The notes under the pieces are model-generated. The model did no database searches. It was given only the letters and a program-made list of their open reading frames with translations, and was not told the DNA's origin. Position numbers and translations under genes: made by a program. This document shows positions 1-43,649 of a stretch of DNA of 43,649 nucleotides, piece by piece. Source of the DNA: an uncultured Candidatus Saccharibacteria bacterium (GTDB lineage: Bacteria; Patescibacteriota; Saccharimonadia; Saccharimonadales; Saccharimonadaceae); assembly GCA_946414345.1 (NCBI GenBank), contig CAMKOB010000007.1:1-43649 (forward strand). The letters run 5' to 3'. The stretch's first letter is position 1; each line of letters starts with the position of its first letter.

Positions 1-97
1 TATCTGGCACATTGGTGTCTGGATTAGTATCCGCATCGGTATCCGGTACCACAGCCGGAGTAGCATCATTTACATTAATTAAGAGTTTTGATGACAT
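1..97 (-). CDS. N-terminus of a surface/membrane protein, cut by the window edge
   Basis: Only the first 32 codons are inside the window. They read MSSKL-LINVNDATP, then a Pro/Asp/Thr-rich stretch containing VPDTD and NPDTN. The opening matches the opening of the protein encoded at 25716-27689 (MSSKL-SVNVNDPNA), so the two are probably paralogues sharing a leader module. In that paralogue a PDTG motif and a membrane segment follow. A consensus-like promoter lies about 45 bases upstream. The rest of the protein cannot be seen, so no function is given. Confidence 0.7.
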   Translation of the reverse strand, partial: MSSKLLINVNDATPAVVPDTDADTNPDTNVPD

Positions 98-142
98 GTC
101 TTTTTGCCTTTTTATGTTTGTGTTTATAAACTTTATGATTAT

Positions 143-171
143 ATTATAAAGCAAGAAGCAAAAACAGTCAA
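143..171 (-). promoter_or_regulatory. Sigma70-type promoter for the left-edge gene
   Basis: On the minus strand TTGACT (166-171) and TATAAT (143-148) are separated by 17 bases. It lies between the end of the LCP gene and the start codon at 97, so it drives the truncated left-edge gene. Confidence 0.75.
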
Positions 172-186
172 CAACAATCTAAAAAA

Positions 187-1368
187 CTATTCCCCATCCA
201 CCGCCAAATACTCATCAATCGTAGCGATTATTTGAGCATAAGACTCCTCGTCTGGCAACATAACCCAAAGCGGCATATCTTCGCCATACGTATAAGTCGG
301 GAGCATATCACCAACACCATCAAGCCCAATCGATTTTATTTGCCAGCTGCTACCGTTCGCCAACTGAAAACGCAAAAACGTCGTAATGTCATCCCGCGTA
401 AATGAAGTTTTAAACGAATCTGCCGCAATCTCAAGGATTTCCGGTAGTCTCAACAGATAATCTTTTGAACTCACGAATTTATTAATAATCGCCGTCAACA
501 CTTCCTGCTGGTTCTCGCCACGATGCCTGTCGCCCCGCCCATAAGTTTTGCGTTCCCGCGCAAATCGCAAAGCACAATCACCATCAACATGTTGCGTACC
601 AACATAAAAATAGCATTTTTTCTTCCCATCCGTTTTACTTTCCGCACCGAGCAACATCTCCGTATCCGAATATATATCAATCCCATCCAATTCATCCACC
701 ACCTTTATCACCGTATCAAAACTCACCTTCACTGTGTAGCTAATTTCAATCCCCAAAAAGTCCTCCAAAGTCGCTTTACTGAGTTCGATATTATTATTTA
801 ATCCGGCATGCGTAAGCTTATCACGCAACCCCGTCGTACCATGTAACTGCACATAAGTATCACGCGGAATCGACACCAAAAGCAATTTATGTCGCAAAGG
901 ATTCACCACCATCAAAATATTCACATCAGACCGCGCAGTCGGATCATCCACATTCGTCCGCGAATCGCTTCCAGACAAATACACAATAAATGGCTCAGCA
1001 GTGATATCAATATTAGTTTCAACCACTTCGCTACTTTCATCGCTCACCATACTCACTTTATCCAAAAAATCATTAAACGCTTGCATATAGCGCAGAGCGA
1101 AGACTCCACATATTGTACACATCAACGACACCACCATACACACAACTCGTGTCGTAATAATCGGCTTTTTCTTCACAAACACCGGCACCACGCACCCACC
1201 AACCAATAGCACAAGAATCATCGTCGCAAGAACCACAACCCAAGCCTCAAAAATCCGCATCCTACACAAAGCTACCACGCACATTATAGATACTATCGTC
1301 TGTACCAATACCAACGCAAAACCAAAAATTCGCCAAATTAGATTTTTCAAAGATTTATTTTTTTTCAT
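187..1368 (-). CDS. LytR-CpsA-Psr (LCP) family wall-polymer transferase
   Basis: This 393-residue protein has three predicted membrane helices near residues 13-35, 42-64 and 75-92, then an extracytoplasmic LCP domain from about residue 128. Diagnostic motifs are LSGSDSR, SIPRDTYV, the DGIDI segment and the Arg-rich RFARERKTYGRGD followed by ENQQEVL. LCP enzymes move undecaprenyl-linked anionic polymers onto peptidoglycan. It is the last gene of a polymer-assembly cluster, and its start overlaps the end of galE by 14 bases, suggesting translational coupling. The family call is secure; the polymer is inferred from the neighbours. Confidence 0.92.
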   Translation of the reverse strand: MKKNKSLKNLIWRIFGFALVLVQTIVSIMCVVALCRMRIFEAWVVVLATMILVLLVGGCVVPVFVKKKPIITTRVVCMVVSLMCTICGVFALRYMQAFNDFLDKVSMVSDESSEVVETNIDITAEPFIVYLSGSDSRTNVDDPTARSDVNILMVVNPLRHKLLLVSIPRDTYVQLHGTTGLRDKLTHAGLNNNIELSKATLEDFLGIEISYTVKVSFDTVIKVVDELDGIDIYSDTEMLLGAESKTDGKKKCYFYVGTQHVDGDCALRFARERKTYGRGDRHRGENQQEVLTAIINKFVSSKDYLLRLPEILEIAADSFKTSFTRDDITTFLRFQLANGSSWQIKSIGLDGVGDMLPTYTYGEDMPLWVMLPDEESYAQIIATIDEYLAVDGE

Positions 1369-2359
1369 AATGTTTCAAATAATTAATCGTATCTCGCATC
1401 GCATCAGCTATAGTGAGCTTCGTCTTCCACTTTAATTCCATTTCTGCTTTTGTTGGATCAGCAAAAACTTTAGCAAGATCGCCCGGTCGGCGCGCAGTTA
1501 TTTTATACGGCAAAGATTTACCACTAGCCTTTTCAAACGCTCTAATCATTTCCATCACCGAAGTTGCTTCACCAGTGCCAAGATTATAGATTTGCACACC
1601 CGGCCCCATCTTTTCTATTGCCATTACGTGTCCACACGCCAAATCTACAACGTGGATATAATCACGCATACCAGTGCCATCCGGCGTGTTGTAATCGTTA
1701 CCATAAACAGACAGCGTCGGAATCTCACCGGTAGATACTTTCATAATAATTGGCATCAAGTTATTCGGAATATCATTTGGGTCTTCACCAATCAATCCGG
1801 ATGCATGTGCACCTACAGGATTAAAGTACCGCAAAATCGTCACTTCAAAATCTGGATTTGCCGTAGCGGTATCCTTCAATATTTGTTCGATCATGTATTT
1901 GGTCTGACCATAAGGATTGGTAATGCCAACACCAGTTTGGCTATCCTCGGTCAATTTTACACCATCTTGGTCGCCATACACTGTAGCCGAAGACGAAAAA
2001 ATCATTTTATTTACTTTATGTTTTTTCATGACTTCAAGTAAGTTAATCGTAGTACCAATATTATTATAATAATAAAGCAATGGCTTCTCCACCGACTCTC
2101 CCACAGCCTTTAAGCCCGCAAAGTGCATCACTGCGTCATAGTGAGAATTTGCAAAAACTTCATCAAGTTTGTTTTTATCGAGCAAATCCACATGATAGAA
2201 CTTTGGTCTTACGCCAGTGATTTCTTCGATTCCATCCAGAACAGTGATTTTACTATTAAAAAGATTGTCAACAATCTCGACATCGTAACCACGATTAATT
2301 AGTTCAACCGCAGTATGCGAACCAATGTATCCTGTGCCACCAGTTAATAGTATTTTCAT
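1355..2359 (-). CDS. galE: UDP-glucose 4-epimerase
   Basis: This is an extended short-chain dehydrogenase of 334 residues. It has the NAD-binding GGTGYIGSH motif at residues 7-15, a serine-rich SSSATVYGD segment, and the catalytic Tyr-Lys pair in YGQTK. It interconverts UDP-Glc and UDP-Gal (or the GlcNAc/GalNAc pair), supplying precursors to the glycosyltransferases upstream. An in-frame ATG 18 bases earlier exists, but the start at 2359 is preferred because AAAGG lies just before it and no ribosome site precedes the earlier one. A TATAAT in the short gap after the cytidylyltransferase gene may give it its own promoter. Confidence 0.93.
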   Translation of the reverse strand: MKILLTGGTGYIGSHTAVELINRGYDVEIVDNLFNSKITVLDGIEEITGVRPKFYHVDLLDKNKLDEVFANSHYDAVMHFAGLKAVGESVEKPLLYYYNNIGTTINLLEVMKKHKVNKMIFSSSATVYGDQDGVKLTEDSQTGVGITNPYGQTKYMIEQILKDTATANPDFEVTILRYFNPVGAHASGLIGEDPNDIPNNLMPIIMKVSTGEIPTLSVYGNDYNTPDGTGMRDYIHVVDLACGHVMAIEKMGPGVQIYNLGTGEATSVMEMIRAFEKASGKSLPYKITARRPGDLAKVFADPTKAEMELKWKTKLTIADAMRDTINYLKHYEKK

Positions 2360-2393
2360 TCCTACCTTTAATCCCATTATATATTAAAATATG

Positions 2394-2906
2394 TTAAAAC
2401 AACGACTTAAAAAAAGTAGCAAATTTAAATCTTTTGGTAATTCTATTCTCGGAATTCTTCTCCTTCGTAATAGCATCTGTCACAGGAGTTTTATTTGTAA
2501 TTTTCTCACGAAGCATCGTTGAAGAAACCCTTTTGGTGTATGGGAAATAAACAAATTCCACACCAACCTTTTTTAGCTTATCTTCTATCTCATTATAAGT
2601 TGAAGAATTTTTCCAATCATCACCATGAAAAAGCACATCAAAGTGTTCTTTTTCCCAAGCAGCATATTTATCCATCGTAGTCTGAGGAACTACTTTATCA
2701 ACATATTTAATTGACTCAACAATCTTCATGCGGTCTTCAAAAGGAATGATAGGCGTTTTATGTTTATAATTTTGAACAAGCTCATCGGTGCTGACACCAA
2801 CAATAAGATAATCACACTGTTCTTTAGCGCGCTTCAAAATGTTTAAATGCCCCACATGGAACATATCATAAACACCAGTAGTGTATCCAACTCTATACTT
2901 TTTCAT
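2394..2906 (-). CDS. tagD: Glycerol-3-phosphate cytidylyltransferase-like protein (TagD type)
   Basis: A 170-residue nucleotidyltransferase of the HxGH superfamily. It opens with VGYTTGVYDMFHVGH, containing the CTP-binding HVGH at about residues 17-20, and has FHGDDW and a late RVSSTMLR segment in the place of the family's RTEGISTT signature. TagD-type enzymes make CDP-glycerol from CTP and glycerol-3-phosphate. That fits the CDP-glycerol transferase homologue at 4388-5518. The basic 25-residue tail is not part of the core fold. The substrate is inferred; another alcohol phosphate is possible. The promoter layout suggests a leaderless mRNA. Confidence 0.82.
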   Translation of the reverse strand: MKKYRVGYTTGVYDMFHVGHLNILKRAKEQCDYLIVGVSTDELVQNYKHKTPIIPFEDRMKIVESIKYVDKVVPQTTMDKYAAWEKEHFDVLFHGDDWKNSSTYNEIEDKLKKVGVEFVYFPYTKRVSSTMLREKITNKTPVTDAITKEKNSENRITKRFKFATFFKSLF

Positions 2907-2912
2907 AACTAT

Positions 2913-2941
2913 ATTTTATCACTAATTTGTTTATTTGTCAA
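2913..2941 (-). promoter_or_regulatory. Promoter for tagD, giving a leaderless transcript
   Basis: Minus-strand TTGACA (2936-2941), a 17-base spacer and TAAAAT (2913-2918). Only six bases separate the -10 box from the ATG at 2906, so the expected transcription start is the A of the start codon. Confidence 0.75.
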
Positions 2942-2955
2942 TTATATTACAGAGG

Positions 2956-4395
2956 TTAAGAACCCGCCGTCTCATCAATAGTTTTATTTACACTCTTTTT
3001 TCTAAATTTAAGCATACTCAGAATACTCTTCATGTTATTACGATTTACCAAAAACACATATATCCCCACGAACAAAATATTCACAATGTTTAGCCACATA
3101 ATGTCAAGATGATACATTACGGCCGAAGTAATAAAAATTATCGTAAATAATGCAAAACCCTTATAATCAAACTTGTATTTGACATATTTCTGACAATCAC
3201 GCACACGGTAGATTCCCATCGCCATATAAGAAACAAGCGTCGAGATTGTCGCAGCATGGATTCCAATAAAATGGATCAACACTAAATCAACCACAATATT
3301 AATCGCGGCAGAAATCATTGTAGTATTCGCAATCGCTTTAGTCTTTTTCTTCGCAACATAAATTCCGCCAACTAGACTAATTAAAACATGCCAACTGTTA
3401 GCATATAGAAGCACCGGAATATAATCAAAGGATAACCGATAATCCTTTCCAATTATAATATCAAAAATAATCGGAAGCGCTACAAGAATAATCAAAGCGA
3501 TACTTGAAAACAGCATCAATAATTGATTGATCATTTTTGTAAAAAAATCATCCCTATCTTTATCTTCAATATGTACCGACGCAGTTTCTTGCCACGACAC
3601 ATTAAATATAGAAAAGATGCTATTTAATATATTTGAAAACTTACACGATACTGTATAAATACCATTTGCGGAGGCATTTAAGAACATCCTAATAATCGTT
3701 CTGTCGGAAACATTCACTACCCACCAAGACAGAGAATTTGGAATCATTGGAATTGAAAATTTCAGGAATTCCTTAATAATCTTTTTAGAAACCAATTTGA
3801 AAGAAATGTTTCTATATAGTTTTGCACTAAAGAAAACATACAAAAAACAAAGAATATTTGCAACGGACGATGAAATTAAAATACTTTCAGCTCCATAACT
3901 CATAAATATTATTAAGACTATGTTCACGATTAAAGTGGTTACTCCAGTTATTACACTAACAATCGCATAGCAAGCAATCTTACCTATACCTCGAAGTATT
4001 TGCAAAGTAACACCGGAGACCATTAGGACAATTAGATTCAAAACAATCCATAAAAAGTTAGGTAAAACGACAAAAAATGAGACAATCAAACAAGCCAGTA
4101 ACGCAAAAATAATAGACCAAGACAAAATAAACATTATATTACTAATTATTACTTTTGCCTTCTCTGGCGTTTTTCTACAATCAACCAAAAATCTAAACGT
4201 TGCACTGTCCATCCGAAGAGTTAAGACAGGAACGAGTAAAGTTAGATATGATTGAATTAAATCAACAGTGCCGTAATCATTTGTGGCAAGTTTAGAAGTA
4301 TAAAGCGGGAGCAAAAGAAGGCTCATAAACTGCGTAGCAAATTTACCAAGCAACAAAATCAACGTGTTCTTAATATATTCTTTACTTTTACTCAT
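2956..4395 (-). CDS. Wzx-type polysaccharide flippase (MOP superfamily)
   Basis: About 479 residues with roughly 12-14 hydrophobic helices spread along the whole length, as in Wzx/MATE-like lipid-linked oligosaccharide flippases. The N-terminal LLLGKFATQFMSLLLLPLYT and following TNDYGTVDLI are typical of the polysaccharide biosynthesis protein family. It would turn undecaprenyl-linked repeat units across the membrane for polymerisation and LCP-mediated attachment. The start at 4395 overlaps the end of the upstream transferase gene by 8 bases and follows a GAGGGGG ribosome site. An upstream ATG at 4419 lies inside the neighbour and is less likely. Confidence 0.88.
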   Translation of the reverse strand: MSKSKEYIKNTLILLLGKFATQFMSLLLLPLYTSKLATNDYGTVDLIQSYLTLLVPVLTLRMDSATFRFLVDCRKTPEKAKVIISNIMFILSWSIIFALLACLIVSFFVVLPNFLWIVLNLIVLMVSGVTLQILRGIGKIACYAIVSVITGVTTLIVNIVLIIFMSYGAESILISSSVANILCFLYVFFSAKLYRNISFKLVSKKIIKEFLKFSIPMIPNSLSWWVVNVSDRTIIRMFLNASANGIYTVSCKFSNILNSIFSIFNVSWQETASVHIEDKDRDDFFTKMINQLLMLFSSIALIILVALPIIFDIIIGKDYRLSFDYIPVLLYANSWHVLISLVGGIYVAKKKTKAIANTTMISAAINIVVDLVLIHFIGIHAATISTLVSYMAMGIYRVRDCQKYVKYKFDYKGFALFTIIFITSAVMYHLDIMWLNIVNILFVGIYVFLVNRNNMKSILSMLKFRKKSVNKTIDETAGS

Positions 4396-5518
4396 CCGCC
4401 CCCTCACATTTTTTTGCAATCAAATCAGCAATTGTTTTGGTGGCGTTTCCTTTTTCGCACAAACCAATACACTCTCCAAACTTTTCAATGTCTTTTGCGT
4501 ATTCTTTTTTATCGAAATTCTTTACCACAGAAACAAGTTCTTTAATGCTGGTGGTCTTTTTGAATGGAAGTTCGTCGAATGTAAAATATAATTCACGCTC
4601 ATTATCTAAGTATTGTTTTAAATCTGGCACATACAAAATACATGGTTTCTTCGCAATCATCATATCAAAACAACAACCAGAATAATCAGTAATGAGATAA
4701 TCAACCGCACAAATCAATTCTTGCATATCCGGATACTTCGATGCGTTAACTACGCCACTCTTTGTCTCAACATTGCTCATGTGCGGGTGCAATTTCATTA
4801 CTACTTCATATTTATTGCCAAGTGCATTAGCGAATTCATCACAGTTCAAATAACGGTCATCAAGTATCTTATCCTTGCGGAAAGTAGGTGCATAAAGAAC
4901 TAATCTCTTTGAAGAATCGATACCATATTGCCTACAAATCTTTTCACGGAAAGATTTGGATTTTTCATCATCAAGTAACATATCGCAGCGCGGAGTACCA
5001 CATTCTAGAACTTCGCCACCGTACCAGAAAGAATTCTTATAAATATTCGTGCTAAAACGACATCCAGAAGTGATGAGATCAATCATCTTTGAATCATTTT
5101 TTGCCGCTCTAATATAATTTGCGCTTAAATACGGCTCAGCATCTTTTTCAATTTTCTTCAATCTTAAAGAGCTATGCCACGTCTGAAGGTAAAATTGGCT
5201 TTTACGCTTTTTTAGTCCATATGGTTTACGCGAATTATCAATCCAAACGCGCGCGGTAGATAGATAATATAGTCCAGATAAAGACCTACGTTTAACCTTC
5301 TTAATCTCTTTCGGAAAACCATTCGTATTTAAATCAGAGACTAACCAAATAATTTCATAACCACCACGCCCAATTAGTTCTCCTGCAATATACTTAACGC
5401 TATCACCAAAACCTTTTCCGAAAAAACTGCTAATCACAATACGATTCTTTTTGATCGGCAGTATTCTAAAAAACGAGCCCAGGACCGTATACCAGATTAT
5501 TAATACAATTTTCTTCAT
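4388..5518 (-). CDS. CDP-glycerol:poly(glycerophosphate) glycerophosphotransferase family protein (TagB/TagF type)
   Basis: This 376-residue protein starts with a hydrophobic segment and then has hallmarks of the TagB/TagF family: FYLQTWHSS, APTFRKDK, MKLHPHM and DYLITDYSGCCFDMM. In this GT-B-like family the His of the LHPH region and the ITDYSS-like loop bind the CDP-polyol. It transfers a polyol phosphate onto a lipid-linked acceptor. Together with tagD it suggests a polymer containing glycerol-phosphate or a similar unit. It lies between the polymerase (4-base gap) and the flippase (8-base overlap). Whether it primes or polymerises cannot be told. Confidence 0.88.
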   Translation of the reverse strand: MKKIVLIIWYTVLGSFFRILPIKKNRIVISSFFGKGFGDSVKYIAGELIGRGGYEIIWLVSDLNTNGFPKEIKKVKRRSLSGLYYLSTARVWIDNSRKPYGLKKRKSQFYLQTWHSSLRLKKIEKDAEPYLSANYIRAAKNDSKMIDLITSGCRFSTNIYKNSFWYGGEVLECGTPRCDMLLDDEKSKSFREKICRQYGIDSSKRLVLYAPTFRKDKILDDRYLNCDEFANALGNKYEVVMKLHPHMSNVETKSGVVNASKYPDMQELICAVDYLITDYSGCCFDMMIAKKPCILYVPDLKQYLDNERELYFTFDELPFKKTTSIKELVSVVKNFDKKEYAKDIEKFGECIGLCEKGNATKTIADLIAKKCEGADE

Positions 5519-5522
5519 CTCG

Positions 5523-6779
5523 TTATCCTATCAGATGCACTGCGCCTCTTAGCATCTCATATATTACTTTGAAGCCAGAAGTGGTAAAGAAATTTACCAT
5601 TGTTTCTGCGGTATTGGTATTAGAAATCTGGTACAAAACATTGTAAAACATCAAGGCTAAAGCATATAATGTTAGCACATGAAAAATCCTTCTATTTTTC
5701 TCAGAAATAATATCAACCTGGACCAGAATAACCGGGCTAAATAACACAACGATAGCCTCGAATCTCCAAAATGCACCAGTTTTAATGTTTAGACAACCTA
5801 GCGCAAAAACAGCAACTAAAAATAGAAAACCAACCATAGGTTTATTAAGAAGTGGCTCTTCACTAAGCTTATTTGGTCTTTTCCTAAACAATATATATAT
5901 AATAAAGAGGATGAAAATCGTACCAAATACTTTTATAAGCATTGACGATGTTGATGATTCAATTTGAGTTGCCCAACCACCAGACGTCCAGTGCAAATAG
6001 TAATATGCCTTATTAATTGCACTAGAAAGAACATTACCAATAGGGCCAGATAATATACCAGCAACATGGCCATACAGAAAATCGACGATTGTCGGGAATA
6101 AAAGAACCAATGATAAAATAACCCATTTTGCCTTGTTTAGTTTTCTAAAGAGCACGCATAGTAACCTAATAACTATTATCACAACCGCCGAAGAATGAAG
6201 ACCAATAGGAAGAATATACAGTAAGAAAGTAGCTAAATTATGTTTCTTCTGAATCATGTCGCGGTATACAGCAAAAGAAACAAGCATAAATGAAAGAACG
6301 CATCTCGTGTTTAGAATAATTGTGTATGGTGCTAGTATACCAACCGCAATTAATCCAAGAAATAAAGCATCACAAACACGATATTTCTTTCCGGATCGTT
6401 CAATCATATCGAACAGAATATAGAAGACAATAAAATAAATGATAAAACCAACAATAAACGGCAATATGTAATTATTCCCACATTTATTAACAAAAAAGAA
6501 TAAACCGTCCCTCAAAAACAGGTTCTCTGAATCCTTTGCAAGTATTTCACCAAAACTGTAATTAGAATAAGTATTAATCTGACTAAAGTATGTTAATAAG
6601 TCATTTGATTCCGAAAAGAAACGCAAACTATAGCCAAAAGTACCAAAAATCATACCAAAAGGAATTGCAAGGCATTTTGGTCTACCAGTAATCTCCTTAT
6701 TCCAGTTCTTCAAACAAAAACACAGAATTATTAACAAGGCTAAAGCAGGAGATAGTAATGACGCAATAATAATCCCCAT
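5523..6779 (-). CDS. EpsG-like polysaccharide polymerase
   Basis: A polytopic membrane protein of 418 residues with about 11-12 helices. Central features fit the EpsG/Wzy-like polymerases: SLRFFSESNDLLTYF early, NTRCVLSFMLVSFAVYRDM in the middle, and an IGLHSSAVVI motif equivalent to the conserved liHsSa segment. It would link flipped repeat units outside the membrane. A strong ribosome site, AAAGGAGAAGG, precedes the ATG at 6779. Sequence conservation in this family is low, so the call rests on topology, these motifs and the cluster context. Confidence 0.75.
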   Translation of the reverse strand: MGIIIASLLSPALALLIILCFCLKNWNKEITGRPKCLAIPFGMIFGTFGYSLRFFSESNDLLTYFSQINTYSNYSFGEILAKDSENLFLRDGLFFFVNKCGNNYILPFIVGFIIYFIVFYILFDMIERSGKKYRVCDALFLGLIAVGILAPYTIILNTRCVLSFMLVSFAVYRDMIQKKHNLATFLLYILPIGLHSSAVVIIVIRLLCVLFRKLNKAKWVILSLVLLFPTIVDFLYGHVAGILSGPIGNVLSSAINKAYYYLHWTSGGWATQIESSTSSMLIKVFGTIFILFIIYILFRKRPNKLSEEPLLNKPMVGFLFLVAVFALGCLNIKTGAFWRFEAIVVLFSPVILVQVDIISEKNRRIFHVLTLYALALMFYNVLYQISNTNTAETMVNFFTTSGFKVIYEMLRGAVHLIG

Positions 6780-6792
6780 TTATCCTTCTCCT

Positions 6793-7683
6793 TTAGTTTC
6801 CATTTTTCCTTAATCTTTTTAGATAAAAAATCTGTCTCAAATTACTTGGGAATAAAGCGACTACCATTCTAACAAATGAATTATAGAAGAATCTAGGTAA
6901 ACCAATAGTACGAAGCTTAAGAATTTCTTTTTCAAAATAGATCGCTTTCTTTATATATGAAAAGCCGCCACGACGTTTAATCATGCCAGCACCAGCTCTT
7001 ACTTTTACGAGCGGCTCCTGGATATTATAAAAAATACATCCATTCTTTGCCATTCTACACCAAAGATAGTAATCCTCAAAATACGGACAATCGATATAAC
7101 CGCCAGCAGCAAGAACTTTATCTCTTCGGTATATAATAGATACATGGTTAAGAGGGTTTCTCTTCTTCATATAATTCTTAATTTCAGAATCAGTCTCCGG
7201 TACACTTCTAGTAGACATAATATTATTTAAATCTTCATCATACTCATGAATACATGAACCGATAACATCAAGTTCTGGTTTTTTTGTCAATACAGAAAAT
7301 TGTTTTTCAAATCTTTTTTGCTCACAACAATCATCAGTATCCATTCTAGCCACAAAATCAAAACTACAATGACGCATTCCTTCATTCAAAGATTTGCCAA
7401 GTCCGACATTCTTTTTTAATTCAATCACCTTGAAAAAAGAATGTTTTGTTTGATAATCTTTGATAACTTCATTTAGCGAATCAGTAAGCGGGCCATCTTT
7501 TACAAGTACAATTTCAGTCGGAGCAAGCGTTTGCTTAATAACGCTATCCAATGCGAACTTTAAATATTCTGGTTTTTCTTTTTTATAAACACTCATCAAA
7601 ACAGAAAAATTAATGCCTCTCAAAGAGTTGCTTGCGTTTTTTTTGGTTTTTCCATTATATCCCATCTTCTCCATCCTATTCAT
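6793..7683 (-). CDS. Family 2 glycosyltransferase
   Basis: A 296-residue GT-A enzyme. FSVLMSVYKKEKPEYLKFAL opens the nucleotide-binding fold, IVLVKDG provides the first acidic site, and ARMDTDDCCEQKRFEKQ holds the metal-binding DxD. The later FEDYYLWCRMAKNG is the ED-type catalytic-base region. It adds one sugar to the lipid-linked unit at the cytoplasmic face. The ATG at 7683 overlaps the end of the preceding gene by 8 bases. In-frame ATGs at 7674 and 7665 are alternatives, the latter with a GGAG just before it. Donor and acceptor are unknown. Confidence 0.88.
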   Translation of the reverse strand: MNRMEKMGYNGKTKKNASNSLRGINFSVLMSVYKKEKPEYLKFALDSVIKQTLAPTEIVLVKDGPLTDSLNEVIKDYQTKHSFFKVIELKKNVGLGKSLNEGMRHCSFDFVARMDTDDCCEQKRFEKQFSVLTKKPELDVIGSCIHEYDEDLNNIMSTRSVPETDSEIKNYMKKRNPLNHVSIIYRRDKVLAAGGYIDCPYFEDYYLWCRMAKNGCIFYNIQEPLVKVRAGAGMIKRRGGFSYIKKAIYFEKEILKLRTIGLPRFFYNSFVRMVVALFPSNLRQIFYLKRLRKNGN

Positions 7684-8614
7684 ATTTCTTTAACATCGAA
7701 TTTCTAATTCCATAGAGAACAGTTCTTATAATCGGAGCATACTTAAACATTTTTATTATCTTTTTTTCACGCTCAGTAAAGTTTTTATAATCATTTTTGA
7801 TGATACTTTTAATCAATTCTTTGTTGGCATATTTTTTTACTTTATTCTTTTTATACTTATAGTAAGCTTTTAAATATAAATATTTACATCTTCCTTGAAC
7901 ACGCTTATTCTTCGAATCCTTCATGATATATCCATAAGTCACAAAGAATGATTTTGGTTCAATATTTTTTACTTTCTTTGAAAGGAAAGAGCTTTTTCTT
8001 TGTCTATAATTAATAAGTGCGTCATCAATCACCTTAACTGTGTTAATTCGCTTTATATATTCATAAGAAAACAACATATCTTCACACATAGAGATATTTG
8101 CATCGTATTCTAAATTGTATTTGTCGAAAATTTCTTTTTTATAAACTTTATTCCAAGCAAAACCACAGAACTTGTTATCAGACATTAAATAATCTAACGC
8201 CTTTTCTCTTTCCAAAAAATCATTGTTACCTTGTTCTTTGATTCTTTTATTCATATATAAAACATAGTGGCCAAATACTAACAAATCGGCTTCACCAAGA
8301 TTTTTGTCAATTACTTCCAAATAGTTTTTCTCGGCATAATCATCCGGATCAATAAACAAAATGTATTTTCCCTTTGCAACCTTAATACCCGCGTTGCGCG
8401 CATCGCTAAGCCCACCATTCTTCTTGTGCACCACCTTGATTCTAGAATCCTTCTTTGCATACTCATCACAAATCTTCGGACAATTATCCGGAGAACCATC
8501 ATCCACTAGAATAAGCTCATAGTCCTTGAAATCTTGTTTCAAAATGCTATCAACGCATTCTTTAAGGTAAAGTTCGACCTTATAGATTGGAACTATGATT
8601 GAATATTTTGCCAT
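7676..8614 (-). CDS. Family 2 glycosyltransferase
   Basis: A 312-residue GT-A transferase beginning MAKYSIIVPIYKVELYLKEC, with ELILVDDGSPDN for nucleotide binding, LSDARNAGI, and LFIDPDDY with the DxD metal site. The C-terminal 70 residues are very Lys-rich. It is the first gene of the polymer operon running down to the LCP gene. The open frame extends to 8671, but that start lies upstream of the -10 box, so the ATG at 8614 is chosen; GAGGAAAG precedes it. Sugar specificity is not visible. Confidence 0.9.
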   Translation of the reverse strand: MAKYSIIVPIYKVELYLKECVDSILKQDFKDYELILVDDGSPDNCPKICDEYAKKDSRIKVVHKKNGGLSDARNAGIKVAKGKYILFIDPDDYAEKNYLEVIDKNLGEADLLVFGHYVLYMNKRIKEQGNNDFLEREKALDYLMSDNKFCGFAWNKVYKKEIFDKYNLEYDANISMCEDMLFSYEYIKRINTVKVIDDALINYRQRKSSFLSKKVKNIEPKSFFVTYGYIMKDSKNKRVQGRCKYLYLKAYYKYKKNKVKKYANKELIKSIIKNDYKNFTEREKKIIKMFKYAPIIRTVLYGIRNSMLKKYE

Positions 8615-8659
8615 TTTTTCTATTCTTTCCTCAATAAAAAAATCCCCCTCACACCTATT

Positions 8660-8689
8660 ATTATACCACACTTTACCCTATTTAGTCAA
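8660..8689 (-). promoter_or_regulatory. Promoter of the polymer operon
   Basis: Minus-strand TTGACT (8684-8689), an 18-base spacer and TATAAT (8660-8665). The predicted start near 8653 lies about 40 bases before the first glycosyltransferase codon. Confidence 0.75.
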
Positions 8690-8729
8690 CTCCCCACATC
8701 ATAACACACCAACAAAATCAAGCACATAC

Positions 8730-9359
8730 TTATCGGCTATTTTCAGCCATCAGCTCAGCAATCTCATTATGCACTTTTTGCTTACCCGCCTCAGCGCCTT
8801 TTTTCGATAATACCGTCTTTGCCGTCCAGAAAACAATCTTCACATCCTGCCTTAGAGAATAATTTGCCACATATTCCAAATCATAATTAATCTTCTCAAA
8901 AATTGACAAGTCATTCCGGCCTTTTGCTGCCGCCAAACCCGTAATACCTGGTCGCACCATTACACGCCCCCGCTCTCGTTCATTCATATTTTCAAAATAT
9001 TCAGGCACCCATGGTCGTGGCCCGATAAACGCCATCTCACCTTTAAGCACGTTGATTAGTTGTGGAAGCTCGTCAACAGAAGTCCTTCTCAAAATCTTTC
9101 CAAATCTCGTATATTTGTCCTCACAAGACGCATCTCTCACGTCATTATCTGCCACCATGCTTCTAAATTTCATAATTTTGAAAACTTTACCATTCTTGCC
9201 AGTCCTTTCCTGTCGGAAAAATACTGGCCCTGTACTATCCAATTTTATTACTACCGCCACCACCAAAAACAACGGAAGCAATAATAATAACATAAGCATT
9301 GAAAAAAGCAAATCAATCCCCCTCTTGAAAGCTCCGTACTTAAAAATTTTAATCGCCAT
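8730..9359 (-). CDS. Undecaprenyl-phosphate sugar phosphotransferase (bacterial sugar transferase family)
   Basis: A 209-residue monotopic membrane enzyme with one hydrophobic segment near residues 15-40. It then carries the family signatures GPVFFRQERTGKNG, FKIMKFRSM, TSVDELPQLINVLKGEM and FIGPRP. These enzymes (WcaJ/RfbP/PglC type) attach the first sugar-1-phosphate to undecaprenyl phosphate. It therefore starts the repeat unit completed by the genes at 187-8614. It has its own promoter and is separated from the next gene by another promoter. The length is that of the short form, with only the catalytic domain. Confidence 0.92.
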   Translation of the reverse strand: MAIKIFKYGAFKRGIDLLFSMLMLLLLLPLFLVVAVVIKLDSTGPVFFRQERTGKNGKVFKIMKFRSMVADNDVRDASCEDKYTRFGKILRRTSVDELPQLINVLKGEMAFIGPRPWVPEYFENMNERERGRVMVRPGITGLAAAKGRNDLSIFEKINYDLEYVANYSLRQDVKIVFWTAKTVLSKKGAEAGKQKVHNEIAELMAENSR

Positions 9360-9396
9360 TTTTTAACCCAAAAAAAATTCACTCTTGTTTCCCCAT

Positions 9397-9425
9397 ATTC
9401 TACCACTCTGTTATTGAAAAATCAA
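9397..9425 (-). promoter_or_regulatory. Promoter of the sugar transferase gene
   Basis: Minus-strand TTGATT (9420-9425), a 17-base spacer and TAGAAT (9397-9402), about 30 bases from the predicted start to the ATG at 9359. Confidence 0.65.
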
Positions 9426-9434
9426 ATGCTCATG

Positions 9435-9459
9435 TTTAAAAAAGTCAAATATTTTTGAC
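9435..9459 (-). terminator. Weak hairpin terminator after the FISUMP surface protein
   Basis: On the minus strand GTCAAA and TTTGAC (arms at 9454-9459 and 9444-9449) enclose a four-base loop and are followed by six T residues. The stem is short and AT-rich, so termination may be partial. Confidence 0.45.
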
Positions 9460-9503
9460 AAAATCAACAAAATATTTAAATATATGCTAAAGTAATATCG
9501 ATT

Positions 9504-12500
9504 CTACTCCGGTACCACCACGCATCTTACAGATCTACCATAAGATTTCTCGTCACTGTGATGCTTTGGATAGACATAAGTATTACCAAAACTTAAATAA
9601 TACGCAAAATCCGCATCGCGTGCATTTGCCGACCAATATGAACCCTTATAACCTCTAGAATGATAGTCTGTTTCCTCAATTTCACCAGGCATAATAAAGT
9701 TATTCGGATAATCTATCCACTTAGCAAACATCAACCTCCCTGCATCGTCACTACTGGCCGAGCCGGTTCCGCCCAGCATCACATCAAGATACGAAAAACT
9801 GCCGCTCAAGTCATTGGTATTATCTCCACCAAATGGCAAATGCCAACCAGCCGGGCAGATATCACCACTTGCAACTCCATCAACACCAACACTATATAAT
9901 CCATTTCCTGCCGTTGCCGAATACCAGTTGTAGTAGTTACCATACCCAAATATACTATCAGCATCGCTTGCCGCCTCCGCAACAGTATTTGCTGTATTAT
10001 CAGTATTAAGCATCGATTGGTCAAAACATTCCGCACCCAAAGTATTACACCAAGCCGTTACGGTTGGGTCCTGAGATGCTGACAAATGATTTGAAGTAAC
10101 TGAATTAGCGTAATCATTCACCAATGGCAAGCTTGGATTATTGGTATCTAACGCAGTGAGCTCCACCGAATCGTCCAATCTCAAGTTTTCAATCATCCAG
10201 CAGTTCCCATCCACAAGCTTAGCCACTGCATAGGTGTTATTATCCCGCGTATCAGTCAGGGCCGTCACCTGCCCAATACTCATATCACTACATCCCTCCC
10301 AACCTTGAAGATCTCCTGCACTCGGCACCCACACTGCATAAGCGGTCTTCCCATCTGCCTCAAAATCCCCCTCTTCAAACGTCATAACTTCATTCGGTCC
10401 ATATACTATTCCATCCGCCACCGCTGAAGCTAACCTTGCAGCAAAATTTTCTGCATCTGGATTCAATCTTTCCAAGCTCCAACCAGCAAACCCATAGCCC
10501 GCTCTTTGAAAATTCGATGCCCTAAAGCCATAAGTTGTAGCAGTCGCAGCGATAGTTGAACGATGCATTGTAGTTACACTATTTGCTCCATTATCGTCAT
10601 AACACATTTTACCAGGTGCCTGGCACAAAGCCTCCCACTGTGCATAAAGGATAATCGTAGCACCACCGGTAGTTAAGCTAATTACCTCATCTTCATCCGC
10701 ATAATCAACCCCCCTACCATTTGCTCTAGTATTCCAACCAGTAAAAGCATATCCCGCACGCGTAAATGCATTTGGAATAAGCGTTGCTGTTTCATTTACC
10801 TTAATTGACTGGCCATTCATCGAACCACTACCACCATTTGCATCAAATACGACAGTATATGGAGTACTAAAAATGCAACGTACGGACCTCCCGGTAAACA
10901 TGAAATATGAGTCAGTGCCCATCCAATTAGAGTCCATACCAAAATCTGTATAATACGCACTTGCATCATAATGCGACGTAGAAGACCAATAATAACCTTT
11001 TACACCGCGGTTCCCAATGCTATTACCGTTTATGCGTCCACCAAAAACATAGTTAGTCGGATAAGACCTTAAGAAGCCAGATACTTCCGCTTCAGTCATC
11101 GTATCATCACCATTTCTTATTGCAGTCTCTAAATAGCTAAACTGACCGATTTCTCTACCAGTGGGTAGATTCCACCCGAGTGGACAAATATCACCCGGTA
11201 CCACTACACCATAGCCTATTCCATTATTATAGCCAATTCCGTTATGCCCTTGCCCAGCGGTTGCCGAATACCAGTTATAATAATTTCCATATGAATAAAT
11301 GTTGGCAGAAGTACTATTGGCATCCGACGACAACACGGTATTATCCGTTGAAACCCTAGACTGATCAATGCAAGCATCAGTTTCATCTCGGCACCACCCA
11401 TCCGGAACAACACTATTAGCGGACAAAGAATTAGAAGTAATATTATTGGCATAATCATTCACAATCGGCAAGTTCGGATTATGGGTATTTGTCGCAGATA
11501 GCACCGCCGAATTATCCAGCCTCAAATTCTCAATCATCCAGCAGTTTCCGTCCACTAGTTTTGAAATTGCATAAACATTTGAATCCCTGTTATCTGCTAG
11601 AGCAATCACATCCCCAACAACCATACTAGAACAGCCGTCCCAATTTTGAAGCGCAACTCCAACTTCCGGTTTTATCCAAACAGCATACATATATATATTA
11701 TATTGGCCGTCTTCAATGACTGCATTCCCCAAAAAATCCAAATCTATTGCTACATCCTCGTTAGGTCCATATACATTACCCGCAGCTACTGCAGTCGCCA
11801 AATCAGCTTGGAATGTAGCCGAATCGGGATCCAAAGGCTCGGTACTCCAACCTGCAAACCCATATCCAGCCTTCTGATAATTCGAAGCTGCTAGTGTGAC
11901 AGTCGAACCCAATGTAACGGCACTATGCGTTAGGCTCATCGTAGTCGAAGAATTCGCTCCGTTGTCATTATATTTAATATTGTAATCCATGCAAGCAACA
12001 TCGTTTGTCAAATAATATGTCACCACATTATCATGGGCTCCAGTCGACGATTCAGCTAAAGTATAAGTACCAGGTTTTGTCGTAACCATAATTGACGCAC
12101 CATAATAAACTGGTATCGTGTCACCACCATCAGCGCTAGCAGTATTAGTAGTGACTAATGGTACAGCAGTATTAGTTAACCCAACAAAACCAGAAGAAGT
12201 TGTCGTATCCGAAGCAACACTATATCCCCAAGTTCCTCGATTATCGCCGATAATCGAAGCTGGTTCGGAGACCGTACCAGCCGAAGCTAGTATTTTTTCA
12301 TCAGCATCATTGTTTTCACTATCACCACCCAGATACAATGTATCGTCAACCGGGCCAACAATCGAAAGCGTATATCCCAACGGACAAGTTGATTGCACCA
12401 CCACATTATCAGTCCCCATGCTTGCTCCCATGCTACCCACATTGCTCGGTGCCGCCACATCTATTACCACCTCACCAGAAGTAGTAATCGATGCCGAATA

Positions 12501-12629
12501 CGCAGACACATTTTCCGAAATAGACACTTGTAGCAAAAGACTAACCATAAGTAGTACTACAAACGCTACTCCCAAAAATGTTTTTCTGCGTGGCAAAACC
12601 AGAAATATGTATGACCTTCCAATTTCCAC
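9504..12629 (-). CDS. Giant secreted surface protein with InlB-type and FISUMP repeats
   Basis: 1041 residues starting with GTG. A signal sequence with a basic RRK and a hydrophobic core spans about residues 12-40 and ends near VSAYSA. A beta-rich N-terminal domain resembles that of the protein at 25716-27689. Then come two copies of an InlB-like plus FISUMP unit. InlB-like repeats (GYGFAGWS, GYAFTGWN) are near residues 216-320, 588-663 and 671-770. FISUMP domains with KLVDGNCWMIENLRLD and a GRSVRC ending are near 322-583 and 773-1041. FISUMP domains are described from Fibrobacter succinogenes paralogues and are common in surface proteins. No C-terminal sorting motif is seen, so it is secreted or held by an uncleaved signal. 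Confidence 0.85.
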   Translation of the reverse strand: MEIGRSYIFLVLPRRKTFLGVAFVVLLMVSLLLQVSISENVSAYSASITTSGEVVIDVAAPSNVGSMGASMGTDNVVVQSTCPLGYTLSIVGPVDDTLYLGGDSENNDADEKILASAGTVSEPASIIGDNRGTWGYSVASDTTTSSGFVGLTNTAVPLVTTNTASADGGDTIPVYYGASIMVTTKPGTYTLAESSTGAHDNVVTYYLTNDVACMDYNIKYNDNGANSSTTMSLTHSAVTLGSTVTLAASNYQKAGYGFAGWSTEPLDPDSATFQADLATAVAAGNVYGPNEDVAIDLDFLGNAVIEDGQYNIYMYAVWIKPEVGVALQNWDGCSSMVVGDVIALADNRDSNVYAISKLVDGNCWMIENLRLDNSAVLSATNTHNPNLPIVNDYANNITSNSLSANSVVPDGWCRDETDACIDQSRVSTDNTVLSSDANSTSANIYSYGNYYNWYSATAGQGHNGIGYNNGIGYGVVVPGDICPLGWNLPTGREIGQFSYLETAIRNGDDTMTEAEVSGFLRSYPTNYVFGGRINGNSIGNRGVKGYYWSSTSHYDASAYYTDFGMDSNWMGTDSYFMFTGRSVRCIFSTPYTVVFDANGGSGSMNGQSIKVNETATLIPNAFTRAGYAFTGWNTRANGRGVDYADEDEVISLTTGGATIILYAQWEALCQAPGKMCYDDNGANSVTTMHRSTIAATATTYGFRASNFQRAGYGFAGWSLERLNPDAENFAARLASAVADGIVYGPNEVMTFEEGDFEADGKTAYAVWVPSAGDLQGWEGCSDMSIGQVTALTDTRDNNTYAVAKLVDGNCWMIENLRLDDSVELTALDTNNPSLPLVNDYANSVTSNHLSASQDPTVTAWCNTLGAECFDQSMLNTDNTANTVAEAASDADSIFGYGNYYNWYSATAGNGLYSVGVDGVASGDICPAGWHLPFGGDNTNDLSGSFSYLDVMLGGTGSASSDDAGRLMFAKWIDYPNNFIMPGEIEETDYHSRGYKGSYWSANARDADFAYYLSFGNTYVYPKHHSDEKSYGRSVRCVVVPE

Positions 12630-12635
12630 AAGACA

Positions 12636-12664
12636 ATTATAATACTAATGCTTGAAAAAAGCAA
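12636..12664 (-). promoter_or_regulatory. Promoter giving a leaderless GTG-start transcript
   Basis: Minus-strand TTGCTT (12659-12664), a 17-base spacer and TATAAT (12636-12641). Six bases follow before the GTG at 12629, so the mRNA should begin at the start codon. No other good start codon in this frame follows a ribosome site. Confidence 0.65.
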
Positions 12665-12690
12665 TACATAATTAGTCTTTTTATCAACTT

Positions 12691-13677
12691 TTAATTACAT
12701 TTTATTGGGCCTGCTCCACTAGAAACATTATCCGCTTCGCCAAACCTTTGCACGAATCGATTAACTATCTTAGTTGCTTCTATACCGTTGACAATCACCG
12801 TGCCACCGGTAAAAGTAGCTTTACCATCAAAATCAAACGGTGATTGTGCCGTGATAATAACTGTACCACCAGTAATCTTTAAGTCGCCATTTGAATCAAT
12901 CGCATCAGTGTCGCCAGCACCCATATCTATCGTAAGCTCACCACCATTTATTTCAATCATTATGTCATACGCATCAGACTTATTTCCCGCATTCATCCCA
13001 TCATCCGTTGCCCTAATGTCAATCTTACCACCATTAATAAGAATGTACGTTGCCTCAATCCCCTCATACGTATCCAGCTCGAGTCTACCACCATTTATTT
13101 CAACTTTACCGTTTGATTTCAGACCATCGTCACGATTCCGAATTTTAAAAATCCCGCCGTTAATTGTTAAATTATCTTTTGCTTTGATTCCATCATATTC
13201 AGCATCAATTGTATAGCTCCCGCCCTCTATCACTACATTATCTCTGCCAACTATCCCATCATAATTACTGTTAATTGTCAAATTACCGTCACCAGAAAGC
13301 ACCAAGTCTTCTTTTGAATGAATTGCTCCCTCAAATTCTTCTGTAGTAGTAACACTAATCAGATTCTCCCCTTCTAATACAATTTCCGTATCACCAGACT
13401 GTTCGACATAAATCGCCGGTCCAGTGTCACAGGTAATTATTGCGTTATTCAAAATCAATCTCACATCATGCATCACATTCACTCTAAGACATTGATATGA
13501 CCCAGTTAGTTCATGCGTACCAGAAACCGTAATTACGTTTGATGTCCCACTCGGCCCATTATTATTAGATTTTTCTAACCCCACCAACAAACTAGCCACC
13601 AAGATTACTACTACTAGCACCCCCACTCCTATCGCAACTATTATTTGCCATGCTTTTGAATTCTTTTTGCTTACCAT
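12691..13677 (-). CDS. Membrane-anchored beta-helix protein (Cthe_2159 / carbohydrate-binding type)
   Basis: 328 residues: a short basic N-terminus, one membrane helix at about residues 11-34, then a right-handed beta-helix-like array. Repeats of the form INGG-x-(L/I)-x-I-x-(5)-DGI recur about every 20-25 residues, for example NLTINSNYDGIVG, IDAEYDGIKAK, RNRDDGLKS and RATDDGMNA. This pattern matches the Cthe_2159-like family (formerly DUF4353), whose founding member binds acidic polysaccharide. An extracellular glycan-binding role is therefore likely but inferred. The asparagine/aspartate ladder suggests calcium binding. A TATAAT sits seven bases before the ATG, so the mRNA may be nearly leaderless. 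Confidence 0.8.
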   Translation of the reverse strand: MVSKKNSKAWQIIVAIGVGVLVVVILVASLLVGLEKSNNNGPSGTSNVITVSGTHELTGSYQCLRVNVMHDVRLILNNAIITCDTGPAIYVEQSGDTEIVLEGENLISVTTTEEFEGAIHSKEDLVLSGDGNLTINSNYDGIVGRDNVVIEGGSYTIDAEYDGIKAKDNLTINGGIFKIRNRDDGLKSNGKVEINGGRLELDTYEGIEATYILINGGKIDIRATDDGMNAGNKSDAYDIMIEINGGELTIDMGAGDTDAIDSNGDLKITGGTVIITAQSPFDFDGKATFTGGTVIVNGIEATKIVNRFVQRFGEADNVSSGAGPIKCN

Positions 13678-13704
13678 ATAATATATTATATACTACAAGT
13701 GTCT

Positions 13705-13734
13705 AAAAAATAACCCCTTGCGGGGTTATTTTTT
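13705..13734 (-). terminator. Terminator of the ribosomal protein operon
   Basis: A perfect 13-bp stem (13705-13717 with 13722-13734) closes a four-base TTGC loop. The A-rich and T-rich ends let it work in either direction. It directly follows rpsH and separates the operon from the beta-helix gene. Confidence 0.88.
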
Positions 13735-13742
13735 TAGGTTTA

Positions 13743-14144
13743 TTACCAAACTTTGACAAGTAGTTCGCCACCAAGTTTGTTTTTCTTGGCATCACGTCCA
13801 TTCATCAAACCCTTAGAAGTAGATATAATCACCATACCTCGTCCAGATTTCACGGTTGGAATTTCGTCAGCACCAACGTATACACGACGACCAGGTTTTG
13901 ATACCTTAGTAATCTCGTTGATTTTTGCTACCGAGCCAGGCTCATTCACCACAACGTGGAGTAAAGCTCTTGGACTAGCTTCCGTCATATCGCAAGAAGC
14001 CAAATAGCCATTGTCCACCAAAATCTCAATTACTGCTTTCTTTAGCTTGGAAGTAGGAACGAGAATTTCGGTCTTACCAACCGTCACCGCATTACGAATA
14101 CGAGTGAGAAGGTCAGCGATTTGATCTGTAGATTGTAACGACAT
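13743..14144 (-). CDS. rpsH: 30S ribosomal protein S8
   Basis: 133 residues, the usual bacterial S8 length. It opens with IADLLTRIRNAV and ends with GRGMVIISTSKGLMN and GGELLVKVW, the C-terminal S8 signature that contacts 16S rRNA helix 21. It is the last gene of the operon; in most bacteria rplF, rplR and rpsE follow, but here a strong terminator comes next. AGGAGAAAGGAG precedes the ATG. Confidence 0.97.
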   Translation of the reverse strand: MSLQSTDQIADLLTRIRNAVTVGKTEILVPTSKLKKAVIEILVDNGYLASCDMTEASPRALLHVVVNEPGSVAKINEITKVSKPGRRVYVGADEIPTVKSGRGMVIISTSKGLMNGRDAKKNKLGGELLVKVW

Positions 14145-14159
14145 ATTTCTCCTTTCTCC

Positions 14160-14429
14160 TTACCAGCTACTCTTAGTTACACCAGGAATTTCGCCTTTGC
14201 TTGCTTTTTCCCGGAAGTTAATACGTGAAAGACCAAATCGGCGCATGTAACCACGTGGACGACCATCCAACATGTCACGATTTTTAAGCCTTGTTGGTGA
14301 AGCGTTACGTGGTAGTTTTTGCAAACCTTCCAAATCACCAGCCGCCTTAAGTTCTGCTCTTTTAGCCCTGTATTTTTCATTCATCTTGCGTCGTTTTTCG
14401 TCGCGGAGAACTGCAGATTTTTTAGCCAT
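14160..14429 (-). CDS. rpsN: 30S ribosomal protein S14 (zinc-independent form)
   Basis: 89 residues beginning [16 protein letters not shown] and including [33 protein letters not shown] and the terminal TKSSW. No cysteines are present, so this is the zinc-independent S14 class. The open frame extends 75 bases upstream into rplE, but the ATG at 14429, one base after the rplE stop, gives the canonical N-terminus. Confidence 0.96.
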
Positions 14430-14430
14430 A

Positions 14431-15045
14431 CTACTTGTCTCCTTTCTTCTCAAACGGCATTCCAAAGAGTTCCAAAAGTTTTGTGCTCCCTTCTTTCGAA
14501 CCATTCTTAATTATAAACGTTACTTCAAGTCCATGTAGAACTGCAGCATCCTCAAAAGTAATTTCTGGGAATACAGTTTGTTCCTTAAGACCTAAGTTGT
14601 AGTTACCCTGCTTGTCAAACGCATCAAGACTCACACCATGAAAATCACGTACGTGAGGAAGCGCAATATTGATTAACCTATCTACAAACTCGTACATTTT
14701 GTCATTGCGAAGTGTAGTAAGATAACCAACTGGCGCGCCCATTCCTTTACGAATCTTAAACGTTGCAATTGATTTCTTTGCAAGTCTGCTAGTTGGTGCC
14801 TGACCAGTAATCTTTGCGATAGTAGTTTCTACCGTTTCTGTATACTTCTTGTCTTCGCGCTTTTTACCAACACCAGACGACACAATAACTTTCTTTAGTT
14901 CTGGAACTTGGTTGATATTTTTAAGTCCAAGTTCTTTTTGAAGTTTCGCCTTCAACTCTTTTGTATAAAGAGCTTTGAGGCGTGGTTGTGCTTTTACGTC
15001 AGCTTTACTAGCTGGCTTTTTAGCAGCCGTTTTCTTTTCCGCCAT
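14431..15045 (-). CDS. rplE: 50S ribosomal protein L5
   Basis: 204 residues, longer than the usual ~180 because of an N-terminal Lys/Ala-rich extension of about 25 residues ([20 protein letters not shown]). The core has [36 protein letters not shown] and [12 protein letters not shown]5 binds 5S rRNA in the central protuberance. Its start overlaps the rplX stop by one base (TAATG). Confidence 0.96.
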
Positions 15046-15344
15046 TACTTAGCTCCTTTCTTTTCTTTCTTAGCAGCCTTTTTGTCTGCCTTTGAATCAG
15101 CTTTTTTCGCAACCTTTTTTGCTGGCTCACCAGCCTTAACAAGTTTCAAGTTTGACATATCAATCCCCACATGAATCGTCTTCTTACCGCCTTTAGGGTT
15201 AGTGTAAGATTTCTTCAAATGGCGCTCAATTAAACCGATTCCCTCAAGGCAAGCCTTACCATTCTTGCGATCGATTTTGACAATCTTTGCTTCTTTACCC
15301 TTATTATCACCACTTATCACGCGGACAATATCATTAACTTTCAT
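15045..15344 (-). CDS. rplX: 50S ribosomal protein L24
   Basis: 99 residues with the KOW motif at the N-terminus (VNDIVRVISGDNKGKEAKIV) and the conserved HLKKS and GIDMSNLKLV segments. The last 25 residues are a Lys/Ala tail (ADKKAAKKEKK). L24 initiates 50S assembly near the 5' end of 23S rRNA. Both ends use TAATG one-base overlaps with rplN and rplE, so translation is tightly coupled. Confidence 0.95.
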   Translation of the reverse strand: MKVNDIVRVISGDNKGKEAKIVKIDRKNGKACLEGIGLIERHLKKSYTNPKGGKKTIHVGIDMSNLKLVKAGEPAKKVAKKADSKADKKAAKKEKKGAK

Positions 15345-15712
15345 TATAGTACCTCCGGCGCAAGGCTAATAATCTTAGTAAATCCGGCATCACGAAGTTC
15401 CCTAGGAATCGGTCCAAACACACGAGTACCCCTAGGTGTCTTATCTTCATTTACCAAAACTGCAGCATTTTCATCAAAACGGATAGTAGAACCATCTGGA
15501 CGACGAATTGGGGCAACCGTACGCACGATCACAGCCTTTACTACAGCTTTTTTCTTAACGTTACCGGTAGGAGATGCATCCTTGACTGAGCAAGTCACAA
15601 TATCTCCAACTTTGGCATACCTAGCACGAGTACCACCAAGCACGCGGATTACACCGAGTTCCTTAGCGCCACTGTTGTCGGCAACCTTCAATCTAGTTTC
15701 TTGTTGTATCAT
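15344..15712 (-). CDS. rplN: 50S ribosomal protein L14
   Basis: 122 residues, exactly the family length. Starts [18 protein letters not shown], has [15 protein letters not shown], and ends [24 protein letters not shown], all canonical. L14 forms part of the intersubunit surface and the binding site of the silencing factor RsfS. Its start lies immediately after the rpsQ stop. Confidence 0.98.
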
Positions 15713-16084
15713 TTAGGCCTCCTCCCCTTCAGACTTTTCAGTCTTAGCGGCTTCCTCAGCCTTTTTTGCCTTTGCAATTTCGTCTGCACCGACTTTCTTT
15801 TCCTCGATGACGGTGTTAACATCTTCCTTTAGCTCAACTTTGCCACGTGCTTTTTCAATTACACGAACTAAAGTATAAGCTTTGGTCTTTGACAAAGGAC
15901 GACAAGCGGCGATTTCTACACGATCACCAATTCCAGCCTCATTCTTTTCATCGTGCGCAGTATATTTACGAGTCTTCGTGTACTGCTTACGATAAAGTGG
16001 ATGAGTTTCACGAGAAACGATGGAGACGGTAATGGTCTTATCGCGCTTATCAGAAGTCACAGTTCCAATCAAAGTGTGTGCCAT
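15713..16084 (-). CDS. rpsQ: 30S ribosomal protein S17, with a charged C-terminal extension
   Basis: The first ~80 residues are standard S17 (GTVTSDKRDKTITVSI, HPLYRKQYTKTRKY, ARPLSKTK-like ACRPLSKTKAYTLVRVIEKA). The total of 123 residues exceeds the usual 80-90 because of a ~40-residue Lys/Glu/Ala tail. It directly follows rplP with a one-base gap; rpmC, normally between these genes, is absent. Confidence 0.95.
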   Translation of the reverse strand: MAHTLIGTVTSDKRDKTITVSIVSRETHPLYRKQYTKTRKYTAHDEKNEAGIGDRVEIAACRPLSKTKAYTLVRVIEKARGKVELKEDVNTVIEEKKVGADEIAKAKKAEEAAKTEKSEGEEA

Positions 16085-16085
16085 T

Positions 16086-16505
16086 TTAAAACTCCTCTCT
16101 CTTAATTATCTTACATTTCACTGGCAACTTGTGTGACGCAAGTCGCAAAGCCTCTTTCGCTTGTTCATCGGTCACATCGGCGATTTCAAACATCACCGTA
16201 CCAGCTTTCACCTTTGCCACAAAGAATTGTGGTTCACCTTTACCAGAACCCATTTTTACATCAAGTGGTTTCTTGGTTACTGGTGTATGTGGGAAAATCC
16301 GAATCCAGATTTTACCACCACGCTTAATATAACGAGTGATTGCCTGACGAGCTGCCTCAATTTGCTTAGAGGTGACACGTTCATTGTCGAGTGACATCAA
16401 ACCGTAGTCACCAAAAGCTACAGTGTTACAGCGCGTAGCAACGCCTTCGTTTTTGCCTTTGCGAACCTTACGATGCGCAGTTTTCTTTGGAAGTAAAATA
16501 GCCAT
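16086..16505 (-). CDS. rplP: 50S ribosomal protein L16
   Basis: 139 residues with RKGKNEGVATRCNTVAFGDYGL, IEAARQAITRYIKRGGKIWIRIFP and GKGEPQFFVAKVKAGTVMFEI. L16 lies beside the A-site tRNA and helps place the peptidyl-transferase centre. It ends normally (KLPVKCKIIKREEF), so the missing L29 is not fused to it. Confidence 0.97.
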   Translation of the reverse strand: MAILLPKKTAHRKVRKGKNEGVATRCNTVAFGDYGLMSLDNERVTSKQIEAARQAITRYIKRGGKIWIRIFPHTPVTKKPLDVKMGSGKGEPQFFVAKVKAGTVMFEIADVTDEQAKEALRLASHKLPVKCKIIKREEF

Positions 16506-16506
16506 A

Positions 16507-17133
16507 TTATTTCTCCCCCTTGTAAATCCAGACCTTTACGCCTACAATACCAGCAATTGTTGGAGCGTGATGACAATGGAAATCAATGTCAGCTCTTAAG
16601 GTATGTAGAGGCACTGAACCTTCAATAAACTTTTCACGACGGCTCATTTCAGCACCGTTAAGACGGCCAGCCACCTCGATACGAACACCTTTAGCGCCAG
16701 CATTCATCGTAGATTGAAGTGCCATCTTCACAGCACGGCGGAAATTCATACGTTTACCAAGTTGGAAACCGATGTTTTCAGCCACGAGCTTTGCATTAAG
16801 TTCTGGTTTTTTAACTTCTTCAACGTTGATGCGGATTGGACCTTCAACGATTTTTTCAAGCTCTTTTTTGAGCTCGTTGATGCCGGCACCTTGTTTGCCA
16901 ATTACTGCACCAGCCTTAGCGGTGGTAATAGTAATTGTCGTAAGATTAGCCGAACGCTCAATACCGACTCGCGCAATCGTTGGACGAGCTTTGAATCTCT
17001 CCTCGATTGTTTTGCGAATCTTGTCGTCTTCATAGAGCCAGCGGCGAAAGTCACTTTTGCGGGTAAACCACTTACTCGACCAGTCTTTGCTGACTTGGAG
17101 ACGGTAAGAGATGGGATTAACCTTTTGACCCAT
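16507..17133 (-). CDS. rpsC: 30S ribosomal protein S3
   Basis: 208 residues. Starts GQKVNPISYRLQVSKDWSSKWF; the KH domain shows GAVIGKQGAGINELKKEL; the C-terminal domain shows GAKGVRIEVAGRLNGAEMSR and GIVGVKVWIYKGE. S3 forms the mRNA entry site with S4 and S5. It ends right after the WIYKGE segment, without the long tail of some S3 proteins. Confidence 0.98.
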   Translation of the reverse strand: MGQKVNPISYRLQVSKDWSSKWFTRKSDFRRWLYEDDKIRKTIEERFKARPTIARVGIERSANLTTITITTAKAGAVIGKQGAGINELKKELEKIVEGPIRINVEEVKKPELNAKLVAENIGFQLGKRMNFRRAVKMALQSTMNAGAKGVRIEVAGRLNGAEMSRREKFIEGSVPLHTLRADIDFHCHHAPTIAGIVGVKVWIYKGEK

Positions 17134-17134
17134 A

Positions 17135-17572
17135 TTACTTTTTCTCCTTTTCTGTCTTATTAGACTTCTTAGCCGCAGCCTTTTCGACCTTTTCTTCAGC
17201 TGGTTTCTCGGCCTTCTTTACTTTTTCTTCACCCGCAACCTCTACAAAGATGTTGCTACTAATTTTCTCAAATGGAAGGGCACGACCACGTGATGCTGGT
17301 ACATACCTACGCATTCTGGTACCGCTAGTCACAAAAATCCTTGCGATTCGAATCGTCTTTGGATCAATCGAAACACCAGAATTGTTTAAAAGATTAGCAT
17401 TAGCTGACTGTACAGCCTTGAGCACCGCTTTTGCAGCTCGGCGTGGAGTGTTTTCTAAAATCACCACTGCATCTGCTACATAGCGATCACGTACAAGCGA
17501 TGCTACAATACTAGTCTTGCGTGGCAAGCTGTCGATGCCTTTTTCATATGCATGTGCGAAATGAGTTGTCAT
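17135..17572 (-). CDS. rplV: 50S ribosomal protein L22, with a charged C-terminal tail
   Basis: 145 residues; the core of about 115 carries KTSIVASLVRDR, AVLKAVQSANANLLNNSG and the tunnel-lining hairpin region GTRMRRYVPASRGRA. The last ~30 residues are Lys/Glu/Ala-rich. L22 lines the exit tunnel and is the site of some macrolide-resistance changes. It overlaps the rpsS stop by one base. Confidence 0.95.
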   Translation of the reverse strand: MTTHFAHAYEKGIDSLPRKTSIVASLVRDRYVADAVVILENTPRRAAKAVLKAVQSANANLLNNSGVSIDPKTIRIARIFVTSGTRMRRYVPASRGRALPFEKISSNIFVEVAGEEKVKKAEKPAEEKVEKAAAKKSNKTEKEKK

Positions 17573-17865
17573 TATGCAGCTCCTTTCGCAGCAGCAGCCT
17601 CAGCAGCTTTCTTGCCACCGTGGCGCTTAAATTTACGAGTTGGCGCAAACTCACCAAGCTTGTGACCGACCATATTTTCTGAAATAAACACTGGGACATG
17701 AACCTTGCCATTATGTACAGCAATTGTTCTACCCACCATTTCTGGCGAAATGACAGATTGGCGTGCCCAAGTTTTAATTACGGTACGGTCTTCCGCGGAG
17801 AGAGCAGCAACTTTTTTCGCGAGTTTGTAGTCCACAAATGGACCTTTCTTCATACTCCGAGACAT
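17572..17865 (-). CDS. rpsS: 30S ribosomal protein S19
   Basis: 97 residues. It starts [18 protein letters not shown] and includes [20 protein letters not shown], the [22 protein letters not shown] core and the [14 protein letters not shown] end that contacts 16S rRNA in the head. One-base overlaps at both ends. Confidence 0.98.
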
Positions 17866-18701
17866 TATTTCCTCTTTCCTTCGTGGCGACTGCGCACGAT
17901 CATTTTATTAGTTTTCTTATTATGACGAGTACGGTAACCAAGCGTGAGCTGACCCCAAGGAGTTCTTGGAGCTTTACCAGAACCGTGACGACCACCGTCA
18001 CCACCACCGTGTGGGTGATCCGTAGCGTTCATTACAACACCACGTACAGTTGGGCGAATGCCTTTACGACGCTTGCGACCAGCAGCACCAATCTTAATAT
18101 TCTGGTGCTGAAGGTTAGAAACCGTACCAATTGAAGCTTCGCAAGTCAACAAAACTTTGCGCACCTCACCAGAAGGCATTTTAAGAGTGGCGTAGCCATC
18201 TTCTTTTGCCATCAATTGTGCGGCCGCTCCAGCTGCGCGCGCCATTTGTGCGCCACGACCTGGAGTAAGCTCAATTGCATATACAAATGTACCAACTGGA
18301 ATATTTTCTAGTGGCATACGGTTAGAATCTTCTACTTCTGCAGTCTCACCAGTCTTAAAGGTAGTACCCTTTGTCATCTTAGTGTCAGCAAGAACATAGT
18401 AATATACATCGTTTTCATCTTTTACGCGAGCAATTCGAGCTGAACGATTTGGATCATACTCAATTTCTTCAACAGTAAAAGTCACATTCTTTGGTAGATT
18501 ATAAGTCATGATGCGATAATGTCGCTTCACACCACCACCACGATGACGTACAGTAATCTTACCTTGGTTATTTTTACCCGCCTGTTGCTTTTTGGCTTTG
18601 AGGAGAGACTTCATTGGTTTCTTCGACGTAATTTGATCGTAGTCCTCAGTCGTCTTTTGCCTCTGCGCCGGCGTAATTGGGCGATAAGCTTTAATACTCA
18701 T
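17865..18701 (-). CDS. rplB: 50S ribosomal protein L2
   Basis: 278 residues. It shows [11 protein letters not shown]-like [32 protein letters not shown], the [20 protein letters not shown] segment and the catalytic-region [17 protein letters not shown] near the peptidyl-transferase centre. The end SRHEGKRK is typical. It follows rplW with a TAATG overlap. Confidence 0.98.
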
Positions 18702-19042
18702 TATTTCTTCTCCTCTTCAAACACCTTAATGGTATTGCCCTCAGCAAGAGTAACGTATGCATATTTCTTATCTTGGCGATGTGTAATACCAGGATATGCA
18801 TGTTTACCTTTACTGAATTTAGTAGCCTTACCATCACGAATCAAAGTCCTCACGTCAGTTACCTTAACATTAAACTCTTCCGCGACAAGTGCCTTAATAG
18901 CCTGCTTGCTCATTGAACGCTTCACTGGGAACACGTAAGTGCGCTTAGCTTGTTCCATGTAAGTTTTCTCAGTAGCTCTTGGCTCTAACATTTTGAGCTT
19001 TAAAGAAGCAGTATTCATTTCAGTAGATTTTTTGTCCGCCAT
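18701..19042 (-). CDS. rplW: 50S ribosomal protein L23
   Basis: 113 residues, slightly longer than the usual ~100 because of a ~15-residue N-terminal extension. The core shows EPRATEKTYMEQAKRTYVFPV, KQAIKALVAEEFNVKVTDVRTL and KKAYVTL-like KYAYVTLAEGNTI. L23 sits at the tunnel exit and docks trigger factor and SRP. Confidence 0.95.
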   Translation of the reverse strand: MADKKSTEMNTASLKLKMLEPRATEKTYMEQAKRTYVFPVKRSMSKQAIKALVAEEFNVKVTDVRTLIRDGKATKFSKGKHAYPGITHRQDKKYAYVTLAEGNTIKVFEEEKK

Positions 19043-19043
19043 C

Positions 19044-19646
19044 TTACTTCTCCTCTCCCTTTAGCCACTTAGAAATCATTGGAAGTGCCTTCTCGACGAT
19101 TACAATCTTATCCGCATTCATAATGTCAAAGACATTAAGATAGGTTGGCTTTACAGCCTTAAGATTTGCAATGTTAGAAGTTGCACGAAGTGTTAAAGCA
19201 TCTTTCTCAGGTACAACAAGCAATATATTTGCCTTGTTGTCAACTTTATTATCTGTTAATATTTTAGTGGTCTCTTTGGTTTTACCGTCTTTAATTGCAA
19301 AATCTGCAATTGTCACAATTGCTTTATCTGCATTCTTCATACTTAGAGCCTGGCACACCGCCTGACGCTTTGCATTTACTGAAATCTTCTTGGTGAAGTT
19401 CTCTTCGCCGGTACGACCAAACGCTACACCACCATGGCGCCAAATTGGGTTACGAGTAGAACCAAAACGTGCTCTACCAGTACCTTTTTGTTTCCATGGC
19501 TTCTTACCACCACCACGCACTTCACCACGCTTCAAAGTTTTGGCGTGAGAACTACGGGAGTTAGCAAGATATGCATCGTAAGCGAGTTTCACGAGCTCGT
19601 GGTTTTCAACCTTTAAGCCAAAAATGTCTTTGTCTAAAGTAGCCAT
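19044..19646 (-). CDS. rplD: 50S ribosomal protein L4
   Basis: 200 residues. The tunnel-wall loop is visible as GEVRGGGKKPWKQKGTGRAR followed by FGSTRNPIWRHGGVAFG. The C-terminal fold has ANILLVVPEKDALTLRATSNI and YLNVFDIMNADKIVIVEKAL. In E. coli L4 also represses its own operon through the S10 leader, which is relevant to the folded leader at 20269-20409. Confidence 0.97.
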   Translation of the reverse strand: MATLDKDIFGLKVENHELVKLAYDAYLANSRSSHAKTLKRGEVRGGGKKPWKQKGTGRARFGSTRNPIWRHGGVAFGRTGEENFTKKISVNAKRQAVCQALSMKNADKAIVTIADFAIKDGKTKETTKILTDNKVDNKANILLVVPEKDALTLRATSNIANLKAVKPTYLNVFDIMNADKIVIVEKALPMISKWLKGEEK

Positions 19647-19647
19647 A

Positions 19648-20268
19648 TTACTCCTTTCCCTCCACTGTTACGATTGATTTCTTTGGTCCAGGCACAGCGC
19701 CTTTTAGACCAATCAAATTATTGGCAGCATCAATATATGCTACCACAAGGTTTTTGACAGTTACTTGATCGTGACCCATGCGTCCAGGCATTTTCTTGCC
19801 CTTCCAAACTTTTTGTGGGTACATCGAACCGATAGAACCAACTTTACGAATATCGCCCTTAAAACCATGGGTATTGCGAGATTCGTTAAAGTTCCAGCGT
19901 TTTACTGTACCTGCATAACCTTTGCCTTTGCTAGTACCGGTAACCGTTACCTTATCACCAAGCTTAAAGCTCTCAACTGTGAGAATGTCGCCTAGCTTTG
20001 TTCCTTCTGGAATTACATTAACACGGAATTCCTTGAGGACCTTAGGATTGATATTTTCACCGGCCTTTTTAGCGTGGCCAGCCACCGACTTGCTCAGATT
20101 CCGACTCGAACCATATCCCACCTGCACAGCGTTATAACCGTCGGTTTCGACAGTTTTAATCTGAGTCACCGTGCAAGGGCCAGCTTGAAGGATAGTTACC
20201 GGAGTAACAACACCATCTTCGCCAATGATCTGAGTCATACCAACTTTGGTGCCGAGAATGACTTGCAT
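19648..20268 (-). CDS. rplC: 50S ribosomal protein L3
   Basis: 206 residues. It has GTKVGMTQIIGEDG near the start, TVTGTSKGKGYAGTVKRWNF, the W-loop region GSIGSMYPQKVWKGKKMPGRMGHD and VTVKNLV. It is the first gene of this operon: no rpsJ lies upstream, only a leader and a promoter. AAAGGAAAGGAAG precedes the ATG. Confidence 0.97.
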   Translation of the reverse strand: MQVILGTKVGMTQIIGEDGVVTPVTILQAGPCTVTQIKTVETDGYNAVQVGYGSSRNLSKSVAGHAKKAGENINPKVLKEFRVNVIPEGTKLGDILTVESFKLGDKVTVTGTSKGKGYAGTVKRWNFNESRNTHGFKGDIRKVGSIGSMYPQKVWKGKKMPGRMGHDQVTVKNLVVAYIDAANNLIGLKGAVPGPKKSIVTVEGKE

Positions 20269-20409
20269 TGTCTTCCTTTCCTTTAAAATTTTATTATTTT
20301 TGGAGTTTTACCTCTACGTATCAGGTAAAACTGCACTATTAAAACTAGACGTCTAGGCTGGTTTCCAGATAATAAAATATCCAGACCTGTCCTTCTATCT
20401 AGATTAACT
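20269..20409 (-). promoter_or_regulatory. Folded 5' leader of the ribosomal protein operon
   Basis: About 140 bases lie between the predicted transcription start and rplC. The clearest structure is a perfect 10-bp stem (20323-20332 with 20304-20313) around a nine-base loop. A CTAGAC-GTCTAG palindrome and a small CTGG-AAA-CCAG hairpin lie upstream of it in the RNA. No T-run follows the stem, so it is not an intrinsic terminator. The position fits an autogenous control site, by analogy with the E. coli S10 leader; the sequence is not recognisably the same. Confidence 0.5.
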
Positions 20410-20415
20410 CGTTAC

Positions 20416-20444
20416 ATTATATCACAGATTTTATATCTTGACAA
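20416..20444 (-). promoter_or_regulatory. Promoter of the ribosomal protein operon
   Basis: Minus-strand TTGTCA (20439-20444), a 17-base spacer and TATAAT (20416-20421). It is the only clear promoter between the preceding gene's terminator and rplC. Confidence 0.8.
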
Positions 20445-20451
20445 TATCTTA

Positions 20452-20488
20452 AATTAAAAACCTTGCTACAATTTTCATCATAGCAAGG
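20452..20488 (-). terminator. Terminator after the InlB-repeat wall protein
   Basis: Minus-strand CCTTGCTA and TAGCAAGG (20481-20488 and 20461-20468) form an 8-bp stem with a 12-base loop, followed by TTTTTAATTT. Confidence 0.82.
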
Positions 20489-20513
20489 AAACGAAAGTTT
20501 TTCTATTCAAATG

Positions 20514-21674
20514 TTAGCGTTTTTTCTTTGTGAAATTTACCTTCTTGGTAGTTGCTCGCTTTACAAACCAGACACAAACTAACAGTGCAGTTGGGACCGC
20601 AACATAGACACCGACATTGTTAATCATACCAGTCTTATCACCATCAGTCGTCATAATACCGGTATCCGGTACTGGAATCGGAGTATCTTCCTTCCAGACA
20701 GCGTAAAGCATCAAAGACCTGCCATCGATATGTGTCGACGTAGCAGCTTTAGTAGCATTCTTAGCTGCCCGTCTTGCTGGACCGTTCATTACTTCACCGC
20801 GCCCTGCACCACCAAAGTTTAAGACATTACCAGGATAAAACACTGGTGCAGTAGTATCATTAATTATCGCCCAACCAAGGAAACCGTATCCGTCCCTCGT
20901 CGGAACCGCATCGGGAATCGTAATATCACAAGAACCATAGATTGAATCTTCAGGATGACAAGTCAGAACATCTGACGCCCCTGTCTTATCATTCAAATTG
21001 AAAACCACACTATAAACTGGCGCCCAAATCGCGTAAAGCGTAGTTGTTTCCGCAATTGTATATTTTTCACCAGGATGGGTAGTCGCCTCAGGAGAAGTGC
21101 TCTCTAAACCCCAACCCAAGAAGAAATAATCATCACGAGTCGGCGTGTTGGATTGGATCACTATATCACACTTATAATCAGCCTCGGTTAATTCCTCTTC
21201 AACCGCACCGTAAACTGCGGAACCAGGCTGGCAGTATTGTGGTTTTATCTCACCCTCACCACCATTTAAATCAAAAGTCAATTCATGCGACCAAACTGCA
21301 TAAAGATCAGTTTGATAAGAATGCGCCACAAGTGTATCGCCAGGATAATACTCTGGCTCTACAGCCTCACGTGTAGTAGCCCAACCCCAGAAATCGAAAC
21401 CTTCCCTAAGCATAATCGTATCAGAAACAATAAACTCACAAGACTTTTCCTCGTTCTCACCTACTTCAGGAGTACAAAACTGCGGTTCAGGCAAGTTACT
21501 ACCAAAATGGTTAACACCATTGTTAGTATGATAAATCAACATCCATGTATCCCACGCGTTTGCGCTACTAGAATTAATAATTTGAACACCCGCAATCAGA
21601 ATTGCCGGCAAGAACACTATCATTGCATAAAGCAATCTTGTGATGTGTTTATTTTTTATAATTAGCCTCGGCAT
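20514..21674 (-). CDS. Cell-wall-sorted surface protein with three InlB-type repeats
   Basis: 386 residues: a signal peptide ending near SSSANA, three InlB/Listeria-Bacteroides-type repeats (FDFWGWA, YFFLGWG and YGFLGWA cores, each followed by a YAVW or YAIW strand), then a VPDTG motif, a spacer, a hydrophobic helix and a Lys-rich tail (VKRATTKKVNFTKKKR). That ending is a sortase signal, so the protein should be linked to the wall. Each repeat carries a pair of cysteines that could form disulfides. The start at 21674 follows GAAAGG. An adhesive role is likely but inferred. Confidence 0.86.
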   Translation of the reverse strand: MPRLIIKNKHITRLLYAMIVFLPAILIAGVQIINSSSANAWDTWMLIYHTNNGVNHFGSNLPEPQFCTPEVGENEEKSCEFIVSDTIMLREGFDFWGWATTREAVEPEYYPGDTLVAHSYQTDLYAVWSHELTFDLNGGEGEIKPQYCQPGSAVYGAVEEELTEADYKCDIVIQSNTPTRDDYFFLGWGLESTSPEATTHPGEKYTIAETTTLYAIWAPVYSVVFNLNDKTGASDVLTCHPEDSIYGSCDITIPDAVPTRDGYGFLGWAIINDTTAPVFYPGNVLNFGGAGRGEVMNGPARRAAKNATKAATSTHIDGRSLMLYAVWKEDTPIPVPDTGIMTTDGDKTGMINNVGVYVAVPTALLVCVWFVKRATTKKVNFTKKKR

Positions 21675-21736
21675 AAAAGCCTTTCGTTTTTTATTTTTTT
21701 ATTACGTTTTTGTTTGAATATAATTCAACACTTCTA

Positions 21737-21765
21737 ATTATACATAAGTATTTATGCTATGTCAA
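21737..21765 (-). promoter_or_regulatory. Consensus promoter of the InlB-repeat wall protein
   Basis: Minus-strand TTGACA (21760-21765), exactly 17 bases, then TATAAT (21737-21742). This is a perfect sigma70 match, giving a leader of about 55 bases. Confidence 0.85.
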
Positions 21766-21802
21766 CGTTTTTTAGTATTTTTTTTTAAATTTTTAAAGCT
21801 TT

Positions 21803-22876
21803 TTAAGCACTTTCCAAAAAAGCATTTATAAACTCATCAATCTCGCCATCTAGCACCGCATCAACATCTGTTGTTTCAAAATCCGTCCGCGTGTCTTTAA
21901 CTAATTTATATGGCTGCATCACATAATTTCGAATCTGCTGACCCCAGCTTGCCGACTCACCGGCGCGTAATTCACCAATTGTTTCCGCATGTTGTTCCAG
22001 TTTCATTTGTGCCAACTTGCCACGCAAAATTTCCATTGCCTTTTCTTTGTTTTGTAACTGTGAACGTTCATTCTGAATCGCCACCACAGTATTAGTTGGA
22101 AGATGCGTAATGCGCACCGCTGAATTTGTCGTATTAACAGACTGTCCGCCATGCCCACCAGAATGATAAACATCTATTCTTAAATCTTTTTCTTCAATCT
22201 CCACGTCTGTGTCCGCCTTCAAAATCGGTAAAATCTCGACGAGCGCAAATGATGTCTGACGCAAATTATTAGCATTAAATGGCGACAATCTTACTAATCG
22301 ATGTACACCATGTTCAGATTTAAGCATTCCATATACATTTGTACCAGTTACTTCATAAACTGCGGTTTTTATGCCAGCCTCTTCCCCTTCTACCCGCTCG
22401 ATCAAGGCCACTTTAAAACCTTTTTTCTCAAAAAATCTTAAGTACATCCGCTCAAGCATCCCCGCCCAGTCCATCGCCTCTGTGCCACCAGCGCCAGAAG
22501 TAAGCCGTACTATCGCACCCATGCTATCATATTTACCGTTGAAGCGCAAAGCTTTCTTTAATTCTGACAATTGTTTTTCCATCGCCTCGAGTTGACCATC
22601 AATTTCGTCCTTTAAGCTCTCGTCCGACAAATCCATTAATTCTTTCAAATCTTGAATCTGTGTTTTTAACAATTGCCACGGCTGAATCTCATCATTGAGC
22701 CTTGCCAACTCCTGGTTTTTTTCAGTTGCAAGTTTCACATCTTTCCAAATCTCCGGCTCTGCCACCTCTTTTTCTAATTCTGCTACCTGTTTCAGTTTTG
22801 CGTCAATATCTAATTTTTCCCAAACCTTCAAAAAATCCGTCTCTAGCGTATCCAATCGCTTAATTAAATCTTGCAT
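21803..22876 (-). CDS. prfB: Peptide chain release factor 2
   Basis: 357 residues, full RF2 length. The tripeptide SPF (in RLSPFNANN, near residue 197) reads UGA/UAA, and GGHGGQSVN near residue 243 carries the GGQ that triggers peptide release. The gene is one uninterrupted frame, so the programmed +1 frameshift of many prfB genes is absent. Its presence means UGA is a stop codon here, arguing against the SR1/Gracilibacteria-type code. A TATAAT with TGG just upstream lies seven bases before the ATG, so the mRNA is probably nearly leaderless. Confidence 0.97.
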   Translation of the reverse strand: MQDLIKRLDTLETDFLKVWEKLDIDAKLKQVAELEKEVAEPEIWKDVKLATEKNQELARLNDEIQPWQLLKTQIQDLKELMDLSDESLKDEIDGQLEAMEKQLSELKKALRFNGKYDSMGAIVRLTSGAGGTEAMDWAGMLERMYLRFFEKKGFKVALIERVEGEEAGIKTAVYEVTGTNVYGMLKSEHGVHRLVRLSPFNANNLRQTSFALVEILPILKADTDVEIEEKDLRIDVYHSGGHGGQSVNTTNSAVRITHLPTNTVVAIQNERSQLQNKEKAMEILRGKLAQMKLEQHAETIGELRAGESASWGQQIRNYVMQPYKLVKDTRTDFETTDVDAVLDGEIDEFINAFLESA

Positions 22877-22883
22877 ACCAACA

Positions 22884-22892
22884 ATTATACCA
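22884..22892 (-). promoter_or_regulatory. Extended -10 promoter of prfB
   Basis: Minus-strand TGG-TATAAT, seven bases before the prfB start codon. No good -35 box is seen at 16-18 bases, which is usual for extended -10 promoters. Confidence 0.6.
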
Positions 22893-22917
22893 TATATAAT
22901 ATACTGCTTTTCCCCAC

Positions 22918-22944
22918 AAAATTAGCACCCCCCAGGGTGCTAAT
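22918..22944 (-). terminator. Terminator after the membrane protein at 22962
   Basis: A 10-bp stem (22921-22930 with 22935-22944) with a four-base loop. The same hairpin sequence recurs at 23908-23931, after the neighbouring paralogue. The T-run is short here. Confidence 0.75.
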
Positions 22945-22961
22945 CTCACATAAATAAAAAG

Positions 22962-23855
22962 CTATTGTTGTTTTTGAATATTCTTCAACATATAATGCCC
23001 GTCATCCTTAGTAAACGTCATTGTATACACAGGAATATTATCCGCAAAATTTTCTATTAAATCTTGGATAGCTTCACTTTTGGGAGCCGAGTATGGTTTC
23101 ACACAATAATTACTGCCAATCTGATCTTCAGATTCGCACCAACTAACAGCATCATGGTATACTTTTACGACCAGAATGCCCTCTTCGTATCTTGCCTCTT
23201 TTACGACAGAAAACATAGTCCCACCAGTACCGCCGATACCGCCAAGTTTTACCTTAAATTGCCCGCCCCGTTCTTCTGTATATAAATAATCCCCATGCAA
23301 CAAATTATAGTCGCGTTTTTCTATCTCTTGATCGCTTCCAAACAAATACTTATATTTATTATTTAAATCATCGTATTTTACAGTAATCGCCCACTCGTCA
23401 ACCATAGTGGCCGCAACAACCTTATTCGCGCCCAAATTATCAAAGGCGATTTTTATTTTATTATCAACATCGAAATCGTGATCAAGTATATTATCAAATG
23501 CACCAAAATTCACCAAATATGGGTCTGCGATTGTTTGCGCCGAAGCGTTATCCATCGCATTTTTAGCAATCACCATTGACGTACCATCCGGACAAGTAAC
23601 CGTTTCGGTTTCAGTTTCAGCACCGCTATTAGCATTGGCGCAATTTGCTACTTGCGTCTCTAGGTCCTTAACCTTCTGGCTTTGAGAAACCATCTCCCAA
23701 ACTCCAAATGCTACACCACCAATCGCAATAAGCGCGAGTAGTACCATGCCAATAATTAGACCGGTTGGAGTTGTTTTCTTATCGCTATCATGAAATACCG
23801 GTTCAGCTGTATCTACCGGCGTTCCAGGTGCTGTTTGTGGTTGTCCTTCGTTCAT
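22962..23855 (-). CDS. Single-pass membrane protein of unknown function, copy 1 of a shared N-terminal module
   Basis: 297 residues: a Pro/Thr-rich cytoplasmic start (MNEGQPQTAPGTPVDTAEPV), one membrane helix near residues 31-53, a short coiled-coil ending in QVANCA, then an extracytoplasmic domain of about 200 residues. The outer domain is not recognised; it has a GGIGGTGGT turn and paired cysteines in SWCESEDQIGSNYC. The first ~75 residues are nearly identical to the next gene upstream (23951-24703), while the outer domains differ. GAAAGGG precedes the ATG. Confidence 0.75.
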   Translation of the reverse strand: MNEGQPQTAPGTPVDTAEPVFHDSDKKTTPTGLIIGMVLLALIAIGGVAFGVWEMVSQSQKVKDLETQVANCANANSGAETETETVTCPDGTSMVIAKNAMDNASAQTIADPYLVNFGAFDNILDHDFDVDNKIKIAFDNLGANKVVAATMVDEWAITVKYDDLNNKYKYLFGSDQEIEKRDYNLLHGDYLYTEERGGQFKVKLGGIGGTGGTMFSVVKEARYEEGILVVKVYHDAVSWCESEDQIGSNYCVKPYSAPKSEAIQDLIENFADNIPVYTMTFTKDDGHYMLKNIQKQQ

Positions 23856-23892
23856 CGTGCCCTTTCAAAAAAATAACTGTTATATTAAATCA

Positions 23893-23901
23893 ATTATACC
23901 A
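23893..23901 (-). promoter_or_regulatory. Extended -10 promoter of the membrane protein at 22962
   Basis: Minus-strand TGG-TATAAT directly downstream of the preceding gene's terminator. It leaves a leader of about 30 bases with a ribosome site. Confidence 0.6.
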
Positions 23902-23902
23902 T

Positions 23903-23931
23903 AAAAAATTAGCACCCCCCAGGGTGCTAAT
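23903..23931 (-). terminator. Terminator after the membrane protein at 23951
   Basis: The same 10-bp stem and four-base loop as at 22918-22944, here followed on the minus strand by a run of six T residues. Confidence 0.82.
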
Positions 23932-23950
23932 TTCTAGAAGTTTTAAAAAA

Positions 23951-24703
23951 CTATTTCAACATCGATGCGTCATATTTTTTATAACTTCCGTCAGACAACA
24001 CGAAGAATGACGATTGATAACCACCGTATCCTCTCTCCAAGTCCGATACGCCAACATTGACTACGTCAACCACATAGCCATCAATATCCAAACTTCCTTT
24101 TATACTGAAATCACTATTATTTACAGCGTCATAAAGTGGGAAGTATTGTACTGTACCATCGGTCATAATAAATCCGATGCTATCATCACTATTGACTTGC
24201 CCAGCGCCAAACTCTACAACTTTGTAAACCTTACCAGTCAAACCAGTAATATTGCACTCTCCAATGTTAATTCCTCTATAACCACCATTTTCAAGATATT
24301 CCTTATCCATTAATGTGCAACCAGCCAAACTGCCATCTTTAATTATGATGTTAACAGCATCAACGCTAGTTCCCTGAACAGGGCCAGACTGAAAAGAAAT
24401 ATTATATCCTTCCGATTCGGTAGATTCTATTACCGGATTCTCGAATTCCAGAGCTTCATCACCACCATTTGTAGTAGCACAATTCGCCACCTGTGTCTTC
24501 AAGTCTGCAATTTGCTTGTCTTTGCTAGAACCTTGCATCATTTGCCAAACGCCAAACCCAATACCACCAGCCGCAATCAGCGCAAGCAATACCAAGCCAA
24601 TTATTAAGCCAGTTGGTGACGATTTCTTGTTGTCGTCATGAAATACCGGTTCGGCTGTATCTACCGGCGTTTCAGGTGCTGTTTGTGGTTGTCCTTCGTT
24701 CAT
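23951..24703 (-). CDS. Single-pass membrane protein of unknown function, copy 2 of a shared N-terminal module
   Basis: 250 residues. The N-terminal tail, membrane helix (about residues 31-53) and QVANCA coiled-coil end match the gene at 22962-23855 almost word for word. The outer part (about residues 85-250) is different, with a Gly/Tyr-rich strand pattern and two cysteines (GCTLMDKEY and GECNITG) that may pair. No family is recognised. It has its own promoter and terminator, so each member is an independent transcription unit. Confidence 0.75.
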   Translation of the reverse strand: MNEGQPQTAPETPVDTAEPVFHDDNKKSSPTGLIIGLVLLALIAAGGIGFGVWQMMQGSSKDKQIADLKTQVANCATTNGGDEALEFENPVIESTESEGYNISFQSGPVQGTSVDAVNIIIKDGSLAGCTLMDKEYLENGGYRGINIGECNITGLTGKVYKVVEFGAGQVNSDDSIGFIMTDGTVQYFPLYDAVNNSDFSIKGSLDIDGYVVDVVNVGVSDLERGYGGYQSSFFVLSDGSYKKYDASMLK

Positions 24704-24742
24704 TGTGTCCTTTCGAAAAATATAGTTATTATGTTTAATCCC

Positions 24743-24751
24743 ATTATAACA
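24743..24751 (-). promoter_or_regulatory. Extended -10 promoter of the membrane protein at 23951
   Basis: Minus-strand TGT-TATAAT just after the terminator of the upstream gene; the leader is about 35 bases and carries GAAAGG. Confidence 0.6.
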
Positions 24752-24752
24752 T

Positions 24753-24780
24753 AAAACTAGCCCCTTGCGGGGCTAATTTT
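24753..24780 (-). terminator. Terminator after the small gene at 24779
   Basis: A TAGCCCC-TTGC-GGGGCTA hairpin (stem arms 24758-24764 and 24769-24775) with T-rich flank on the minus strand. It uses the same TTGC loop as the ribosomal operon terminator. Confidence 0.8.
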
Positions 24781-25030
24781 ATTGTGTGAGGTGCCAAGAT
24801 AAATCGCGTGAGTTAAACTCAAGTCGCATTTTATCTCGGCCAACCAGAACGTCGAAAACGTGAAGTGCCACCTGTCCAGCAAAACGCACTTGCGTTCTGA
24901 GGAGCTCAGTGACTTCGGTTTCTCGCTGATCGCCACTTCGCCGAAAACTTAGCGGCTGACAGGGCGTCATCTCGTAACCGAAAAGCGCCATCACCTCGAC
25001 CCTTTCTGTGTTGTTTGTTAAAGTTTTCAT
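24779..25030 (-). CDS. Small hypothetical protein, all-beta, behind a structured leader
   Basis: 83 residues if translation starts at the ATG at 25030, which has AAGGAGTC four bases upstream. An in-frame ATG at 25066 lies inside a hairpin and lacks a ribosome site. The protein is rich in alternating hydrophobic strands and ends MRLEFNSRDLSWHLTQ. This end faintly resembles small barrel domains of the DUF6504 kind, but the similarity is by eye only. GC content looks higher than that of neighbouring genes. It is monocistronic, with an extended -10 promoter, a long folded leader and a terminator. Function unknown. Confidence 0.65.
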   Translation of the reverse strand: MKTLTNNTERVEVMALFGYEMTPCQPLSFRRSGDQRETEVTELLRTQVRFAGQVALHVFDVLVGRDKMRLEFNSRDLSWHLTQ

Positions 25031-25168
25031 AATTGACTCCTTCAAATAATTAATTGTTAGAGTCATTTATGTGAGCCTCTTTTTTATTGGCTCATAGTTA
25101 CGACCATAAATGACAATAGCCGCAACCTTAAACTTTTCTCATTGCCAGTGACCGAAGTATGGCATGAG
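25031..25168 (-). promoter_or_regulatory. Structured 5' leader, candidate cis-regulatory RNA
   Basis: The predicted transcript starts about here. The first hairpin pairs 25138-25147 with 25160-25168 around a 12-base loop, with a one-base bulge. The second pairs 25062-25071 with 25105-25114 and, contiguous on one side, 25072-25077 with 25089-25094, leaving a 10-base bulge. The ribosome site for the gene at 25030 lies just after it. I recognise no known riboswitch or protein-binding leader. Confidence 0.5.
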
Positions 25169-25176
25169 ACACTTCA

Positions 25177-25185
25177 ATTATAGCA
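25177..25185 (-). promoter_or_regulatory. Extended -10 promoter of the small gene at 24779
   Basis: Minus-strand TGC-TATAAT. The same TGC-TATAAT block precedes the genes starting at 37464 (minus) and 39295 (plus). Confidence 0.6.
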
Positions 25186-25228
25186 TAAATAAATTTACCA
25201 AAAAATTAAATAAACACTTAATAAATAC

Positions 25229-25257
25229 AAAAAGACCCGGCTGGCTCACCAGCCGGG
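25229..25257 (-). terminator. GC-rich terminator after the acidic small protein gene
   Basis: A perfect CCCGGCTGG/CCAGCCGGG 9-bp stem with a four-base loop (25236-25257), followed on the minus strand by TCTTTTTG. Confidence 0.88.
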
Positions 25258-25314
25258 GTAGTTTAAGGATTGAATTGCTTATTGAGCTTTCTTATAATGC
25301 TAACTATTAGGATG

Positions 25315-25563
25315 CTAAACCAAATCCTCGATATCAATCGTAGCACCGTAATCAACGAGTTCATCATAGTGTCGAACCACGTCATCAGGCGCAAGCAACA
25401 TCGCCACAAGGTCAGCATCGAAACCAGCCTTAAGAAAATCTCCACAAAGCTCTTCCGCTTCCGTGTTGATGTCATACAGTTCCAGTGCATCCGCTTCCTC
25501 GAATTCATCCAACAGGGTTTCGAAACGCGATTTTAAATACGCATCCCGTTCCAATTCGTCCAC
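25315..25563 (-). CDS. Small acidic hypothetical protein
   Basis: 82 residues with a very acidic helical composition (LLDEFEEADALELYD and AEELCGDFLKAGFDADLVAML) and a final TIDIEDLV. The frame begins with GTG at 25563, which abuts an AGGAGG; the TTG three codons later has better spacing, so the exact start is open. It has its own promoter and a strong terminator. No family recognised. Acidity and small size recall inhibitor or DNA-mimic proteins, but nothing else supports that idea. Confidence 0.6.
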   Translation of the reverse strand: MDELERDAYLKSRFETLLDEFEEADALELYDINTEAEELCGDFLKAGFDADLVAMLLAPDDVVRHYDELVDYGATIDIEDLV

Positions 25564-25676
25564 CCTCCTCTACAGAGCTATTCCATCATAATCGAAAAAG
25601 AGCTAATAGTACATTTTGCTTCATCCTTTTTGTAAAATACTAGGCAATTCCGCTTTTGCACGGCGCCAGTATTCAT

Positions 25677-25704
25677 ATCATAGCACAAAACACCAGAAAG
25701 TCAA
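25677..25704 (-). promoter_or_regulatory. Promoter of the acidic small protein gene
   Basis: Minus-strand TTGACT (25699-25704), a 16-base spacer and TGC-TATGAT (-10 at 25677-25682). The leader is about 105 bases and includes a possible 12-codon reading frame starting ATGAAGCAAAAT after an AAAAGG. Confidence 0.65.
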
Positions 25705-25715
25705 TGTGGAATAAC

Positions 25716-27689
25716 CTAGCTCATGTAATATGTAGCATTCAAATCAACAGTCTGCCCCCTTAGAAATTCAAAATTACTCTCTAAATATTTTATTACATTC
25801 AATTCACCAGAAAAACTATCAGATTCATCATGAGATACCACTCCCCAAGTATTCCAATCGTTATAATCGGCCGGATCATACACGCCATTTTTGGTAGAAA
25901 AATCATAAACCAAAACCGGAACCGAACCCTCACGTTCCTCATTATAAATTGGATAGCCTCGCACATAATAACCATATGTTTCAGCATAATTTACATCAGA
26001 ACGATAAAGGTTTATGCCAATAGTCGCACTATCGCCACCTATATAGAATCTTCCGGATTCTAAAAGAGGCATATCTTCATCCAAGTAATAATATTCAAAA
26101 GGACGACTCCAGTGATACCAAGTCCCCTTTCCGAGCATTAATCTCCGATTGCCATCAGCACTAACACCATAGTTTACATCAACCACCAATCTACCGGCGC
26201 CAGGAGCAATAATGGAATCGTAAATTGAATCGCTGTCCAGATCATATGTACTTACCTTATTACCATCATCATCAATATTGCTACTCTTTGCGATAAAACA
26301 GTTTTCGTAATCAATTGTACTGACATCAGATGGCTTCTTTACATACACGGGCGTAATCCTTGCGTAATAACCATAGCTAGCACCAGTATATCCATCACTG
26401 TCATCAGAAGTAGTAGATAAACCAATAACATTTGAATCATAGTTAAAAACAATCGTTGTAGTTTCTCGATTTACATCCCAATTCTGGTTACTACCAAATT
26501 CACCAAATAAATGAGTCCAATCATCCGAACCCTTATAGATCTCAACTCTAGAAGTATAACGAAAACCGTAGGTCAACTCAACACGCAAATAATCTGCATC
26601 AACAAATTCAATATAATTAGGCTCATCATTAGAGGTCATCATTAATTCTAACATTGTGCCATCGTCATCTATATTATATGACTTCAATATTTGTGACTCA
26701 CCCAAATATTCAGTCGAACAACCATCATAATAATAAGCAACTCTAGGTTTAAAATTATAAACAACCGTATTAGTTCTAGCACTCGAACCACCTCCAATAT
26801 GATACCTCACCGTTACCGCATCAGTATCAACATTCGCTAATGCCACATAATTAATCGTAACACCACCATAAGTGCCATAATCCAAATCCGGAGTGATGTA
26901 AGCGCCATAATAAAAAGTTGACTCGTCTCCAGCAGGTGTAGATTCACTAGTGGCCTTAAGCGTCATAATTTCCTTTTCCGTAGTAGGCAACCCTCTAAAC
27001 AAAACATCTTCTTCGGAATTTGGCTTAGAAATAGCCATGCCCCACGTATTATCAATCAGAGCCTGCGAGTAAGTTGTCTCCAACATCGAAATAGTACTAC
27101 TGGAAGATGTATTTGTCTCATTTTTCAAATCTGTCGAATTACTATCCACATAAGCCATCAAAGTATAACCGGCAGTAGTAGCCGTATCAACCGACACCAC
27201 GCTTTCCCCCACACCAAATACTTTGTCATCCTCTAGGTCCAAATCAATAACAATATCATTAGTGGTAATCGACAAAGCATTGACACTGTCATGGATACTT
27301 GCTTTAGTATTCGAATCACCACCAAAGAGCAAGGCGCTCACCGAACCTGAATCACCATTCAAATTAGCAATTGCGAAAAGACCAAGTAGTAACACAATTG
27401 ATAGAGAAGCCACTTTGGCCACCAAATGCCGTGAAGTATGTACCGAAAACTTATTAACCTTACGCCGACGAACAGTTGCAGTAATAATAGTCACCACAAT
27501 TATCGCCACGAGAACCGCACCCCCCACAATTGGCAAAACCATACTAACACCATTATCACTAATATTCTTAGTGTCAAGAATCGTATTACCACCAGTATCC
27601 GGAATCACAATCGGTTCAGCATCAGCCGGCTCATCCGGAGTATTTGAAGCATTTGGATCATTTACATTTACCGATAATTTCGATGACAT
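25716..27689 (-). CDS. Large surface protein with an N-terminal PDTG/membrane module
   Basis: 657 residues. The N-terminus is odd: a Pro/Asp-rich stretch with IPDTGGN, a hydrophobic helix (about residues 49-70) and RRRKVNK look like a C-terminal wall-sorting signal, yet a second signal-like helix follows near residues 90-108 (VAKVASLSIVLLLGLFAIANL). The outside part is beta-rich, with a domain also found at the N-terminus of the protein at 9504-12629. Two related repeats follow (CSTEYLGESQILKSYNIDDDG and CFIAKSSNIDDDG segments). The start follows AAGGAAGGAG. It forms an operon with the adhesin gene 14 bases upstream. Role unknown, probably surface display. Confidence 0.8.
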   Translation of the reverse strand: MSSKLSVNVNDPNASNTPDEPADAEPIVIPDTGGNTILDTKNISDNGVSMVLPIVGGAVLVAIIVVTIITATVRRRKVNKFSVHTSRHLVAKVASLSIVLLLGLFAIANLNGDSGSVSALLFGGDSNTKASIHDSVNALSITTNDIVIDLDLEDDKVFGVGESVVSVDTATTAGYTLMAYVDSNSTDLKNETNTSSSSTISMLETTYSQALIDNTWGMAISKPNSEEDVLFRGLPTTEKEIMTLKATSESTPAGDESTFYYGAYITPDLDYGTYGGVTINYVALANVDTDAVTVRYHIGGGSSARTNTVVYNFKPRVAYYYDGCSTEYLGESQILKSYNIDDDGTMLELMMTSNDEPNYIEFVDADYLRVELTYGFRYTSRVEIYKGSDDWTHLFGEFGSNQNWDVNRETTTIVFNYDSNVIGLSTTSDDSDGYTGASYGYYARITPVYVKKPSDVSTIDYENCFIAKSSNIDDDGNKVSTYDLDSDSIYDSIIAPGAGRLVVDVNYGVSADGNRRLMLGKGTWYHWSRPFEYYYLDEDMPLLESGRFYIGGDSATIGINLYRSDVNYAETYGYYVRGYPIYNEEREGSVPVLVYDFSTKNGVYDPADYNDWNTWGVVSHDESDSFSGELNVIKYLESNFEFLRGQTVDLNATYYMS

Positions 27690-27703
27690 GCCATGCTCCT
27701 TCC

Positions 27704-29557
27704 TTAATCAAACATTTTACGTCTTATTATTCTATATGCAAAATGTGTAAGAATCGCACCACCAATTATCCCACATCCAACCAACACGATACCAAGCGCA
27801 TTTTTAACAAAATCCTCGCCAGTATTAGAGAAAGCACCAGTATCTGGAGCCTCAATATCTTCTTCCTCCTCTTCATCTACACCTTTCTTAAGTTGCACAA
27901 GAACAATTACACCTTCCTGGTCGTTGGCATGAATGTCAAAATCTTCAGAATAAACTATCCCGTCATCCTCATTGTAGCCTTTGCTCTGTATTTTACTATA
28001 CCCTTCTGGAGAAGTAACTTGAGCAAACCTGTAGGTTCCAACTCCTAGATTTGAGAACAAAATCGTACCTTCGTCACCAACAGTCCTTATTGATTCTCCG
28101 CCATCGCTTGCTTTGTAATCAGTATATTCACCATCCTGTCCTTTCAATTGCAATTTATAAGTCCCACCAGCCACCACCTGGCCAGAATCAACATCAGACT
28201 GCATAAGTAAAGCGGAGAAACTACTTACATCGATTGAAGACGAGATACCGACTAATCTACCACTTCCAGTTATTGGAGTCCGAACGCCATCATACGTAAA
28301 AATCGCGTCTGAATTAAAAGTGCGCTCCTCCAAAGCTAATGGATAAGTTGCCCCAACAGTGACACGGTAAGACGGTACCTTTCCGCGCGTTACGGCATTT
28401 TGGCCAAAACTTGCTGTCATCCTTTCAATCAAAGCAGATCTTTGATCTTCAGAATAAAACCCATAATCAAGTATTTTTTCAATGGCTAAATTCATATAAT
28501 TTGCATCAAGGTCGCTCCAAGACGGCCCATCAGCACCAATCCTTCCGAAATAAAAGATTGCCGAGAATAAGCCATCGCTAGATTTATATACACCATATTG
28601 CAACGGTGTACTAATCACCCGCGCCTTAAACGCATTATATGTTTCGCCTTCTTGTTGGGTCACTTCAGTAAAGAGAGGTCTCACGTTAAAATTATAACCA
28701 AGATTAGAACTATCGCTTCCACTCTGCAAGTTTAATGGGGCAGGCAAAAGTGCATACATCGTTCCGACCGTAATATTAGTTGCACCCTCATAGCTATCTT
28801 CAATAATACAATCAATTGCATCCCCAGTAGCACCATTAGACCTCATCAAAGAATTCGTTAGAGATGATCCGGCTATATAGGCCCAATTAATACGGTTATT
28901 TGTCGCAACGCCAGTTTGCATTTTAGTATCAACCAAATGATGAAGGCCTTGAGCGCCAATTTTAAAACAAAAAGTTTTATTGCCAATCGTCACTTGGCCA
29001 ATCCTAGCATAACCAATTCGCCATGTCCTTAAACTACCTTTTGCAAAAACAAGTTCAAATGGTTGTGTCACACTCAAGCCAACAGCGTTTTCATTAAATT
29101 CACCGATAATATTTCCACTCTCAATTCTCCATTGTCCAATAACAGTATTACCATTACGCAAATCAACATTTCCAGTACTAGCCGGAAAACTAAGATCAAC
29201 CGCGCTTCCTGTGGAGTGCGTTTGAATTGCCACACTGAAATTATCACCACTTTGTAAAGTGTCACCAGACAGCAGCTGCATCGACAATTTCAGAACACCA
29301 GAATCAACAGAAGCAGAATCAACGGAATAATCGTCTAGATTTGAAGAGGCCGATGCTCCAGCCTGAACATCCACCTTGGTACCATCCGCAAGAAACAATG
29401 TCAGATTTTCAACATTTATATAATTACTAATATCCCGTCCCCCTTCAGCAAAGACATTAGCGGATTTTAGGCCCAAACAACACGTAATAAGAATAACAGC
29501 TGCCAACAAAAACTTCGCAACGTATCCAAACATCCTAAAACATTTTTTCTTTTTCAT
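27704..29557 (-). CDS. Wall-anchored adhesin or pilin-like protein with a Cna-B/SpaA-type domain
   Basis: 617 residues: a signal peptide ending near NVFAEGG, a long beta-rich N-terminal region resembling MSCRAMM adhesive domains, then a Cna-B/SpaA-like domain near residues 455-550 (GGTYKLQLKGQDGEY and FSNLGVGTYRFAQVTSPEGY). An acidic EEEEEDIE linker leads to APDTG, a hydrophobic helix and RRKMFD, a sortase signal. Cna-B/SpaA domains form stabilising isopeptide bonds in Gram-positive pilins; the Lys/Asn/Glu triad was not verified here. It is the first gene of a two-gene operon with the protein at 25716-27689. Confidence 0.82.
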   Translation of the reverse strand: MKKKKCFRMFGYVAKFLLAAVILITCCLGLKSANVFAEGGRDISNYINVENLTLFLADGTKVDVQAGASASSNLDDYSVDSASVDSGVLKLSMQLLSGDTLQSGDNFSVAIQTHSTGSAVDLSFPASTGNVDLRNGNTVIGQWRIESGNIIGEFNENAVGLSVTQPFELVFAKGSLRTWRIGYARIGQVTIGNKTFCFKIGAQGLHHLVDTKMQTGVATNNRINWAYIAGSSLTNSLMRSNGATGDAIDCIIEDSYEGATNITVGTMYALLPAPLNLQSGSDSSNLGYNFNVRPLFTEVTQQEGETYNAFKARVISTPLQYGVYKSSDGLFSAIFYFGRIGADGPSWSDLDANYMNLAIEKILDYGFYSEDQRSALIERMTASFGQNAVTRGKVPSYRVTVGATYPLALEERTFNSDAIFTYDGVRTPITGSGRLVGISSSIDVSSFSALLMQSDVDSGQVVAGGTYKLQLKGQDGEYTDYKASDGGESIRTVGDEGTILFSNLGVGTYRFAQVTSPEGYSKIQSKGYNEDDGIVYSEDFDIHANDQEGVIVLVQLKKGVDEEEEEDIEAPDTGAFSNTGEDFVKNALGIVLVGCGIIGGAILTHFAYRIIRRKMFD

Positions 29558-29594
29558 TTTTGCCTTTCTGTTTTTATGACCTTATTCACCTACC

Positions 29595-29622
29595 ATTATA
29601 ATGCTTATTTTTATATTGTCAA
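29595..29622 (-). promoter_or_regulatory. Promoter of the adhesin operon
   Basis: Minus-strand TTGACA (29617-29622), a 16-base spacer and TATAAT (29595-29600), about 30 bases before the ATG-proximal AGAAAGG. Confidence 0.8.
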
Positions 29623-29640
29623 TAGTTAATCCTTATCTTT

Positions 29641-29673
29641 AAAAATCCCCGCCGACTCAAGCCTGCAGGGATT
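29641..29673 (-). terminator. Terminator overlapping the end of the transglutaminase-like gene
   Basis: AATCCC (29668-29673 on the minus strand) pairs with GGGATT (29644-29649), with a long imperfect inner region, followed by TTTTT. The stop codon lies inside the hairpin. Confidence 0.6.
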
Positions 29674-30580
29674 CTTTAGTGGATGCTTTCTTTCGCTCCT
29701 TCTCAATCAGTTTTTTGACGTACATTGCCTTTCGAATATTTCTCGCTCGAGGTTGTTTGCGCGAATCTTTCTTCGCAAAATCCCGCAAAATCGCGGTAGT
29801 AATAATACGGTGACTCTCGCCGCCATAAATGTATGGCTCCATGAATTCTCCCACCCAATCAATCGTCTCTGCGTCAAGCACACTCGACGTATCAGTCACG
29901 ATTTTAGGGAATCCATAATCATCACTACTCGAATCACCAAAAGCCGCCAAGGCCATTAACAACCTTGATTTCTCCTGACGTTTCATTTTTTCATAAACAA
30001 TATTCGGCCATGGCATCGCCCAAAACTCATCATAGCTACATTTAAAACGAACTATCAAGCTACTTTTGCCACGGCTGTCTTTTGTCATCTCTCTGAAATA
30101 TTCTTTTTTCTTTACAAATTCATTTATCCAAGCAAAATCAGCAACAAAAATACCGGCACCAGGCACCTTGAATTCCACCCAGGAATGATGTGTCTGGAAC
30201 TCGCCATTTACGAAATAATCTCCTCGGTACAGTACAGCACTACGATTGCTCTTAAGCAAGATCATCATTAATGCCGCCATTTCATAACAAATCCCGCCGC
30301 CAAGCCATTTTTGAAAACGAAGAAACGCGTCATTTTCAAAGTATCGCGTCATCTTGAAACCATGAAACCACAAATTCTCGTGCTCTTCAGCTAGCTTGTC
30401 AAAGTACTCTCTCGCCGCCCGCTCACTAATATTGGAAAACACATCAGAAAGTGTCGACAGCAGAATACCCGCAAAGAGTCCAATCGCTGCTCCAAAGATC
30501 GCCCATGTCACACCAGACTTAAAAAACACATCCAAAGAAAACACCACCTTTTTAAAGTGCAAATTGCCCAAATGCAACAA
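29657..30580 (-). CDS. Membrane-associated transglutaminase-like (papain-fold) protein
   Basis: 307 residues. A hydrophobic segment near residues 24-48 is followed by a domain with a plausible Cys-His-Asp triad: GGICYEMAALMM (Cys), QTHHSWVEFKV (His) and IFVADFAW (Asp), spaced as in transglutaminase-like cysteine proteases. The C-terminal third is basic and helical. The frame starts with TTG at 30580, six bases after the predicted transcription start; a GTG 33 bases later is an alternative. Substrate unknown. Peptide cleavage or transfer at the membrane is inferred from the fold only. It is divergent from the operon at 30763. Confidence 0.65.
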   Translation of the reverse strand: MLHLGNLHFKKVVFSLDVFFKSGVTWAIFGAAIGLFAGILLSTLSDVFSNISERAAREYFDKLAEEHENLWFHGFKMTRYFENDAFLRFQKWLGGGICYEMAALMMILLKSNRSAVLYRGDYFVNGEFQTHHSWVEFKVPGAGIFVADFAWINEFVKKKEYFREMTKDSRGKSSLIVRFKCSYDEFWAMPWPNIVYEKMKRQEKSRLLMALAAFGDSSSDDYGFPKIVTDTSSVLDAETIDWVGEFMEPYIYGGESHRIITTAILRDFAKKDSRKQPRARNIRKAMYVKKLIEKERKKASTKESLQA

Positions 30581-30592
30581 TTACCTAATCAT

Positions 30593-30623
30593 ATTATATA
30601 ATATTCTGATTGATTAATCAATC
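30593..30623 (-). promoter_or_regulatory. Promoter of the transglutaminase-like gene with an overlapping 16-bp palindrome
   Basis: Minus-strand TTGATT (30616-30621), a 17-base spacer and TATAAT (30593-30598). A perfect palindrome, GATTGATTAATCAATC, at 30608-30623 covers the -35 box. That is a classic place for a repressor operator. No clear consensus promoter was found for the plus-strand operon in the remaining 140 bases of this divergent gap. Confidence 0.65.
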
Positions 30624-30762
30624 CTCACATCGATGACAATTCATCTATACTATATCTTATCCACTCTTGACTAATTATCTATATTGTGAAAAAATATTAT
30701 CAATGCATCACTATATGGGAGGCATAGTATTTTAATATCTTGATTCTATTTGGGGAAAGGAA

Positions 30763-31569
30763 GTGGTTGAATTGAAAGTCAGGGATATCGAAGTGGGGAA
30801 TCGCATCGGCGAATCCTCTAAATTCCGCATTTACCTTGGTAAGATGGACGATGGGCACTCAGTGATTATGAAGGTGGCAAAGACATTCGAAGATGGCGAC
30901 ATCCTGGCCGAGGAAGCTGGCAAATTTAGAGTTCTGCATGCTTTTGAGAAAGTGATAGCAAAGTACGTGGAGATCCATGACACAAGTAACCCGCACTACG
31001 ATTGGTTATTTGCGAACTTGCTAGCCTCTTTTCTGGAACCTACCCAAGACGACCGTCGCATCAATGTCTTTGCAATGCCCGATATCGACCTTGGCGAGCT
31101 AATCCCATTAACAAAACTGCACGCCGAAGTCGAAATCAACGTTCGCACTAGCGTCTGGATTCTGGGGCGTCTTTTTAAGTTCTACAGCTTTTTCGAGCTG
31201 CTAGCGGCTCAAGGGGACAACCCTGTCACTAGATACCCAGTCTTCTCGCCCGATGATTACTTCATTGGGGCAAAAAGGCACCGCCTAATCTACTACAACT
31301 TCTCAGGAGATGTGGCCGACGTAATAGCTACTGATTTTGTCAAGGCTATTTCTAAGTTCATTCTTGACTGGGTAGTTGTTGGGGATGATCTAGCTGAACA
31401 GAAATATTTTGAACTGTTGGGTGACTTCGCGAAAAATGGTTGCGCCTCGTTTGAGGAGGCGCACAACTATCTCTACACGCCTGTTGCTAAGCTCTGGGGA
31501 ATTCAGTATCATCCTTTTACTTATCGCGACCGTGGCACCATCGCCTGGAAAACCATCAAGGAGGATTGA
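30763..31569 (+). CDS. Pseudokinase-like protein, first gene of an accessory operon
   Basis: 268 residues, GTG start just after GGGGAAAGGAA. The N-terminal third looks like a protein-kinase N-lobe: VGNRIGESSKFRIYLGK (glycine-loop position), SVIMK with a candidate ATP-site Lys37, and acidic residues at 50-51. MPDIDLGELIPL fits the hinge. In the catalytic region the usual HxD...N and DFG/DW are degraded: RYPVFSPDDYFIGAKRHRLI is followed by YYNFSG. A catalytically weak or inactive kinase fold is therefore proposed, perhaps a nucleotide sensor or scaffold. The stop lies three bases before the vWA gene. Base composition looks richer in GC than the flanks. The fold call is tentative. Confidence 0.55.
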   Translation: MVELKVRDIEVGNRIGESSKFRIYLGKMDDGHSVIMKVAKTFEDGDILAEEAGKFRVLHAFEKVIAKYVEIHDTSNPHYDWLFANLLASFLEPTQDDRRINVFAMPDIDLGELIPLTKLHAEVEINVRTSVWILGRLFKFYSFFELLAAQGDNPVTRYPVFSPDDYFIGAKRHRLIYYNFSGDVADVIATDFVKAISKFILDWVVVGDDLAEQKYFELLGDFAKNGCASFEEAHNYLYTPVAKLWGIQYHPFTYRDRGTIAWKTIKED

Positions 31570-31572
31570 GAA

Positions 31573-32640
31573 ATGGGACGAGAAACCTTTTCGGTAGAGA
31601 GTTACCGACGTGCTCGCCGTGAATACGGTGTAACGCACGACACTGACGTGACCAAAAAAGCAGAACAGTATGCCAAGGAAACTGGACATCTCAGCGAAAT
31701 CGTTGACCCCGCCATTAACCCGATCAGGAGATCTTTGATCCGGCTGGACCCCCATCAGAAGAAGTGGATTGCGACCCTCGGCTGCCCGATGGACATCGAG
31801 GTCAGTTGCGATACCACTGGTTCTATGGGGGGCGAAGTCGATACGGAGATGGCAGTTCTGCCCGAACTCTACGAGGCTGTGGCGAAAGTTCTGCCGGGTT
31901 ACGACCCGCAACTTTGTCTCGGCATCTTCGGCGACGTCTGTGACGATTTCGTCATGTGTCGTCCGCAATTCGAGATGGAAGCGCCCAAAATCGTGAACTA
32001 TCTCAAGGAAATGGCGCCCCAGCGCGAAGGTGGAGATACTCCGGAAGATCCGCAGTATGCCATGTTTGCTCGAGCTTATCTGACCGATGCCTACACCAAT
32101 CGCATTGGTCTTAAAGGGTATCACTTCATCGTGACAGATGCACCCTGCCATCATCGTCTCAATCGTGATGATATCGTGCGTATTTTTGGCAAAGATATCT
32201 TTGATAATGAGCTGAAAAATATGGCTGAGATTCCCACGATGGAAGAGATGATTAAAGATCTCAAGAACAGGACTCATCAGTTTATTCTGGTGGTCAATTC
32301 CCACAGCACTGCCGACGATTGGTGCGATCTCTGTGGTTCGAAGTCGGTAATAAAAATCGATTCTACTCGGCAACTGCCGGCGGTCATTTCCGCCATCATC
32401 GGTCTGACCGAGGGGACAAGGGATATCGACAATCGTCTGGTTTTCGACTATGATTTAATTAAGCAGCTTTCCAGCATCGACATTGGTGCGCAAGCGAAGC
32501 TTCGCCACGCGTTACCCCATCCGGTTCCGAAGGCTGGCGACATCTTTAGGAACAAAGGTGACCTCTGGCCGATCCAGCCTGGCGAAGAAGACGCCGAAGA
32601 TACGCCGATGGAAGCTCCGGACCACATCGAATACCTGTAG
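31573..32640 (+). CDS. von Willebrand factor A domain protein with intact MIDAS residues
   Basis: 355 residues. IEVSCDTTGSMGGEVDTEM gives the metal-ion-dependent adhesion site with Asp80, Thr82 and Ser84; GGDTPEDP supplies Thr156 and FIVTDAP supplies Asp189. No signal peptide or membrane helix is seen, so it is cytoplasmic. Such vWA proteins usually scaffold Mg-dependent complexes, often with AAA+ or kinase partners. The C-terminal 60 residues hold a Pro/Asp/Glu-rich tail. A strong AAGGAGG overlaps the end of the pseudokinase-like gene, so the two are translationally linked. Confidence 0.85.
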   Translation: MGRETFSVESYRRARREYGVTHDTDVTKKAEQYAKETGHLSEIVDPAINPIRRSLIRLDPHQKKWIATLGCPMDIEVSCDTTGSMGGEVDTEMAVLPELYEAVAKVLPGYDPQLCLGIFGDVCDDFVMCRPQFEMEAPKIVNYLKEMAPQREGGDTPEDPQYAMFARAYLTDAYTNRIGLKGYHFIVTDAPCHHRLNRDDIVRIFGKDIFDNELKNMAEIPTMEEMIKDLKNRTHQFILVVNSHSTADDWCDLCGSKSVIKIDSTRQLPAVISAIIGLTEGTRDIDNRLVFDYDLIKQLSSIDIGAQAKLRHALPHPVPKAGDIFRNKGDLWPIQPGEEDAEDTPMEAPDHIEYL

Positions 32641-32690
32641 TAATCAAGATTCATTAACAATTTGGTTTACAGTCTGCTAAGAGGTGTAAT

Positions 32691-34004
32691 GTGTTCAACG
32701 AAATCTACGTTATCACCGACCTCGGTCCAGGCGACGGCGGAAAAGGCAGTATAGTGCACGCACTTTCATGCAAAACCGACGCTAGTATTATCATCAAACG
32801 CGGCGGCGCACAAGGTTCTCATGGCGTACACACTTCCCTAGGAGAGAGTTTCAACTTTTCTCAGTGGGGATGCGGAACGCTTGAAGGTGTACCGACTTTT
32901 CTGTCCGAGCAAATGGTCATTTCACCTGTTGGGCTTGAGAATGAATCAGAAGCCCTCAAAAAGCTCGGGATTTTCGACCCGTTCAAACTTCTCACCTGCG
33001 ACCCGTCCTGCATCGTCGCCACGCCTTATCATAGAATCGCTTCTCAGTTTGAAGAGCTGCTCTTAAAAGATAAGCCGCGCGGCACCGTCGGAACGGGCGT
33101 TGGACAAGCCTATCGCATGACTTCCTTAGGCGAAGAGATGACAATCCGAGCTCGCGATCTCACGAATCGTCGCGTTATCCGCTCAAAACTTCAAAGACAA
33201 TACGATTATTACTTTGAGCGGTATGGCAACATCACTCGAGATGCTTTTTTACTTGACGATTTTCAAAGCTACGCCGCCAACCTCATCTTGCTTCTTCATG
33301 ACGAAGATTATTTTAACTATATTATCGATGTATTCGACAAAATAGGTAAAAAACTTACGTTCGCAAGTCTAGATGAGGTGTTAAAAGGCGACGGCACAGC
33401 AATCGTCGAGTGCTCGCACGGAGTTTTAACCGACGCTGAAATGGGCTTAAAACCCCACGTCAGCGCCATCCGAACTCTGCCGATCTTCGCAAACGAAATG
33501 CTTAAGAATGCCGGGTACGATGGCAAGATTATCAACTACGCCGTTCATCGTGCCTACGAAATCCGTCATGGCGCCGGCCCTATGCCGACCTATGACCCCG
33601 AATTTACCGCACGCATGCTTCCTGGCAGTCACAAAGATAAAAACCGCTGGCAAGGCACCGTTCGCGCCGGCCCCCTTGATTTGAATCTTGTGAAATATGC
33701 ACTGGATGTAAGTAACGAAATAAGCTTTGATGGACTGGCTCTCACTTGGTTTGACCAGATTTTAGCAAACAATCGTACTTGGCCAATTTGCGTCGACTAC
33801 AAGTACGTACGAAACTGCAACGAATCGTATGTTGACTTTTTGAGTAGAGCCGAGCCCATCATTCCTGAAACCGTCATCAAAAACCCCATTGCCGTACGCG
33901 AGTTATTCGATTTCGTCGGCAAAATCCTCGAAGGTTTTCTAAAAGTCCCGCTAAAAATCCTTTCAGCCGGACCCACGGAAAAGAATAAAATCTATTCAGA
34001 ATGA
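32691..34004 (+). CDS. Divergent adenylosuccinate-synthetase-like enzyme
   Basis: 437 residues, GTG start after GAGGTG. It follows the PurA plan: VITDLGPGDGGKGSIVHAL (P-loop-like, with Asp15 and Lys18), RGGAQGSHGVH (His44, matching the catalytic His), GTVGTGVGQAY and EMTIRARDL (IMP region), and RAGPLDLNLVKYALDVS near the C-terminus. Genuine PurA has QWGDEGKGK and a guanine-recognising TKLD; here the first is PGDGGKG and the second is TWFDQ, so the GTP preference may be changed. PurA joins IMP and aspartate; the substrate here is unknown. No purB or other purine gene is nearby, which suggests a dedicated role within this operon. Confidence 0.8.
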   Translation: MFNEIYVITDLGPGDGGKGSIVHALSCKTDASIIIKRGGAQGSHGVHTSLGESFNFSQWGCGTLEGVPTFLSEQMVISPVGLENESEALKKLGIFDPFKLLTCDPSCIVATPYHRIASQFEELLLKDKPRGTVGTGVGQAYRMTSLGEEMTIRARDLTNRRVIRSKLQRQYDYYFERYGNITRDAFLLDDFQSYAANLILLLHDEDYFNYIIDVFDKIGKKLTFASLDEVLKGDGTAIVECSHGVLTDAEMGLKPHVSAIRTLPIFANEMLKNAGYDGKIINYAVHRAYEIRHGAGPMPTYDPEFTARMLPGSHKDKNRWQGTVRAGPLDLNLVKYALDVSNEISFDGLALTWFDQILANNRTWPICVDYKYVRNCNESYVDFLSRAEPIIPETVIKNPIAVRELFDFVGKILEGFLKVPLKILSAGPTEKNKIYSE

Positions 34005-34017
34005 GGAGGACAAAATC

Positions 34018-35223
34018 ATGGCTGAAGAAATGAAGAACACCGCCAGCGAGACCACCGCCGAATCTGCCCTGGCAGATTCCGCAACAAACCCTTTTGACAA
34101 CGAAGTCATCACCAAACTCATCGAGTCTGGCCTTGACCGAACCGCCGCTCAGAAAATCATGGTAGACCTTGGCATCGAAAGCCTCGAAGACCTGGCTTCC
34201 CTCGAAGTCACTGACCTCACCGGCGCCGGCATGAAGCTGGCCAAAGCCCGTAAGCTCGTAAATGAGCTGAAGACAGCATCAAAACCTGCCGCTTCCGCCG
34301 TAGCCACCGCGGAAACCCGCGCCATTCAGACCCAGTTCGAGGCTCTTCTTCCTCCTGTGCCGACAGATGATTCCTGGCTCAACGCCCTGAAAACCGGCGG
34401 CATTCTGAAAGTGGACGAGTCGTCCTACATCGCCGCCATCCGTGCGGCACTGGCTGACCGAGCTGGGCTCTATGCCATCCCGGATGCCTTGGCGAAAGCA
34501 ATGGAAAAATACGCCGACGAGACGGAAGAACAGGTCGACCCGACCTTCTACGCTCTGCGTAAGTCTCTGACCCGCCGCACCTATGGCGACATCTTCGCCG
34601 CCATCGACGGCCTGGACGGCACTTTCATCACCGAAAGCCGCCGCAAGGAATTCCTCGGTCGCATCCGCGATACCCTGTGGCCCGCCATCGCTGAAAGTTA
34701 CCAGACGTTGGACGGCTGGTATCAGACCTGGCGCGCCAGCTTCTCTGATCCTTCCATGCTGATTGCCGCCATCGGTGGAGGTTTCGGCGGCGGTGCTCCT
34801 GGCATGAGTATGATTACTCCGCCCGACACCGCTCCGCTTCATGATGCCGGCGATACGCTGGTCGATTCCATCAACCGCGTTTTCCGCGGCACCGGTGTTC
34901 AGGTCGCCGCCGCCATGGCGTACGACGCCAATGTCATTCGCAACACTCTGGAAGATACGCGCCTGCCCTCTATGGTTGGCGTGAAAAACCGCGAGATGAT
35001 GCTGAAGAAAATCGGCGCCGCCGTCAGCAGCAACTACATCCGTCTGGAGCAGAACCTGGTCAAATACGTCCTCGGCTTTGCCAAGCACGACACGGTGACT
35101 TCCGATGTGGAAGTCAACTACTTCGTGGCGCTCTGGCAGCTCGGCACCCAGATCAACTGGAACGAGCTCGGTGTGAGCAACACCGGCGGCGTGACTGGTC
35201 TCACCGGCAAGCGCGTCCTGTAA
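34018..35223 (+). CDS. HhH-like N-terminal domain protein of unknown function, last gene of the operon
   Basis: 401 residues. Residues 30-85 resemble a helix-hairpin-helix or SAM-like module (DRTAAQKIMVDLGIESLEDLA and TGAGMKLAKARKLVNELK). After a linker, a helical body of about 280 residues contains a Gly-rich loop (AAIGGGFGGGAPGMSM) near residue 260 and ends with GGVTGLTGKRVL. HhH units usually bind nucleic acid or protein; the body is not recognised. GAGGAGG precedes the ATG, 13 bases after the adenylosuccinate-synthetase-like gene. It is visibly GC-rich, with heavy use of GCC, CTG and GGC codons. A 22-bp palindromic terminator follows. Confidence 0.65.
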   Translation: MAEEMKNTASETTAESALADSATNPFDNEVITKLIESGLDRTAAQKIMVDLGIESLEDLASLEVTDLTGAGMKLAKARKLVNELKTASKPAASAVATAETRAIQTQFEALLPPVPTDDSWLNALKTGGILKVDESSYIAAIRAALADRAGLYAIPDALAKAMEKYADETEEQVDPTFYALRKSLTRRTYGDIFAAIDGLDGTFITESRRKEFLGRIRDTLWPAIAESYQTLDGWYQTWRASFSDPSMLIAAIGGGFGGGAPGMSMITPPDTAPLHDAGDTLVDSINRVFRGTGVQVAAAMAYDANVIRNTLEDTRLPSMVGVKNREMMLKKIGAAVSSNYIRLEQNLVKYVLGFAKHDTVTSDVEVNYFVALWQLGTQINWNELGVSNTGGVTGLTGKRVL

Positions 35224-35241
35224 ACCACCGCACATTAGATT

Positions 35242-35271
35242 GGCCCCCTGCATGCAGGGGGCCTTTCTTTT
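35242..35271 (+). terminator. Terminator of the pseudokinase-vWA-AdSS operon
   Basis: A 22-base perfect palindrome (35242-35263, GGCCCCCTGC...GCAGGGGGCC) followed by TTTCTTTT. It sits between the convergent plus-strand operon and the minus-strand gene ending at 35278. Confidence 0.9.
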
Positions 35272-35277
35272 GACTAT

Positions 35278-36432
35278 TTAAAGCCAAACATATTTTGCAT
35301 AGAGCATAGTTGCAATCGTGCGATACTCATCATTATAAAACGGACAATCACCTTCCATTTCTTTTGGAATAAGGTAATGGAATCTACCAGTAAACCTCGC
35401 AAAACCTTTGTGAAGCAATCTGTACTGAAGCAAATCACTCTCTAGCCGTTCAATTGCTCGTCTTTTTGCAAATGTCGTTGGGTGATTAAAATACAAATCC
35501 ACAATTTTACGCCGTGTTTGTTCGAGATTCGTTTTATTACCACCCAGCCAAATCGTGTTTAGGTAAATATGAGCCGCATGGAAACTACCAGGATAAAAAT
35601 CTTCACTCGCGCATAATTCTTCCAGGTTCCAAATATCCAGGTCTGATTCTTTGGTCCCATAACCTTTTAATTTCGAACCACCGACCATAACAATCTCTGA
35701 CGGTTTAAGCCTCGAAGCAATCTCCTCAAGCTCCGCCTCAAAAGCCGGAATATTCTTAAAAAATGGTCCTTCAAGCTTCGCTTCTGGTGTAAATAGCTTT
35801 GCAGGCTTATTGAATTCATCAAGCCACTCTTGTCTCTTCTCAGAGACATATAACGGCTCGACCGATCTTCTAGCCGGGAGAAACTTTGTTTCCGATATCA
35901 GCGGAAGCATCTTCGCCTTGCTCAAAATTCCCCTTCTCTGAATATACTCCCAAGTATCTTTAAAACTCTGGATTAAAACTCTATCAAGGCTATATTGAAG
36001 AATTTCTAAAATCTCTTGCTGATCTATATAGCCGTATTTCAAAAGCCACGGAGTAAGATGCACACATTTTACAACACGCTCCAACCCTTCGCTCGGCCTC
36101 GCGTCAAGCTCGAAACAGTCGCCAAAATGGAAATTTTCACGCACGTCCTGTACATGCAGTAGCCTATACCACGCTTCTTTGTATACCACCCTAAAATCCT
36201 TCGGTGCGTCTTTTAAGACCCACATTGGCAAATATAGCAGGACTCTTTCTGAGTTTCTCTTGCTAAGCAGCTCACTACAGGCATAATAAAAAATCTCACG
36301 CCTGGTCTGATCCCTACGCACACTTTTTGGGTCTTGCTCGAAAAATAGACAAATCGCCTCAGCAAGGCTTTTGCGATAAGCCGATGTCGTATCAAACCTT
36401 TCCTCGATTGCAGGTTTCAGTATTGCAGCCAC
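35278..36432 (-). CDS. Nucleotidyltransferase-fold protein with a large helical N-terminus
   Basis: 384 residues from the GTG at 36432, preceded by AGGAGG at 8 bases; the ATG at 36456 has no ribosome site. Residues about 1-240 are helical and unrecognised. MVGGSKLKGYGTKESDLDIW (around residues 245-268) matches the hG[GS]-x-G-x-S-DhD core of the polymerase-beta-like nucleotidyltransferases, with the Asp pair of DLDIW present. The region after it is basic and helical. Such proteins transfer NMP to RNA, proteins or small molecules. The third catalytic Asp was not identified. It converges with the plus-strand operon. Composition looks closer to the background than to that operon. Confidence 0.65.
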   Translation of the reverse strand: MAAILKPAIEERFDTTSAYRKSLAEAICLFFEQDPKSVRRDQTRREIFYYACSELLSKRNSERVLLYLPMWVLKDAPKDFRVVYKEAWYRLLHVQDVRENFHFGDCFELDARPSEGLERVVKCVHLTPWLLKYGYIDQQEILEILQYSLDRVLIQSFKDTWEYIQRRGILSKAKMLPLISETKFLPARRSVEPLYVSEKRQEWLDEFNKPAKLFTPEAKLEGPFFKNIPAFEAELEEIASRLKPSEIVMVGGSKLKGYGTKESDLDIWNLEELCASEDFYPGSFHAAHIYLNTIWLGGNKTNLEQTRRKIVDLYFNHPTTFAKRRAIERLESDLLQYRLLHKGFARFTGRFHYLIPKEMEGDCPFYNDEYRTIATMLYAKYVWL

Positions 36433-36473
36433 AAATTTCCCCTCCTCTCTATGCATTTTAATGTACTAAATAT

Positions 36474-36482
36474 ATTATACCA
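36474..36482 (-). promoter_or_regulatory. Extended -10 promoter of the nucleotidyltransferase-fold gene
   Basis: Minus-strand TGG-TATAAT. Predicted start near 36467, leaving about 35 bases with GAGAGGAGG before the GTG at 36432. Confidence 0.6.
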
Positions 36483-36510
36483 TCTTCTTGACAAAATATC
36501 TATCTAAATA

Positions 36511-36542
36511 TTTAAAAATTTAGCCCCGGCAACGCCGGGGCT
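36511..36542 (-). terminator. GC-rich terminator after the small gene at 36558
   Basis: AGCCCCGGC/GCCGGGGCT 9-bp stem (36522-36530 with 36534-36542), three-base loop, then AAATTTTTAAAT on the minus strand. Confidence 0.82.
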
Positions 36543-36557
36543 GGTTCAACAGCAATA

Positions 36558-36866
36558 TTATTCTTTGATCGGACGCCGCCTCTTAAAGGTGGCAAAGTAC
36601 ACACGCCTCACTTCATCGTCGCTCATCGAGCTAATATGATGGATTTCCTGTTCTGCCATCTTCATTTCTTCTTCAGTGGCGGTGTTAGCTTGTTCTGCAA
36701 AAGAATGCTGAATTGCCACACCATTCCGTAAAGCATCCACCATCGTTTTAGTGTAACTCTCAAGCCGCTTGTTGCATGATTGAAAAAAACATTCGGTATG
36801 ATAATCCATCAACTCCGCTCGCATCCGCAAGCACTCATCTTGTTGCTGTTTTTTACTAAGGAACAT
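36558..36866 (-). CDS. Small helical hypothetical protein
   Basis: 102 residues, mostly helical and charged: MFLSKKQQQDECLRMRAEL, then an Ala/Glu-rich stretch (EEEMKMAEQEIHHISSM) and a basic end (FKRRRPIKE). GAAGGGGG precedes the ATG. It is a stand-alone unit with an extended -10 promoter and a strong terminator. Two cysteines are present (ECFFQSCNK), but they are too few for a zinc site alone. No family recognised. Confidence 0.6.
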   Translation of the reverse strand: MFLSKKQQQDECLRMRAELMDYHTECFFQSCNKRLESYTKTMVDALRNGVAIQHSFAEQANTATEEEMKMAEQEIHHISSMSDDEVRRVYFATFKRRRPIKE

Positions 36867-36895
36867 TGAATAACCCCCTTCAAATATGTAAATAA

Positions 36896-36904
36896 ATTAT
36901 AACA
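36896..36904 (-). promoter_or_regulatory. Extended -10 promoter of the small gene at 36558
   Basis: Minus-strand TGT-TATAAT directly after the terminator of the preceding unit. Confidence 0.55.
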
Positions 36905-36905
36905 T

Positions 36906-36937
36906 AAAAATATCCCCCGGCCAGCGGCCGGGGGGAT
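36906..36937 (-). terminator. GC-rich terminator after the gene at 36946
   Basis: ATCCCCCGGCC (36912-36922) pairs with the GGCCGGGGGGAT arm (36926-36937, one extra G), followed by TTTTTATG on the minus strand. Confidence 0.85.
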
Positions 36938-36945
36938 CGCGTATT

Positions 36946-37464
36946 TTAAAACAGAATTTCCTTAATCTTCCCTCCCAAAAATTTATTGATGTTTTTCACA
37001 GCAGCCCTGAAGAGCTGGAGCTCGGGCTCCGACAGCTCATAGTCAAGACCGTACGGGTTATTCACCAACCAGAATTCAATGATTGAAAACTGGGCAGGCG
37101 ACAGCCCATCCGAAAGCAGAGCCATAACCTGGTCATAAATCGCTTCCGTCAGTGGTTTCACTCGCTCGTACCAATCATCATACTTCACGGTCTCTTTCCA
37201 GAGGCAGTCGGCGAGCAAACCGCCAATTTCCAACTGGAAACGTACATCGTCTAGGCGGATAAAACCGGTTTCTTCCGCAAGACGCTGCAACTTCTTAGCC
37301 TCATACGAGTCCCCTTCTTCGCTTCCTAAACCTCCCCTGAGGTAGTAAATAACAACACTCGGGCTCTTGCCCAGCTTCTCTGCCAGGCTATCAAGGACTC
37401 CCCCCAGACCCATGTTTCTTACGAACGGCTCAAAATCCCAAGCCGGCTTGCAATATACCCCCAT
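36946..37464 (-). CDS. Hypothetical protein, monocistronic
   Basis: 172 residues from the ATG at 37464, which has AAGGAGG seven bases upstream; the frame also opens at 37506, but that lies on the promoter. Features seen: GVYCKPAWDFEPFVRNMGLG at the start, a helical middle (LDSLAEKLGKSPSVVIYYL), and FSIIEFWLVNNPYGLDYELS near the end. No family recognised. It appears more GC-rich than core genes and has the same promoter/terminator format as other orphan genes here, suggesting acquisition or a shared regulon. Confidence 0.65.
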   Translation of the reverse strand: MGVYCKPAWDFEPFVRNMGLGGVLDSLAEKLGKSPSVVIYYLRGGLGSEEGDSYEAKKLQRLAEETGFIRLDDVRFQLEIGGLLADCLWKETVKYDDWYERVKPLTEAIYDQVMALLSDGLSPAQFSIIEFWLVNNPYGLDYELSEPELQLFRAAVKNINKFLGGKIKEILF

Positions 37465-37505
37465 GGTCAATCCTCCTTCTGTTTTGTTAAGATACACTAA
37501 TTGCA

Positions 37506-37534
37506 ATTATAGCACTAAAACCCAAAAAAGTCAA
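37506..37534 (-). promoter_or_regulatory. Promoter of the gene at 36946
   Basis: Minus-strand TTGACT (37529-37534), a 17-base spacer ending in TGC, and TATAAT (37506-37511). Closely similar to the promoters at 25677-25704 and 39212-39240. Confidence 0.78.
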
Positions 37535-37546
37535 TAATACTAGCCC

Positions 37547-38098
37547 TTATTTTCTCTTTGCTTCAAAAAACACACACGGCACCGCCGGTGGAGGCGTAAA
37601 ATCATTCGGCTTCAGAGGTAACCGTATCTTAGTTTCATAATCCACCGTCAGTTGATACCCCAGTTGCGAAGTATAATGTCTAGTGTTATTCAGTAGTTTC
37701 AACGCAAACTGCTTCTGTAAAATCAGATAAATCGCCTCTGGCGGATTTTTATCTTCAATCAATTTATGCAAAATCTCCGAGCTCAAATGAAACGGCGGAT
37801 TTGCAAATATCTTATACGGCTCATCCGGTAGTTCAAAATCTTGGAATTCCTTCTCTACCACCGTCACGTTAGCAATCCCCCTTTTCGACAAATTCTCTGT
37901 TAGTTTTGCTACAGTTGTAGCATCCGGCTCAATTGCGATCACTTGTCGCACGCGTTTTGACAGCGCGCTCGTAATCACTCCAGACCCCGCCCCAACCTCT
38001 ACTACTAGGTCCCGTTTTTTTAGATTTGAATGCCCAATCAACATCAAAGCCAGTCTTGGAGAACGTAAAAAATGTTGCGCCAATCTATAATCCCGCAT
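37547..38098 (-). CDS. Short rRNA adenine methyltransferase of the KsgA/Erm family
   Basis: 183 residues. QHFLRSPRLALMLI opens as in KsgA/Erm, VVEVGAGSGVITSALSKR is SAM motif I, VIAIEPDATTVAKL motif II, and FANPPFHLSSEIL contains the NPPF adenine-binding motif. The end FTPPPAVPCVFFEAKRK matches the family's FxPxPxVxS strand. KsgA is about 270 residues; here the C-terminal helical domain is missing. It methylates rRNA adenine N6 in known members. It overlaps the end of dus by 14 bases, so the two are coupled. Housekeeping KsgA versus resistance Erm cannot be decided. Confidence 0.85.
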   Translation of the reverse strand: MRDYRLAQHFLRSPRLALMLIGHSNLKKRDLVVEVGAGSGVITSALSKRVRQVIAIEPDATTVAKLTENLSKRGIANVTVVEKEFQDFELPDEPYKIFANPPFHLSSEILHKLIEDKNPPEAIYLILQKQFALKLLNNTRHYTSQLGYQLTVDYETKIRLPLKPNDFTPPPAVPCVFFEAKRK

Positions 38099-39161
38099 CT
38101 TCTATCACCTTCCACGCCTCTTCCACCGAATGTGTCTCCATCAGCTTCGCCCTTATCTCCCCCGCCCCCGGGAAATTATTGATATAAATCTTGAAATAAT
38201 GCTTCAAAGGCTCATACGGGAGAATATGCGAATGGTTGTTCGAGGAGCATTTGCGACAACGGGAGCAAGGTAGCGAGCGAGCCCCGTAACGCTCGCCCCT
38301 TGGGACGCGAATTGCCGAAGGCAAACGGGCGCGAGCGAAGCGGCGACGAGAATAACCATTCGTAAATTCTTCGTATAAATTTAAATGCAATTTCAACAAT
38401 TTAATCAAATCCTCCCTGGTCGGTTGATAATCCGTAAAACAATACGGATTTGCAAACACTCCGCGCCCGATCATAAACCCATCCACCTCTGGATACTGCT
38501 CGTGAAGACTCATCGCATGTGCTTTATCTCTGATATCACCATTAATTATCAGCTTTGTCTCTGGACTTATTTCATCACGAAGCTTCACAATCTCTGGTAT
38601 CAATTCATAATGCGCTGGCACTTTACTCATTTCTTTCTTCGTCCTAAGATGAACTGTTAGAGCCGCCGGATGTTCGCTCAATAACACCGGTAGCCACTCC
38701 TTAAATTCATCCATAGCGCTCCATCCGAGCCTCGTCTTTACCGACACTGGCAAATTCGTCGCTTTTTTCGCATTTCGCACGCATTCCACAGCCAGTTCCG
38801 GCGTTTTAATCATCGCAGCTCCACCCCCAGCCCGATTGACATTCTTATCTGGGCAACCAAAATTAATGTCCACCCCAACAAAACCAAGCTCCTCTAAAGC
38901 TCCTGCTACCACCGCAAAATGCTCCGGATTTTTACCCCAAATCTGCGCAATTATCGGTGGATCCGTCGGAGCAATCGTGAGCCTCTCAAGAGCATTTGCC
39001 CGCCCCTTCTCTGACGCATAAGATGACACATTGGTAAATTCCGTAAAAAACAAGTCCGGCCGGCCAGCTTCCGCCACCACCTGGCGAAAAACCACATCCG
39101 TCACCCCTTCCATCGGCGCCAAAATCAAAAACGGCTTTGCCAGCTTGTCCCAAATATTCAT
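38085..39161 (-). CDS. dus: tRNA-dihydrouridine synthase with an in-frame inserted element
   Basis: 358 residues from the ATG at 39161; it makes dihydrouridine in tRNA using FMN and NADPH. Visible motifs: LAPMEGVTDVVFRQ, VDINFGCPDKNVNRAGGGAAM with catalytic Cys103, VKTRLGW, HLRTK, INGDIRD and GFMIGRGVFANPY. Residues 269-309 form a foreign Arg-rich insertion (GYSRRRFARARLPSAIRVPR and onward) encoded by the element at 38229-38362. Removing these 41 residues leaves EEFTN-HSHILPYEPLKHYFK and a normal length of 317. The insertion falls in the C-terminal helical, tRNA-facing domain. The ATG lies seven bases after TATAAT, so the mRNA is probably leaderless; starts further upstream are less likely. 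Confidence 0.93.
   Translation of the reverse strand: MNIWDKLAKPFLILAPMEGVTDVVFRQVVAEAGRPDLFFTEFTNVSSYASEKGRANALERLTIAPTDPPIIAQIWGKNPEHFAVVAGALEELGFVGVDINFGCPDKNVNRAGGGAAMIKTPELAVECVRNAKKATNLPVSVKTRLGWSAMDEFKEWLPVLLSEHPAALTVHLRTKKEMSKVPAHYELIPEIVKLRDEISPETKLIINGDIRDKAHAMSLHEQYPEVDGFMIGRGVFANPYCFTDYQPTREDLIKLLKLHLNLYEEFTNGYSRRRFARARLPSAIRVPRGERYGARSLPCSRCRKCSSNNHSHILPYEPLKHYFKIYINNFPGAGEIRAKLMETHSVEEAWKVIEDAGL
38229..38362. repeat. 134-bp GC-rich element with inverted ends inserted in dus
   Basis: Its ends are inverted repeats: CGAATGGTTGTTC (38229-38241) and GAATAACCATTCG (38350-38362), with one mismatch in 13. The interior is far more GC-rich than the surrounding dus sequence and contains further paired segments, such as TTGCC-TTC-GGCAA and GCGAGC with GCTCGC. 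The net addition to dus is about 123 bases, a multiple of three, without a stop codon, so the protein stays readable. The size, ends and in-frame position resemble Rickettsia palindromic elements; no sequence identity with them is claimed. Confidence 0.7.
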
Positions 39162-39168
39162 ATCCATT

Positions 39169-39177
39169 ATTATATCA
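39169..39177 (-). promoter_or_regulatory. Extended -10 promoter of dus
   Basis: Minus-strand TGA-TATAAT, seven bases before the ATG at 39161, with TTTACT about 17 bases upstream. Confidence 0.6.
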
Positions 39178-39211
39178 CATTTCTCCACCCCAGTAAAATA
39201 TACTTTACATA

Positions 39212-39240
39212 TTGACTTTTTAAAGAGTTTATGCTATAAT
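39212..39240 (+). promoter_or_regulatory. Promoter of the large membrane protein gene
   Basis: TTGACT (39212-39217), 17-base spacer ending in TGC, TATAAT (39235-39240). A short TTG-start frame (from 39267, with its own GGGAGGG) overlaps the true start and could be a leader peptide. Confidence 0.8.
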
Positions 39241-39294
39241 TAAAGTACATTTGAGGGAGGGCAAAATTGAACATTAACAGAGGGAGGAAAAATC

Positions 39295-40896
39295 ATGAAC
39301 GAAAAGCTTAAAAACGCAGCAGTGGTCCTGCTGCCTGTGGCGATCGTCGCCATCATCATGTTCTGCATCTGGTATCTGGCCCTGCCGGCCATCACCTTGC
39401 AAAGCAAAGGCTTCGGTTGGTTCTCCGCAATAACAGTAACGCTTCTAGCAATCGGTCTTACCACTGTTATCGAGGCAAAATGTTGGAGCGATACTGCCAT
39501 CCACATCGTGTGGGTGGCCGCAATACTAATCATTGTTACTGTTATCGTCGTGTCTATCATTTCATGGACCTGTTTCCATGCCACAAAAGCAGCTTCAGTA
39601 GCAGACGTCACCGTAAGTGAAACAAACATCAGTGAAGTTTTTCCAGACCTAGTGGAAACAGAGAACGCCAGTAACCTGACACTCGTAGATCTAGACACCG
39701 CGCGAATGCTCGGCGACAAAAAAATCGCTGGGCTGAAGAATTCCTCTTGGTATGAGGTTAGCACGGAGTATAACCTTGTGAAATACAATGGCAAATACTA
39801 CCGCCTATCGTTCCTCGACTATGGAGGGTTCTACAAGTATCGCAAAGCAAAAAACGAGGGAATTCCCGGCTATATCTTGGTAGAATGCACGCCTAGCGAC
39901 GGCATCGTCACCCAGAATGCCACCCTCGTAGAGCTGGACAACCCGATCAGGTATTCAAAAGGTGCTTTCTGGGGCTACGACCTTACGAGGCATCTGCGGT
40001 ACCAGTACCCCGGATACATGTTTGACACCTCTTTCCCCGAAATCGACGAGGAAGGCGTGCCCTACTACGTAACCGGCGTGCTCCGGCCCACTGCGGCGTG
40101 GGGGGTAAAGACCATCAAAAGCTTTATTCTCACCAACGCCCAAACCGGTGAATCCACCGAATACTGGGTCAACGAAGCACCGGACTGGATTGATCACGTC
40201 TTTTCGTTAGGTTACCTCACCACCATCGCGGAATGGCATTACACTCTCCGTGACGGCTGGTGGAATTCCGTCACAAGCAAAACCAACGTGTGGCATACCA
40301 CGTACCACTACAAAGGTGCATACAAAAACAGCGATGACAGCAAATACGCCGTCTTCCACGGCTACAGCTCCACGGTCATCGACGGCGAAGTACAATTTTA
40401 CACTGGGCTCACCGCCGCCAACGCCGCCGAGTCTAACCTGGGCTGGCTCCTTATCGACACCAGCACTGGCAAAATGACTCAATATGCGATAGTCGGCGCA
40501 GAGGAAAGCTCCGCGCAGGCCGCCGTGGAGCAATTGGTTTCTGCTTACCGGTATCAGGCAACGTTCCCGTTGCCCGCCAACATCAACGGCGAGGCCTCGT
40601 ACATCATGTGCCTCAAAGGAGGTGCCGGCCTGGTCCAGGCGTACGCCATCTGCAACGTGCAGAACTACGCCATTGCGGTTCAAGCCGAAACTCTGCCGAA
40701 AGCGATCGCGCTCTACCTCGAGAAATTGGGGTATGTCGCATCCGAACCGGCAATCGACGACGAGCCGACCACAACCTATCCGCAGTTCAACCCCGACGAC
40801 ATCGTGAGCGTCTACACCATCAAGGTAAATGATACCACCCAGTGGTATTACGAGATGGCAAGCGGCGAGCTCTATCTAGTCGTCAAAGTCAAGTAA
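39295..40896 (+). CDS. Large membrane protein with an extracytoplasmic domain of unknown function
   Basis: 533 residues. Three hydrophobic helices lie near residues 7-30, 40-58 and 66-92, then a large domain of about 430 residues. Features include SSWYEVSTEYNLVKYNGKYYR, YSKGAFWGYDLTRHLRYQYP, GWLLIDTSTGKMTQYAIVGA and a GAGLVQAYAICNVQNYAI strand. From memory this pattern recalls long Firmicutes membrane proteins sometimes annotated CvpA-like; that is not verified. GGGAGG precedes the ATG by seven bases. GC content seems well above the background. It forms a single-gene unit with a strong promoter and terminator. Confidence 0.7.
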   Translation: MNEKLKNAAVVLLPVAIVAIIMFCIWYLALPAITLQSKGFGWFSAITVTLLAIGLTTVIEAKCWSDTAIHIVWVAAILIIVTVIVVSIISWTCFHATKAASVADVTVSETNISEVFPDLVETENASNLTLVDLDTARMLGDKKIAGLKNSSWYEVSTEYNLVKYNGKYYRLSFLDYGGFYKYRKAKNEGIPGYILVECTPSDGIVTQNATLVELDNPIRYSKGAFWGYDLTRHLRYQYPGYMFDTSFPEIDEEGVPYYVTGVLRPTAAWGVKTIKSFILTNAQTGESTEYWVNEAPDWIDHVFSLGYLTTIAEWHYTLRDGWWNSVTSKTNVWHTTYHYKGAYKNSDDSKYAVFHGYSSTVIDGEVQFYTGLTAANAAESNLGWLLIDTSTGKMTQYAIVGAEESSAQAAVEQLVSAYRYQATFPLPANINGEASYIMCLKGGAGLVQAYAICNVQNYAIAVQAETLPKAIALYLEKLGYVASEPAIDDEPTTTYPQFNPDDIVSVYTIKVNDTTQWYYEMASGELYLVVKVK

Positions 40897-40911
40897 CCCC
40901 CCCCTCAAACC

Positions 40912-40941
40912 GAAAAGGAGGCCCTCCGGGACCTCCTTTTC
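40912..40941 (+). terminator. Terminator of the large membrane protein gene
   Basis: GAAAAGGAGG (40912-40921) pairs with CCTCCTTTTC (40932-40941) around a ten-base loop that can itself pair CCC with GGG; the distal arm supplies the T-run. Confidence 0.8.
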
Positions 40942-41030
40942 TCATGCCACATTTATCCCATCGGCAATATTGGTAAATGCTCTAAACAACCTCAAACATA
41001 TCCCCCAGTTTTAAAACTAATGGTTTTTAG

Positions 41031-41039
41031 TGATATAAT
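41031..41039 (+). promoter_or_regulatory. Extended -10 promoter of the membrane protein at 41072
   Basis: TGA-TATAAT; the leader is about 25 bases and holds GAAAGGA before the ATG. Confidence 0.6.
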
Positions 41040-41071
41040 ATATCTAAACATATATTTTTTGAAAGGAAAAA

Positions 41072-41965
41072 ATGGGAGAAGAACAAATTAAAAACGAATT
41101 ATCGGCAACAACGGATAAGTCAATAATTAAAGAAAAAGGGGACAAGACAAATAAGGGTTTCCTTATTGGCGTAATCACGTTGTCAATTCTAGCAATTGGT
41201 GGCATTTCATTTGGTATTTATGAATTAACGCAAAATAATAATAAAAGTGCGGAGATCGAAACACTGAAAAACACAATTAGCCAACAAAATCAAGAACACC
41301 AAAATGAAAAAAGCAGTGAAGATACCTTGCTAGAGATAATCACAAATGAAGAAGATACTAAAAAAGAAGCATCCGAGACAAATAACGCAGATATCGAAAA
41401 GGAAGCATCCGAGACAAATAATAATCAAAACGAAACAGCTACATCTGAAATAATTGGAAAGTTTTTATTATTCAACAGGAAACTTAGTAATGCAAAAAAG
41501 CAAAGATACGAATTGGTATATGTCAGTGGAGGCGAGCGTACGGCATTTAATAATATATCCTCCGAAGATGATAGTTACTATATTCTAGACACCCAAAAGC
41601 TTGGTTCAACCGAAGATTTAAAAGCCTTTGATTTAGTGTCAGTAATAAAACCATTAACAGAACAAAAAATTAAAAACGGAATGCCCGAATATGCCATTTT
41701 TAATATTTATTCTAATGACGACAAATTATATCTATCCCAATGTGAATCATTCACCGTTGAATATCTTGACGGACATGATTATTTGGCGATGACCATAGGG
41801 TTCGATCTAAATACCGATATACCAATTGCAGTAAATTACAGTTGCCACTACAATAATGATACCACCAGAAGACTATATCACAGAGCTATTTACAATCTAA
41901 ATGCTGAAACTGGTGAAATTAAAGAACTTGAACAATTTTCAACATCAGATTTTGCTAATAAATAA
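41072..41965 (+). CDS. Single-pass membrane protein, same layout as the 22962/23951 family
   Basis: 297 residues: a charged cytoplasmic tail, a membrane helix near residues 28-50 (FLIGVITLSILAIGGISFGI), a coiled-coil with many Asn/Gln/Glu, then an outer domain of about 170 residues. The helix and following segment resemble those of the proteins at 22962 and 23951, so it is probably a distant relative. The linker carries two copies of KEASETNN (20-base repeats in the DNA). The outer domain has two cysteines (LSQCESF and YSCHYNN) and is not recognised. AT-rich, unlike the preceding gene. Confidence 0.7.
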   Translation: MGEEQIKNELSATTDKSIIKEKGDKTNKGFLIGVITLSILAIGGISFGIYELTQNNNKSAEIETLKNTISQQNQEHQNEKSSEDTLLEIITNEEDTKKEASETNNADIEKEASETNNNQNETATSEIIGKFLLFNRKLSNAKKQRYELVYVSGGERTAFNNISSEDDSYYILDTQKLGSTEDLKAFDLVSVIKPLTEQKIKNGMPEYAIFNIYSNDDKLYLSQCESFTVEYLDGHDYLAMTIGFDLNTDIPIAVNYSCHYNNDTTRRLYHRAIYNLNAETGEIKELEQFSTSDFANK

Positions 41966-42010
41966 TCACGTAATCAACATCGAACTAGACATTATCACAT
42001 ATAATCAATA

Positions 42011-42019
42011 TGTTATAAT
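42011..42019 (+). promoter_or_regulatory. Extended -10 promoter of murD, giving a leaderless transcript
   Basis: TGT-TATAAT with exactly six bases between the hexamer and the ATG at 42026. Confidence 0.65.
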
Positions 42020-42025
42020 GTTACT

Positions 42026-43258
42026 ATGAAAATCTTATTACTAGGTTACGGCGTCGAGGGGAAAGCCGCCGAACAATACATCAAAACTCATTTTGAAAAC
42101 GCCGAAATTGACATCTTAGAAAATTTCACTCCCACAGAAATCAAACAGGGAGATTATTCATCCTATGATATTATTTTCCGTAGTCCATCCGTTCCACCAC
42201 TAAATCTGCCCAACGAATCTTCCGTCACTAAATTCTTTTTTGACCACTGCCCCTGTCCAATTATCGGTGTTACTGCTACCAAAGGCAAAGGCACGACTTG
42301 TTCATTTATCGAATCATTGTTAAAAGCCCATGGCGAAGACGTTCATCTAGTTGGCAATATCGGCGAACCCGCCATTAATACTCTCGACAGTCTCAAACCT
42401 ACCTCAGTTGTCGTCTACGAAATGTCCAGCTTTCAACTTTGGGACCTACAAAAATCCCCTCATATCTCTGTTGTAGGACACATCGAACCGGATCATCTTA
42501 ACGTCCACGACGGCTATGACGATTATCTCAATGCCAAGTCCAACATTTGCGCTCATCAATCAAAAGACGACTATTGTATCTATTACAAAGACAACATCAC
42601 TTCCAAGAAAATCTCCGAAAAAAGCCCCGCTCACAAAATCCCTTACCCATTTAGTATTCCGGATGACATCAAAAACGCCATTACCTTACCAGGCGAACAC
42701 AACATAAACAACGCACTCGCCGCCATTGCTGCTGTCGCCAGTTATAAAAATATCTCACCAGATGAATATTTAAGCGAATACAAAACTGAAATTATTGAGG
42801 GCCTTAAAAACTTCAAAGGCCTCCCTCACCGTCTTGAATTCCTCCGTGAACTAAAGGGCGCCAAATACTACGACGACAACTTCTCTACCAACCCCTCTTC
42901 TACCCGCGTCGCCGTCAATGCCTTCCCTAACGACAATTTAGTCATTATCATCGGTGGTCGCGACAAAACCGACAACGAAGATATCCCAGAAATATACGAA
43001 ATCTTAAAGGCTCCCCAAATCAAAAAAATTGTTCTAATGGGCGAATCTGGTCACGAGCTCGCCAAACGCTACCAAGATGAAAGATTCATCATAGTGGAAT
43101 CCCTCGAAGAAGCCGTCAGCACCGCCAGAAAAGAAGCTGAAGGCTTCGCAAATTCCATCGTCCTCATGTCCCCTTCTGCCGCTTCCTTCGACATGTTCGA
43201 AAACGTCTACGACCGCGGGGCAAAATATCAAACGCTCATTTATCATTTACAAGCATAA
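42026..43258 (+). CDS. murD: UDP-N-acetylmuramoyl-L-alanine:D-glutamate ligase
   Basis: 410 residues, a Mur ligase in the cytoplasmic stage of peptidoglycan synthesis that adds D-Glu to UDP-MurNAc-L-Ala with ATP. GYGVEGKAAEQYI at the start is the UDP-binding Rossmann-like motif. GVTATKGKGTTCSFI is the ATP P-loop, VYEMSSFQLW and HIEPDHLNVHDGYDDYLNAK are the conserved Mur regions, and LPHRLEF plus DDNFSTNPSSTRVAV follow. IIGGRDK and SPSAASFDMFENVYDRGAKY are MurD-specific. The length is slightly short of the usual ~440. There is no ribosome site; the TATAAT six bases before the ATG indicates a leaderless mRNA. Confidence 0.94.
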   Translation: MKILLLGYGVEGKAAEQYIKTHFENAEIDILENFTPTEIKQGDYSSYDIIFRSPSVPPLNLPNESSVTKFFFDHCPCPIIGVTATKGKGTTCSFIESLLKAHGEDVHLVGNIGEPAINTLDSLKPTSVVVYEMSSFQLWDLQKSPHISVVGHIEPDHLNVHDGYDDYLNAKSNICAHQSKDDYCIYYKDNITSKKISEKSPAHKIPYPFSIPDDIKNAITLPGEHNINNALAAIAAVASYKNISPDEYLSEYKTEIIEGLKNFKGLPHRLEFLRELKGAKYYDDNFSTNPSSTRVAVNAFPNDNLVIIIGGRDKTDNEDIPEIYEILKAPQIKKIVLMGESGHELAKRYQDERFIIVESLEEAVSTARKEAEGFANSIVLMSPSAASFDMFENVYDRGAKYQTLIYHLQA

Positions 43259-43271
43259 TGATAAGAGGAAT

Positions 43272-43364
43272 TAACAAAAATGCCAACAAATCATGAAAAC
43301 ATCACACCGAATCAAGAACCCATTGACCGCCCATTAGAACAATCCAAAAATGATGATCCAACTA
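43272..43364 (+). repeat. 93-bp direct repeat, copy 1 (copy 2 at 43557-43649)
   Basis: The two copies are 285 bases apart and differ at two positions within the coding part, both third-codon changes that keep proline. The shared block starts a few bases before the ATG (TAACAAAAATGCC) and runs to the last base of the window, so its true length is unknown. Confidence 0.85.
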
Positions 43365-43649
43365 TACGACATAATAAAAACATTGGCGCCAAAATCCTCG
43401 CTCTCATTAACTTTGAAGCTCGTCACAAACCAATCGTAGAATCGAGTTTCAATAAATCCAGAAAACACGGCGAGAAACTCCCGGGCAAAAACAACGAAAG
43501 AAGAAACTACGCCTACCTTTCTCGTTTAAAAAAACTAATAGAAAAGCACGGCAACGTAACAAAAATGCCGACAAATCATGAAAACATCACACCTAATCAA
43601 GAACCCATTGACCGCCCATTAGAACAATCCAAAAATGATGATCCAACTA
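43280..43649 (+). CDS. Basic repeat-containing protein, cut by the window end
   Basis: 123 codons are visible from the ATG at 43280 and the frame is still open at the end. It begins MPTNHENITPNQEPIDRPLE, continues through a basic helical region (NIGAKILALINFEARHKP and RRNYAYLSRLKKLIEKHG), then repeats the opening 28 residues in frame 95 codons later. An AGAGGAA lies about ten bases before the first ATG; the second copy lacks one. The charge suggests nucleic-acid binding, but no family is recognised. Because the repeat touches the window end, an assembly artefact is possible. Confidence 0.55.
   Translation, partial: MPTNHENITPNQEPIDRPLEQSKNDDPTIRHNKNIGAKILALINFEARHKPIVESSFNKSRKHGEKLPGKNNERRNYAYLSRLKKLIEKHGNVTKMPTNHENITPNQEPIDRPLEQSKNDDPT

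Follow-up and report, generated by a model that had tools for sequence, protein, structure and literature searches.

Adenylosuccinate synthetase (PurA) has derivatives in Z-genome phages, PurZ and PurZ0, and phage PurZ carry Ser in place of Asp13 (PMC12884076). In the TerY-P triad a vWA protein is accompanied by PP2C and STK-zinc ribbon components (PMC11090510), while vWA and inactivated kinase domains are themes of the MoxR-vWA ternary conflict systems (PMC7159879). Genes for NAD+ synthesis (NadV/NAMPT, NadR, Nudix) have been surveyed in phages (PMC9503650). The locus compared here with these systems lies on a stretch of 43,649 nucleotides (the window) from a genome of 861 kb that is most closely related, among named ones, to Candidatus Saccharibacteria genomes, many of which come from ruminant guts. 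The presence of ribosomal-protein genes at 15.7-18.7 kb of the window indicates that it is chromosomal. From the analysis of this locus and its relatives we infer, with a probability of about 0.4, that it encodes a chaperone-regulated PurA-like ligase making an unusual purine nucleotide for phage-host conflict.

Table 1. Features of the cassette, in window coordinates
Feature	Coordinates	Strand	Description
kin	30763..31569	+	pseudokinase, 268 aa, without J domain in this clade; start ambiguous, TTG 30772 being possible instead of GTG 30763
vwa	31573..32640	+	von Willebrand A domain protein, 355 aa; MIDAS core D80-x-T82-x-S84
pur	32691..34004	+	PurA-like (adenylosuccinate synthetase superfamily) ligase, 437 aa; PF00709 at 2.7e-35
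hhh	34018..35223	+	401 aa; SAM-like (or HhH-like) N-terminal domain at about residues 37-85, helical body
terminator	35242..35263	+	intrinsic terminator of the plus-strand operon; stem of 9 pairs (8 GC), loop of 4 nt, T-rich tail
nt	35278..36456	-	392 aa; helical N-terminal part and C-terminal nucleotidyltransferase-type motif

An earlier note on this DNA had described four plus-strand genes separated by gaps of 3, 50 and 13 bases and followed by a strong terminator; both points agree with the coordinates (Table 1). The four reading frames are kept in 11 other genomes of the same genus and are therefore considered as genes and not as chance open frames. Their higher GC content was also borne out, with 47.4, 51.6, 47.9 and 59.1% for kin, vwa, pur and hhh against 42.6 and 42.1% in the flanking genes and 41.6% in the window. 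The proposed four-gene unit, however, was one gene short, as the convergent gene nt accompanies the four in nearly every relative. When the four proteins were compared with Pfam, NCBIfam, PADLOC and PHROGs, the PurA family alone was matched clearly.

Among 60 genomes of the same genus, vwa was present in 13 and all five genes in 12 (window included), with kin, vwa, pur and hhh in this order. The fifth gene is convergent in 11 of these 12 genomes, the exception (L020) having it about 3 kb upstream; the loci L016 and L054, where all five genes are present, represent one and the same contig. One further genome (G038) harbours vwa and nt only. The genes flanking the cassette differ in nearly all genomes and are common only to G047 and G051. 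In the close sister G006, a methyltransferase gene is 96% identical and the flanking transglutaminase-like gene 87% identical, while vwa through nt have been lost and a truncated kin remains at 60% identity. G006 was considered as an empty insertion site and rejected, since the alignment reveals a deletion that left a truncated kin and gives no proof of insertion. From the states of G038 and G006, the identities and the changing flanks, it follows that the cassette is patchy, can be lost by deletion, and that kin diverges fast. No tRNA that could have served as insertion site was found within the window.

The occurrence of the cassette beyond the genus was addressed with an alignment of the PurA-like protein alone, which delivered 520 relatives in genome contigs and 268 in viral contigs. 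PurA-like genes of this kind were found in Patescibacteria outside the family, in replicons of Rhodococcus, Tsukamurella, Variovorax and Agrobacterium, and in Mycobacterium phage I3, and their neighbours, where readable, are homologues of the kinase, of the vWA protein or of both. Profile HMMs were then applied to 160 loci (the best 80 of the 520 and the best 80 of the 268). A vWA protein is encoded in 148 of them, in 139 within 1.5 kb of pur, and a kinase in 121, leaving it unrecognised in about one quarter. Of the 12 loci lacking vWA, most are truncated by the end of a contig, while L061, L094 and L169 may be true exceptions. Where both partners lie on the strand of pur (119 loci), the order is kin-vwa-pur in 110 and vwa-pur-kin in 9. 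The same HMMs applied to 28 canonical purA loci of about 4.2 kb each detected neither vWA (0/28) nor kinase (0/28). Pairwise identities of the three proteins correlate with Spearman coefficients of 0.76-0.81 (permutation maximum 0.12), and of 0.30-0.44 when limited to distant pairs.

A related three-gene set (triad) occurs in many bacterial phyla, on plasmids and in large phages, those of Mycobacterium among them; the PurA-like protein was matched by 189 records of Mycobacterium phages, the triad having been read in one of them, I3. The tree of the PurA-like proteins requires at least 14 changes between bacteria and viruses, in a viral set where some IMG/VR contigs may be misclassified and the isolate phages are certain. 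The form with five genes, in which the SAM-like protein and the convergent nucleotidyltransferase-like gene are added, belongs to Saccharibacteria and Parcubacteria and makes a single clade (support 1.0) together with two IMG/VR contigs; all five genes are present in 32 of the 37 genome loci of this clade. A plain tblastn of the phage records revealed no close relative of vWA or of gene 4, and profiles were needed for detection. Altogether, a pseudokinase (often with a J domain), a vWA protein and a non-canonical PurA-family enzyme almost certainly constitute a conserved module of bacteria and large phages. The expectation that the genes recur together in other genomes is in line with these counts. 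In some Patescibacteria an extra pyruvate-kinase-barrel protein (PF00224) is encoded between vwa and pur or nearby; the recurrence of an additional nucleotide-related enzyme is compatible with a small biosynthetic pathway. One triad locus of Agrobacterium adjoins an AAA ATPase/VWA set.

The PurA-like protein was compared with E. coli PurA and 28 PurA of Patescibacteria. The window protein retains the catalytic residues Asp13, His41 and Lys16, as do 98-99% of the 162 members of the family, and D333 of the GTP site is also kept in both. In contrast, N38, T129, R143 and R303, which are 93-100% conserved in the 29 PurA, correspond in the window to Q, V, G and a deletion. Across the family, N38 is replaced by Q (99%), T129 mostly by C, V or I, V273 by H (100%), T300 mostly by W and T301 by Q (94%); nothing is fixed at the position of R143, and one residue is deleted at R303/R305, where the gap cannot be placed with certainty. 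The five-gene clade displays the additional changes E14 to G, Q224 to H and, mostly, K331 to W. In work on PurA, these positions have been assigned to the binding of IMP, aspartate and GTP. For R303, such a role is also reported in PMC8342488. Retention of the catalytic set together with replacement of the substrate set suggests that the GTP-driven activation persists and that the difference lies in the substrate, in the amine or in both. The protein is thus probably a ligase with a new substrate, as judged from its residue pattern. It is on this pattern that the distinction from canonical PurA rests, the split between them having a support of 0.21 in a quick tree. The earlier description of a divergent PurA-family ligase is well in agreement with the Pfam match and the altered substrate residues.

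Could pur nevertheless encode an ordinary PurA of purine synthesis, or else PurZ, the diaminopurine enzyme that forms dSMP from dGMP and Asp? The matches to PF00709 and to phrog_1211, which carries a PurZ-style name (2.2e-37), speak for it. The scores obtained with the NCBIfam equivalogs are, however, far below the cut-offs (83 bits versus 395.55 for TIGR00184, and 94 versus 402 for NF002223). No other PF00709 protein was found in the window genome, and the PurB model TIGR00928, which detects PurB in 14 of 14 control genomes, had no match in this genome (about 99% complete, not closed). Ordinary AMP synthesis is therefore unlikely, and a role of pur in the de novo pathway was rejected for lack of a detectable PurB. 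An identity with PurZ, as suggested by the PHROG name, was likewise rejected on account of Asp13, which is Ser in phage PurZ (PMC12884076), and of the profile score, which is 212 bits to E. coli PurA and 33 to PurZ. With the substrate residues of PurA replaced as well, an ordinary PurA or PurZ is hardly credible.

The kinase-like protein of the window has a weak match to a phrog kinase (0.011) and is a homologue of the J-domain kinase that phage I3 encodes (PF00069 at 8.7e-9). The alignment shows that the positions of the catalytic Asp and Asn are replaced in the window. The HxD-N loop is absent from it and from all but one of the triad kinases among 124 aligned proteins, the exception being L105, which retains HGD; a second HGD match, in L111, belongs to a longer, separate kinase on the other strand. 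Outside this set, the kinase of the Patescibacteria locus L041 retains HGD and N. The catalytic loop of the wider family reads HGAVxPxH...DW, and that of I3 HGAITPDN...DW, accompanied by the HPD of a J domain. HPD was identified in 54 of the 90 kinases that lie outside the five-gene clade and in none of the 35 inside. The strong conservation of W132, R136 and H173 suggests that the fold has been retained for something beyond ordinary phosphotransfer. The degraded kinase fold proposed earlier is supported by the loss of the catalytic Asp in virtually every member of the family. The vWA protein has no Pfam match; D80, T82, S84, E158 and D189 are invariant or nearly so in 151 homologues. Of the MIDAS residues that had been called intact, Asp80, Thr82 and Ser84 are conserved, but Thr156 is not.

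The fourth protein had been named HhH-like, probably wrongly: among 30 relatives, the N-terminal domain was recognised as SAM_TNK in 15 and as HHH_5 in 4, and the window protein itself reaches 18.6 bits to HHH_5 for a Pfam cut-off of 27. Its body is helical in a medium-confidence model (AF2 pLDDT 72). The fold search gave no significant PDB match, from which little can be read, and the best structural neighbours include RAD51 N-terminal domains. The product of nt displays a GGS...DLD motif, in which G260, S261, D272 and D274 are invariant in 29 sequences. Weak but consistent matches were obtained to Polbeta (9/29) and NTP_transf_2 (6/29), and the profile matches HI0073 at 1.5e-5. The model is confident (pLDDT 93); fold searches gave no significant PDB or viral match, which again tells little, the Foldseek and VIA rows covering mainly the helical part. 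These weak sequence matches indicate a nucleotidyltransferase-like protein.

Genes for NrtR-type Nudix, NAMPT, NAPRT, nicotinamidase, NAD synthase and ADP-ribosylglycohydrolase are recurrent neighbours of the triad. Such NAD-salvage genes lie within 8 kb in 34 of the 160 best loci, at least two kinds occurring together in 18. NAMPT was identified in 14 of 50 large phage records, in 9 of them within 7 kb of the PurA-like gene of the triad, where about 1 was expected from the record lengths, related phages not being independent. As NAMPT (NadV) is common among jumbo phages anyway (PMC9503650), it is the co-location and not the presence that is informative. All six NrtR matches are near the triad. 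None of the NAD genes scanned for was found near the cassette of the window, nor in about four fifths of the 160 loci, and many chromosomal triads stand alone. This supports, short of proof, a link between the triad and NAD-type nucleotides. Ro60/TROVE genes were observed near six viral loci.

The earlier note had considered a role in nucleotide signalling or defence. The presence of the triad in phages fits a role in conflict or in nucleotide metabolism, whereas a purely host-defensive function is poorly compatible with carriage by lytic phages. The PADLOC library (2023) gave no match to the four proteins, and a location near defence genes was not recovered, most of the chromosomal loci read not adjoining any recognised defence gene.

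In the mechanism that we propose, the PurA-like protein would be the working enzyme, phosphorylating an oxo group with GTP as in PurA before it joins an amine. It would act on something other than free IMP and an aspartate bound in the canonical manner, and its product may be a purine nucleotide or dinucleotide of an unusual kind, or else a larger molecule with a modified base. A peptide-binding, chaperone-linked switch that assembles or licenses the ligase would be formed by the dead kinase together with the Mg-dependent vWA protein, the J domain of many members recruiting DnaK; for such a regulation by the pseudokinase/vWA pair we consider the chances to be even. In the five-gene form, the SAM-like protein may scaffold the complex and the nucleotidyltransferase may use the nucleotide so formed or transfer it. 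The benefit would lie in controlling purine or NAD-type nucleotides while phage and host are in conflict, a part of the proposal that is rather tentative. In its general form, the proposal is a previously undescribed system, in which a GTP-dependent ligase derived from PurA is under the control of the switch and either produces a new purine nucleotide, possibly of NAD type, or modifies bases of a polymer, and to which the five-gene form would add a scaffold and a product-using enzyme; it is held with the same reserve as the reading given at the outset.

Alternatively, the target of the PurA-like enzyme might be an oxo base, hypoxanthine or another, within DNA or RNA, in which case the SAM/HhH-like protein and the nucleotidyltransferase would be its partners on the nucleic acid. 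The loss of T129 and R143, expected to grip a free 5'-phosphate, would be explained in this way, and the SAM/HhH-like domain of gene 4 with its RAD51-type structural neighbours, the frequency of the triad in large phages and the Ro60/TROVE genes near six viral loci would be in accordance. The core triad is nevertheless devoid of a recognised nucleic-acid-binding domain, SAM is better supported than HhH for gene 4, and the linkage with NAD genes is left unexplained, which makes such a modification or repair activity unlikely. Similarly improbable is a defence by nucleotide depletion or a superinfection exclusion, where a vWA/pseudokinase sensor would trigger the PurA-like enzyme and drain GTP or IMP into a dead-end product. 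No PurB was found that would recycle this product, the cassettes are patchy and exchangeable with changing flanks, the triad occurs in phages as well as in hosts, and kin diverges fast. Against it stand the absence of PADLOC matches and of any enrichment beside defence genes in the chromosomal loci read, and the fact that the changed residues are exactly those binding IMP and Asp. A phosphorylation switch of the TerY-P kind that happens to control a metabolic enzyme is suggested by the adjacent vWA and kinase-fold proteins, which are the TerY-P theme (PMC11090510). It is very unlikely given that the catalytic Asp of the kinase is lost, that no PP2C family is among the recurrent neighbours and that Pfam reports neither zinc ribbon nor OB fusion.

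If the proposed ligase and its switch are real, a gene set widespread among bacteria and large phages, and usually labelled as PurZ or purine synthesis, would represent a separate chemistry with its own regulators, and a function would be assigned to a conserved class of J-domain pseudokinases. The label '2-aminooxy adenylosuccinate synthetase' on the phage genes would also need to be corrected. The same genes are located in well-studied Mycobacterium phages growing on M. smegmatis, so that the proposal is directly testable.

As the earlier note had anticipated, the combination matches no nameable pathway: no description of the triad, or of an operon with these genes, was found in the open-licence literature, an earlier description elsewhere being possible, and the PurA-like partner is not mentioned in the surveys of jumbo phages, phage NAD systems, vWA ternary systems and TerY-P. 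With canonical PurA, the protein shares the superfamily, the length, Asp13, His41, Lys16 and the GTP-site Asp333; it differs by the replacement or loss of N38, T129, R143, V273, T300/T301 and R303, by the vWA gene nearly always and the pseudokinase gene usually beside it, and by a genome without detectable PurB. PurZ and PurZ0 are equally PurA-derived, phage-borne and of the same PHROG label, but PurZ has Ser at position 13, where the window protein has Asp (Asp15) as do 98% of the family. The pairing of a vWA protein with a kinase-fold protein appears similar to TerY-P; here, a dead kinase, a J domain in place of the zinc ribbon and a PurA-like protein in place of PP2C are found (PMC11090510). 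No PP2C-like phosphatase was detected in the operon by Pfam, none recurs next to the triad and the kinase is dead, which leaves the TerY-type comparison of the earlier note a thematic one. Although vWA and inactivated kinase domains are shared with the MoxR-vWA systems (PMC7159879), neither a MoxR ATPase nor a VMAP component is among the recurrent neighbours of the triad. Phage NAD+ synthesis genes are located beside it in some phages and Patescibacteria, but most triads have no NAD gene nearby and the survey of these genes makes no mention of a PurA-like triad (PMC9503650). Each domain falls in a known superfamily, and what would be new is their combination as a system.

In the close sister genome G006 (locus L242), the cassette is reduced to a deletion scar, at which a truncated pseudokinase gene (kin), with about 240 codons remaining open, adjoins a methyltransferase gene, while vwa, pur, hhh and nt are missing. 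At one locus of the five-gene clade, on a 3-kb contig (L061), pur directly follows kin without an intervening vWA gene.

Comparison with G006 further revealed that a stretch within the dihydrouridine-synthase-like ORF of the window lies in the opposite orientation. Imperfect inverted repeats of 21 nt are present at both of its ends, and the ORF appears out-of-frame across it. This stretch may be either an invertible segment or an assembly artefact. Elsewhere in the window, large surface-type proteins are encoded close to ribosomal-protein genes.

Coordinates of features in the window and at other loci
Location	Position	Feature
Window	9504-13677, 20514-29557	Large surface-type proteins (Listeria-Bacteroides repeats, Fib_succ_major, Cthe_2159, SpaA-like)
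Window	38085-39188	Dihydrouridine-synthase-like ORF
Window	38221-38370	Inverted stretch
Window	38221-38241 / 38350-38370	Inverted repeats
G006 / L242	about 1.8-2.6 kb	Deletion scar
L061	401-2566	kin, pur
L042	3992-12667	NAD-salvage neighbourhood including the J-domain kinase, vWA, barrel and PurA-like genes: NadD-like proteins (n=2; one apparently fused to NAD-kinase-like part), nicotinamidase-like protein, ADP-ribosylglycohydrolase

The triad (pseudokinase, vWA and PurA-like proteins) is repeatedly adjoined by a pyruvate-kinase-barrel protein (PF00224) in which KIE/K-like motifs are retained (L041, L042, L044, L086, L096, L107, L109, L119, L125). At L042, the genes for the J-domain kinase, vWA, barrel and PurA-like proteins are set among dense NAD-salvage genes. 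Six viral contigs (L164, L190, L199, L202, L208, L209) harbour a Ro60-like TROVE + vWA protein in the triad neighbourhood, and a set consisting of an AAA ATPase, DUF5682, DUF4132 and a VWA protein is located immediately downstream of the triad on an Agrobacterium vitis plasmid (L048).

In Mycobacterium phage I3 (L049) and other Bixzunavirus records, genes labelled '2-aminooxy adenylosuccinate synthetase' or PurA-like retain the catalytic Asp13 of PurA, which is a serine in phage PurZ, and adjoin a J-domain pseudokinase and a vWA gene. Because of both features, their PurZ-style name is probably wrong.
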